Source: Halisarca cf. caerulea
Lineage: Eukaryota > Porifera > Demospongiae > Chondrillida > Halisarcidae
NCBI GenBank assembly: GCA_963170055.1
Contig: CAUJGJ010000397.1
Location: forward strand, 9,420,301 to 9,484,300
Length of the DNA: 64,000 nt
Direction of reading: 5' to 3'
How positions within the stretch are numbered: the stretch's first letter is position 1; every line of letters begins with the position of its first letter. The notes beneath the pieces were generated by a model. The model was not told where the DNA came from. It saw only the letters and a list, made by a program, of their open reading frames with translations, and did not search any database. Shown here piece by piece: positions 1 through 64,000 of the stretch. The translations under genes were made by a program, and so were the position numbers.

Positions 1-2
1 GA

Positions 3-3000
3 TCCATTAACTGTTGTGATAGTCTTGTTGTTGCAGGTTCAATCAACGGCCGACCTTGTGACCTAACCATTGACACTGGGAGTAACGTCTCTATTGTCAG
101 AACTGGCTTCCTTACAGAGGAGGACAAAGCCCGAATCCAACCTGTCAGTAGCTGCCTCAGAACTGTCACTGGTGAGAAAGCCCCAATTCGTGGTAAGGGA
201 TCATTGCACCTAGGCATTGGGAAGCTCACCACCTCACACCCTATGTGGGTAGCTAGGAAGGTTTCCATACCTCCCCTTTCTGAGTCAATTGTTCCAGTTT
301 GTGTACAAGTGCTACCCAGTTGTACCTGGGGTATCCTGGAGTCTGATGACCGTGCACAGGCTTTGAACCACATGGATGGGATACTCGTTGGCCGCACTCT
401 AGTGAATGTCCAGAATGAGATCCTTCCGCTGAGGGTAATGAATGTGACACAGACACCTAAGACCATAGCAGGAGGCTCCATGATAGCCAAGTGTGATATG
501 ACTTGTGATGTGTCTATACCTGCTGTTGAGGTTGAGGGGATGGATGATGAATGCTTCACCGCAAGGGCTGCTGCAACCACAGATTTGCCAAGCCACCTGG
601 AACCGCTATAAGAACGCAGCTTGGAAGGTTTGTCCTCAGAGCAATGTCATGTGTTGCGACAGCTTTTGTGTGAGTTTTCCAAGTTGTTCTCATCAGGGCC
701 AGATGATTTGAGCTCCACTAATCTGGTGGAACATGAGATCCACACGGGTGATGCAGTGCCCATCCGCCAACCTGCACGGAGGTTGCCTTTGACCAAGAAG
801 CAGGAGGCTGAGAGAGCAGTGAGAACTATGGAGTCCCAAGGCATCATTGAACCTTCAAGCAGTGCATGGTGCTCACCTGTTGTACTTGTCACCAAAAAGG
901 ATGGAAGTACCAGGTTTTGTGTTGATTATCGTAAATTGAATGCTGTCACCAAGAAAGATTCTTACCCACTACCCCGGATTGATGATGCAATAGACTCTCT
1001 CACAGGATCACAGTGGTTTTCTTCCTTAGATCTTAGGACTGGCTATTGGCAGGTACAGCTATCTGATGATGCAAAGAGTAAGACTGCCTTCTCGACTGGT
1101 GCTGGCTTATGGCAGTTTAAAGTGATGCCATTTGGGCTATGTAACGCTCCTGCGACTTTTGAACGCCTTATGGAAAGGGTTCTGTCAGGCCTGCCTATTA
1201 CTGTTGCCCTACTATATTTAGATGATATTCTAGTACCTGGAAAGAATTTTAAGCAGCACACTGAGAACCTGCGGATTGTGTTTGCCAGACTGCACAAGGC
1301 CAACCTCAAGCTGAACCCGGACAAGTGCTGTCTATTATGTAAGGAGGTTAAGTACCTGGGCCATATAGTAAGCTCGTCAGGAATAGCTCCTGACCCTGAC
1401 AAAGTGAGAGCTGTTGTGAGTTGGCCAGTACCCTTGAATACTGCACAGGTCAAGAGCTTCGTAGGTCTGACTTCGTATTACCGAAGATTCATTGCCAACT
1501 TCACTGAAATTGCAGCCCCTTTGTTGCAACTGACACAGAAAAATGCATCATTTGTCTGGTCCCAAGGAGCAGCAGAATCATTCGACAGACTGAAGAGGGC
1601 AATTACAACAGCACCGGTGCTGAGTTATCCAGATCCTTCTCATCCATTTGTGTTGGATACAGATGCCAGCAACATCGGCATTGGGGCAGTTCTGTCACAA
1701 GGGGACAGACCCATTGCCTACTACAGCCATGCCCTCAATGGTGCACAGAAGAATTACTGTGCTACGAGGAAGGAGCTACTGGCTGTAGTCTACTCCATCA
1801 GACATTTTCACCCCTACCTCTATGGCCAGCAATTTACTATTCGAACAGATCATGCTGCTCTCAAGTGTCTTTGTAACTTCAAGCATCCGGAAGGGCAGGT
1901 TGCGCAATGGCTTGAGACCCTGCAGGGTTACAATTTCTCTATCCAGCACCGTTCTGGAGTGCTACATGGTAACGCAGATGCCATGTCAAGGAGGCCATGT
2001 GAAAACTGCAAGCATTGCGACCGACTGGACATTCTCGAAAGGGCCAGTGCCCCTGATGAGGGATCACTCCTGCCTGTGTCTACAGATAATGTTGTTCCTG
2101 CAGTCCAAGCAGTGGCTATTAACAGCAACAACTTAGTAGACAGGTGGGAGGAATTAAGGGAGGCACAGAGGGATGACAATGACATCAAGCCCATCATAGA
2201 ATGGCTAGAGCAGAGCAGTAGTAGGCCAAGCTGGGAAGATGTTGCCGCTTGCAATGGGGTGACCAAGGCTTACTGGGCCCAGTGGCAAAGTCTGCGGCTT
2301 GAACAAGGCGTGCTAATCCGATTGTGGGAAACACCGTCTGGAGAATCCATTGTTAAACAGTTGGTTGTACCCAGGACTCTGCGAGACAAATTGTTGGAAC
2401 AGCTCCACGGGACTATCTCTACTGGCCATTTTGGTGTAACAAAGACACTAGGACGTGTTAAGGAGAGGTACTACTGGGTTAACTACAGTCAGGATGTACA
2501 GAGATTTTGTGAAAGATGTGATGTGTGCGCACAGAACAGAGGGCCTCAAAGGAAGCCTAGAGCAGCAATGAAGAAGCACACAGTCGGCATGCCAATGGAA
2601 AGACTTGCCTTGGACATCCTAGGGCCACTCCCAGTTACTCCTTTGGGCAATAAGTACATCCTTGTGATATCAGATTACTTCTCTAAATGGGTAGAGGCCT
2701 TCCCCATGGTTGATCAGGAGGCATCTACAGTAGCTAGCCTACTGGTTAGAGAGGTTATTTGCAGATTTGGGGTACCTCTGCTCATCCACTCTGACCAAGG
2801 CAGGAATTTTGAGTCATCTCTGTTCACAGAAGTTTGTCGTCTACTCGGAATGCAGAAGACCAGAACCACAGCGTATCATCCACAATCGGATGGCATGGTA
2901 GAAAGGTTCAACAGGACTCTGGAAAACCAGCTGGCTTGGTTTGTTAATGACCACCACTCCGATTGGGATCAGTATCTGCCCTACATTCTTATGGCTTACA

Positions 3001-3479
3001 GGTCCGCTACCCATGAGGCAACTAAATGTACACCAGCTCAAGTTCTCTTTGGGACTGAATTACGACTCCCAGTGGATTTGTTCTTGGGTAGACCACCGGA
3101 AGAAACAATCCAGTCCGCGTCTGAATATGTCAATAATCTCACAGAGAAACTGGAAAGCATGCATCAGTTTACCAGAGGACAGTTACAGCTTGTCTCAGAC
3201 AGAATGAAGGAGCGGTATGATTTACTGCAGAATGTAGAACCTCTGGAGAGGGGCGATGCTGTCTGGCTCCACATTGCACAGTGTAAGAAAGGTCTGAGCC
3301 CAAAATTGCAGAGGCCCTGGGAAGGTCCTTATGTAATTATAAAGAAGATCAATGATTTGGTCTACAGAATTCAACTCGGTCCAAGATCTAAGGCGAAGGT
3401 AGTCCATCGCAATCGTCTGTGGAAATACTCGGGTGCAAGCCCACCTATGTGGCATCAATCTAATGAGGGGAGAGTGTAA
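3..3479 (+). pseudogene. Ty3/gypsy pol polyprotein (protease-RT-RNase H-integrase), 5' end outside window, one in-frame stop
   Basis: The frame is open from base 3. It first gives an aspartic protease with the active-site motif DTGS (about 75-86). An in-frame TAA at 609-611 interrupts it, and the same frame then continues without a break to 3479. The second part has a reverse transcriptase with YLDDILV near 1216, an RNase H segment beginning LDTDASNIGIGAVL near 1651, an integrase zinc-binding HHCC region near 2404-2530, and an integrase core with DILGP, SDQGRNF and ERFNRTLE. The order PR-RT-RH-IN is that of Ty3/gypsy. Gag and the 5' LTR lie upstream of the window. The only lesion seen is the single stop, so the copy decayed recently. 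The final stop codon overlaps the first bases of the 3' LTR. Confidence 0.93.
3465..3474 (+). promoter_or_regulatory. Polypurine tract of the gypsy element
   Basis: The all-purine run GAGGGGAGAG lies directly against the first base of the LTR. This is the expected place for the plus-strand primer of LTR-retroelement reverse transcription. Confidence 0.8.
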
Positions 3480-3658
3480 TGAAAAGGTCAAAGATGTCTC
3501 CGGAACATTCTAGATGTTATTTGTTTCATGTTTCATGACAGGACTTGATAGCCAGTGTACCTATAAATGCAGCATCATTTCTTTGTATTTTTGTCTTCTA
3601 TCTGAGTTTGAATCATTGCTGAGTTATTCCCTGGTCAATTTGAGCACGCTACGTTACA
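3475..3658 (+). repeat. 3' LTR of the Ty3/gypsy element (184 bp)
   Basis: It begins TGTAA and ends TTACA, which are inverted copies of each other, and it follows a polypurine tract. A TATA-like CTATAAAT lies at about 3561-3568. It is short for a gypsy LTR. The 5' LTR is outside the window, so LTR identity and the target-site duplication cannot be checked here. Confidence 0.82.
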
Positions 3659-3659
3659 A

Positions 3660-4202
3660 TATGTTACACTTGTAGTAAACTACATCTCACACTTGACAAC
3701 TCAATACCCAAATAATGACTTCATTATTTTGGGTGACCTAAACCATCCCGAAATTGAATGGGACTCACTCACATCCAACACAGCAACAGCAGTCTTAATT
3801 TGTGACTGCTTATTCAGATCTAACTTATTTTAATTGATTAGAGACCCAACTCACATCAAAGGAGGTCTACTTGATGTAGTAATAACAAACAGTCCGCAAG
3901 CACTCTCTAATATCAACACAAACTCAGCCCACCAATCTCAGAGGTCTGATCATCATCTGATCACATTCAATTATGACTTTTTGGCTTTAACACCAACACA
4001 GACACCTAATACAAAGCCCAATACCAAGCGATTATGGCTATACTCTAAAGCAAACACACTGAGTTTGCTAGATTTTGTCTCCAGTCAAATCACCACTCAC
4101 ACAATAACACCTCTGCTGCAATCAACTATCAATACATTATGTACATTTATTAGCAACATAATCAAAGAAGCCCAACTGAAATTCATTCCCTTTGTCACGT
4201 AA
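3660..4202 (+). pseudogene. LINE APE endonuclease domain remnant
   Basis: Translation gives FIILGDLNHPEIEWDSL near 3720-3770, the GDxN motif of apurinic endonuclease-like domains. After an in-frame TAA at 3831-3833 it gives RDPTHIKGGLLDVVITN and SDHHLITF, the later catalytic motifs. A second stop follows at 4200-4202. Translation resumes with KWFNSEIRHKLNCLHTTR and continues toward the RT domain, so this is one broken ORF rather than separate genes. Confidence 0.8.
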
Positions 4203-4283
4203 CACCACCAGCAACCAAAATGGTTCAACAGTGAAATCAGACATAAACTAAATTGCCTTCATACTACTAGATGACATTTTAAA

Positions 4284-5757
4284 ATGCACCCCACCCCATT
4301 TAGATGTCAGAAACTTGAACAGGAAAAAACAAATCTGCAGCTACAAATGGAATCTGCCAAACTAGGTTGTGAACGCAAATTAGTACTTAATAATCTATCT
4401 AGCTGTAACTCTCAACAACTATATTCCTATTTACATGAATTATCTTCTACAAATGCTATTCCTACTTCTGTGTATCCACTAAATTCAAGCTCACCCACAA
4501 CAAGTGATTTACAAACTGCTGAAGCCTTCAACCAATATTTCCACTCAGTCTTCTCCACTAGTGACTATGTACTACCTTCAATCGACAAATTGCCAACACC
4601 CCCCCTCCCCCCCCACAAAAGTCATACCCTTGAGGTTCAGCCACATGAAGTATGCTCAGTAATAGACTCACTAAGAATAAACAGATCATATGGTTGTGAT
4701 GACATCAGCCCTGACCTTATCAAGCTATGCGCTAAACCCCTCTTGTCTGCTCTGACTCAACTCTTTAGTCAATGCCTTATCCATTCATCAATACCAAATA
4801 TACGGAAATTTCACAAAATCATCCCTATCTACAAAAAAGGTGATCGCTCCCATGTAACCAATTACAGACCCATCTCTCTACTATGCACAACCTTGATTAT
4901 CCTAGAAAAAATCATCTACCGCAAAATCCTAGACCACATAAGAACTCACATTTCTGCATGTCAATTTGGATTTCTAATTAACCGATCTTGCCTACTAGAC
5001 CTACTTGTATCCTATTCCAAAGTGTCTTCATCTCTTGATCGTCTAAGTACCACCCATGCTATCTACCTTGACTTTTCTAAAGCTTTTGATACTATTCCTC
5101 ACCAAGAATTGCTATACAAACTCTGGAGATTTGGCATTACTGGATCACTTTGGCTATGGTTCAGAACCTACCTGATTGACCGACAGCATTTTGTTCAAAT
5201 AAATAACAAAATCCAACCACCTTACAGTTGTCTCTGGTGTCCCCCAGAGGAGCGTATTGGGCCCTCTCCTTTTCTTTATTTACATAAATGACTTATCAGA
5301 TGTAATTCAGTATTCTGAAGTACACCTATTTGTGGATGATACTAAACTAATACTTGATGTGCTTGACTTCTGTCCCCAAATGTTACAAGTAGATTTACAA
5401 GCTATACATGACTGGTGTCAGGAATGGAAATTACAGTTAAACCCGGACAAATGCCAAATGATCTGCTTCACGAATCATCATTCGGACTGCAACAGCAGTC
5501 AGTATCTCATAAACAACCAAACTGTCAAAGAGTCTAGTTCAATCCAGGATCTTGGCATTGCTATTGCCAAGTCATTTACATTCGAAAATCACTACAAAAC
5601 CATTTGTGCTAAGGCATATAAGACTCTCCATCTAATTCGTCGCACCATGAATTTACATCAAGCAACAGTATACACCAAAAGACAGCTTTATCTATCACTT
5701 ATAAGATCCAAACTAACATATTGTTCACAGCTTTGGCGACCACATTTAGTTAAACAC
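4284..5757 (+). pseudogene. LINE reverse transcriptase domain, frameshifted
   Basis: Reverse-transcriptase motifs read in order: YRPISLL near 4861, AIYLDFSKAFDTIPH near 5060, GVPQ-SVLGPLLF near 5233, and the catalytic LFVDDTKLI near 5326. The frame changes by one base near 5220-5235, so the region is covered by two overlapping open frames (4284-5291 and 5257-5757). The reading stops in the middle of the C-terminal domain at HLVKH, where G1 interrupts it, and resumes at 6933. Confidence 0.88.
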
Positions 5758-6930
5758 CGCATGTGGAACATGTCCACGGACACTTGTATGGCTTCAGGGA
5801 TCAAAAAAATTATCGTTACTTTTTAGTTTTATTTCTTGCTACAAATACGCGCTATCTTTTAACAACTAGTACCATTGTGTAGATGGCTGCATTACCTTTC
5901 ATTCAATGTCAAACTTGAAAGAATTTTCTATGTTCCTTGAAATGTATGTGCATTCTCCTTAAACATATAAAAACACAAAAAACGGCTGGGCGGCAGTGCA
6001 GCTTCAAAGCTAAGGGCACAAATGTTGGTATACTGGTTCCTTACCTAAGTATCTAAAACTTCCATGTTGGGGATTTAAATATCTCTAAGAGTTTTAGAGA
6101 AAAACGGTAAAAACCACAAATTCAAACCATGGTAGCTCACCCTTTTGCCTGTAACGTCTGAATCAGGCAATGAATCAAAATCCCCAACATGGAAGTTCTT
6201 TATTATCCTACAATACAGCCAATAAATGTAAAAAAGTATGCCAATAGGCTTTTTCCCATTGCCGCCCAGCCATTAAAGTTTTTACTAGCCTAGAACTAGC
6301 TGGTAGCCATTTTGTCACATGACCGTCGCATGATATTTAAAGTGACGTCACCTAAAAGTCGAGTCAAGTAGCAAGTGAAGTGGAATACAGACGAAGTCTC
6401 TTTTTTTTGTACCTTTGATCTTAGATACATAACCTTTTGCTGTCGGATAGCTCTTTAAATTCTGCTTTGGTCGCACTTGTATACGAACCGGATCGCTTTC
6501 GAAGATGTTTTTCGGAAGGAGAAAAGATCGATCGAAGAAACTCAAGCTAGGTAAGCCAGACCAGAAAGTTACTGACATGTTCAAATTTGATCGAAGGCTT
6601 AAGATTCACTTAGTTTCGCATAGCCAGCCTCTTTCTCCTTGATGTTGTTAGAAATTTTGTAGAATGTTTATGATGTCGTCAACAGAAAGGGGCTGGAGAC
6701 GCGAGACTAGGATTCACTGTAGCTGAAGGCCGTTTGACTGGAATAATTGTCGATCTTGCAGTTTTAACATCATGTAAGGCTGTTTTGGAATCTTTACGTG
6801 CACAACAACATTTTCCTAAGTCACGGGATGGTCACATGACATCTCGTCGCGAAGCCATCTAAAGTCGCGAAATTCTTTCCAATTGGCGCCTCCACTGAGA
6901 TTTCAAGTTTATGGACATGTCCCACATGCG
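5758..6930. mobile_element. G1: non-autonomous TIR DNA transposon, 1173 bp
   Basis: The ends are inverted repeats of about 19 bp, CGCATGTGG(A/G)ACATGTCC, with one mismatch. They are flanked by the dinucleotide AC on both sides (5756-5757 and 6931-6932). Removing the element and one AC puts the interrupted LINE back in frame (HLVKH then CMMLENVQRR), which confirms both ends. No transposase frame is seen inside. Internal inverted pairs are present: GGCTGGGCGGCA near 5984 with its complement near 6264, and CTTCCATGTTGGGGAT near 6060 with its complement near 6182. It is related to G2 in opposite orientation. Confidence 0.88.
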
Positions 6931-6932
6931 AC

Positions 6933-7409
6933 TGCATGATGCTCGAGAACGTACAAAGACGATGCACCAAGATTATTAAAAGTGACTACACCTCTGATTA
7001 CAAGACACGCCTTCAACAAATTGATTTACTCCCTCTCATGTACTGGTATGACTTACAGGATATTTTGTACCTTATCAAATGCTTTCAAAATCCCCTGGAA
7101 AACATAAATATATTTGATCACATTGCCTTTACAACATCCTCCACCAGAAGTAGCAGCAACAACAAACTTGTCATCAGATATGCACGTACATCAAGTGCTC
7201 ACCATTTTTTTTTCCACCGTATTGTCAGGCTATGGAATGCTATGCCGTACATCAACCTAAATCTACCATTCAACTCAATAAAGAAATATCTAACCAGAGT
7301 CATGCATCGCAAATTTGAAAGAACATTTGATCCGAACAACTCATGCACATTCCACTTTGTTTGTTCATGCTCACTCTGTCATCAAATCCCTACTTATAAT
7401 TTTCTATAA
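6933..7409 (+). pseudogene. LINE ORF C-terminal domain (continues from 5757)
   Basis: The translation CMMLENVQRRCTKIIKSDY, followed by the DLLPLMYWYDLQDILYLIKC and RIVRLWNAMP motifs, is the usual end of L2/CR1/Jockey-type RT polyproteins. It joins in frame to 5757 once G1 is removed. It ends at TAA 7407-7409. About 290 bp of 3' UTR then lead to an (AAT)n tail. Confidence 0.85.
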
Positions 7410-7701
7410 TTTTACCACCTACCATCTATTCATTTAAAGTAGCTCACTCTTACTTTTCTGTATTTAAATGGGCCTCAACAACATACACACTTAATTTCAT
7501 ACTTTTATCCAATGTTATTACATCAACTACTAATTTGAATCTTTCTTTAGTATACTCATGCATGCCCTGTATATGTACGTTTTTACGATCTCGCTGTTGT
7601 TAAGGCCCCATCACATGTTGATGGCAGTCCTTCAGCCACTCCTCTCAACTTTATTTCACTGGTACCCCATTATGTACTACTTTTACGTAGCTGTAAAGCA
7701 A

Positions 7702-7739
7702 AGTAATAGTAATAATAATAATAATAATAATATACATAA

Positions 7740-7790
<51 letters not shown>
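7702..7790. repeat. (AAT)n followed by (CA)n microsatellite
   Basis: An imperfect AAT run (to about 7731) is followed by a pure CA run at about 7744-7780. The AAT part is probably the LINE 3' tail. From 7791 to 8072 I see nothing recognisable. Confidence 0.9.
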
Positions 7791-8072
7791 AGTACACATA
7801 CTTTTTGACACTTAATCAATATTATACAGAAAAAGTGTACTATACTGTGACTAGGAGTCACAAAGGATAACAGAATGCCAATGTGTTGTTAGTAAAACAC
7901 AGTGCATGAAGTATCTGCTAAAGTGACTGTAAAACAAAAGACACTGATATATAAGACTACTATACTGAGTACGTACATACACTGAAATTGTCTCAAGTAT
8001 AATTTAACCAATGAGCTACGTACTGTATGGGTACAAATTCCATTCTATACGGTCTAAACTATCGCAGAAAAA

Positions 8073-8288
8073 CAAGCAATTCGAGTTTAAAAAACTTGTG
8101 GGCCGCCTGTGGCCCTGGAAACTTGAATTGCTTGGAAAAATGTGTTATTCACAAAACTAACACTTCGAGGATCTCTTCTGCTCCAAAAGACTGTTCGCTG
8201 ATGAAATGAGGAGCAAACGTTCCAATTTCGTTGGATTATAGCCAAGAATTGAGTACCGCCTTAACGTCGGCCATGTTGTTGACATATA

Positions 8289-8334
<46 letters not shown>

Positions 8335-8390
8335 TGTTACAGACCTTACTGACACTTCCGGTGAAAGTAAAAACAATATAGGGGCCAAAA
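8073..8390 (+). mobile_element. B1: hairpin-ended element, family B
   Basis: It starts CAAGCAATTCGAGTTT inside a nested hairpin: the outer stem pairs with AAACTTGAATTGCTT at about 8120-8134, and the inner stem is GGGCC near 8101. The core holds a (TA)n run (about 8290-8326) preceded by GGCCATGTTGTTGACATATA. The right end reads ACTTCCGGTGAAAGTAAAAA then CAATATAGGGGCC. The last hairpin is cut short compared with B5. It is flanked by A-tracts on both sides. No ORF of substance is present. Confidence 0.8.
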
Positions 8391-8454
8391 ACAGTACGAA
8401 ATACAGCTCTGCGTACTCTAAACCTAGAAAGATCCAATGATGGCATCAGTAGTA

Positions 8455-8935
8455 CTGTATAGTTGGAAAATTTCGCAGAGTAAAATTTTTGTGAATTGCT
8501 TATTTCCTGAAATTTGTGGATAATATTTTCACGGATCCCTAAAAATCAGGATGCCATTTTTTTCTTAGGCAATGGTAGGAACGTAATTTTTTAGTGCATC
8601 GTGTGAACAAAATGGCAAAAGTTGAAGCTATTTACACCATTTACACGTCAGTCGAAGATTTGAGGTTATTTTTGCTTTCTAATGGGCTGTGAAACGTCCA
8701 GGTGTGCACGCTCTGCCTGATCATTTCCTTTGAAGAAGGGAAAAAGCGACATATATATATATAGCATAACCAGCTTTTTGAGAAACTGCTCACACAAAAG
8801 ACCAATCATGTAGCCGACGTAGCTGTGGATGTACATGTCTAGTGCTAAGATTTTGCGGATTACGAATTTCGTGAATGTTGGGATAGCCGTGAAATCCGCG
8901 TACATATTACTATGCGAAAACTTCCCGCCATACGG
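8455..8935. mobile_element. I1: TIR MITE, probably Tc1/mariner-type
   Basis: The left end is (TA)CTGTATAGTTGGAAAATTTC. The right end is its imperfect inverse, ending GAAAACTTCCCGCCATACGG(TA). A TA dinucleotide flanks both sides, as expected for Tc1/mariner-group insertion. The subterminal regions are also complementary (AAATTTGTGGAT against GTGAAATCCGCG). No coding capacity is seen. The superfamily is inferred from the TA and the terminal sequence only. Confidence 0.6.
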
Positions 8936-8945
8936 TAGCTGTTTT

Positions 8946-8946
<1 letters not shown>

Positions 8947-8986
<40 letters not shown>

Positions 8987-9116
8987 ATGCGTGCCTGCGT
9001 GTATATGTGTGTTTGTGGTCTCATTATTTATTATTCTTTCCTTTCATGTTTAGAATATAGACTAAATCATGAAGGCAATTGGTGAGATTATGTTTTGTAT
9101 GTGTGATGTATAGTGT

Positions 9117-9208
<92 letters not shown>

Positions 9209-9222
9209 TGTGTGTGTGCACG

Positions 9223-9262
<40 letters not shown>

Positions 9263-9348
9263 CGTGAGCATGTGTGTGTTTGTGTGTGCGTATGTGTGTA
9301 TGTGTGAGTGTGTGTGTGTGTGTGTGGTGTGTGTGTGTGTGTGTGTGT

Positions 9349-9393
<45 letters not shown>
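8947..9393. repeat. Long interrupted (GT)n microsatellite
   Basis: A pure GT run lies at about 8947-8985 and a much longer interrupted one at about 9117-9393. The frames through it (poly Cys-Val or His-Thr) are repeat artefacts. Sequence at 9394-9754 is GT/AT-rich with nothing recognisable. Confidence 0.95.
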
Positions 9394-9395
<2 letters not shown>

Positions 9396-9754
9396 AGAAC
9401 GTGTGTATAGGCTGTGTATACTCGTGTGAATTACATGCATATGTGTATATATATATTCAACTTTTGCTCTAATTTATGTTTTTCATTGTGTGTGTATCTC
9501 AGTACGTATGTGTATTTGTCTATGCAATATTAGTACTTGTCCGTTGTTTCTTGTACTGAATATGTGATGTACATATGTGTGTACATGATGTGAGTGTATG
9601 CGTGCATATAGTGTTTAGGATGCGTGTACATACTTTCACTTAATTATGTTTACCTTTGTAGAAATTATAAACACAAAGAGTAATTGTTTAATTTAACAAA
9701 GACTCCAACTTAAATGTGATGAATGTTTCTTTGCATCGACTGTTAACCCTTTTT

Positions 9755-9817
9755 AGGGGCTGCCGCAGGCAGCCCCTATATTGTTTTCATTTGGACTTCC
9801 GGTGTGTAACGCTCGTC

Positions 9818-9856
<39 letters not shown>

Positions 9857-10111
9857 GGATTTGAAGGAAAGTCTTATAATAGAGAATTTATATAATAGTA
9901 ATAGAGAAGTATGAATTTATACAGAAATGAGTTATAGGAATTGTTTTGAAAACAATTGCCAAATATGGCAATTGCTTTCAAAACAATCGTCCAGTTACAA
10001 TAAACAGTATGTTCAATGAATGTTCAGCTGTGCACTTACCCTCCAATGCTTTGCAAGTGATTCAAGTGCGTGGGGCGGCAGCCCCCACGAGTTTTTAACT
10101 CGAATTACTTG
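9755..10111 (-). mobile_element. A1: complete hairpin-ended element, family A
   Basis: Read on the minus strand it begins CAAGTAATTCGAGTT and ends GGCAGCCCCT. The terminal hairpin is AGGGGCTGCC-GCAGGCAGCCCCT at 9755-9777. A central palindrome of about 50 bp (TTGTTTTGAAAACAATTGCC with its complement) lies near 9938-9990, and a (TA)n run near 9821-9852. The other terminus is a nested hairpin containing GTGGGG and CCCCAC. A T-run flanks the 9755 side. It is about 357 bp and non-coding. Confidence 0.87.
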
Positions 10112-10769
10112 TTTGTTCACGTTAAATTTTTTTGCATACCTGTTATTGTTCACGAGCCACTATAGTGGCTTTGGAGGTATTTGGTCTTAAATCGATTCTT
10201 TGTGGCAAGTACGAGCACTACAAGACACTAAAATATCCTTTGTTTGAAAGAAGGAGTCGCCTGGTGACCTGCATTTGAAGTATAAATGCACAAAGGACCT
10301 CGGATTATGATGAATTTATTGAGAACTTTCACCGACCGTTAAACATTGTAAGTTGAGGATGTTGGCTAGAAGTGGATCAGCAAAAGACTTATAGGAGGTT
10401 ACACTGAAGCCTTTTATTGATCCTATGAAGTAACCGTAGCACAATAGTTGCAAGTTACCGTTGATTTCACCATTGTTCTCCCACGTGTGGTGCGGATTTG
10501 GGTTTCTTGAACTTCATTTCAATGATAATAAGGATTCCTAACTACAAAAAGCTTAGGTTAGGTCTTAAGATGGCTTCAGACAGCCCTGCAAAAGGGGCAA
10601 AGTCGTGCATTTAGCTGACGAGCTCCTGCATTCCACATCATTCGGTACTGACAAAAACTCAATGCAAAGAAATCTTTAGCTATCTAACTAATGAAAGAAA
10701 ACTCTATTCTAGCCTACGATCATCGAAACGTTGTAAATTTCCGTTTCGTACTCAAACACTTTACTAATG
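10112..10769. other. Unassigned stretch
   Basis: No ORF, RNA gene, TIR or tandem repeat was recognised. Composition is ordinary for the window. Confidence 0.5.
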
Positions 10770-11603
10770 CAGGGTTTTATCTGGGAGGAGAACCCTGGGT
10801 ATGGTTCCCCCTAAGCAGAAAGGTTCCCCCCAAAATAAAAATATGCAGGCTTAACTTTTGTGAAGGAACACTGTCATGAATTGATCAAATCCATTTATAA
10901 AGGGTAGAATTTGCCAAAAATGCTTATATTATTAATAGCTTGTATTAATCAATCTTGAATCCATTGGTATGTATGTTTATTTAGCAGTTACATAGTCAAT
11001 GAATACATGTGTCAAAATTTAGGAGTTCTAATGTAAATTACACGTGGTTTAGCTTTGTTCCAAACAGCATGGCATAAGCATTCGTGCAAGGATTTATTCA
11101 TGTATAGGTACTAAGGCATGCCTGCACATGTTCAGGATTTCTTTTAAAGGAAAGGGGGCACAGGGGGTATTTTTCCCTTGAAATTTTATCCTAGCTATAA
11201 CACACATGCACAGTTGCAACAGACCAATCTGTGGATTGTATTCAGAAACAGTGGTGTAAAACAGCCTCATTTATCACCTTCTGAGGCATAAAAACTAAGA
11301 ATTTTCCTGGGGGAGCATGTCCCATACCCCCCTAATTTAGACCACTATCATTCCACATGCATATCTGCCCGCTGTTACGTACATCACTAACTTTGCCATT
11401 GCCTCATCTTCATCATCATTCTGAAAGAAAACCTGATATGCATGCTGCATGCATGAGTGTGGTTTTTAATATCATTGAATACACAACATCATGCTTGTGC
11501 CACACCACGCCTTGCCGCGCCACGCATGTGTGTATATACATACGTACATATAAATAGATGTGTAGGTTCCCCCCCGAAAAAATTGACCCCAGATAAATCC
11601 CTG
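10770..11603. mobile_element. J: non-autonomous hAT-like element, 834 bp
   Basis: The left end is CAGGGTTTTATCTGGG. The right end is the inverse of CAGGGATTTATCTGGG. Both are followed inward by a run rich in GGTTCCCCC. A 5-bp direct repeat, TAATG, flanks the element (10765-10769 and 11604-11608). CAGGG ends and a 5-bp duplication agree with the complete hAT transposon at 48613-51486. No transposase is encoded. Confidence 0.72.
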
Positions 11604-12057
11604 TAATGGTAGCCATTTTGCTCCTATGTTTACTTGCGTTTCTCCATAAACTGTGATGACAATTCCGTATACCAATACATATTTGTCTTCTTTTCAGCTC
11701 TAGTATAGATTTATAAAGGACACTATGGCTATGAAACTTATACTGAAGACTTAGTATATCCCTAAGTACCTTACGGCACTATTAGAGAAAAACAAGCGAT
11801 TCGAGTTTAACCCTTAATCGTTCACGTTTGCGGTGAAAATTTAGCCCGTTACCGTTTTTAGGCCAGATAACTGGCGCGCGTTGTCACAGCTGAAAGGGGG
11901 CTTTTCACATCGCAGACAGAGTTCTTCCCTCCTTTCTAGCGATATATATAGATTTGTTACGAATGTAGACATAGTTCTTCCCGCCAAAAAGCGTTCTAGA
12001 ATTCTCTAGTGATCTTCTACGTTCTTCTAGACATAATCTTCCCGCGCGCAAGCATTC

Positions 12058-12064
12058 TATAAAA
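12058..12064 (+). promoter_or_regulatory. Probable TATA box of the piggyBac-1 transposase
   Basis: TATAAAA lies 90 bp upstream of the transposase ATG at 12154, in a sensible core-promoter position. No experimental support is available from sequence alone. Confidence 0.45.
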
Positions 12065-13930
12065 GCGTCGAACGAATCGTTTCTATATCTTATTCTCTGA
12101 ATGACAGAACATCCAAAACTTTGTTTCTGAACGAAATTGTCTAGTACGGAATCATGTCAGCCAGACCGGTAAGAATTTGAACGCTATACAAAGCTATGAA
12201 ACTGCCAAACTGTTTATTATAATTACCACACTTCTAATACAGAAAAGAAATGTGGCTTCAAGGTTTAGTATGGATGAAATCATAAGTCAAATGCAAAATG
12301 ATGATGATGACTGGCTAATCTCTGATGATGATGACTACTTTGGAGATGAAGGGACCACCGAGGCTGTAACATCTGGCAATGACTTGGATCCTTTGGAGCA
12401 GGTACAGACAGAGGATGATGACAGTACATCTGCAACTGACCAGGACATGACATCAGAATTTTCAATACTCCTGCCTTCAACATCTGTTGTAGAGTCACAA
12501 CCCCAGCAGGAAGAAGTTGAACCTGGTGTCTCCTCCCATGCACCATTCCAGTTGGCTGGTTTCAATGAAGATGTAGGTCCTGTTAAGCCTCTTGGTAGTG
12601 AAGCCACTCCTTTGCTCTATTTCTCACAAATTTTTGGGGAGGATACATTAGATCACATTGCTCAGCAGACAAATCTGTATGCCCAGCAGAATCCACCCGG
12701 CGAATCATACAAGTGGACACCAACATGTGCAGATGAGATCAAGCTCTTCATTGGAATGTTGTTGGTAATGGGAATCCACAGACTGCCTGAAGTATCTGAT
12801 TACTGGTCAAAAAATCCTCTCCTTGGTGTTTCGAGCATTAGTAAGTGCATGCCCATCCTGCGTTTCAAATCCCTACTTCGCTGCTTACATCTCAACGACA
12901 ATAGCACAGCAGCAAGACGCGGTGAAGAAGGCTATGACAAACTGCACAAGATCCGTCCACTACTTGACACAGTCCGCCAGAACAGTCTGAACATGTATCG
13001 GCCTCATTAACAAAATTCAATTGATGAAGCAATGGTACTGTTCAAAGGCAGGATAGGATTCAAACAGTACATGCCAAACAAACCTGTGAAACGTGGCTAC
13101 AAAGTGTGGATGAGAGCAGATGCCACAAACGGATATTGCTGCAATTTCGAGATCTATACAGGAGCACTTCAGGATTCAGTTGAGCATGGATTAGGTGCAA
13201 CTGTAGTTAAACGCATGGTTCACCCTCTGGGTGGAAAGGGCTACCATGTATTAATGCCTTGCCTCTTCCGTCCATATAAAATGAGCCCTTCGATATACCA
13301 ACCAATCTATATCTATCCTAACTTGGTACCCTACAAGGGTGATCACTTAGTGAACCCCTTTTTGGACTTAAGGGGGGGTGCAGGGCAACCCCCAGGTGCT
13401 TCCCTGCCCCGCCCACAAAGGTATAATATAGTACCTGACATCCGGTGTCAGAGTGCACGTGCACAGTAGCTTCCCCCTGACCTATAAAGCTGTATATGAT
13501 ATACTTTGCACCTGGGGGTCAACACCCACCCCAATTATGACTTATGAACCCCAGGTCAAACTTGTTCTTAAAACAATTATATTAATTTGACTATCTCTTT
13601 GATTAATTAATATATAGCTCTTTATATCTGTTTAATACCTGTACATGCATGCGTCAGGCATCTAGAACGATTGCACATTTTCGTGCGTAAATGCTTGCAT
13701 TACGACCACGTTGGGTGCCCATTGGCCAGACACAGCATTTATAAATGCCTCGATCAGCATCGCCGCCAACATGTTACCTCCTCCGCCATAATTATAGGAC
13801 AACATTGAACACAAAAATTCTACATATTATTAATATTCATAATACTCAATATGGAATCTCATTACTACCCCATATAACATCATTCAACAAGCAGCCCCCG
13901 AAAACCTAATGATGCCCCGCCGCCCTGAGA

Positions 13931-15001
13931 CTACTGGCCGGGTGCTTCTGGCGTCGAGAAGCTGCTAGCGAGCTGCCTTGACACATGAGCCAAGTCAACA
14001 TCCGTGGGGCGGATATATCGTTGATATGCTTGGCTCTTCCAACGACCCAAAACCTTGATAGTGGACTCTGGAACCATTGCCACGCTGGCTGACGTGGCTG
14101 CCCCAATACGGAAGCTGTGTCCATTAAAATTAAGGGATGGCAGCCCTGAGGCAGCTAAGGCAGCCTGCACGTGCTGCACAAAACCTGATCGCCGGAGCGG
14201 ACGTCCACCTTCTGCCATAAACAGGGGACCCGGGTTTTCTCCTCTTACTGTCAAGATATCCAGCAGAGCCGCCACTGGGCAGACTGCCGACCCTGTTGCA
14301 CCCAAGATAACTTCTGCTCCTGCCCCAAACTGGTCCGTTTTAGAGCGCTTCACATTGACAACAAAGAACCAAGGAGCAGACTCCTTTGACAGTGCGATGT
14401 CTGACACCGAGAGATGGCAATTTGGGTCAAAGTCCCCTTGGTCTGGCATCAGGAACTCTGAACATCGCAAAAAGCCAAAAAAGGCTGTGCAGCAAGCAGC
14501 CCAAACCATGCGGTTTGTGTAGGATGCTGCGTCTGTTGATAGCTGAGACTTTATGCACTGCATTAGGGATGCTGTTATAGGCACCCGGCGCCTGGAACTG
14601 TCGGGGTTGACCTGCAACCGTTTGATCCCGCGCAGCAGGATTTTCATGTGGGGTGTGAGAAATGTTGGGGAGGAACAAGTGGGGTCTGCCAATACTCGAA
14701 AATAACGCAAGGCTGCAAGATAGGATTCTATAGTGGAGACAGAGAGGCCCTCTGACCCAAGGTAAGCCACGAACAGGGTTACCTTCTCCTGTGTCACTAT
14801 GGTGGCTGTGCAGGCTAACAGCCGAGTAAAGGCCATGTATCGGGACCAGCCGGTTCGGTATACTCTTCGAGTGGAGTCTGCCAGCCCTGCATCCAGAAAG
14901 CGGAAAACTTGCGCCTCCAGCTGACTGACGTCCAACTGGCTGGTTCCTGGCATAGAAGATCGATGAGAGGTTGTGGAACCTGAGTGGGGGAGGTGGAACA
15001 T
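13931..15001 (-). CDS. Tyrosine recombinase (DIRS-type integrase), 356 aa
   Basis: A complete open frame. It contains FFGFLRCSEF (first catalytic Arg), the box NGHSFRIGAATSAS (His-x-x-Arg), the GRWKSQAYQRYIR segment with the nucleophilic Tyr, and the LLDILTVRG region between them. These are the conserved residues of phage-integrase-type recombinases as found in DIRS and Crypton elements. The N-terminal SAM-like region (about residues 25-120) precedes the catalytic part. The frame overlaps the RT ORF by 187 bp in another phase, a common DIRS arrangement. It would join the circular or linear cDNA to the genome. All catalytic residues are present. Confidence 0.9.
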   Translation of the reverse strand: MFHLPHSGSTTSHRSSMPGTSQLDVSQLEAQVFRFLDAGLADSTRRVYRTGWSRYMAFTRLLACTATIVTQEKVTLFVAYLGSEGLSVSTIESYLAALRYFRVLADPTCSSPTFLTPHMKILLRGIKRLQVNPDSSRRRVPITASLMQCIKSQLSTDAASYTNRMVWAACCTAFFGFLRCSEFLMPDQGDFDPNCHLSVSDIALSKESAPWFFVVNVKRSKTDQFGAGAEVILGATGSAVCPVAALLDILTVRGENPGPLFMAEGGRPLRRSGFVQHVQAALAASGLPSLNFNGHSFRIGAATSASVAMVPESTIKVLGRWKSQAYQRYIRPTDVDLAHVSRQLASSFSTPEAPGQ

Positions 15002-16662
15002 GACGAGAACTGATTGAAAAATGCAGTAGCCCTGCCCCTAGAAAGGTGATCCGCCCCTATGTTATCTACTCCGGCAATGTGCGAAGCCCTGAGGCAGAAG
15101 TCGAATTTGGCTTGGAATAGGGCAATGCACCGCAACATATTACAGGCCTGGGAGTCCTGTGCGTGGAGTGAGTTTAATTGTGCTACAACTGCCATGTTGT
15201 CTGAGTGGCACATGACCAGCTTCCCTGCCCACCGTGGGCCCCAAACCGCCAGAGCCAGAGTGACTGGGACCAACTCTTTCAGGGCAATAGATGAGAGGAC
15301 TGTGCCTTGAGGCCAGGGCACTTGAAACCAGCAAGGTGACGCCCACGCCCCGCAACCCCAGGACCCGGAAGCATCTGTAAAAAGGTGCACATTAGGGCTA
15401 CCAAGTGCCAAGAACTGCTGGGATGAAACGCCTGGCCAGCCTTGAAGCAGGGCCTGCCACCAAGCTATGTCCGCTCGAACAGCCTGGTTCAACCGCCAGA
15501 ACCCCCCTGGCCTTGCGGATCGAAGAGCATGAAACAAGCCGCTGAGAAACGCCTTCCCCAGAGGGCAGACTTTGGTTGCATGAACCAAATGCCCCACCAG
15601 AGACTCCAGGGTATTGATATCCCGGATGCACTTAGAATCTACCAGGTTGCTCAGCATAGACTGCAGCTGAACCTGCTTTGGAGCTGGGAGGGACACCCTC
15701 ATTGGCAACGAGTGGAGCTGAATACCTAGAAAGGTAATGGAGTGCGTGGGGCCCTCCACCTTGTCAGCTGCTAGCGGAATACCCAAGTCTTGACACACAG
15801 AGACTGCGGTTGCCAGGCACTGGGAGCACTCCTGGGACCCTGGAGCCCCCAAGAACAAAAAGTCATCCAAGTAGTGGATTACTGCCCGTATACCTGCTTC
15901 ACGGAGAATCCATTCCAAGGCCTCCGCTATTGCGTTAAAAATGGCTGGGGTCGACGCTAACCCGAAGGGTAGCTGACTGTCCACATAGACTTGGTTGTCC
16001 CAACACACTCCCAGGAACCTTCTTTCATTAGGGTGAATGGGTACAATTCTATAAGCGTCCTTAATATCTATCTTAGCCATCAGAGCGCCCGGACCCAGGG
16101 CATTCAGCACGAGGGCTGCGTCATCCACTGACGCATATGCCACATGCGTCCACTCGCGGTGTAGCTGGTCATTGACTGACGAACAAGCCGGGCTGGACAG
16201 GTCTACGATGACCCTGTATTTGCCCGGAGTGCTCTTGGGAACTACTCCAATGCTATTGACAGTAACCCCCTGGCAACAAGCTGGGTCCAGTGGTCCTATC
16301 ATATGGCCTTCCTGCACCTGCTGATGGATATAATCAGCCACCACTTGTGAATGTAACCCCGCTGATGGACGGTTTGAAGATGACGATTGGCAGACTGCAT
16401 TTGGGTGTAAGCCCAGGTGGAACCCACTCCGAATACCCACTATCAGATTCCTAACCCACTCCCTGTCTGGGTGGGTGGCCAATGCCTGCTGCCATGCCTG
16501 CACTTTCAGGGGAGTAAAGACAGGTTGGGAAGCAATGTGAGTGAGCGTGGGGGAGCCATGGGGCTTGGAAAGGGCTATCGACTGGAGGCGACAGAACTGC
16601 CTTGCCAGTAACCTGGAGGTTGCAGCTGATGCAGATGAGGGCAATGGCTGACCTGTGGGCAA
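14815..16662 (-). CDS. DIRS-like reverse transcriptase-RNase H, 615 aa
   Basis: An unbroken frame. RT motifs include VPKSTPGKYRVIVDLSSP, MAKIDIKDAYRIVPIHP, QLPFGLASTPAIFNAIAEAL and the catalytic HYLDDFLFLG. An RNase H-like segment follows with HLFTDASGSWGCGAWA and later SDNMAVVAQLN. This order and style match DIRS/Ngaro-class RTs rather than gypsy. The frame ends inside the recombinase ORF, so translation of the two probably depends on a frameshift or re-initiation. The stated start is the first ATG. An earlier non-ATG start is possible. Confidence 0.9.
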   Translation of the reverse strand: MPTGQPLPSSASAATSRLLARQFCRLQSIALSKPHGSPTLTHIASQPVFTPLKVQAWQQALATHPDREWVRNLIVGIRSGFHLGLHPNAVCQSSSSNRPSAGLHSQVVADYIHQQVQEGHMIGPLDPACCQGVTVNSIGVVPKSTPGKYRVIVDLSSPACSSVNDQLHREWTHVAYASVDDAALVLNALGPGALMAKIDIKDAYRIVPIHPNERRFLGVCWDNQVYVDSQLPFGLASTPAIFNAIAEALEWILREAGIRAVIHYLDDFLFLGAPGSQECSQCLATAVSVCQDLGIPLAADKVEGPTHSITFLGIQLHSLPMRVSLPAPKQVQLQSMLSNLVDSKCIRDINTLESLVGHLVHATKVCPLGKAFLSGLFHALRSARPGGFWRLNQAVRADIAWWQALLQGWPGVSSQQFLALGSPNVHLFTDASGSWGCGAWASPCWFQVPWPQGTVLSSIALKELVPVTLALAVWGPRWAGKLVMCHSDNMAVVAQLNSLHAQDSQACNMLRCIALFQAKFDFCLRASHIAGVDNIGADHLSRGRATAFFNQFSSCSTSPTQVPQPLIDLLCQEPASWTSVSWRRKFSAFWMQGWQTPLEEYTEPAGPDTWPLLGC

Positions 16663-16936
16663 AATGGTATAGAACTCGTGGAACCTGTTACCCTCCTAAT
16701 GCTATACAGTACTATACCACGTCTAGGGTAGAGGCGTGACTGGCACTCCAAGTCATGCATGCTGGATCCCTATATATCCCCGGAATCCCTATATGCCCCA
16801 CTCTTAATGACCATGCGACACTGGAATGATTGAATATAATATGTGCAACACAAAGTCAAAGGTAAAGCAGCAGCAATAAAATGGGTTCAGACCAACTCAA
16901 AAAGTGCAGCAACCTGCCACTTGGCCGCCTTGGCTG

Positions 16937-18759
16937 CTAACGAGGCCCTCTCGGGAGGGCACGTCTGGCCACCACAAGTGGGCACTCGCGCGCTGCGTGG
17001 CTGCCTGACCGACATATTCCACAGATGTGGCGGTACCTGCAGTAAGGCAGGATGCACTCGCCTCTGCTGAACCGGCGACAGATCTCTGGTTCCGGGTCTG
17101 TACCCTGGGGCCTGGACCCACTGGCCAGTGTAAGGGGCACCCGTGGGCGCTCCACGGTGGCCGCGAGCCATATATCGGGCTCACGGCGATCCCAGGCTAG
17201 AGCCGGGTTGGCCGCTGTTGCTTGGCGGAATAGTCGGTCGTAGCGTTGCCAGACCTGGCCTGGCACATCCCTAGCCAGCAGTGCGATGATAGACATGTAG
17301 GTGGCCAATGGGCGGCCTTTGCCAGGATCAAAGTGGACCGCAACCGCCATATACGTTGAAAAGGCGTACATCCAGTCCACTACCGAAGAGATTGGAAACT
17401 TCTTCTGCTTTTCGGATGGCTTTTCCTCAGTTGAGCGATCAAATGCCTGCTCAAGAGCCTCGGGAAGTAGCTCGCCCAGGTCTACAAAGTTACCATCCAC
17501 TATCCTCTTAACTATGGAGGCAGGGATCCCCATTAACCCTGTGGATGGCAATTTTAAATTCAGGACATTGGCCCCGGTACTAGCTGGTGTTGTACTGGTC
17601 ACTGCTGTCGCAGCCACTGGGGAGGCGGAAGTGGATGCCACTGGTGGCTGAGATGGTAACACCTGAGTAGTGTGCCCTGCAGGAGGCCATGTAGTGACTG
17701 CCGGGGGCTGGCCAGACAACGTGCCCTGCAACACAGCTGTAGCAGGGAAGGGATAAAACTGGAGTCAACTATAAGTAATGTGCCCTGATAGGGGCTTCAT
17801 GCCTGGGTGCCCACCTGCATGGACCTAGGCCTAATCCCCTACCCCCGTTTCCTGGATGAGAAGATAACTGCAGGCTGCTACTGAAGATCCCCGTTACTCT
17901 ATGGGCAGGTGTGAACTATGTCCTATACGTACAAGGCCCTTCCCGCATGTATGTCTATATATATAAATTATGTCAAAGGCGTTGAGTGTCAGCCTACGCC
18001 GCTGGGCAAAATGAAAGTTGGACGAGGAACCAGGGTATCCTCTGTATGGGAATTATGAGAGGGCATTCCCAGCTTTGGGACTTGCCGTGTGTACATGTGG
18101 GTGCCCCCTGGAGGGCATGCAGCCTGAGCTGCTCTCGTGAATCCTCCTGTGGGGAGGTGCATGGTGGTCGCGCAACCAGCTAACGCACAACAGCCACCTA
18201 CTGGTGGCTTTGTCATGAGCCTGTAGCAGTTGATCGCCCTTGGGGGTGGACGATGGGCTCAAGGTTGGCCTCGGAGGCCTGCCCGATGCACCTGACCTGC
18301 TTTTGACCAGCTTGTGGTCCTGGATAGGATTGCTACTACCTAATTGCACCGGCACCCCCTGGAGGGTCGTCTCAGTGACAAAAGCTAACCCCGGAGCCCA
18401 GCCTCATGGCCAGGCGAGGGTTCCGGCGATGAACCAAGCTGATGGTCGTGGGACCGCTCGTGGGGCCTGCCCGCTCCCCGATTGATAATGCTCGCCCTAT
18501 GGAAAGAAAAACTACGCAGGCAAGTCAACCGTACAGTAGTAACAATATCAGGGAAATTGTGCGAAGGGCGAGGACTGGTCCCACCTGGTCGAGTTCTACA
18601 ACTCCTCCCGAAGCCCATCCGTACCCAGCGCTTACCTGGTGGCCCAGAAGATGACGGTATGCCCGAAGGGACACTGGGAGAGGGCAGGGGTGCCTGGGAG
18701 AACGAAGGCCCAGCTGTAGATGTCGCCGAGGCGACGGAGTTAGAAACTGACTCAGCCAT
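16937..18759 (-). CDS. DIRS-like gag protein with a probable intron
   Basis: Exon 1 begins at ATG 18759 (MAESVSNSVASATSTAGPSF) and ends at a donor ACCAG|GTAAG at 18636. The acceptor is near 17725-17736 (TGCTACAG or TGTTGCAG). The second exon covers residues beginning QGTLSGQPPAV and runs to 16937. It contains FPISSVVDWMYAFSTYMAV, a conserved gag-like helix, and a C-terminal Cys/His cluster (CRRFSRGECILPYCRYRHICGICRSGSHAARECP) able to bind nucleic acid. The exon pairing is my inference from splice consensus and continuous composition. The intron of about 900 bp overlaps possible promoter sequence. Confidence 0.65.
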
Positions 18760-20272
18760 AGAGTACGATAACTGGAACGGAGAAAAATAATCGAGGAATC
18801 GACCGCAGGACGAGAAATAAAACCATATATAGCAGTCACAACTGAACCAAGGGAGGCTAATTCCTGCAACCGTGATCCAATATACGATGCCGCGCTGTAC
18901 ACGTTTTCTCAACTGCGCATGCACACTAACATGCTGGTCTTTCACTGCCACCAGCTTGTACCCATGCACCTAGATAAGCGCTGCGGGGCTACAGATACAG
19001 GCATTAACCCCATTCAACTCCGTTAAATTCCATTTTTACGATAATTTCTTTTCCAGCGTACAACTGGCACAGGATCTCCTACAAGACAAAGTGTACACAA
19101 TTGGTACCACACGCATCAACAGGAAAAACTGGCCAAATTGCCTGAAAGCCATGAAGGAATTACAAAAGACAATGGTACGTGGTGATTCCAAGTCGGAAGT
19201 GGTTCAGGGAGGTACTGTGGAATGTCTCGTATGGAAGGACAATCGATGTGTACCATTCATAAACACCATTAGTCCACCTGGCCAAGAAGAGACCATTCAG
19301 AGAAGGGCAAAAGATGGTTCAAGACAAAGTATCAAATGTCCATCCTCTGTCAAACAATATAATCAATACATGGGCGGAGTGGATATAGCAGATGCCAGAA
19401 GAAAGAGCTACAGTTGTAGTAGAAAGTCCAAGAGGTGGTGGATGCGCTTATTCTATTTTCTCGTCGATATCTTGGTTGTCAATTCATACATTATTGCACA
19501 AGAGTCTCCGCTTTGTCCAAAAATGTCCTCCAAAGAGTTCATTCTATTTATTTCTGAAGATCTCATGGCCGGATACAACTCGAGAAAGGGTCCTGGGCCT
19601 ACAAGTGATGTATCTCCATCTTTTCGCTTCTGTGAACGACATTTTCCATCGAAAAGCGACAAATACCGAGTGTGTCGGTACTGCAGCAACAGCGGCCAGC
19701 GAATTTGCACTTGTTTTTGTTGCGAAGACTGTAGTCAGACTAATCCTGTTCATCTGTGTCCTTATCCGTGCTTTAGATTGTACCACACTAAGTAATTTCA
19801 CGTACGGTAGCCATTTTCCATTACGTAATATCTTGTTATTTCTTGTTATTTTGTGTATTTCTTTGCATAATTATCCGTATACTCTTGTATAACATAAAAA
19901 TATATTCCTTTATATTGTGAGAAGTACAGAACGTACAGCGCTCTTATTGTATTAAATGTCATATGTCTGTCATACTATTTAACACATCAGCAAAGAACCT
20001 ATAATAATCCGTCGCCATATATAATTATGAACGGTAAGGGGTACAGCCAGATATCTGGCCTAAAAACGGTAAAGGGTTAAAAAAACTCGTGGGCCGCCTA
20101 CGGCCCTGGAAACTCGAATCGCTTGGAAATCGGCTTTATTGACTAAAATAATATTTCGAAGAACTCTTCGGGTCTAAAAGACCCTTCGCTGATAAAATCA
20201 GGAGCAAATGAATGAATTTCACCGAAATATAGCCGAAAGATTTTGTACCGACTTTGCATCCGCCATGTTGTT

Positions 20273-20313
<41 letters not shown>

Positions 20314-20370
20314 ACATCGTTCCGGACGTTCTGGACACTTCTGGTGAAAGTAAAAACAATATGGAAAAAA

Positions 20371-20519
20371 CGGAAAAAGATACGCGGATGCACACGACTG
20401 TAGGGCGACCCACCATAGTGGCTTGTGAATAATAAAGGGTTAAATTTAATTTTTAATTTTTGTATTATGTAATTAATATTGTAAGCAGTAAATTTTTCAT
20501 TAAGATTAGTAATTTAAAA
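20371..20519. other. AT-rich unassigned stretch
   Basis: Short sequence rich in AATTTTTAATT runs between B2 and the next microsatellite. Nothing recognised. Confidence 0.5.
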
Positions 20520-20527
20520 AAGTGAAG

Positions 20528-20586
<59 letters not shown>

Positions 20587-20793
20587 TATGGACACGCATA
20601 CACATAAATTCACCAGTTTACACACATATACACACACAAACAGTAAACATGCATAATGACATTGCATTGATTCACAAGCACAATAATGCTATCAAACTCA
20701 CTATTCTTTCCATTTAGGATTTCATTTATTCTTCCTGTGCACATAGAGAAGCATGGTAGAACACAATAATTCCAGAAACCGGCACACACACAC

Positions 20794-20839
<46 letters not shown>

Positions 20840-20993
20840 ACACACACACACACACATACACACGCAAACACACACATTGTATAATTGTACACCACTACAC
20901 AGAACCACGCATTGTTCAGGGATCTTTCAATTCCGTGAGGATTATTTCCAAGTGATTCGAGTTTCCAGGGCTGTAGACAGCCCATGAGTTTTT
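20520..20993 (-). mobile_element. B-prime element: hairpin terminus with a microsatellite-flanked core
   Basis: Read on the minus strand, a family B terminal hairpin (outer AAACTCGAATCACTTGG, inner GGGCTGT-CT-ACAGCCC at about 20966-20982) is followed by an 80-bp spacer, (GT)n, a core of about 130 bp (20655-20785) and another (GT)n (20529-20582). The same order occurs in B5 at 58078-58480. The outermost bases of the hairpin are missing because A2 inserted in its T-run at 20993. The other end of the element was not found. Confidence 0.65.
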
Positions 20994-21240
20994 AGGGGCT
21001 GCCTGCGGCAGCCCCTATATTGTTTTCATTTGGACTTTCAGTGTGTAACGCTCATCCGATATATATACATATATATATAAAATATAAATTTGAAGAAAAG
21101 TCTTATAATGAAGAATTTATATAATAGTAATAGAGAAGTATGAATTTATACAGGAATGAGTTATAGGAATTGTTTTGAAAACAACTGCCAAATATGGCAA
21201 TTGTTTTCGAAACAATCATCCAGTTACAATAAACAGTATG
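20994..21240 (-). mobile_element. A2: family A element truncated at one end
   Basis: It starts AGGGGCTGCC-TGCGGCAGCCCCT right after a T-run inside the B-prime hairpin. It contains the shared 3' block, a short TA-rich core and the central palindrome, and it breaks off at AAACAGTATG (21240). The CAAG terminus is missing. Confidence 0.85.
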
Positions 21241-21244
21241 CCCA

Positions 21245-21446
21245 CACGAAAACGACAACCTTGTAGCTACCTTGTTTACAAGGTGGTTACAAGGTTGTAC
21301 ACCAGGTTGTGACAAGGTTGTGACAAGGATGTAATTCGAAACGGTTACCACCTTGTATACAAGGTTGTACAAGGTTGTATACAAGGTTGTACAAGGTTGT
21401 ATACAAGGTTGTACAAGGTTGTACAAGGTTGTACAAGGCTGTATAC
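21245..21446. repeat. Minisatellite built on CCTTGT/ACAAGG
   Basis: Tandem and partly self-complementary copies of (T)ACAAGGTTGT, with CCTTGTATACAAGG palindromes, start directly where A2 breaks off. More than ten copies of ACAAGGTTG are visible. The ORFs here are repeat artefacts. From 21447 to 21608 I see nothing else. Confidence 0.9.
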
Positions 21447-21608
21447 AAATTATTATTACTTGTATTCCACATTCATATATTGTAGCCGTGCGCACATGTA
21501 CAGCTGCAGTGATCACAATAAATTCAACAGAACTTAATGTAGTCAAAGGACAATTCCAGCATTAATTAATATATGAATTAATAATATAATTAAGGCATAT
21601 AAATATAC

Positions 21609-25860
<4,252 letters not shown>

Positions 25861-26200
25861 CTACGAAATCATAGAATGGTGAAATAATGTTTATAACTTT
25901 AATAATTATTATACATATATAATATATTTATATAATATTATATATATAGATGGATAGATAGATAGATAGATAGATAGATAGTTATAGATACAGATACAGG
26001 CAAAATATAGTATGACCAGTATTATACCCCTAAGGATATGTTGCAGTATGCTAGTCATCAAAGTAGGTATATACAGGGCTTAATTTGGTGTATGTATGTA
26101 ACCATATGCACGCTTCCAAATTTTCCTCTTTTATGATGTAGTCTATTGGGCTCGTTGTATTTTGTCACCTATAGCCATTAAAATGTCAGTGGACATATTT
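25861..26200. other. Upstream region of the Tnp2-like gene with (GATA)n
   Basis: AT-rich sequence with a GATA tetranucleotide run at about 25949-25980. No promoter motif could be assigned. Confidence 0.6.
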
Positions 26201-26265
26201 AGGGGCTGCTGCAGGCAGCCCCTATATTGTTTTCATTTGGACTTCCGGTGTGTAACGCTCGTCCG

Positions 26266-26296
<31 letters not shown>

Positions 26297-26435
26297 GGAT
26301 TTGAAGAAAAGTCTTATAATAGAGAATTTATATAATAGTAATAGAGAAGTATGAATTTATACAGGAATGAGTTATAGGAATTGTTTTGAAAACAATTGCC
26401 AAATATGGCAATTGTTTTCAAAACAATCGTCCAGT
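26201..26435 (-). mobile_element. A3: family A element truncated at one end
   Basis: It starts AGGGGCTGCTGCAGGCAGCCCCT after ATATTT and contains the CGGTGTGTAACGCTCGTCCG block, (TA)n and the central palindrome. It breaks at CGTCCAGT, exactly where the foldback element E begins. Confidence 0.85.
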
Positions 26436-27057
26436 AAGGACTCATACATGAACGAAAATCCTTAGGTTAATGCTTATTAGACTTAACAAGATAAAGTGAA
26501 AATCTTATACTATGAAAATATTGAGTTTTAAACGTGGCATATGGAATTACTGATAATTCGTTCATACGTACGTGCGTAATTCTGTCAATTGTATGTCATT
26601 GCCTGTTAACAAGTGGAAAGCAGATAGTTGCAGTACCTCCACACTCCAGCGCCATCCTCCATTCCCATGCCATTGTTAGTGCAAACACCACTTCAACACC
26701 ATTGTCTGTTCCAACACTATCAGTGTATAATTCCGTATCATGGCAGCCATCATTCTCCCCGCAATAGTCAGCATGCAGTTCATTGCCAGCACCATTGCAT
26801 TCTGCACTTTTACATCCACCCTGCCTCCTTTCACATTATAGTTTGCCATGCAGTGTTAGAAATATAGAGCAAATGGTGGATGAAGAAATATCCTAGTGAG
26901 AGGTAACCATTGCAATTATCAGCAAGAAATTACATATCATTGGATTGACAATATTACATTTGGGAGTGAGTGAGGGAGAGGCAGAGAAAGAGGAGGGGAG
27001 GGGGAGGGAGAGAGTAAGGGAAGGAAAGCTTGCATTCATGCATGTGTGTGTGTATGT

Positions 27058-27101
<44 letters not shown>

Positions 27102-27145
27102 ATGTGTGCATGTGTGTATGGTGCCGCGCATGTGTATGTGTGTGT

Positions 27146-27198
<53 letters not shown>

Positions 27199-27262
27199 TG
27201 TATGGCGTGTGTTTGTATGTGTGTGTGTGAGTGTGTGTGTGTGTGTGTGTGTGGCTTGTGTT

Positions 27263-27293
<31 letters not shown>

Positions 27294-27477
27294 ATAGTAT
27301 TACAAATAAGGAGTAAATGGTGAGATAAAGTAGCTGAGGACAAACGAAGCACCAGTAAATTGAAAAAATTCTACCACGCTCAAAAATCAATATTTTCTTA
27401 GTATAATATTTTCACTATATCTTGTTAGGTCTAATAAGCGTCAACCTAAGGATTTTTGTTCATGTACGAGTCTTTAC
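26436..27477. mobile_element. E: element with inverted arms of about 105 bp
   Basis: The left arm (26436-26540) contains ACATGAACGAAAATCCTTAG. The right arm (27372-27477) is its inverse at roughly 85-90 percent, read by eye. The interior has an AG-rich tract (26966-27030), two long (GT)n arrays (27046-27100 and 27140-27296) and no credible ORF. No target duplication was resolved. It is probably a non-autonomous DNA transposon. Confidence 0.6.
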
Positions 27478-27793
27478 ACCGACAATTTTGTTGCCATTCG
27501 GATGGACAGCCATTTTATCGTTACGTTATGCTATTCCGTTATTCCGTATTCCGCTATTCCATATTTCGTGTTTTAAAGACGCCCTACCACATGCTACAGT
27601 AAGTAAAGGCTATACATTTTGTACACCATGTGCCCATGCATGATCATGGCTTTTAGAAACCCCCTTATTTTTCTTCTGGCTACGCCCCTGGTGTGTGTGT
27701 TTGTACATGTCATTAGTGTGTATGTGTGTGTTTTGTTTGTGTGTGCGTGTATGTGTGTTTGTGTGTGCGTGTGTGTACATGTCATGTGTGTGC

Positions 27794-27834
<41 letters not shown>

Positions 27835-28030
27835 CAATGGTCAGACATCTCCAAGCGGTGAACCCCAGAAAACGCACTTAGCGGCTAAGTTCTGACCACC
27901 TGTCATTCTTTTGTGTGGAGTAGTCCAGATCTAATGACAGGAAACTTGCATTGAGCTTGCAACTCACTGGCAAGGAAATCTTTTTGCACGAGAAATGATA
28001 AAGGCAACAATGCGACGAGTACAACGAAAC
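27478..28030. other. Unassigned sequence with (GT)n
   Basis: Contains interrupted GT repeats (about 27690-27833) and TTCCGCTATTCC-like imperfect repeats near 27530-27570. No gene is supported. Confidence 0.6.
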
Positions 28031-28976
28031 GAACTTGTTCTGTCCACGTGGAATGTACGATTCTTAGTTTAAAATTTAGGAGATGCACGAATTTGCAGAA
28101 CTAGACCAAAAACTACTTATAATTGTAACTCAGTTGACCGTAAGCTGGATTTGTTAATAAGAGAGCTGAAACACTACAAAGTGTCTGTGGCCGCAATCCA
28201 AGAGACCAAGTGGTTTGGGCAAGATGTGTGGAATGCGGAAGGGTATACTTTCCTTCATTTGGGAAGGCCTCTGCCCACAAGTGAAGATGACCATGCCATG
28301 CGTAATGAGGGTGTCAGGATTACTCTTGACGAGAAGGCCACCATCGCATGGAGAGCTGCTGAGGAGACGTGGTGTACTGTTAGTTCCAGAATTGTCACTG
28401 CAAGACTGAAAGCTGTGTCTGAAAGACGGAGAAGACCAGGAGGCTCTAGGGAACCATCTGATGTCTTCATGACCATCTTGTCTGTGTACACACCTACAGC
28501 TAATGCACCACCATCCATTAAGCAGAAGTTTTTCCAAGATCTGCAAGCCACCCTCAGTCTTGTTCCTCCCCGTGACATCCTTGTCCTGCTAGGAGACTTT
28601 AATGCTCGTGTGGTAAAGAGGGATCATAGCAGCTGTTTGTGGGAAGAAACCTTGGGATTGTATGGCCTAGACGAAAGGAATGATGCTGGAGAGGAGTTCC
28701 TGGAACTATACTGTATGTGTGCTACCAACAATCTCACCATCATGAACACATTTGGGAACCTGGATGCACCCTGAAACCAAACATCATCACATGATTGATT
28801 TTGTAGTCATGCGCACCAGCCAGTTTATGCTCTGATGTTCAAGTGATAAGCTAATTGCTGGTCTGACCATCACATGTTGCATGCTAAACTGACTCTCAAG
28901 TTAAATCAACCAAAACCCAGCAAATGTAGGCCCATTCCTTTTGCCATCCACAGGTTTAGTGATCATCAGACACAGG
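28031..28976 (+). pseudogene. RTE-like LINE: endonuclease domain, frameshifted
   Basis: The text STWNVRF near 28045 and KVSVAAIQETKWFGQDVW near 28180 mark an APE endonuclease start. LVLLGDFNARV near 28585 is the central motif, and KHHHMIDFVVMR near 28780 and SDHH near 28866 follow after frameshifts. It stops at HRFSDHQTQ where Harbinger-1 begins. The same protein family, usually annotated as craniofacial development protein 2-like in animals, continues at 37023-40011, so both are probably pieces of one LINE copy. Confidence 0.82.
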
Positions 28977-29101
28977 CCCCCCTTTCACACAGGCATGGTA
29001 AATCCGGATTTCAACCCGTATTTCAATTCGGATTGCGGTGAAACGCCTGCGCTGCATTCACACGTCCAATGAGGCAGATTAAATAATATGATGTAATAAA
29101 A

Positions 29102-30364
29102 ATGGCGATCACAGGGCTATTGCTTACGTGTGTTCTATTTGGACTTGTGTGGCAAACGTTCGGACTTTTAAATCGATCCAGAAGGAGGAGGAGGAGATTA
29201 GCTGCTAGAAGAAGACGAAGACTAGCCTTTTATTTTTCCCAAGAGCAGGAATGGAACGCAGTAGCGACAATTCTTGTTTCAGATATATTCGCGAGCACCT
29301 TGCAGCGCAGATATGTTTGGGCTCGGACAAGAAGCCAGGCATTTGCGAACAGCATAGCAACGTGGGATGATTCCGAATGGAAACGAAATTTTCGTGTAAG
29401 CAGAGAAACGTTCCAATATTTGTGCACTGTCCTTCAACCTCATGTGCGGCACACGAGTGCCATTCGAGAAGTTATATCTGTGGAAAAGAGAGTTGCCATT
29501 ACCCTATGGAGACTGGGTACGAATATAGAATATAGGACAATTTCCCATCTATTTGGTGTTGGTTTGTCCAGTGCTTGTATTATAGTACATGAAGTCTGCA
29601 AGGCAATAGTGGATGTTCTACTTGCAAAGTACATCAAGATACCTTCTGGAAATCAAGCTCTTGAAGTAGTTAAGGGTTTTGAGGACAGATGGGACTTCCC
29701 TCAGTGCTTTGGATCCATAGATGGCTCCCATATTCCTATTTTACCCCCTGCCAATGATGCCAGAGACTATTACAATCGAAAGGGGTTTCATTCAGTTGTG
29801 ATTCAGGCTTTGGTTGACCACCAGCATCGTTTTATGAACGTAAATGTGGGTTGGCCTGGGAGTGTGCACGATGCTCGCATACTGTCCAACTCAGAAGTCT
29901 TTGAAAAGGGAGAATCTGGGACACTTACTCCTAATTTTATTCGGACATTTGGTGGAGTTCCTGTTCCTGTGGTAATCATTGGAGATCCAGCATATCCTTT
30001 ATTGCCATGGCTGATTAAACCATATCCAGGTGTTGGTTTAGGTGCCAAAAAGACAAAATTCAACAATAGACTAAGTAGAGCCCGTGTAGTTGTCGAATGC
30101 GCTTTTGGCAGATTGAAAGGCAGGTGGAGATCACTCCTGAAGAGGAATGATGTCAGAGTTGATCACATAACAAACTTGGTTACTGCCTGCTGTATCTTAC
30201 ACAATTTGTGTGAGATACACCAAGATTCATTTGATGAGCAATGGCTAGATGAAGAAGTACAAGCTTCAGCACATCCCATGTCCACTAGCGCTGCGATCAT
30301 TCCAAGCAGCTCCACTGGTACTGTAATTCGAGATGCATTGTGTGACTACATTGACAATAATTAG
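29102..30364 (+). CDS. PIF/Harbinger transposase (HARBI1-like), 420 aa
   Basis: An uninterrupted frame. The N-terminus is hydrophobic and then Arg-rich (NRSRRRRRRLAARRRRRL), a possible nuclear-localisation signal. The catalytic core shows the three acidic residues in GSIDGSHIPI (about residue 207), IGDPAYPLLPWLIKP (about residue 298) and VVECAFGRLKGRWR (about residue 337). [13 protein letters not shown] and the CCILHNLCE ending are also typical. The length fits the family. It lies 90 bp from the convergent Myb-like gene in the same element. Confidence 0.95.
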   Translation: MAITGLLLTCVLFGLVWQTFGLLNRSRRRRRRLAARRRRRLAFYFSQEQEWNAVATILVSDIFASTLQRRYVWARTRSQAFANSIATWDDSEWKRNFRVSRETFQYLCTVLQPHVRHTSAIREVISVEKRVAITLWRLGTNIEYRTISHLFGVGLSSACIIVHEVCKAIVDVLLAKYIKIPSGNQALEVVKGFEDRWDFPQCFGSIDGSHIPILPPANDARDYYNRKGFHSVVIQALVDHQHRFMNVNVGWPGSVHDARILSNSEVFEKGESGTLTPNFIRTFGGVPVPVVIIGDPAYPLLPWLIKPYPGVGLGAKKTKFNNRLSRARVVVECAFGRLKGRWRSLLKRNDVRVDHITNLVTACCILHNLCEIHQDSFDEQWLDEEVQASAHPMSTSAAIIPSSSTGTVIRDALCDYIDNN

Positions 30365-30453
30365 AACTCAATTTTACACATTAATACATTAATACGTTAG
30401 TTAACTAACTTAACTAAGTGAAAGTTTATGCTATCTGCCGATCAGTGTTGAAG

Positions 30454-31713
30454 TTAACAAGACGAATCACTCTCCTTTTCTGTGTTGGGTGTGGTGGGAG
30501 ATGGAGGGTTTGGGTGCATTGGTAGTTGCATGTGGAAGGGTGACGGTGACTGTGGTGTATGAGGTGGTGGGTTTAGGTGCATTGGTGGTTGCATGGGTGA
30601 TGGTGACTGTGGTGTATGAGGTGGAGGGTTTGGGTGCATAGGTGGCTGCATGTGGAAGGGTGATGGCGGATAAAGTGCTGCTCCCATGAATGGAGACATC
30701 ATAGTCATCATCTGAGTAACAGAACTCAAAAACTGTTGGTTACGAGCTGCCTCCATTTCTTCTCGTCTATCTTCTTTTTCCTCTCGCTTTCTTTCTTGCT
30801 CTTCAAACCGTTTCCTAGCTCGTTCCTGTGCATCAATTAATTCTTTTACAATATTTTCTGATGCTCTCTCTGCCTTTTGTATTTTTGTTGTCCTTTTCCT
30901 TTTCTTTTTGGGAGCAGTCTCAGTTCCCCCAGTACTAGGGGACCTACACCTGCTAGCCAATGGATCAGAATGCCCTGACACTTCTGGGGTAGGGGTGATG
31001 GTTCTGCTGCCTGTGGGGTCAGGGATGGTGGAACTGCTGCTTGTAGGGTCAGGGATGTTGGAGCTGCTGTCTGTAGGGTCAGGAGTTGTAGGGCAGCTGA
31101 CCACAGAGGCAGGAGTTGCAGGGCGGCTGACTACAGAGGCGGGAGTTGCAGAGTGGCTGACCACAGAGGCAGGAGTGGTGGGACGGCTGACCACAGAGGC
31201 AGGAGTGGTGGGACGGCTGACCACAGAGGCAGGAGTAGTGGGACGGCTGACCACAGAGGTAGGAGTTGTGGAATGGCTGGATGGGGATGTAGGTGCAATA
31301 GGAAAGTTATCTATGTCCCCTTCACACTCAAGCATGGTGGATGTGTTCCCTGCAGAGGAATCCAGCACGTGGACTGGAGCAACAGATGCTCTGCCTCCCA
31401 TTACAGCGTCCATCTCCTTGAAAAAGGTAAAATCAGATGTTGGTACATCTTCATCATCAGATTCGCGTCCTTGGCCACTTCTTCTCAGCTTGTCTGTAAC
31501 CTCTTTGTATTTTCTCTTCAGGGCTTTGATCTTCGTACGGCACTGAGGTACTGTCCTAAAGAAACCACGTTTCGCTAGCTCGCTAACCAACTTCGCGTAA
31601 ACTTTGTCGTTTCGGACTGCTATATCCAGCTGACGCTGGATAGATTCCTCGCTCCAGATTTCCAGGAGAGCCCTTGTTTCATTCTCTGTCCACACGCGGC
31701 CTGCTTCTGCCAT
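30454..31713 (-). CDS. Harbinger Myb/SANT-like DNA-binding protein, 419 aa
   Basis: An uninterrupted frame starting MAEAGRVWTENETRALLEIW. This is a Myb/SANT-like trihelix over about residues 8-80 (FRTVPQCRTKIKALKRKYKE is the recognition part), followed by an acidic patch. Residues 150-230 hold tandem TTPASVVSRP decapeptides, encoded by 30-bp repeats at about 31085-31270. A basic segment (PKKKRKRTTK, probable nuclear localisation) and an Arg/Glu coiled coil (QERARKRFEEQERKREEKED) follow. The tail is Pro-rich, with repeats of the type NPPPHTPQSPSP. In known Harbingers this protein brings the transposase to the nucleus and to the ends. Confidence 0.88.
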   Translation of the reverse strand: MAEAGRVWTENETRALLEIWSEESIQRQLDIAVRNDKVYAKLVSELAKRGFFRTVPQCRTKIKALKRKYKEVTDKLRRSGQGRESDDEDVPTSDFTFFKEMDAVMGGRASVAPVHVLDSSAGNTSTMLECEGDIDNFPIAPTSPSSHSTTPTSVVSRPTTPASVVSRPTTPASVVSRPTTPASVVSHSATPASVVSRPATPASVVSCPTTPDPTDSSSNIPDPTSSSSTIPDPTGSRTITPTPEVSGHSDPLASRCRSPSTGGTETAPKKKRKRTTKIQKAERASENIVKELIDAQERARKRFEEQERKREEKEDRREEMEAARNQQFLSSVTQMMTMMSPFMGAALYPPSPFHMQPPMHPNPPPHTPQSPSPMQPPMHLNPPPHTPQSPSPFHMQLPMHPNPPSPTTPNTEKESDSSC

Positions 31714-31782
31714 ATTTCATTTACGTCACAATACGGGTATGACATATTCGCACGTTGAATTCGGATCGAAATCCTACTTCAT

Positions 31783-31862
31783 ACCAGGATTGGCCAATCC
31801 GGATTGGATCCGGATTCAATCCGGATTGGATCCGGATTCAATCCGGATTGGATCCGGATTGG
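31783..31862. repeat. Subterminal GGATCCGGATT repeats of Harbinger-1
   Basis: Near the right end, ATTGGATCCGGATTCAATCC-type units repeat about four times and are internally palindromic. Single related units (AAATCCGGATT) lie next to both terminal repeats. They are candidates for binding by the Myb-like protein, which is inference. Confidence 0.6.
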
Positions 31863-32148
31863 AGCGCCCGTGTGAAAGGTACAATCCGGATTTGAGGGCC
31901 CGTGTGAAAGGGGGGAGGAATTACTCTCTGATTCTCTCACATTCACACTCATTATGAAGTACAGTAGTACTCCATATGTTGGATTGACACGGAAAAACAT
32001 GGCCACCATACATTAGCGCAAATTTTGTTTTCGTCTGAAAACTAACGATGCAGTACAGTTAGTAGCATTTAGAAGTGATATTGGTGCCTTTTGACACACT
32101 AGCTATAAGATGAAGTAGTTAAAACCCTTTGTAGGCCAATTTCTTTAA

Positions 32149-35100
32149 CCCTTTGACCCGCACCCTATACCCACAAAATTTCCGCCCGAATGTCACTAAA
32201 AGGCGCCTATCACTTATATTATGACAGCAATGCTGTTACATTAGGTATCATTTTATAGAGCATAGAACAGGCTACTAACTAATACTAATTTAATTGAAAT
32301 GGAGACTACAATACAATCATACGAAGGGAAGATGCCCAACGCGAAACGTTTTCTCGAACTTTGCGAATATTTTTGAGGAGTTCTGACGGTTGCATATAGC
32401 ACCTTCAGGCATCAAAAGAAAGTTCTCGATCTCCTCTATCATTTGATAGGCAGTTCTAGCAGCGAGGTAGAGAACATTTTGCGAGGTGAGTCAATATTGC
32501 GTATTTGTGGTTTGTATAATGATTGACTATTTTGTTTTAGTATGTATAACATTAGTGACTGCTAAGAAAATGAGTCATAAAACAACCTAAAACCCTAAGT
32601 AAAGTTGAATTACATGTAGTTGTCCGAATTCTACCATGTTTTGAATTATTACTTAGAAGTGGCGATACTTTCCTCTCCTTTTCTTTATATTCTTGCTCCC
32701 CTTGGGACATCCTTTGCTGGTGTGTGTTCCATGTGTCGGTGTGGAATTTGTAGAAACACGCTGTCGATTTCTTGCCCATTTCTTCCTCAGGGCTACGTGT
32801 CCTTCTCTGTGCCAAGCTGAGTGACAATCCCTTTCAGGGACCTGGCACAAAGGTGGCTGGTAGGGGCAGTCTGGACACTGACGCTGGGTCTTCTTGTGGC
32901 AGAGAACACAACACTTTTGCTTCGGGTCAGGACTGAAGGAGCTACCATGCGAAATTGCGTAGCTGCTGGCTGAGGATGTTGATGTTGGTGACTTTCCATA
33001 CTGGGATATAATCCCTTGAACCAGCCGATCTCTGAATTTGGTTTGTGTCATTTTACTCATTCCATTGGTCATTCGCTGCCAGTTGTGGAGGATAGATGAA
33101 TTTGTTGCCATGATCTCCAGGAGATGATAAAACATTGTCTTCCAGTACCGCTTCGTTTTGCGCAGCACCCTGTTGTAGCTGATAAATTGATCTGATTTAT
33201 CAACTCCGCCCATGAACTTATTGTATCTTGCGATGGCAGATGGTATTGGCACATCCTTTATATGATGGCCAGTTGACTCTTTCATGTGGCGTTTGACAGT
33301 GCTTGTACTGTGGCCAGGGTAGCAGGTTGACATTACTGCAACACAACTGCTGTCTTTCCACACAACGAATACAGTGTTGGAGTTGGGCGGGCGGATGCCT
33401 CTTGGGACTGATTTCTTGCTGAGGATGTCCTTCAGCTGGCGAACCTCCTTGGGAACACCATGCCTGTTGGTCCGAAGTGTACCTGTGGCAGTAATCTCAC
33501 TCTCCAAAAGATCATCAAAAAGAGTGCTGCTGGAGTAAAAGTTATCGCAAAATACTTGATAGCCCTGGTACTTGAATGGTGAAGTAAGATCAACAACTAC
33601 GTCATATGCTAGTCCCTTTCCTGAGGCCTCTTCCTGGTTGTCCCTAGCATAGATGTTAAAGTCTATGGTGTAGCCTGTTGGATCGGCAGGCACCCAGTAC
33701 TTATACCCCCATTTTGTAGGCTTATTCCTGATGTACTGCCGAAAATGCGTCCGAGCTTTGCTTTTGACCATCCTTTCATCGACAGAAAGTTGTTGCAGTG
33801 GCTGGTAAATGTCAAAGCACTTCTTTTTGATGTTGTTGTGTAGAGGTAAAATCTTCTTCAGTTTGTTTGGAGCCAATTGTGCCTCTTCCTGAGCAGTGAC
33901 GATATGTAGGAATGCTGAAATTTGTTCGAATCGGTCTCGGGACAGTAACTGTTGAAGTTTCACGAGATACTGTGCACTTTTCTCGTTCCATGCTTCTCAA
34001 TAGTTTCTTACTGAGTTTATACTCAGCAAGAGCAGGCAGCCAAGGTAGCACATCATTTCTTCAGTTGTCAATCGGTGTCTTTGAAAACGTTCATACATGT
34101 TCGGTTTCTTCTCCTTATTATTCTCAGCATAATCACGGGTTGCTTTCACTAACTTTCTAGTACTTCATCGTCAACAAAGAAGCGGAAAAGATCAAGCTCT
34201 GAAGGGTTACTAGGTAAGGTGTCAGGGAAATGTGGTCCAGGAGCCCTCAGTGGTTCGAATTCCTTTTGGGGGGTGAAGCCATCATCTTCGGTGAAGATTG
34301 GCTTTGAGGTCTCAGGAACACTCATTGCTGCACTACCAGTCCCATTAGCCCTGCCACGCCCTCTGTTACCACGACTACCCCTGTCTCTCCCTCTGCTGCC
34401 AGAACCACCCCTGCCTCTCCCTCTGCCGCCACGACTACCCCTGCCTCTCCCTCTGCCGCCACGACTACCCCTGCCTGTCCCTCTGCTGCCACAACTACCT
34501 CTCCCACACCCTTTGCTAGTACCCATGTAGCCAGACTCAATTTCACCATCGAGCTCACTTACATTGCTTTCAGCTGTATTGGTACCTTCTTCAGCAGAAT
34601 CACTAATTTCCTCCTCTACACCACTGCACTGACCCCTTTCGTCATCAACATCACCTACACCACTGCATTCACCCCCTTCATCATCACCATCCTCTTCTCC
34701 ACCACTCACCTCACCCCCTTCATCATCACCATCGCCTTCTTCACCACTGCACTTACCCCCTTCATCATCACCATCGCCTTCTTCACCACTGCATTCACCC
34801 CCTTCATCATCACCATCGCCTTCTTCACCACTGCACTTACCCCCTTCATCATCACCATCACCTTCTCCACCACTGCACTCACCCCCTTCATCATCGCCAT
34901 CACCTTCTCCACCACTCACCTCACCCCCTTCATCATCACCATCGCCTTCTTCACCACTGCACTTACCCCCTTCATCATCACCATTGCCTTCTTCACCACT
35001 CACTTCACCCCCTTCATCATCACCATCGCCTTCTACACCACTGCACTCACCCCCTTCATCATCATCATCACCTTCTCCACCACTCACCTCACCCCCTTCA

Positions 35101-35700
35101 TCATCACCATCACCTCCACCGAGATCTCTGCCAGTTCCAAGAAGAGAGGGATATTGCATTGTAGGGTCATTTTGTTGCAGACTGAACTCTTCCATGGTCT
35201 CCTCATCAGAAGTGCTGGAGTCTTCAACTGGATCGTAGCAGCTGCAACCGTTGCCTACTGATATTTTTCGCCGTTTCTCAACAAACTCATCTTCGGAAGT
35301 GCCATAATCGCTGCAGTTGTCTTCTTCACTATCTAGAAGTCGACTACTAGATTCGCTGTCACTTTCGTCCTGTCCTTGAAAGAAAGTGAGCACCTCCTCC
35401 GTTGAATAGATCTTCGAACGTAGCCCATCTTCGGAAGCCATTTCCAAAAATTACCGGACGTATGTGGAGTTATGCGGAATTTGTAACGTAAATCTGAAAG
35501 AAAAGATCGCTGAAGTCAAAGCCCTTTATTTCGTTTGTTCGTGGACGAAATCAAGCATGCTACCTATCAATAGTTAGCTGTACTATTGTAGTTCATATCT
35601 GCATTTAGTGTATGTTTGTGCAGTGCATATATCAGTAGATAAATATTCGCAAACCAGATCCTTTATAAAGGCATATATGTATAGGGCACGGGTCAAAGGG
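32149..35700 (-). mobile_element. piggyBac-3, 3552 bp, TTAA-flanked
   Basis: TTAA at 32145-32148 and 35701-35704 flanks ends that read CCCTTTGACCCG inward, continuing as (C/T)(A/G)CCCTATAC on both sides. The uninterrupted copy C2 shows the pre-insertion site. The single transposase gene is on the minus strand. Confidence 0.93.
32653..35447 (-). pseudogene. piggyBac-3 transposase with acidic tandem-repeat N-terminus, two lesions
   Basis: The N-terminal ORF (35447-34149) has a Ser/Asp/Glu start, then about twelve 14-residue repeats of the type GEEGDGDDEGGECS (42-bp minisatellite, about 34660-35130). An RGG-like stretch (GSRGGRGRGRG, 34330-34510) and the FPDTLPSNPSELDLFRFFVDDE segment follow. 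One missing base near 34150-34155 shifts the frame and a TGA lies at 33997-33999. Beyond them the catalytic part (33996-32653) is open, with LSVDERMVKSKARTHFRQYI, YQVFCDNFYSSS and KFMGGVDKSDQF (three Asp), and a C-terminal finger (CCVLCHKKTQRQCPDC). Without those two lesions it would be full length. This is a PGBD-type protein distinct from piggyBac-1 and -2. Confidence 0.9.
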
Positions 35701-36203
35701 TTAAAGAACTTTGAAATTTTAGACGAAAATGTATGGCTACGCAACACCAGTACCATTTTAAGATTCTTTTTCTTATTATTATTCTCGTCGTTTTTCGAAC
35801 TGGGCTACAGGTCGCCACAAAGGTTCAAGAGGTCTCATCTTCGCCAGTGAGCTCTGATTGTTAGCGCAAAGTGCCTTTTGTAGGTTTCGAAGCAACACCT
35901 ACACTTCTAAAATTTAATAGGAAAATCTCATACATTCACCGGATCAGCCATTTTCGGATCGGCGAAATGGCTACACGAGACTAGACATATGCATACATAC
36001 ACAAGGTTTGCACTTCGATGATCATTGACTTCAGCGCTCTTTTTGTTCGATCTTTGTATCTAGATGGGTACATTGATATTAGTCAGGCAACTGCATAGAT
36101 TTCTAGTTTCTTTATCTTACAAGATTTGATCGTGTTCCTTCTCAACTGCAGTGGAAACCTATTCAAGCAACCGTTTCGGTATAAAAGGAAAAACCGCACG
36201 AAC

Positions 36204-37022
36204 AAGGGTGTATAAAAACCATTTAAAAATGGTAAAAGGATGTAGGATTGACACAGGATCATGCAAAAAGCCATTATCAAAAAAGGATTCTCCAAAAACA
36301 CTTGGAACAAGGGTAAGTTGCAAAACCAGTACAGGGCTAGGTGGGCAAAGGGCAAGGCAGGCATAGGGCATAATAGCACACATAATAACAGGCATAATTG
36401 CACACTGTGCAATTTCCTACACCCCGCAGCACATATGTACTGTATAATGTAATGTGCTGCACATGCGGGATGTAGGAATTTGCACAGTGTGCACTCAGTC
36501 CCACTAAACTCTGCCTAACCCTATACCCGTCTAGCCTCATGTATGTGTAGCCCATGCTTGTCTAGCCCTATGCCTGTCTTGCCCTTTGCCCACCTAGCCA
36601 TGTACCGGTTTTGCAACTTACCCTTGGACCAAGTGTTTTTGGAGAACCCTATATTGTTCTCATTTGGACTTTCGGTGTGTAACGCTACGGATTTGAAGAA
36701 AAGTCTTATGATAGAGAATTTATATAATAGTAATAGAGAAGTATGAATTTATACAGGAATGAGTTATAGGAATTGTTTTGAAAACAACTGCCAAATATGG
36801 CAATTGTTTTCCAAACAATCGTCCAGTTACAATAAACAGTATGTTCAATGAATGTTCAGCTGTGCACTTACACTCCAATGCTTTGCAAGTGATTCGAGTG
36901 CGTGGGGCGGCAGGCCCCACGCGTTTTTAACTCAAATTACTTGTTTGATAATGGCTTTTTGCACGATTCTGTGTCAATCCTACATCCTTTTACCATTTTT
37001 CAATGGTTTTTATACATCCTTT
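36204..37022. mobile_element. P: long palindromic (foldback) element, interrupted by A4
   Basis: The left arm (36204 to about 36430) and right arm (about 36445-36646 plus 36944-37022) are near-complementary. Matching blocks include GGTGTATAAAAACC, GGTAAAAGGATGTAGGATTG and AAGGGTAAGTTGCAAAACC. The centre also folds (GCACACTGTGC). Almost the whole element is one hairpin with arms over 200 bp. No ORF. Confidence 0.8.
36648..36943 (-). mobile_element. A4: family A element in the right arm of P, truncated at its 3' terminal hairpin
   Basis: It begins within CCTATATTGTTCTCATTTGG, so the AGGGGCTGCC hairpin is missing, as is the (TA)n core. It then has the central palindrome and ends in the other terminus (GTGGGGCGGCAGGCCCCAC ... 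AATTACTTG). The left arm of P shows the original site: ATCAAAAAAGGATTC. The element sits in that A6 run. Confidence 0.85.
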
Positions 37023-37324
37023 TAAATCACCTGCAGTCCCAGCCAGACTGTTTTTTAGAGAGTGCCCCTGCCATCACACCTCTGATTGAAGCAAAGAATC
37101 AACCACATGAAAGGCTCTTGCAGTCCAATAGCCTAGCCAATCGACATGAGTTCAAACGACAGCAGCGAAGGGTGAAAAATGCCATTGACGATGCCAAAGA
37201 TGAGTGGATTAGATAAGTGGCTCTAGAAGGTGAGGAAACAAATAGGGATGGCAAAACCAAATGGATGTGCATCAGAAAGCTCCAAACTCTGCACAGAGGA
37301 CGTAGACCAGCTCAATCTACCTCT

Positions 37325-38249
37325 AGTAGTAGTAGTAGTAGTAATTTTATTTAAACAGGGATATCCCGTCAGCAACTGCTGGTCTTAACCGGGAACCCTG
37401 GAACAATACATGTAAGGAATCACAAAAAACAACAACATAAAGTAATTATAATAATAGTGCACACATACTTAAATGAACAAACAAGCAACATCGACGCAAA
37501 AAACAACCTCAAACACTGAAATACTACTTAAAGTACAACTTCAACCTATGTTTAAAACAAATAATTGTGGGTAGCGATCGAATAGACATTGGAAGAAAAT
37601 TCCAGTCAAATATTGATTGAAATAAATTCGATTTGTGACCAAAATTTGATTTAACAACAGGCAAAGATAATCATGAAGGGTCCCTGTTTGTACTACATCT
37701 CCTGTGAAACAAAAAGTTGGAAAGGTAAGGGGCTTTTCCTGAGATGGCACGGTAAACTGAGTGCAAATGGAACTGCTTACGTTGTGAATCCAGCTTCGAT
37801 AGCTTCAGATGTTGCCTAAGATCATCACTAGGATAACCTGGAGGCTTGCGGCAGATTAGTCTCATGGCGTAGTTCTGCAATCTCTCTAGTCTTGAATACA
37901 ATGTCTTGGTGCAATTGCACTAAACCACACAGCAATAGTCCATTGTGGAAGTACTAGGGAAATATATAATTGCCTTAATGTCCTTTCTGGTAAAAAACAC
38001 GCAGTTGACGTAATCTGGCTAGACCACTACAGCACTTTTTATTGACATGGTTCAAATGATCTTTCCAACTTAAGTTTTCGTCAATCCAAAGGCCAAGGTA
38101 CTTGACCGAGGGTTTCCTTTCAACCCTATGACCATTCAATTCAACTATTACTCTGCCAAGATCACTCCTTCTCTTCTTCCTGCTCAACAACAAAAGCTGT
38201 GTCTTAGCAGTATTAAGACGCAATCCGTTTCTTTCAATCCAGCAACTGA
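37325..38249 (-). mobile_element. 5'-truncated L2/CR1-like LINE 3' end with 7-bp target duplication
   Basis: TACCTCT flanks both sides (37318-37324 and 38250-38256). On the minus strand it reads the RT C-terminal region (RLNTAKTQLLLLSRKKR, VKYLGLWIDENLSWKDHL, LERLQNYAMRLI and HLHSVYRAISGKAPYL) in two frames. It continues into a 3' UTR with TGACGGGATATCCCTGTTTA and ends in (ACT)n. The insert interrupts the RTE-like LINE between STS and VLKENGEL. Confidence 0.9.
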
Positions 38250-38957
38250 TACCTCTGTGCTGAAAGAGAATGGAGAACTAGCAAATGGCCCTGACGAGAT
38301 CAGCAGTTGCTGGCACAGGCACTTTACCACTATCCTGAATGTGGCTAGTCAGTTCAGTGAGGAGACAATTGTCAGCCTGGAGCCCAGGCCCACTCGTTGG
38401 CACCTGGATGAACCATCCACGGAAGAGGAATTTCAGACAGCCATGGAAAGACTGAAGACTGGGAAAGCAGCCGGGATGACAGAAATATTACAAGAGATGA
38501 TAGTCTATGGTGGCCAGGAACTGTGGGACAGACTGCTATATCTAATGAAGAGTGTGTGGGAAGAGGGGAGAGTGGTTGAGGACTAGAAGAATGCGAAGAT
38601 AGTGCCCATTTCAAAGAAGCGAAACATGAAGGTATGTGACAACTGGCGTGGGGTTAGTTTACTAGATGTGGGTGAAAAGTTATTTGCCAGAATTGTTTAG
38701 GAGCCCCTGCAGACACTAGCTTAGAACATTTTGCCAGAGTCACAATGCGGTTTCCGTAGCAGTCAAGGGTGCATTGACATGATCTTTGTGGCACACCAGC
38801 TGGTTGAAAAGGCTGTGGAGCACAACCAATCTCTTTATTCATTGTTCATTGACCTGAGAAAGGCCTATGACTCCATTTCCAGACAGGCCTTGTGGACTGT
38901 CCTGGACAAGGTAGGAGCACCACCCAAAATGCTGTGCATCATCACATCCCTCCATGA

Positions 38958-39783
38958 CACAGGGGCATTATAGCGCATTTTAGAATGTGGGGGTTTTAGG
39001 TGACAAAGTATTGGTATGTAGAAAATTTGTCACTAGGAAAACGTCACATATGTCATCACAAGTTGCATAATCTCTGTCTGTAGTGGGAAATGTTTGCATA
39101 TTGAGGGAGCTACTATTTGAACTTTTGTGCCGCCAAATCCGTCATTTTAAAGCTTTTAAAATACGGATATGGGGATTAAAAGTATCAATTACCACATATG
39201 GACAATTTGCGTACACAAAAGTTGCAATCAAGAACCATTCGCGCAAAGGCATTCACACAAAATCCGCACATCTAGATGGCCCTTCTTTGCGACAGAGACT
39301 GCAAAAACTATTTCAAAGTACCCTTGTGCATTTGTTTATTTTGAGTGGAGAGAATACAACCAGGTATGCAAAAGATATAGGCATTTTTATGGTTTAATTT
39401 TCACTATTTTACAGTGGAAAAGTACATTTTTTGGTTATATCTATGTCATTTGGGGTTATACATTTTCCGCTCAGGAATACCTTATGCAGTTGACTTTACT
39501 CTTTAATTTGATACAAGTTTTGCCTCTATTGAAGCACTTCTAGATGTGTGGACATTGACATTTACTGCAAAAACAGTATTTTTTAGTTTCTCATTTACTT
39601 ATTTTTGCATACAATATGGGCTTGTTTTTTTTGGTTTAATGTTTCGACAATAAGCATTAAAATGTGCAAAAGATTTAAAATGGGCTAGAAATTATTTCGA
39701 GTCAAAATCGTGATGTATTTGTCACCCCTTTTTCGGCGGCATCCATTCTTTTATTTTCTAAAATCCACTATAATGAGCCTGTG
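38958..39783 (+). mobile_element. D1: CACTA-like non-autonomous element, 826 bp
   Basis: The left end is CACAGGGGCATTATAGCGCA. The right end is the inverse (AC)TATAATGAGCCTGTG. GA is duplicated at 38956-38957 and 39784-39785. Removing D1 and one GA gives SLHEHILAVVRVG, which aligns without gaps to the expected RTE-like sequence and so proves the borders. CAC ends with a 2-bp duplication fit the EnSpm/CACTA group. Compared with D2 and D3 it lacks a central block of about 400 bp. Confidence 0.85.
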
Positions 39784-40011
39784 GAGCACATACTTGCTGT
39801 GGTCAGAGTTGGCAACACAACAACAGACAGCATCTCAGTCCAGAATGGGCTCAGACAGGGCTGCACACTTGCTCCAACTTTGTTCAACATCTACTACAGT
39901 GCTGTGGTTGACCACTGGAGAAGGAGATGTGATGTTACTGGTATTGATGTGAGATTTAAACATGGCCGGAAACTGATAGGTGATCGTACAGCAAAGTCGC
40001 GTCTTGATACC

Positions 40012-40054
40012 GGGCCACAGGCGGCCCATGAGTTTTTTAAACTCAAATCACTTG
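40012..40054 (-). mobile_element. B6: solitary family B terminal hairpin
   Basis: GGGCCACAGGCGGCCC followed by GAGTTTTTTAAACTCAAATC and ACTTG is the family B left terminus on the minus strand. The outer stem's other half is absent. It abuts the end of the RTE-like LINE. From 40055 to about 40270 nothing is recognised. Confidence 0.7.
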
Positions 40055-40270
40055 TTTCGGCTTTGCGAAATATTGTCAACCAAGTCAAGTGTACTGTTGT
40101 AGCATTAAATAGTCATATCGTTGTTCTGTATGCTTTTTGTATTGCATAAGTACACTATACGCAAGAAAAGTGGGTTTGATTTCAGCCAACTTTAGGGTGA
40201 CCATTTTGGTAACACTGCACATGTTGCACATGTCATACCTGCGTTGTATTATTTCACCAGTGAAAACGAC

Positions 40271-41037
40271 AAGACCAGCATTTCCCAGCAGATGGAAGCT
40301 GTCGGAGACAGGCTTTCTTCAAGGCTCAGAGCTGTAACATACAGCAATGACTTTGAAGAACTTCTTGTCCACTATTAGAGGAGTCTGGATTACAGATCAG
40401 AGGATACCTCCCAAACTGCATCTGATCACAGACAGATCATGATAGATAACCCTGACCAAGGAGGGCAGCTTCACATTTGTGAAGAACAGCAACTGAGGTT
40501 GCTTGTGCAAGAAGTCACTAGAAGATGCCCCACCTGTAACAATGCCATGAAAAGCATTGCAATGGGGACAAAATGGGACATGGGAGTGAAGTGGCACCCG
40601 CAACTAAGTGACAAGAGTGGGTTGTGTCAAATTGAACATATATTCTGGATGCATACATCAATGGGATACTATACACACTGCAGGAGCCAGTACCAAGCGC
40701 CATGCTACTGGGCCATGGCTAACTGTGGTGGTTCAGGTCAGCATTTACGGGAGCTGCTGATAAATATTGTAGAGCACTATAAGGTATTTTTCTATATCCA
40801 ACTAGGATTATGAAATGCTGTGTAAAACGTCTGCCATACCTTATGCAGGACAACCATGCAGGCTGCCACTACACTTCCTATTGTAAGAGGCCCAATTATA
40901 CTGCAAACAAGGACATCTTGACTGATCCCCAAGCATTAGATGCATTTTCAAAGACAACAAGTCCCTGGCCATACACAGGCATGCAGACAGTTATGCTCGT
41001 GTGTGTATGCAAGGCAAACATTGAAATATCCACATGT
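40271..41037 (+). pseudogene. Unidentified coding fragment with a 65-bp intron
   Basis: One frame reads EELLVHY, a stop at 40376-40378, then RSLDYRSED, IDNPDQGGQLHICEEQQLRL and RRCPTCNNAMKSIAMGTKWD, followed by HLRELLINIVEHYK ending at 40783. A GT-AG intron (40784-40848) follows, and the sequence continues in frame as DNHAGCHYTSYCKRPNYTAN and ILTDPQALDAF. Conserved-looking Cys/His spacing suggests zinc binding. I do not recognise the family with certainty. G2 begins at 41040 and the downstream part is not identified. It could be a fragment of a TE-encoded or host gene. Confidence 0.5.
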
Positions 41038-41039
41038 TA

Positions 41040-42212
41040 CGCATGTGGGACATGTCCAAAATCCCACTGCGTGCTAATTGGCTGGAATTTTTGACTTGGA
41101 TGGCTTCGAATCATGTGACATTCGCATGACATTCTGTGACGTTTTGCTTAGGAGCAAGCCAAGTTAATTGTGCTGCGTGGCCATTCATTGTACGTTTGGT
41201 GCTTTGTAAACCTTTATCCGAGGATAAGTACTGCCTAAGTTTGTTAGACACGATTGCAGACTGCAGTGCTTTCAAAATTCGATTGATTATCGGGTACAAC
41301 CAATGGTACGATCAAGGTGTTTGGAAAGCTGCATAAAGTTGATTCATCACACTCTAAGGTATTTAGGCTAGTAAAATAGCCTTTGCTATTCAGATGTAAG
41401 GTTCTTAACTACCAGTACGCACCTTGTTCTTTGATATCGGTGATCGGCGCCGGATGACTCATTCGCTTTAAATTTCCTCGATTGCCGACTTCTTTTGGTA
41501 AACTGCCTTCGAATTCTTTGGATAATGGCCTGCCTTAACACAATAGTTCCTGCTTACGATGTATCAATCCTTGCCTTGCTATCCAAACTTCGAAATGGTC
41601 GTCACTTTCCAATGGTATGAAAAGTTTGATAACGTCACATCACATATCACATGACTATCATGTGGAAACAAGCCCCTTGCGAAAGAGATTTTTCTTGCAA
41701 AATGCCATGTCGCCGAGTAAATCAGTGGAGCAACGTAAGAACCTTCTGAGTGTTTTATTATGACCAGTATTAAATGCTTCAAACTTTTCACCGATGGGGG
41801 TTTAGATGCACTCGTATTTAGAGAAGTTATTGACAAATCCTTTATCATCCTGAGAATATTTGCTGAATATCTTAAAACTATTTTAATAACCAAAACCCCC
41901 ATCGGTAGAAAGTTAGATATTTCTATTAGGAACCATTCAGTCATTGTCCTGTGTCTGTAGGCTGACTTTCTGATTTACTCACATCCAAAAACTGCTTTAC
42001 TTATGTATCTGGTAAATCGCCGAATACGGAACGATCGGGAAGGACATGCGGAAGAAAAGTAGCTACATGTGTACCTTAGATATGTTTGTACTGCCTCAAA
42101 ACCTTTTCTTGGCCATTCTACAATATATTGCGAAGAAATAAAGGGATTTGCAAACAGGATTTTGCCGACTTTGGGAAGCCATTGAAGTGTGAATGGACAT
42201 GTCCCACATGCG
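41040..42212. mobile_element. G2: non-autonomous TIR DNA transposon, 1173 bp
   Basis: The perfect 19-bp ends CGCATGTGGGACATGTCCA are flanked by TA on both sides (41038-41039 and 42213-42214). Its length equals that of G1. Its left part resembles the reverse complement of the right part of G1, for example AATTGGCTGGAATTTTTGAC and GATGGCTTCG. An internal inverted pair (CACCGATGGGGGTTT near 41790 with AAACCCCCATCGGT near 41892) parallels that in G1. No transposase frame. Confidence 0.88.
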
Positions 42213-42736
42213 TACATATACATATGTTACAAATCAAGTAGGTTCATATTTGCTGATTATACTGTTAATTGTAGTGTCATGACACATTTTGTGTTGAATC
42301 ATTCAACCATGCCCTCCTGTCATAACTACCAAAGAGAATCCATTTTGGTGATGCAGCATACCACGGGAGGATGGACATTATGTCATGGATTGGGTAAGCT
42401 GGTGCTTGTACATGGATTTAACCTTTTGCTGTCCGTGTTACTTTTTCGGTAGCCTGTTACCGTCCATAAGGCCCTTTTTGGTGCGAGATTTTTCTTTTGC
42501 TGTTCAGCTTCTTTGGTTGATTGAATCGTCATTAGTTTGGCTAGAAAGATATTATTGTCTTTCGTGGTCCTTTCTTTGTTACTCATCGAAACAGTTTCGT
42601 TGTGCAGCACGATAAATTTGTATTTTCCTGCCTGGTTGTACTCGGCGCAGACGCCCGAGCACGTTTCATCTTGAAACTCATCCTACGCTTCTTTACAGAC
42701 TTCAAATCTTCTAAAGGTAGGTATTAGACATTTTTT

Positions 42737-42799
42737 AGGGGCTGCCGCAGGCAGCCCCTATATTGTTTTCATTTGGACTTCCGGTGTGTAACGCTCGTC

Positions 42800-42844
<45 letters not shown>

Positions 42845-43099
42845 GGATTTGAAGAAAAGTCTTATAATAGAGAATTTATATAATAGTAATAGAGAAGTAT
42901 GAATTTATACGGAAATGAGTTATAGGAATTGTTTTGAAAACAATTGCCAAATATGGCAATTGTTTTCAAAACAATTGTCCAGTTACAATAAACAGTATGT
43001 TTAATGAATGTTCAGCTGTGCACTTACCCTCCAATGCTTTGCAAGTGATTCGAGTGCGTGGGGCGGCAGCCCCCACGAGTTTTTAACTCGAATTACTAG
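42737..43099 (-). mobile_element. A5: complete family A element inside piggyBac-2
   Basis: A T6 run is followed by AGGGGCTGCCGCAGGCAGCCCCT. The element then has the shared block, a (TA)n of about 38 bp, the central palindrome, and the nested terminal hairpin ending AATTACTAG. One base differs from the usual ACTTG end. Confidence 0.9.
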
Positions 43100-43191
43100 T
43101 TTGATTGCTTCACGTTGTACAGTACACGCCACGTTGTGAGTTACTTTGTAGTTTAGACGTACGTAGTACTCCAGCGTCGATCTTCCTCAGA

Positions 43192-45286
43192 ATGTCGCTA
43201 GAACAAATTTCGTTGAAGACACTCAACTACTACATGGCTGAACAACAAATCAACAGACGAATGAATCCCACAGATGTTATACAACAACTGATGGGTAACA
43301 GTGTGTGGGAAAATTCCGAGTCTGAAGGTGAAGAAGATGACTATGGGCAAGATGGAGAGCTTCTTGATCCTTTAGACAGAGTACAAGAGGAAGAATGGGA
43401 TGAATCTATATGAAACAAAACAATAACAGCTTCACTTGGTAGTTCATCTGATGAGATCCACCACACAAGTATACCCACTAACAATCACGGCCACACAATT
43501 CCATGCACACCTACTCACAATCCTACAAGCACACCTATTCCTTATCCTACAAGCACACCCACTCACTACCGTACAACCACACCTATTTACAACCCTACAA
43601 GCACACACACTCATGATCTCATAAGCACTTCCACTAACAGCCCTGCAAACACACCCACCCTCAGCACAACAACCACACCCACTCTGAATGCCACGACCTC
43701 AGGCCCTTGTGATCAGCCTCCACACAACATGGCAAGCACCTCTTCTGTTAGGAATGGCAATGCACATCCAACCACCACAAACACTAGCACACACACACTC
43801 CCTACAACAACACCATGGATACAAGCCAGTCAAACCATTCACACAATATGTAGGACCAATCAACCCACCTGCAGAAGATGACTCTCCAGTGGAATTCTTC
43901 ACAAAGGTCTTTGGAGAAGCCACTTTTGACTACATCGCACAGCAAAACAATCTGTATGCATGTCAAAAGGACCAAGGGCAGTATGAATGGGAAGACACAT
44001 GTGCACCAGAGATGCAGATGCTGATAGGGATGCTGTATGCCATGGGAATCCACCACCTACCAGATATCCATGATTACTGGAGTACAGATCCACTGCTATC
44101 AGTCCCTGGCATTACACGTGGCATGCCAAGAACCAGGTTCAAAATGCTGATGAGGAATCTCCACCTAAATGACAATAGCCAGCTTCCTCAATGTGGTGAC
44201 AGCCAATACGACAAGCTTTACAAGATTCGTCCACTGCTGAACACCATCATGGACAATACGTAGGCTGCGTATGCCCCACACCAACAAGTGGCAGTGGACA
44301 AAGCCATGGTCCTCTTCAAGGGTAGGTCGAGCATGAAACAGTACATGCCACAAAAACCTACAAAGAGGGGATGTAAGCTGTGGTGCCTGTGTGATTCACA
44401 CAATGGCCTATTGTATAAGGTCATTGTCTACACAGGTGCAGCAACAGGGAGTGCCAGAGAGAGTGGCGAAGGTGGTTTGGGAGCAAGAGTAGTGAGGGCT
44501 TTGGTAGAACCACTCAATAGAAAGGGCTACCACATTTATTTTGACAACTATTTCTCTAGTGTGTCACTAGCCATGGAGCAGGCCAGCAAGGGTAACTACA
44601 CCATTGTCACCACCAGACCCAACCAGAGGGGCTGGCCTGCTTCCTTGAATGATATCCAGACCCTTCAGAAAGGAATGGCTCGTGGGGACACCAGGTCGGA
44701 GGTAGTTGGAGGTGGTACTGTTCAGTGCCTAATCTGGAAGGACAAGAAAGGTATCCCTATCCTCAACTGCATTGCCAATCCAGACGAAACCACCACTGTC
44801 CTTTGGAGGAATAAAGATGGCACAAGGGCCACTGTAGCATGTCCACTCAGTGTGAAGCTTTACAACACCTTCATGGGTGGAGTGGACTTGTTCGACGTCA
44901 GGCACAAGACGTACTCGGCAAGCAGGAAGTCGAAAAAGTGGTGGTTTCGTCTGTTTTACTTCCTTCTCGACACAGCCATGGTCAACTCGTACATAATCTA
45001 CGCGGAGACAGTCAACAAACGACTCACCTTGAAGGAATACGCGTTGAAGGTGGTATCGTCCTTGATGTCTGCCAGAACATCCCGGCAACGCCACAGAATT
45101 ACACAACAGGGTCCACCAGCAGCTAGATTCTGTGAGCGACACTTTCTGGCCAAACAAGAGGAAAGACATCATTGCATGGTGTGCCGCAAGGCGAAGACCG
45201 TCTTCTGCTGTTCCGACTGCAACCCGACATCCCTGATCAGCTTGTGCCCCATTCCTTGCTTCAAAGTATATCATACCAAGAACTAA
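43192..45286 (+). pseudogene. piggyBac-2 transposase, two stops and one frameshift
   Basis: It starts MSLEQISLKTLNYYMAEQQI with an acidic stretch. TGA lies at 43411-43413. A Thr/Pro/His-rich low-complexity region (43440-43800) then reads in the same frame, and a frame change follows near 43800. The core (43810-44260) contains FFTKVFGEATFDYIAQQNNL. TAG lies at 44261-44263. The remainder is open: VDKAMVLFKGRSSMKQYMP, KGYHIYFDNYFSSVSLAME and NTFMGGVDLFDVRHKTYS (three catalytic Asp), then the finger CERHFLAKQEE...CMVC...CCSDC. It is the same subfamily as piggyBac-1. Confidence 0.9.
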
Positions 45287-45608
45287 GTAGGTACTAACTA
45301 AGGCTCTACAGGACAATACAAGAAGATAACCTAGAACAAACCAGCGCACATGTACGAGGAGGCCATTTAAATTTCCGTAAAGTTACCGTAAACTAATAGT
45401 ATAATTGCAATAGACTGCGTTTTTGTAGATTTTTGTTGTCTTTGTAATAGCTTCGATAGTCATTGTATTTGTATACAACTTTGTAGAACAGTTTAATACA
45501 CATAGTAGTACTATTGTATAAAATTTGAGCAAAATACGCTAAAGTTCAGAGGTAGTGGACGGCAAGTGTTTGCGGCCAAAAAAGGCCTTACAGACAGTAA
45601 AAGGTTAA

Positions 45609-46018
45609 AGTGCCAGCTGTTAAGTTGTCTGGACATGTCATTGCCTACTAGAATGAGAGTGTTGATGGAGAGATCGCCAGCAAAAAACAGGTGGTTGACG
45701 TCTGTCATCCAAACCACTGCACCTCTTTCAAATGCCGCAAAGCAAAGACTGACAACTTTCATTGGAAAGATTGGACAAAGTGGGTGTACCAAGTGAGTGG
45801 TGTGGCAAGCTACCCAGCTGCAAAATAATTCATCCAATAGTTAGTGCCAGAATGTCCGACAGTCACCTGAACATGCACCTCATTTAATAATATCCATGTA
45901 CAGTGGTGATATCAGGGAAGATCAACCCTTCATTGGCATATTCTATGCAGAACCTCTAGTATATGATGATGTAGACTCTGATCATGTGAACTACATCACA
46001 TTGCCTTGTAAATGCATG

Positions 46019-46050
<32 letters not shown>

Positions 46051-46606
46051 TACACACACTTCACTGAGTACTGTACCCATGCAGTTTGAGGCTTGAGTGC
46101 GAGGTGCGACAACCCTATCTATATTTCGTGAGTTATGACAAATGGGGGAGTTTAATTCTATAAGTAACACTATGTTTCACACTTGCAACTACTATAGAAC
46201 ATTGAGTGCATGATGTATTATCCATTTGTGATCCTTGTATGGTACACCAGGGGGAAATTGTCTGCGAATTTCCTGTGGAATGTAGTAAGTTTTGGCAGTG
46301 AAATCTATGCACGCATAGGGGTATGTTGAAATGTTCATCTTTTGACATGCGTTGCTTGTTATTGATTTGGGCCACATTATACATATCACAAATGAACTAA
46401 TACTGAATTGTAATTTAACTATGTGAGTCTCCACTTAACTGGTATGTTTTTGTGAGAGGTGCTCAACACAACAATGCCATGCTATATGTGTATGTATGTA
46501 TGTACACACTTGTCACATACACCATGGGATGATGTCTCTTGGTGAATCCCTGTGACCCATCTTCTCTTTTTTCTCCTTATATTGTAGAAAATTCCACAGG
46601 CCCACC
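45609..46606. other. Unassigned stretch with weak minus-strand coding potential
   Basis: Short frames exist (for example 46192-46434 minus, with FPPGVPYKDHKWI) but I do not recognise them. A (CA)n run lies at about 46023-46050. When D2 is removed this region joins the ORF-bearing flank at 52237, so it may belong to one older element or gene on the minus strand. Confidence 0.4.
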
Positions 46607-46912
46607 CACAGGGGCATTATAGCGTATTTCAGAATGTGGGGATTTTAGGTGACAAAGTATTGGAAAGTAGGGAATTTGTCACCTTTTTCATACACGTCAT
46701 GACTACCTCTTAGGAAAACGTCACATGTGTCATCACAAGTTGCATAATCTCTGTCTGCGTGTAGTGGGAAATGTTTGCATATTGCGGGAGCTGGGATTTG
46801 AACTTTTGCACCACCAAATCCGTCATTTTAAAGCTTTTAAAAGATGAATATGGTGATTAAAAGTATCAAATAACACATATGGACAATTTGCATACACGAA
46901 AGTTGCAATTAA

Positions 46913-48066
46913 CCTTTTAACGCCCGCATTTTTATGTCATCATTTACCCCTTAAGGCTGATTAGCCTAAAAAGTGGCGCAAGCTTTGCGAAACGATTTTT
47001 TGTATTTACAAAGAGCGTGAACGTTGCCAAATGTTATATTTCGGTTATATCTTATCTCAAAGATCTTCTCCAGCAAAAAGCTTCCCTTCGCTAACCAACA
47101 AAGTGAAATTCGTATGCATTTTACTCACACACTTACTCGTCAGTTTGAATAGTAGCATTTAGCTACGTAACGCCTTTTTTGGGCCTGCTTTGCATAGAAA
47201 ATGGTCACAATTGTCTTTACATATTCTACTGCATACTATTATATGCCTAGAAAACCGTTACAATGCAAATTGTTACACTAACAAGTAATTCGAGTTAAAA
47301 ACTCGTGGGGGCTGCCGCCCCACGCACTCGAATCACTTGCAAAGCATTGGAGGGTAAGTGCACAGCTGAACATTCATTAAACATACTGTTTATTGTAACT
47401 GGACGATTGTTTTGAAAACAATTGCCATATTTGGCAATTGTTTTCAAAACAATTCCTATAACTCATTTCTGTATAAATTCATACTTCTCTATAACTATTA
47501 TATAAATTCTCTATTATAAGACTTTTCTTCAAATCCATATTATATATATATATCGGACGAGTGTTACACACCGGAAGTCCAAATGAAAACAATATAGGGG
47601 CTGCCTGCGGCAGCCCCTAAAAACAATAACAGTGCAAAATCTACACGGAGACACGTCGGACGAACTTTATTGCGAATCTTGCTGTCCAGAACGGCGTATT
47701 ACTCTTCGTCCAGTGGACTGTTTAAGGATTTACTGCAGGTAGCTCCTATTCAGCCGAAAAAACAGACTACACAACCAATGAATATTACCGATCTTCAAGC
47801 AGCCATTTTACTTGTTTGTATATCTTTGTAAACTGTTTGTATAATTGCGTGACTTTATGATCACTTGTGTTTTTAGTACAATCTTTAGAGCTTTCTGTAC
47901 TGTTTATAGCTAAGGGTATGGCGTTAAAAATTGGCAGTTTTATTAAGCTTCCTTCACTCTATCTAGTCATATAAATTTCTTCGTGATTGCGCAATATAGG
48001 CAACCCGCGGGACTTAATGATATTCAGAGTTTAGAGCCACTAAATAGGCTAACGGGCCTCAAGAGG
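46913..48066. mobile_element. piggyBac-like non-autonomous element, TTAA-flanked, containing A6
   Basis: TTAA occurs at 46909-46912 and 48067-48070. The ends are CCTTTTAACGCCCG and (inverse) CCTCTTGAGGCCCG. A subterminal TAGCCTA(A/T)(A/T)(A/T)AGTGGC is shared. D1 and D3 show the uninterrupted site (GCAATCAAGAACCATTC). No transposase. Confidence 0.8.
47282..47618 (+). mobile_element. A6: complete family A element, 337 bp
   Basis: It starts CAAGTAATTCGAGTT after TAA. The nested hairpin GTGGGG-GCTGCC-GCCCCAC is followed by the central palindrome, a short (TA)n and ACTTTCCGG-like block, and the 3' hairpin AGGGGCTGCC-TGC-GGCAGCCCCT (47596-47618). AAAAAC follows. Confidence 0.9.
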
Positions 48067-48612
48067 TTAAGAGCCATTTGCGCAAAGGTATTCACACAAA
48101 TTCCACGAAATTGGTATCTGAAGCCTAGGTACTTCACTAAAGTATCCAAACAATAACAGAATCATATGATAATATCAAGAGTTACCCTATTAATAGTGAT
48201 GGTGAGAGGATTTTACAATAAAATAATACGAAGATCAATTAAAATGACTATAACTCACCCATAATCGTTTGCAAACAAAGATCATTTAATCAGAATCAAA
48301 AAACATTAGTGTCCAACTTCCTTCACTGAGAAAAACTAAAAACAAGTAATTCGAATTAAAAACTCGTGGGGGCTGCCGCCCCACGCACTCGAATCACTTG
48401 CAAAGCATTGGAGAATAAGTGCACAGCTGAACATTCATTGAACATACTGTTTATTGTAACTGGACAATTGTTTTGAAAACAATTGCCATATTTGGCAATT
48501 GTTTTCAAAACAATTCCTATAACTCATTTCTGTATAAATTCATACTTCTCTATTACTATTATATAAATTCTCTATTATAAGACTTTTCTTCAAATCCATA
48601 TTATATATATAT

Positions 48613-51486
48613 CAGGGTTTCTTTCAGGAAATATGTCAAGGAGGGCAAAATTCAGTTATGAAGAATATATGGGGGGCAAGTCAAGAAGCATACTATGATA
48701 TAGAATGTGGAGCGATGCTGTGATATAGAACATTGATGTCGTATGTACATTATGTATGATGGGAAATCTTGTAGACAATGCAGCTGCATGCTATATAGAA
48801 AGATTTTATAGAATCCACTTAAGAACATTTGTGACCTCTATGTTCCCTCTACAGGCAGCTGTATGTAATTGTCACCTCCATGCATGATTCACAAAATTAA
48901 GATGACAGGAAATTAGTCTCTATCCCATGCTACTGTGTGGAAGAAACAACAGAGACACAATTTCCTGTAATGGATGGATTATAAGGCAGTAGCACAAGCC
49001 TGCTACTAGTTGTAGTTATAGTTGGCGGTGAATCAGAGACAAGGTGTTCATGTATGGATATCCGTTCTTTCTTGAGTGCAAGTTCTTCGAAGTCATCAGC
49101 ATCAATTTGCAGTGATAGTGGAGATGAATCAGGAAATTCTGAAAGTGAGCACTTAGAAATAAGCCCTGCTAAAAAGCTGTGCACCAGTTCCACTTCTGAC
49201 AACTTGAAGGAATGCTATGACAAATCCCGTTCACATTCAAGTGAGCGGAAATACAACAAGAAATGGGAAGAGGAATTTAGTTGGCTAGAATATGATGAAG
49301 ATTACCAAGGAGCTTTTTGTAAGATCTGCAGGAAACGGGGAAGTGGCGGAACGTGGATTACTAAGCCATTTACCAATTGGAAGAAGGCAACAGAAAAGAT
49401 GAGGGCCCACGCAAAAAGTGGCATACATATTCAATCTTGTGAAGTGGAGCTATTAACAGCCAGAGCACAGGTAGATGGATCTATTATCCAACAACTACAA
49501 CATGCAGGTGATAAAGAGAAGAAGAAGAACCAGTTGGCAATCAAAGCCCTTCTACGTTGCACCCACTTCCTTACTCGACAACACATAGCTCATACAACTA
49601 ACTTCGGGGAACTAGTTGATTTAATAGTTAAATGCAGTGGTGAAGATCTCAAACAGTTCATTGAAAGTGCTGGTAGGAATACTATGTACACATCAAAAGA
49701 TTCTGTTGTAGAATTTGTAGAAGCAATAGGCCTATGGGTGGAAGAAGCTCTCGTAAAACGTATCCAGCAAGCTCCTTTCTATAGCCTGATGGCAGATGAG
49801 TGCACAGACATCTCAACTGTGGAGGAGCTATCCATCTTTTGTCGTTGGGTTGAAGATGGAGTGCCCGTAGAGCACTTCTTAGAGATTGTTCGTCTGAAGA
49901 AAGCTGATGCCAAGACTATTTATTCTTCTCTGGTAGATTGCTTGAAGCAAAAGAAAATACAGCTTGGCAAGATTGTGGGAATGGGATTTGATGGAGCAGC
50001 AACATTTTCTGGGAAGAAGACTGGAGTTCAGAGTCTGCTGAAGAAACATTCTCCTCATGCCATTTTTGTACACTGTCATTGTCATCTGCTTCAGCTTGCC
50101 TGTGTTCAAGCTGCTAATCGTACAACAGGGATAAAACACATGTATACAACTTTGTCTACTTTATGGAAATTCTTTCACTATTCTCCGAAGCGTACAGAAG
50201 GTTTGAAGGAGATACAACGTGTCCTTAATCTCCCTGAACTCAAAATTATCAAGCCCTCGGACACAAGATGGTTATCACATGAACGTTGCGTTAAAGCAGT
50301 GAAGCAAAACTACTGTGCAATAGTGGTTGCTCTCAATAACATCTATGAACAGACACATGAACCCGAAGCCCTGGGTATTAGCAAAGTTCTCTGTAAGCAA
50401 TCTTCTGTGTCAGCCATTTATCTGTTGGACTACATTCTACCACAGGTGGCAAAGCTGAGTAAGGGCTTACAAACAGTAAAACTTGATTTAGCTGTTGTTT
50501 CTGGATTAGTGGAGTCCACCCTTTATTCACTTGGTGATGCTTTGTTGCCCGAAGCAAATTGGGTACTGGAGTTGCTTGATGAGTGTGAACAACTAAAAGA
50601 AGCTACTGGGATCAGCATGGCCATGGCAAATATCACTTCTTTTCAAGAAACTGTTGCTAAGCCATTTGTTATTGACTTGAAAGACAATATTGCCAGTCGT
50701 TTTTCTTCACAAGACATTATCTCTTCATTTACTATTTTCAATCCCAAGAAGGTACCAACTACAGCCTCTGATGATTTACTATCTTATGGTGAGGAAGCTG
50801 TGAAGTTACTGATAAGTCATTATGGAGTCGACAAGCAAGCTGAGACAATACAGGGTGAAGAATGTGTAAAGCCATCCATGATTTCATCTGAAATACACAC
50901 AGAGTGGAAAACATTTCGACGCTATGTTTCCAAAAAGCCAGAAGAAACCATGTCCTCACAGCTTAAAGAGTTGACAAGCAATGCAATGCTTACAACCATG
51001 TTCCCAAATTTAAGCACTCTTGCCAATATCTGCCTGACCATCCCTGTTACCACTGCTGCTGTAGAAAGGAGTTTCTCACAGATGAAACTCATTAAAACAA
51101 GATTACGAAGCCGCATTGGAGAAAAAAGCCTTTCATATTTGATGAAAATTGCTATCGAGTCACCTGAAAGCCTCTCTGAAGATGACCTTGACAGTATAAT
51201 CGAAATATGGAAGAGGAAGCCTAGAAGAATAGCAGTTTAATTAACTCTATACCAATGTGTACTAAAACAGCTTATCCTAGTGTGTTTTACGTAAAACAGT
51301 GTGTATGATGCAAATGTTCATCTCAATAGATAATGATTGACTCAGTGTAATGATCCTGTTCTGAACATATTAAATATTAACATGATACCATATTTAAAAA
51401 TATTAACATTAAAAATTTTCAAGGGGGGGCAAAAAATTTCCAAGGGGGGCAAATGCCCCCCCTGCCCCCCCCTAAAAGAAACCCTG
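48613..51486 (+). mobile_element. Complete hAT transposon, 2874 bp
   Basis: The ends are CAGGGTTTCTTT and its perfect 12-bp inverse. G/C-rich subterminal runs (GGGGGGCA) lie near both ends. The flanks are (TA)n on both sides. Their phase allows only an odd-length duplication, and 5 bp (TATAT) agrees with the 5-bp TAATG of element J. One 728-aa transposase frame is intact, so this is a candidate active element. Confidence 0.9.
49054..51240 (+). CDS. hAT transposase with DUF4371-like core (ZNF862-like), 728 aa
   Basis: A single unbroken frame. Residues 1-60 are Ser/acidic. A TTF/BED-like zinc finger follows (FCKICRKRG...MRAHAKSGIH, about residues 90-130). The catalytic core has FYSLMADECTDISTVEELSIF (first Asp, about residue 245) and GMGFDGAATFSG (second Asp). 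HCHCHLLQLACVQA and SDTRWLSHE follow, the latter typical of the hAT insertion region. The C-terminus carries the hATC dimerisation motif TTAAVERSFSQMKLIKTRLR. The length fits autonomous members. In many animals the same domain set is annotated as zinc finger protein 862-like. Confidence 0.93.
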   Translation: MDIRSFLSASSSKSSASICSDSGDESGNSESEHLEISPAKKLCTSSTSDNLKECYDKSRSHSSERKYNKKWEEEFSWLEYDEDYQGAFCKICRKRGSGGTWITKPFTNWKKATEKMRAHAKSGIHIQSCEVELLTARAQVDGSIIQQLQHAGDKEKKKNQLAIKALLRCTHFLTRQHIAHTTNFGELVDLIVKCSGEDLKQFIESAGRNTMYTSKDSVVEFVEAIGLWVEEALVKRIQQAPFYSLMADECTDISTVEELSIFCRWVEDGVPVEHFLEIVRLKKADAKTIYSSLVDCLKQKKIQLGKIVGMGFDGAATFSGKKTGVQSLLKKHSPHAIFVHCHCHLLQLACVQAANRTTGIKHMYTTLSTLWKFFHYSPKRTEGLKEIQRVLNLPELKIIKPSDTRWLSHERCVKAVKQNYCAIVVALNNIYEQTHEPEALGISKVLCKQSSVSAIYLLDYILPQVAKLSKGLQTVKLDLAVVSGLVESTLYSLGDALLPEANWVLELLDECEQLKEATGISMAMANITSFQETVAKPFVIDLKDNIASRFSSQDIISSFTIFNPKKVPTTASDDLLSYGEEAVKLLISHYGVDKQAETIQGEECVKPSMISSEIHTEWKTFRRYVSKKPEETMSSQLKELTSNAMLTTMFPNLSTLANICLTIPVTTAAVERSFSQMKLIKTRLRSRIGEKSLSYLMKIAIESPESLSEDDLDSIIEIWKRKPRRIAV

Positions 51487-52214
51487 TATATATATATATA
51501 TCGGACGAGCGTTACACACCGGAAGTCCAAATGAAAACAATATAGGGGCTGCCTGCGGCAGCCCCTAAAAAAAGACGAAACAAACTTTGATATCGAAACT
51601 ATAACAGTAACATAGCAAATTTTCATGCACGCAACCAACTTGAAATGATACGTAATGTCATCAATGTCACATTAAAATGGCAGTTTTGAACTTGTTTCAA
51701 AAAGAATGTAGAATTTGCACGTCTAGATGGCCCTTCTTTGTGATGAAGACTGCAAAAACTATTTCAAAATACCCTTGTGCATTTGTTTATTCTGAGTGGA
51801 GAAAATATAACCAGGTACGCAAAAGATATAAGCATTTTCATGGCTTAATTTTCACTATTTTACAGCGGAAAAGTTTGGTTATATCTATGGCATTTGGGGT
51901 TACATATTTTCCGCTCAGAAATACCTTATGCAGCCGACTTTACTCTTCAATTTGATACTAGTTTTGCCTCTATTGAAGCACTTCTAGACGTGCGGACATC
52001 GACATTTACTGCAAAAACAGTTTTTTCTAGATTCTTATTTACTTATATTTGCATACAATATGGGGTTGTTTTCTTGGTTTAATGTTTCGACAATAAGCAT
52101 TAAAATGTGTAGAAGATTTAAAATGAGCCAGAAATTATATCTGCGAGTCAAAATCGTGATGTATTTGTCACCCCTTTTGGGCGGCAGCCATTTTTTTAGT
52201 TTTTTTAAAATCCG

Positions 52215-52520
52215 CTATAATGAATGAGCCTGTGCCCTCCGGAGAATAGACCAAGTCTTTTTATAGAGTTTGTATCTCTTCACTATGTTGCCAGGGTTAG
52301 GAGTTGATGACCCTTTGATGAAGCTTGGCCTAAATGCTGGGTCAGCAATGCAAGGATCACAGAAACAGCTTATGCAGACTTGCATCAAATTCTGTACTCC
52401 TCCTAGCACAAAAACATTGTCCTTGACCTTTTGAGGCCTAGACTGTGACAGTTGATCATCGTTAGTCACTGCACGGATTCTTCCAGCCACAGCAAGGTTT
52501 ACGCCCTGAAAAAGCTGCAC
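52215..52520 (-). other. Unrecognised 101-aa minus-strand frame, partly in D2
   Basis: The frame contains LVAVAGRIRAV-like sequence and VQNLMQVCISCFCDPCIADP. Only the part above 52236 is outside D2. If D2 is removed it continues as RRVGLWNFLQYKEKRED into 46606 and below. I do not know the family and it may be chance. Confidence 0.3.
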
Positions 52521-52798
52521 GTTCGAAAATGATTGGTCCTAAATCTGTCTGTAATCTGTAAATTTTCGAACATTTCAGCTTGATAGAAAATGATTTTGAG
52601 AGAAGGAGGCCAGACCACTTTGTTGGATGCTTTTCAAATTCAAGATACGACAGCCATGTTTATTTTCACACATGGTGCATTATCGCTTTTATACCATCCT
52701 CGAAAGTATGATCTGGAAAACGCGAGAGCTTGCAATGGAACATGTGGAATCACATAAATGAGCACCTTCATAATCACTGTCCACGTTTAAAGTGAAAT
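52521..52798. other. Unassigned stretch
   Basis: No gene, tandem repeat or inverted repeat recognised. Confidence 0.4.
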
Positions 52799-53445
52799 GG
52801 TTGCTTAAAGAAGGTTTCCACTGCAGTTGAGAAGGAACGAAATCAAATCTTGTAAAAAAACTTGAATCCGTGTGACTACCTGACTAAAAAATCAATGTAC
52901 CCACCTAGAAACAAAGGCTCAAACAAAAGAGGGCTGAAGTTGATCATCAAACGTTTGGCCTTCTACACATATGCCTAGTCTTGCATAGCCATTTCGATGA
53001 TCTGAAAATGGCTGTTCTGATGAATGTATAGGATCTGCCTTAAGCAACACCTGCACTTTAGAAGTGTAGGTGTTGCTTAAAACCTACAAAAGGCACTTTG
53101 TGCCAACAATCAGAACTCGCTGGTGAAAGATAAGACCACTGGACCCTTTGTGGCGACCTGTAAAACAATAAGAATAAGAAGAATAAATTTAAAATGGTAT
53201 TGGTGTTGCGGAGCCATACATTGCTGTCTAAGATTTCTAAGATCTGTGAAGAAATTGACCTACGAAGGGTTTTAACTACTTTGTCTTGTAGGTAGTGTGA
53301 AAAAGCACCGATATCACTTCAAAATGCTTCTAACTATACTGTATTGTTAGTTTTCAGGCAAAAACTAAATTTGCGCTATTGTATGGTGGCCATGTTTTAT
53401 CGATGTCAATCCTGCATATGGAGTGTTACCGTACTCCATAATAGG
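52799..53445 (+). mobile_element. C2: uninterrupted copy of repeat C
   Basis: It matches C1 (reverse orientation) from GGTTGCTTAAAGAAGGTTTC to the hairpin ATGGAGTGTTACCGTACTCC. At about 53250 the sequence GATCTGTGAAGAAATT stands where C1 has the TTAA-flanked piggyBac-3. An internal small inverted pair (AAGCAACACCTGCAC/GTGTAGGTGTTGCTT) lies at 53042-53078. Non-coding. Confidence 0.72.
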
Positions 53446-53919
53446 TAAACATTAGTTTTAATATTTTTAGATTTACCACAGTAATTTTTGGAATTTTATA
53501 TTAGTCATAATTTTGGAATTTTATATTAGTCATAATTTGCTATATACATGGTACCTTATGAAACAACAACGCATCATTTTGCTTCACATTGTATATAAAT
53601 TTGAGAAACCAACTAGACCTGTTTTTAACATGAAATTTTTCAATTTGCTGAAGTTTCTGATTTTATGGCCATAGATCATTACACAACACCAATGAATATG
53701 ATTAATACATACCAAATCACTGTAAGAGGAAAGACTTGGTGTTTTTCTGTGAGACTAAGAGATGCTCCGGTTGACTGACGTGAATAAGAGAAGGAAATGA
53801 GCATAGTAGTGATGCACGCGGAATGAAGCACAAACACGTGTTTCAGCACTTGGTAGAAATTGATACAGCAAAGAATTGACAATAAACTAACTCAATAAAA
53901 TCCCTTTGATGGCAGTCAA
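53446..53919. other. AT-rich unassigned stretch with a tandem duplication
   Basis: TTTTGGAATTTTATATTAGT followed by CATAA is present twice in tandem at about 53487-53540. Nothing else recognised. Confidence 0.6.
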
Positions 53920-55728
53920 TGCAGGTATGTTATGTCCGATTTATGGGCATAAAACAAAATGGTGTTGCCTTCATGGTCTTTAAATATTCAACATGGTTTC
54001 TGTTTGAATGTGAGTAGATGTTCTAGAAACACCTTTTACCACATCTACAACATTTATGCTTAGTATCTGAATCACTAAAAAGATAATACGAAGGTTATAG
54101 GTTTTGTATGCCGAGTTTTTATCTTATTTTATCTGAAACAAGCGACCACACTTTACGGGCACATCAACCAAATGGCCACCTCTATTGGTGCTGGGAAACC
54201 ATTTGTTCTCACCCATGATTAGGAACAGGAGATTGTATATTACTGCCAGGTGCTGCAGAAACTAGGATTTGCCATCATGAAAGACAGTGTTACGTCTATT
54301 GTCTGTCAGTACCTTTCTGACATACAGTGCCCTAACCCTTTTGTTAACAGTGTTCCAGGCAAGAAATGATGGTCACTTTTTCTCGAACGGTGGCCAACAT
54401 TAGTTCAGAGGAAGCACCAGCATTTACCCAAACAAAGAGCACTGGCAGGAAACCCTACTGCTGTACAATAATATTTTTCTAAAGTACAAGCACTACTAGA
54501 AAGGCTGGACATAGTTGATGTAGATGACCTAGCAAAGAGATTGTGGAATTGTGATGAAAGTGGAATTTCAACAGCAGTTGCCTCCAATGCAGTATTGGCC
54601 AGACTTGGCTCCCGATGGGTCCATGAAACTGGTGGTGGATCAGGATGTGAAATGATCACTATTCTTGGTCATGGGTTGGCAGCTGGGGACAGGTTACCCA
54701 CTTACATACTGTACAAAAGGAAGCATCTCTATTCTACCTGGACATTCAACAGACCAGTAGGGGCAGTCTACTCTTGCAGTGACTCGGGCTGGATGGAGCG
54801 AAGTAACTTTAAGAGTTGGTTCAGCAAAAGCTTCCTTCCTGCTGTGGACAGCATTGTCAAGGACGGTCCAATAGTACTATTCTTGGATGGCCACCACTCG
54901 CATCTTGGAATAGACTTTATCGAGCTTGCACGTTCGCACAACATCCACCCATTCTGCTTGCCTGCACACACAAGCCATTTCCTACAGCCTCTTGATGTAG
55001 GAGTATATGGCCCAATGAAGAAGACATGGAAGGGAGTTTTAAAAGAATACAAGACTGCAACACGTGCTTCAAATGTCACCAAGCAAGTTTTCCCTTCTTT
55101 TGTGAAGACGTTGTGGGAAAGATCATTGCAAGCTAGTCATTTGCAGGCTGGATTTCGTGAATGCGGTTTGTGGCCATTTAATCCAAGTGCCATTCCAGCT
55201 TACAAGATGGCCCCATCCCTGGATCTTAATAGCACATCGGAGACATCACCAGTTACTGCAACTGAGGCACCATTGTGGACAGAGTTAAGGTCATTTTTTG
55301 TACAGCATCTCGAACCAAAAGAGGTGGGACCACAGATGAAACGACAACGGGCCATTCATGCTACTGAAGATGCTCTAACCAATGAAGATGTCATTGCATC
55401 ATTATGCACTAACAACCCAGGACCATCACGAAAAAGAAAGGCCACTGCAAACACAACAGGCAGCAAGCGATCCAGGCCGCAAAAAGCTACAGGTCAGTTG
55501 GCACCCAAGACACCATCACATGCACTTGACAAGGATGACTCAGAAAAGGACTGTGATCACTGTTTTTCATGTGGAAAGCAGTATCATGATGGACAGGAAA
55601 ACATATGGGTCGGCTGTGACACTAGCTACAGATGGTACCACATTCAGTGTGCAGGCTTCAAGAGTATTCCCAAGGGAGATTTTGTTTGCCACATTTGTAA
55701 GGGAAGATCTTGCCAAGTCCAAGCTTAA
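53920..55728 (+). mobile_element. F2: pogo/Tigger-like element, right end not found
   Basis: The left end GCAGGTATGTTATGTCCGAT and the next 110 bp resemble F1, which has complete ends and TA duplication. F2 contains a pogo-type transposase, and the TA target of F1 is the pogo/mariner signature, so F2 is probably a relative of the autonomous parent of F1. No matching right terminus lies before 56157. Confidence 0.6.
54130..55728 (+). pseudogene. pogo/Tigger-like DDE transposase with C-terminal PHD finger, three stops
   Basis: Frame 1 reads ATTLYGHINQMATSIGAGKP, then TAG 54220-54222, LQKLGFAIMKDSV, TGA 54367-54369, WSLFLERWP, TAA 54469-54471, and is then open to 55728. The catalytic part has LWNCDESGISTAVASNAVLA (first Asp), VLFLDGHHSHLGIDFIELAR (second Asp) and HTSHFLQPLDVGVYGPMKKT (third Asp), a DDE_1/Tigger core. 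After a basic linker (RKRKATANTTGSKRSRPQK) the last 55 residues form a PHD-type zinc finger: CDHCFSCGKQYH...WVGCD..YRWYHIQCAGF...FVCHIC. Such PHD additions could bind histone tails. The upstream HTH part is degraded. Confidence 0.88.
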
Positions 55729-56156
55729 ATGGCTCTCTCTCTGCAACATTTCTTGTGTTCTTTTATAATGTAAATGCTGTACTTTTGCTATTTCTTTTTG
55801 TCCCTTTCTTCTCGATTCAGTGCTGACTTACGATCCACGTACATGTTTACGGCATTCAGCTTGTTTCCAACAGCAAGCAAGATCCTGTGTGGGACTAGAC
55901 GTGAGGTGGAGTGGACAGATAACCCTCCATTGGGCCAGATGAGGATCCTTCTGGAGTTTTGGAAGGCTCAGAAGCTACTATAAGTGCCACCCAGAAAAGA
56001 AAAAAAGGACAAAGAGCAAAAACACAAAAGAAACAAGGAGGAAGTGCTAGTGGAAAAAGTTGCTAAGATAAGTAGGTGATTGTAAAGATACACATTTGTA
56101 TACTGTTTGGGCCAAGTGAATTTTCCGTCTAGCAGAGAGAGTTGACATACCTTGTA
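55729..56156. other. Unassigned 3' flank of the pogo-like gene
   Basis: An open frame with REVEWTDNPPLGQMRILLEFW (55900-55965) is not recognised. No TIR or repeat seen. Confidence 0.35.
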
Positions 56157-56192
56157 CCCCTTTCACATGGATCAAAATATCCGAATTTAATA

Positions 56193-56950
56193 CGCAGGTA
56201 TGTTATGTCCGATTTCTGGACATAAAACAAAATGGCGGACGTCTTCGAGGTACTATAAATTTTCGCTTCGATCTTCGTTCAAATGTAAGCAGATTTTTTG
56301 AAAATAGCTAAGATGGCATCTGACATATATACACTTGGCTTCGAAAGGGACAAAAGCTAGTTCTAACTTCTGCGAGTTGCGTGTGGTCAGTTTTCTTTAC
56401 ACCATATGGAAATATTTCAAAATACGAAAAGGCGGTGGTTAGGATCTCGGCTTTTGGACACGAAAGTAGGTTTAACAGAAAGCACAGATTGAAAACTTAC
56501 TAAATCGAATCTTGGGCGATGATCCTCCACTCCACGGCTGTTATGTCCAGGGGTTTTTGCCCAAAAACAAGGTTCGAAGCTATAAGATGTTGGACATAAA
56601 CCGAATGGAGCAACGCACATCACCCCAAGATTCGATTCTGAGGGTTTGGTCCTTTAGTAACAACATATCAAAGTTTTAAAGCTAAAAGCTGAGATTTCTA
56701 CCACCGCCTTTTTCGATAAAGTTTTCTTGTCGAAGAGAACTGTCTTTCCAGGCTAAGTCACGTGTTGTCACATGTTCCGTGAACATCTTTCTCATATACT
56801 CACGTATATGTCCCGCTTGCTAATGATATCATCACCAAAACAAACTATAGGCGTATGACAAACCCACGCGTTGCCCACTATAACGAAATTCATTTGGTGA
56901 AGCCAGATAACGCTGCACTTTTGGCTGGATTGGGACATAACATACCTGCG
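56193..56950. mobile_element. F1: TA-flanked TIR MITE, 758 bp
   Basis: CGCAGGTATGTTATGTCC and its perfect inverse form the ends. TA flanks both (56191-56192 and 56951-56952). The inside folds further: AAGGCGGTGGT near 56430 with ACCACCGCCTT near 56700, and AAATCGAATCTTGGG near 56502 with CCCAAGATTCGATT near 56625. The left 130 bp resembles F2. Non-coding. Confidence 0.88.
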
Positions 56951-58212
56951 TACGGGTCAAATCCAGATTCGACCCATATTAAACGTTTCACGAGGACTTT
57001 GAAGTGGGTTGAACCCAGGTTAAGATAATGGTCAAACCCTGCTCGGGAGGTGGGTTTGACGCGCATAAAGTGGGTTGAACACGTTTTTCGAAATGGCAGA
57101 AAGAGGGAGAACTTGGACCGATGAAGAAGTGAAGGAACTGTTAAGTATTTGGGTAAAGGGCAGTATTCAGTGGCAATTGTTAGGTTCGGTACGAAATGCT
57201 ATTCCTTTCCGAAAGATAGCAGAGGAACTTCAAAGGAGGAAGGGCTTAGAATGAACGTACCAACAGTGCCACGAAAAGATCAAGACACTTAAAGAAAAAG
57301 TACAAAGACGCTCGTGACAGACTCAGACGGAGTGGTGTAGGAGTCGATTCTGATGATGACTTGGAAGACTATGAAATTTATGTTAATTTCAAGTGGTTTG
57401 CAGAAATCCACTGTGTTATGGGCAGGCGCGCTGTTGTTACTCCACCTGTTCTCCTTAACACTTCCAGTGTGACCAGCAACGACTGAGGAAGTAGTGTAAA
57501 TTCAACATCTGAAGGGACGTTGGACTCAGATAATCTTCTGTCACCGCCCATTACACTAGAACCACCTAATGCCCCATCCAATGTACAAGTTTCTGCTATA
57601 ATTCCCACCACTCTCACAGTTGTGAACAATGACATCGGCACAGTACCTGGTGATGCTGACACCATAACTACTACTAAACACTGGCAGTACTGCTACAGCC
57701 ACCACCACCACTTCTTCGACCACCACCAACCCTTTTCTAACCACTGGCAGTATTGCTTCAACCAGCACCATCACCCCCACTTCTCCAACCACTGGCAGTA
57801 CTGCTTCAACCACCACTACCACAACTTCTACAACCACTGGCAGCACTTCTACAACCACCACCGCCACAGTTACTACAACACCTACTATTACAAGAAGATC
57901 AATTACCTTAAACTCAAGAGACAAAGAGCAACCTGGGCCATCAAAGAAGTGCAAAACTACAAAAATGGAAAAGGTGGAGAAATCAAGTACAGCCATGATA
58001 AATCTTTTACTGTCAAGCCAAGCAGAAGCCAGGAAGGAGATACTGCAATTGGAGAAAAAAGAATGGAACAAGAAGAACAAGTGATTTGAGTTTAAAAAAC
58101 TCGTGGGCCACCTACAGCCCTGGAAACTCGAATCACTTGGAAATCATCCCGAAAGATCCCGGGCCTGAGATATAATGCATGGTTTTGTGTAGACTAAGTG
58201 TTGTATGACAAA

Positions 58213-58229
58213 ATGTGTGTGTGTGTGTC

Positions 58230-58300
<71 letters not shown>

Positions 58301-58445
58301 CAGTTTCTGGAATTATTATGTTCTATTGTGCTCCTTGTTCACATGAAGACTAAATGAAATCCCAAATGGAAAGGATGGTGAGTTTAATAGCATTATTGTG
58401 CTTGTGAATTAATGCATTCATGAATGTGTGTGTATGTGTGTGTGC

Positions 58446-58480
<35 letters not shown>
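58213..58480. repeat. (GT)n arrays around a 120-bp core (H) shared with 20655-20785
   Basis: Two GT arrays (about 58217-58298 and 58424-58480) enclose CAGTTTCTGGAATTATTATG through GCATTATTGTGCTTGTGAAT. The same core in reverse orientation, with GT/CA on both sides, lies at 20655-20785. Confidence 0.85.
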
Positions 58481-58481
<1 letters not shown>

Positions 58482-59523
58482 CAGTACAGGATAGACTCTT
58501 TCAGAAGGACAACAACTACACCTACTGGTCAGAAGCGGTTTCTTCTCTCCCTGATCGGGAGATGAAATTCGCTTACAATGCAGCAGTTGACACCCTCCCA
58601 ACCAACGCCAACCTAGCCCTTTGGTACAAGGGGTAGGTTTCAGCTAGCTGCAAGCTCTGCCACTTTCCATCCCAGTCTCTAAAACATATCTTGAACAAAT
58701 GTGAAGTAGCCCTCCAGCATCGTAGATTCAACCCTCGCCATGATGCTGTGCTGTCCTCTCTTCACACATTCCTCGCCAGCCATACCACCCTCAACATCAT
58801 TGCTGATCTCCCAGGAGTCAACTAGAGCTTCCCCTCCCACATAGCCTCTACTGATGAGCATCCTGATCTTGTCCTATGGAATGATAAGGCTCGTTCTGTC
58901 TTCCTGATCGAACTGACCATCCCGTTCGAGGATAATTTTGCAGATGCCCATCGCTGCAAGTCCAACCGTTATCACAACCTTCTACAGCTATGTAAATGGA
59001 ACAGCTACCGAGCAAGGCTCCACACCATCCAAGTTGGCTCCAGGGGAATTGTTGATATCGACTCTGTGCGATTTCACGTGGACCTCTGCAAGCCTAAGCA
59101 GAGAGACTGGCACAAGTTTCTGGTTGAGCTTTCCAGAGTTGCCATCATTGGCTCCTGTGCTGTTTGGTGCAGTAGAAACAAGCCATAGATGCTCTTATTG
59201 TTATTTCTGAATTTGCTCTATATAGCTATTTCTGTTATGACCTATGTACGTGCTTTCTTGGTAATGCTTTTCAGAGTTTTAGATCTAGCTAGCTCATTAC
59301 TGTATTCCTACAGTTTCGTTTTCACACACACCAGAATGTATACTTGTCTTTTGAGTCATTAGAACACTGTGTTGTACTCCACCCTGACACAACTGTACCA
59401 TGTTTTCGTAAAGCATGTTGGCAGTGTGTTCTTATAGCATGACTCCTTCACCATCATCTTACTTTAACTATAATCTTTGTACTGATCTCAGTTTGTCATT
59501 AATGATGATGAAGTTGAAAAAAA
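58481..59523 (+). pseudogene. 3' fragment of a LINE with restriction-like endonuclease
   Basis: Translation gives KLCHFPSQSLKHILNKCEVAL (a CxxC...HxxxC zinc-binding cluster), then HPDLVLWNDKARSVFLIELTIPFE, the PD-x-ELT signature of the restriction-like endonuclease at the C-terminus of R2-type LINEs. ARLHTIQVGSRGIVDID follows. Stops occur at 58634-58636 and 58822-58824, and the frame ends at 59187. The 3' part ends in GATGATGAAGTTG and an A8 tail at about 59523, next to (GT)n. The 5' part is missing. Confidence 0.8.
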
Positions 59524-60560
59524 AGTGTGTGTGTGTGTGTGTGTGTGTGTGAGGGCATTTCTTATGTTACACTCTTTCTCTCCCTACAGAATACAAAATA
59601 AGCCTTACGAAGAAATTCAACTGACTTGTGGTAGGTACAATTGCTATTGATTGTTTTATGACAGATTCATTTATTTATTAAGCAACATCGGCTCCAAAAG
59701 GAATGATGATGAAGAAAGCAAGAGAGGAGGATCCTGTCTCCAATGAGACCTCCTTGTCCTCCACCTCGTGCTTGTGTATACCCTTGTATTCCCAAAGTTA
59801 GTACTAGTACATACACCACACATATATACTGGTGAAATGTCATTATTATGTTTTTTCTTTTCCCCATGTAGGAAACAGTAAGCAAACAGCAGCTGCACTA
59901 GGCCTGCTAAACTGTTTTCACTAACAGTTCATTTACTGCTTTAATAATATATTTATTATATAGATATGTGCATATAATTATACTCATCAAATATTTATCA
60001 CTTTAATTTTTAATAATTATAATGAAACATATCACATTACTGCTGCAATATGAATTAAACATAATACAATAATTAAAATATAATTCAATAGTCAACGTAC
60101 TACAAATGCTCACAAACATTCATCATATTTAAGTTGGAATCTTCATTTCAATGCACCTTCACTTCCTGTGTTACTAATTCCTGTGAAGGAAAACAAAATT
60201 TAGTGAAAGTAGGTACATGTACCCTAAACACCATGCATATGCACACATATTTTCACATCATATACACACATCACATATTCAGTACAAGAACCAACGGACA
60301 CATGCTAAAATTGCATAGACAAACACACACACACACATACTGATACACACACAATGAAAAACATAAATTTACAGAGGTATATCTACTCACAATATTATAC
60401 ACACATCTAACACTAACCATGTGCACAAACATGAATTTACAAGGGTATATGTACACACATACATATACCTCACACATGACCTGGTATGCGTGAAAGCGTG
60501 AGATAAGGCCTGTATGTGTGAGTCTCACGCATAATGCATGAGAGTTGGCATGTCTGCATA
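59524..60560. other. AT-rich unassigned stretch with CA/GT repeats
   Basis: A GT run lies at about 59525-59551 and scattered CACACA/CATACA at 60240-60475. No supported ORF. Confidence 0.5.
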
Positions 60561-61457
60561 GATATAACCAAAAATGTACTGTTCAGCTGTAAAATAGTAA
60601 AAATTAAACTATAAAAATGCTTATATCTTTTGTGTACCTGGTTATATTTTCTCCGCTCAGAATAAACAAATGCACAAGGGTACTTAGAAATAGTTTTTGC
60701 AGTCTCCGTCGCAAATAAGGGCCATCTAGACGTGCGGATTCTACATTCTTTTTGAAACAAGTTTAAAGCCGCCATTTTAATGTGACATCATTGATGACGT
60801 TACGTATCATTCCATAATGGTCGCACGCATGAAAATTTGCTATGCTACTGTTATAGTTTCGATATCAAAGTTAGTTTCGTCGTTTTGTTTAGTTTTTCTC
60901 AGCGAAGGAAGTTGGACACTAATTCTTTGATTCTGATTAATCGATCTTTGTTTGCGAACGATTATGGGTAAGTTACAGTCGTTTTTGACTGATCTTCATA
61001 TTATTTCATTGTAAATCCTCTCACCATCATTATTAATAGGGTAACTCTTGATATTATCATATGATTCTGATATTGTTTGGATACTTTAGTGAAATACCTA
61101 GGCTTCATATACCAATTTCAGGGATTTTGTGTGAAAACCTTTGCACGAATGGTTCTTGATTGCTACTTTTGTGTACGCAAATTGTCAATATGTAGTATTT
61201 GATACTTTTAATCACCGTATCCGTCCTTTAAAAGTTTTAAAATAACGGATTTGGTGGCGCAAAAGTTCGAATCATAACTCCCGCAATATGCAAACATTTC
61301 CCGCTACAGACAGAGATTGTGCAACTTGTGATGACAAATGTGACGTTTTTCTAAGAGGTAGTCGTGACGTGTATGATAAAAGTGACAAATTCCCTACATT
61401 CCAATACTTTGTCACCTAAAATCCCCACATTCTGAAATATGCTATAATGGCCCTGTG
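60561..61457 (-). mobile_element. D3: CACTA-like element, one end missing
   Basis: On the minus strand it starts CACAGGGCCATTATAGCATA (61457) and follows D2 through GCAATCAAGAACCATTC and GAAAAACTAAACAAAACG, the pre-insertion sites of the two elements nested in D2. It continues to GGTTATATCTATG and stops near 60561 without the right terminus. Confidence 0.8.
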
Positions 61458-62019
61458 CACTTCCGGTGAAAGTAAAAACAATATAGGGGCCACCTTTGGC
61501 GGCCCAAAAACTGGTTAAAGTGGAGAATGAAAGAAACAATCAGTTTATGATGTTCATGAAAGATATGTTCATCATGATGCTCCAGGGGCCACCATTAACA
61601 CCGCCATCTGCTGGCACAATATATTATCCACCCGGACCTGTGTTTCTACCTACTCCCATGTATGCAACACCTGAAATTAACACCTCCACAAGCAATGTTA
61701 ACCCAACTTTTACACTAAGTACTCGTGGCAGCCAATCTATTGACCCGCCACATGATGAGTCATGAGCAAGCTGTTTGACTTTTGAAACTTCAAACCCCTG
61801 ATCTGTTGCTATAGTTATTAACCTTTAGCTACAATTATTACATGATTGCATTGCTATGTTATAACCCTTTAGCCAACCAGCTGCAGATGTTGAAGTTATG
61901 TATGTACATGACGATACATACAAAACAATGATCATTGTAGTAGTGCTGATCATAGTGGTACTGTACACAATTTACGGAAGTATACAGTCATGCAGTGTTT
62001 AAATACATTTTTAAATTTA

Positions 62020-62713
62020 CTAGCTAAAGTAGTCACAAAACACTTTTCTTATGCTGGAACATGTGGACTGAATTGCAACAGATATTGATGATGTCTGACC
62101 ACCGCTACCAGCCATATTTGCGTCTGGATCCTCCACCATCCACTCATCCTCACATCTGTCACCACACCTTTCACATAAATTATGGAGAACACAGCAAGCA
62201 GTGATGATATTTGGAATGCGTTTGACATCACAGTCATTTCTTTTCATCAGGCATCTCCATTGACCTTTGATCCTTCCAAACGCATTTTCTACTACTGCAC
62301 AAGCACTGCTTAGGCGGTGATTGAATGTGCATTGCCTGGTTGTAAGGCCAGTATCAAAAAATGGTTTCATCAACCAAGGCCTCAAAGGACAAGCAGGATC
62401 ACCAATAATCACCAGAGGAACAAAAGTGTTCCCTAACATTCTGTTGCAAGTAGGAAATAATGTTCCAGCCTCACCTTTCTGGTACAAACCCGAATTGCCC
62501 AAGACTCTGGCATCGTGCACACTACCAGGCCATCCAACGTAGACAGAGCGAATGAGCCACAAAAACGGACATGAGCTGATCTTGAAACCTCAAGAATTTA
62601 GCCAGGTGTGCTCTTCTAGCCTTTGCCCTATTTCTTAGTGCCCGTATACAAGCTCTGTACCTTTAATTCCTCCACAATACGAAAATAACGAGCAATATGA
62701 ACAAATCCGCCAT
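62020..62713 (-). pseudogene. Harbinger-2 transposase with a large internal deletion
   Basis: ATG at 62713 gives MADLFILLVIFVLWRN, then TAA, and [22 protein letters not shown]. About 200 residues are missing, including the first catalytic Asp. It then reads [36 protein letters not shown] (second Asp), [20 protein letters not shown] (Glu) and [12 protein letters not shown] to 62020. The protein cannot be active, so movement would have needed a helper. Confidence 0.87.
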
Positions 62714-62973
62714 TTTTGCTAACAAGTGAAAAGGTGTCAATTAGCGGTGAGTTTTGAATTCCATGCAAACAGATAACATGCTCAACCCAGGTTGAACCCA
62801 CAATAATTCAGCCCGGGTTTGACCTACTTTTGTGCGTATGTGAAAGGGGTATTAGAGGGGTTCCACTGTGGTCATTGAAATCATGGGACCCTTCTTCCCT
62901 CTAACACTGGAATTCCTTTTAATGTCAGCAAAGTAATTGTTATGTAAACAATCCTGTTGTACAATTCTCCCTG

Positions 62974-63005
62974 CTTTCACCGGAAGTGTCCGGAATGTCC
63001 GGAAT

Positions 63006-63055
<50 letters not shown>

Positions 63056-63278
63056 CAGTATATATGTCAACAACATGGCGGACGCAAAGTCGGTACTTAA
63101 TCTTTCGGCTATATTTCGGTAAAATTCATTCATTTGCTCCTGATTTTATCAGCGAAGAGTCTTTTCGACCAGAAGAGTTTTTCGAAGTATTATTTTAGTC
63201 AATAACAATGATTTCCAAGTGATTCGACTTTCCAGGGCCGTAGGCGGCCCACGAGTTTTTTTAAACTCGAATCGCTTG
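62974..63278 (-). mobile_element. B3: family B element, 3' terminus missing
   Basis: On the minus strand it begins CAAGCGATTCGAGTTT at 63278 with the nested hairpin (inner GGGCCGCCTACGGCCC). It passes through TTTGCGTCCGCCATGTTGTT and (TA)n, here extended by a (GA/CT)n run at 63008-63040, and stops at CCGGTGAAAG near 62974. From 62850 to 62973 nothing is recognised. Confidence 0.85.
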
Positions 63279-64000
63279 TTGGGCATAACCTACCTACATA
63301 TGTAAATTTGCTAAGGTGTTTTATCAGTTTTAGATACTTTCTATTACTATTTTCTAGGATATGGAGCTGAAATCATGGAGCTAACATGCACGATTGATAT
63401 TCTGTAAGTGAGGACTGCTTTCACTGTGATTCTTTGCTAAAAGAGAGGGTTGAGTATACCATTCACTGCATTTTGTGAATGTTTCAGCCTGAAACTGCCA
63501 ATATGCAGTAAATTTTCTTCAAAATTGCAATGAGGGCAAAAAATACAAAGCTGAAGGATAAAATTGCTTTATAAACCTGATACCATTGTTGCAGAGATAA
63601 ACCATTATGTTCACAAGTACTTTGGAACAAGGGGCAGCAGCCTTGCCTAAATTACTTGTTACCAACAGATACATAGGGAAATTGGCATCCCCAGGGATGC
63701 CAAATTCCCTGGTAGGATGTCATATTCCCTAGGGAATTATACTTGGGGTTGACAAATTCTCCAGGATGCATGCAATAGCGAACTAGCTACATAGCTACAT
63801 GTGACCACTTTCATTGCATCCAAGTTTCTGCAACACTCAACTATACAATAAATGATAAAACAGTAAATAATGAAATATCTTATTATAATGGAGGTAGGCC
63901 GATTTTTTGTTCGCACTAATCTAACGAACCGTGCGAAGAATTCGCAGCGGACTTTTACCAACGTTCTTAGCACTATTCGGTGGGTGACCTCAAAGGGGTT
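63279..64000. other. Unassigned right end of the window with one hairpin
   Basis: No ORF of interest. AGGGAAATTGGCATCCCC is followed by a near-perfect inverse (63675-63710). Partial repeats of the same words (ATTCCCTAGGGAAT) follow to 63740. Confidence 0.5.

Follow-up and report, generated by a model that had tools for sequence, protein, structure and literature searches.

We propose that elements A and B, two families of hairpin-ended repeats, are non-autonomous rolling-circle transposons of the Helentron/Helitron2 type (HINEs), and that they are moved by the Rep-helicases of larger elements that have the same ends and reside in the same genome. We hold this reading with high confidence. It is based on four observations: both ends of B are those of H2, a family that encodes a Rep-helicase with an OTU domain (Rep-Hel-OTU); the 3' end of A is that of a second Rep family, H5; the Rep proteins carry Helentron-type residues; and the empty sites are T-runs. 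The features are collected in Table 1, in which the window is the whole stretch of 64,000 nucleotides that was analysed.

Results

Elements A and B are abundant and end in folded structures

With the copy at 47282-47618 as the query, the first look gave 1470 candidates for element A, and all 40 that were scored extend from position 1 or 2 to position 337 with 94-100% identity. An exact search with AAAACAATATAGGGGCNGCC, a motif of the GC-hairpin end, gave 697 matches, against 0 for its reversed control. The B query (8073-8394) gave 1392 candidates, of which 40 were scored; the non-self ones are 77-92% identical and some are less than full length. In both elements, one end is a GC hairpin and the other is a folded structure of 58-62 nt. 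Against 200 shuffles each, the 3' structures of both types (A, z -5.5; B, z -9.6) and the A 5' hairpin folded better than all of them, and the H2 5' hairpin better than 199. These results confirm the initial annotation, made from the letters of the window, in its claim of a hairpin-ended family with many copies, and we agree with it that a long terminal inverted repeat is absent.

Two of its generalizations hold in part. Full copies do generally start with CAAG, 42737-43099 (CTAG) being an exception, and hairpins at both ends are present in some copies only. The CAAG end is missing from 20994-21240 and 26201-26435, all or half of the GC hairpin from 36648-36943, 8073-8390 and 11793-20370, and the GC-hairpin end from 62974-63278, while 20520-20993 stops within its 3' structure and 40012-40054 is a fragment.

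Inside A, at 47406-47453 of the window, there is also a perfect 22-bp inverted repeat with a 4-nt loop.

Table 1. Copies of elements A and B, nested transposons and related Rep-encoding elements. Positions are those of the window unless a scaffold or locus is named.
Feature	Position	Strand	Remarks
Element A, full copy (HINE)	47282..47618	-	5' to 3' in the Rep sense is 47618 to 47282
3' terminal branched structure of that copy	47282..47339	-	Ends CTTG; 57/59 bp as the end of the H5 Rep element
5' GC hairpin of that copy	47596..47618	-	AGGGGCTGCCGCAGGCAGCCCCT
T5 at the 5' boundary of that copy	47619..47623	-	AAAAA on the + strand
A-type 5' end sequence			TTTTTAGGGGCTGCC...CCCCTATATTGTTTTC
Element A, full copy	9755..10111	+	
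Element A	20994..21240	+	Without 3' (CAAG) end; adjoins the T-run of a B 3' structure
Element A	26201..26435	+	Without 3' (CAAG) end
Element A	36648..36943	+	5' GC hairpin gone
Element A, full copy	42737..43099	+	Terminus CTAG instead of CTTG
Element A, split	48343..51566	-	Split by the hAT transposon (48613-51486)
Element B	8073..8390	-	Second half of the 5' hairpin gone
Element B, split	11793..20370	-	Split by piggyBac; without 5' hairpin
B-type 3' part	20520..20993	+	Cut inside its own 3' structure at the start of an A element
B-type 3' end fragment	40012..40054	+	
Longer derivative with H2-type ends	58078..61505	-	Interior mostly other DNA
Element B	62974..63278	+	Without 5' hairpin
Nested hAT	48613..51486	+	Foreign to A; ORF 49054-51240 (Dimer_Tnp_hAT, DUF4371)
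Nested piggyBac (DDE_Tnp_1_7)	11811..20076	.	Foreign to B; CCCTT termini, TTAA on both sides
H5 copies	C369 near 826038, 1150110, 1175612		
H2 frame with 2A-like motifs	L059:6316 to L060:3500		

H2 shares both of its ends with element B

The Helitron_like_N domain has 119 matches genome-wide; these are rows, and some Reps are spread over two of them. Within one Rep family, H2, two copies align over 10.9 kb at 98.9% and both stop at CAAGTGATTCGAGTTTCCAGGGCCGTAGGCGGCCCACGAGTTTTTTAAACTCGAATCACTTG, which is intact in one of them and altered in its last few bases in the other. This 3' end is the reverse complement of the reported start of B. Thus the CAAG structure, which had been taken as the start of the elements, is their 3' end; in the Rep sense, the elements begin with (TT)GGGCC or (TT)AGGGG and end with CTTG. 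The H2 3' end was found in 7 of 10 further copies, followed by TT in six and by TC in one; the stretches taken for the other three are nearly all N in two cases and have no visible 3' end in the third. The H2 5' end, TTTTTGGGCCGCCAAAGG(C/T)GGCCCCTATATTGTTTTTAC, was read in two copies and equals the other end of B. One H2 copy (C369:6758694-6776420) carries both ends; it is 17,727 bp long, runs from 6776420 to 6758694, and its interior was read in part. For B, the search that the initial annotation had proposed thereby led to larger elements with the same termini, from a family that encodes a Rep and a helicase. In the B copies that were tested, the sequence corresponds to two pieces of H2, roughly its first 200 bp with the TA repeat and its last ~70 bp, which is the pattern expected of deletion derivatives.

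In one copy, the H2 frame has 2394 codons from the called start and contains DUF6570, Helitron_like_N (8e-32), PIF1 (4e-29) and OTU (4e-10) domains. Its protein has the motif FWRVEFQLRGSPHIH and, further on, YICSY, which we take to be the two-tyrosine motif. The H2 protein gave a weak match to Helraiser in the PDB (E 0.013). The sequence FWR(V/I)EFQLRGSPHIH is present in 20 of 20 H2 loci, and the full motif was unmatched at 10 other Rep loci. The serine of RGSPHxH by itself is not exclusive to this family, as another Rep (L017) reads RFEWQHRGSPHVH (RGSPHVH) without FWR. Before the Rep domain, H2 has two motifs that we identify as 2A-like, GDVELNPGP and GDVERNPGP, each preceded by a leucine-rich stretch (frame residues 103 and 239). 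Neither the long frame nor two further frames that were scanned yielded an endonuclease.

H5 shares the 3' end of element A

We searched for A-type 3' ends preceded by DNA that is foreign to A. The exact pattern had no such match; allowing at most two mismatches gave four, three of which are beside H5 Reps, at distances of 3,999, 6,358 and 4,001 bases from where the Rep begins. The fourth (L093) is an A copy joined directly to the 5' part of another A. All three H5 copies read have a common upstream stretch of 120 bp, then the A-type structure, and then TT followed by unrelated DNA. In the one H5 3' stretch that was compared with A (L088), the last 59 bp match at 96.6% (57/59) and nothing matches beyond them, so that an origin of A as a deletion derivative is unsupported. 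The one H5 Rep read has the motif FWRIEFQLRGSPHVH / FFWRIEFQLRGSPHVH, with the Helentron-type FxR and the S in RGSPHxH. The pairing of A with H5 is thus made through the 3' end only, this being the side covered in the three H5 copies, and the part of the H5 protein that was read is the Rep domain. One 7-kb stretch of the Rep family H1 and one 3.5-kb stretch of the family H3 contained no A-type end.

Two side observations concern these stretches. L088:1-1440 contains a DUF7869 ORF that stops ~430 bp before the H5 3' end, and L087 (C379:5000-12000) contains inverted pairs of a 23-nt and a 47-nt hairpin, as if the 12-kb contig partly folds back.

The 3' end can close as a single branched stem

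A palindromic core, GGGCCGCC, is present at both ends of B and H2, and a palindromic repeat, GGGGCTGCC / GGCAGCCCC, is present at both ends of A. At the 3' end, an extra arm of 14-16 bp pairs the terminal nucleotides and turns the whole end into one branched stem. We analysed this outer stem in an alignment of 32 of 43 distinct ends, comprising 14 of 14 A ends and 18 of 29 B-type ends (only those 62 nt long). Paired cells amount to 96.0%, compared with 18-43% when the stem is slid; for pairing as well as for the covariation score, 1 of 500 shuffles came up to the observed value. Changes on both sides occur in only 1 of 14 pairs, a count that 474 of 500 shuffles reach. The covariation support for the outer stem is therefore mixed.

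Relation to known rolling-circle elements

Strictly defined Helentrons have an AP endonuclease fused to the Rep-Hel. As none was found in the H2 frames scanned, H2 is not a Helentron in that sense. It fits Helitron2, which in the portion of PMC5148889 available to us is described with asymmetric terminal inverted repeats, hairpins at both ends, insertion beside TTTT and an endonuclease-free Rep-Hel, all of which are found here; unlike that description, the H2 frame adds an OTU domain and 2A-like motifs.

A and B also resemble the HINEs and Helentrons (DINE-1-like) of Thomas et al. (PMC4067079), as far as the accessible part of that paper describes them. The shared features are a palindromic repeat that occurs at the 5' end and recurs near the 3' terminus, a microsatellite, a T-run target, here with at least TT beside most of the ends measured, HINEs that are deletion derivatives, as B appears to be, the Rep residues FWR...RGSPHxH, and OTU proteins. 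In the same account, FxR and RGSPHxH separate Helentrons from Helitrons. Unlike the Helentrons described there, H2 has a Rep-Hel without a detected fused endonuclease, its OTU domain is in the same frame, and the further arm of 14-16 bp pairs the terminal nucleotides into one branched stem. The 3' palindromic core of B is ~27 nt from the 3' terminus, compared with the 38-60 bp given for mite HINEs in the available text. With canonical Helitrons (Helitron1; Helraiser), the elements share an HUH Rep with a PIF1 helicase and a 3' hairpin near the terminus; however, A and B have no 5'-TC, no 3'-CTRR and no A^T site, and instead have a 5' hairpin and a T-run target.

Thus, A and B belong to the Helentron/Helitron2 kind, with HINE anatomy, as set out in the parts of PMC4067079 and PMC5148889 that we could consult; the initial annotation had suggested an undescribed system. 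It had also placed A and B as non-autonomous members of one HUH system. The HUH Rep-helicase and rolling-circle part of that claim stands, but two different Rep families are involved: the ends that are shared with an element encoding a Rep (HUH) and PIF1 are both ends of B, with H2, and the 3' end of A, with H5. The branched 3' end with its outer arm has no match among the descriptions of Helentron ends at hand, and might be taken as the mark of a separate undescribed HUH system (Replitron-like or IS200/IS605-like) that uses these ends. The Rep-Hel elements also end in this branched structure, which makes a second system unnecessary, and we consider such a system very improbable.

Within the Helentron/Helitron2 reading, the outer arm that closes the 3' end, the OTU domain without a found endonuclease and the two 2A-like motifs are possible new details, to which the concentration of Rep matches on one scaffold (C369, see below) may be added. 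We did not meet the first three in those parts of the literature on Helentrons, Helitron2, HINEs and the Helitrons of sponges (Porifera) to which we had access, which does not prove their absence from print; the accessible literature on Helitrons with 2A-like or OTU sequences likewise had no mention of '2A-like'.

The hAT and piggyBac transposons are nested

The copies 48343-51566 and 11793-20370 had been listed among the members of the family. We found that the former is an A with a nested hAT and the latter a B with a nested piggyBac. The hAT ends, CAGGGTTTCTTT...AAAGAAACCCTG, lie within the TA repeat of A, and its 8-bp duplication is ambiguous because of this position. The piggyBac has the termini TTAACCCTT and AAGGGTTAA, lies between TTAA copies at 11807-11810 and 20077-20080, and itself contains reverse-transcriptase and recombinase-like ORFs.

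As both transposases sit between A or B ends in the window, A and B could be thought to be MITEs of these DDE transposons. This candidate was rejected, since each of the two transposons ends within A or B in termini of its own, and the piggyBac is flanked by TTAA duplicates. Terminal inverted repeats of the hAT and piggyBac families are absent from the ends of A and B. In addition, the ends of B belong to Rep-Hel elements, a long terminal inverted repeat is lacking, and the three clean sites described below gain two T only. We therefore regard a MITE origin as exceedingly unlikely. The initial annotation had set autonomous DDE copies with true terminal repeats against its own reading; the DDE transposons seen here are guests with their own termini.

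Insertion into T-runs

Empty sites, from Helitron copies, were found for three A insertions and one B insertion, and the T-run was present beforehand in all four. The three A sites are clean. In the Rep sense and with [A] as the element, GTTTTTA became GTTTTT[A]TTA, GTTTTTTTA became GTTTTT[A]TTTTA, and ATTTTTG became ATTTTT[A]TTA, the last with a change in the adjacent base. Each gains exactly two T, which is compatible with either a TT carried by the element or a duplication of TT; the same poly-T ambiguity is described in the available part of Thomas et al. (PMC4067079). The three clean sites are most simply explained by an element that has TT as its first and CTTG as its last nucleotides and that inserts behind the third T of the run (TTT^TT). 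The B site (L032) is altered nearby and gains at least three T. We left it out of this count, together with the paralogue of 48343-51566 at 60820-60935.

On the 5' side, exactly T5 was found at 15 of 19 measured A ends and 12 of 18 measured B-type ends; two A and seven B-type rows were unmeasurable and three rows were unclassified. On the 3' side, at least TT follows all 20 A-type ends and 35 of the 41 B-type ends. A and B are almost certainly not short retroposons, for which the AAAAA after the GC hairpin on the strand first read could be a poly(A) tail and the truncation of some copies at the CAAG end would be fitting, since the run is already in all four empty sites and both B ends are common to DNA elements encoding a Rep-Hel.

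Head-to-tail copies also exist, at L039 (C98:60800-62050) and L093 (C345:2922100-2922500), and such copies are reported for other Helitrons in the literature within our reach. At these junctions, CTTG is followed by T5 or T6, and the 5' hairpin is missing; the model of a TT-bearing element and a T-run predicts neither. We considered that the L039 tandem arose by insertion into a T5 inside B and rejected this, as it predicts two T and the junctions show five and six.

The flanks of the interrupted A copy 48343-51566 recur without the insertion at 60820-60935, inside 58078-61505, as an altered empty site.

Model and implications

We propose a model for the movement of A and B that is drawn from these sequences. 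The Rep of H2 or H5, acting through its HUH/tyrosine site, would nick beside the 5' hairpin. The helicase would then displace a single strand as far as the branched structure of the 3' end, which would end copying. Last, the displaced strand, perhaps as a circle, would be joined into a T-run.

A further possibility, which we put forward tentatively and think doubtful, is that these elements form a distinct sub-lineage of Helitron2. Such a sub-lineage would combine three characters. The first is a switchable 3' terminator, in which the last 14-16 nt pair either with a distant upstream arm, giving one branched stem, or partly with a near CGAGTT copy, giving a small hairpin. The second is a single TTT^TT insertion rule that rebuilds the 5' T5, and the third is an OTU-bearing, endonuclease-free Rep-Hel.

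With the assignment of A and B to the Helentron/Helitron2 type, an abundant and easily misread repeat now has a class. One genome offers gene-less elements, Rep-encoding partners and clean empty sites together. Thus the choice of T-runs and the recognition of ends by Helentrons, which Thomas et al. left open with the poly-T ambiguity, become testable here.

Other content of the window and its scaffold

Within the piggyBac, window positions 13931-16662 hold an RVT_1 ORF next to one that weakly matches Phage_int_SAM_1, a pair that presumably resembles a DIRS-type element. At 621-3479, there is a 952-codon ORF that, judged by eye, is like a retrotransposon polyprotein with reverse transcriptase and integrase. 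The scaffold that contains the window, C369, makes up 14.16 Mb of 194.5 Mb. It has 95 of the 119 Helitron_like_N rows and, among the scored copies, 31 of 40 for A but only 5 of 40 for B. C369 may be an unusual chromosome, or else repeats gathered into one scaffold.
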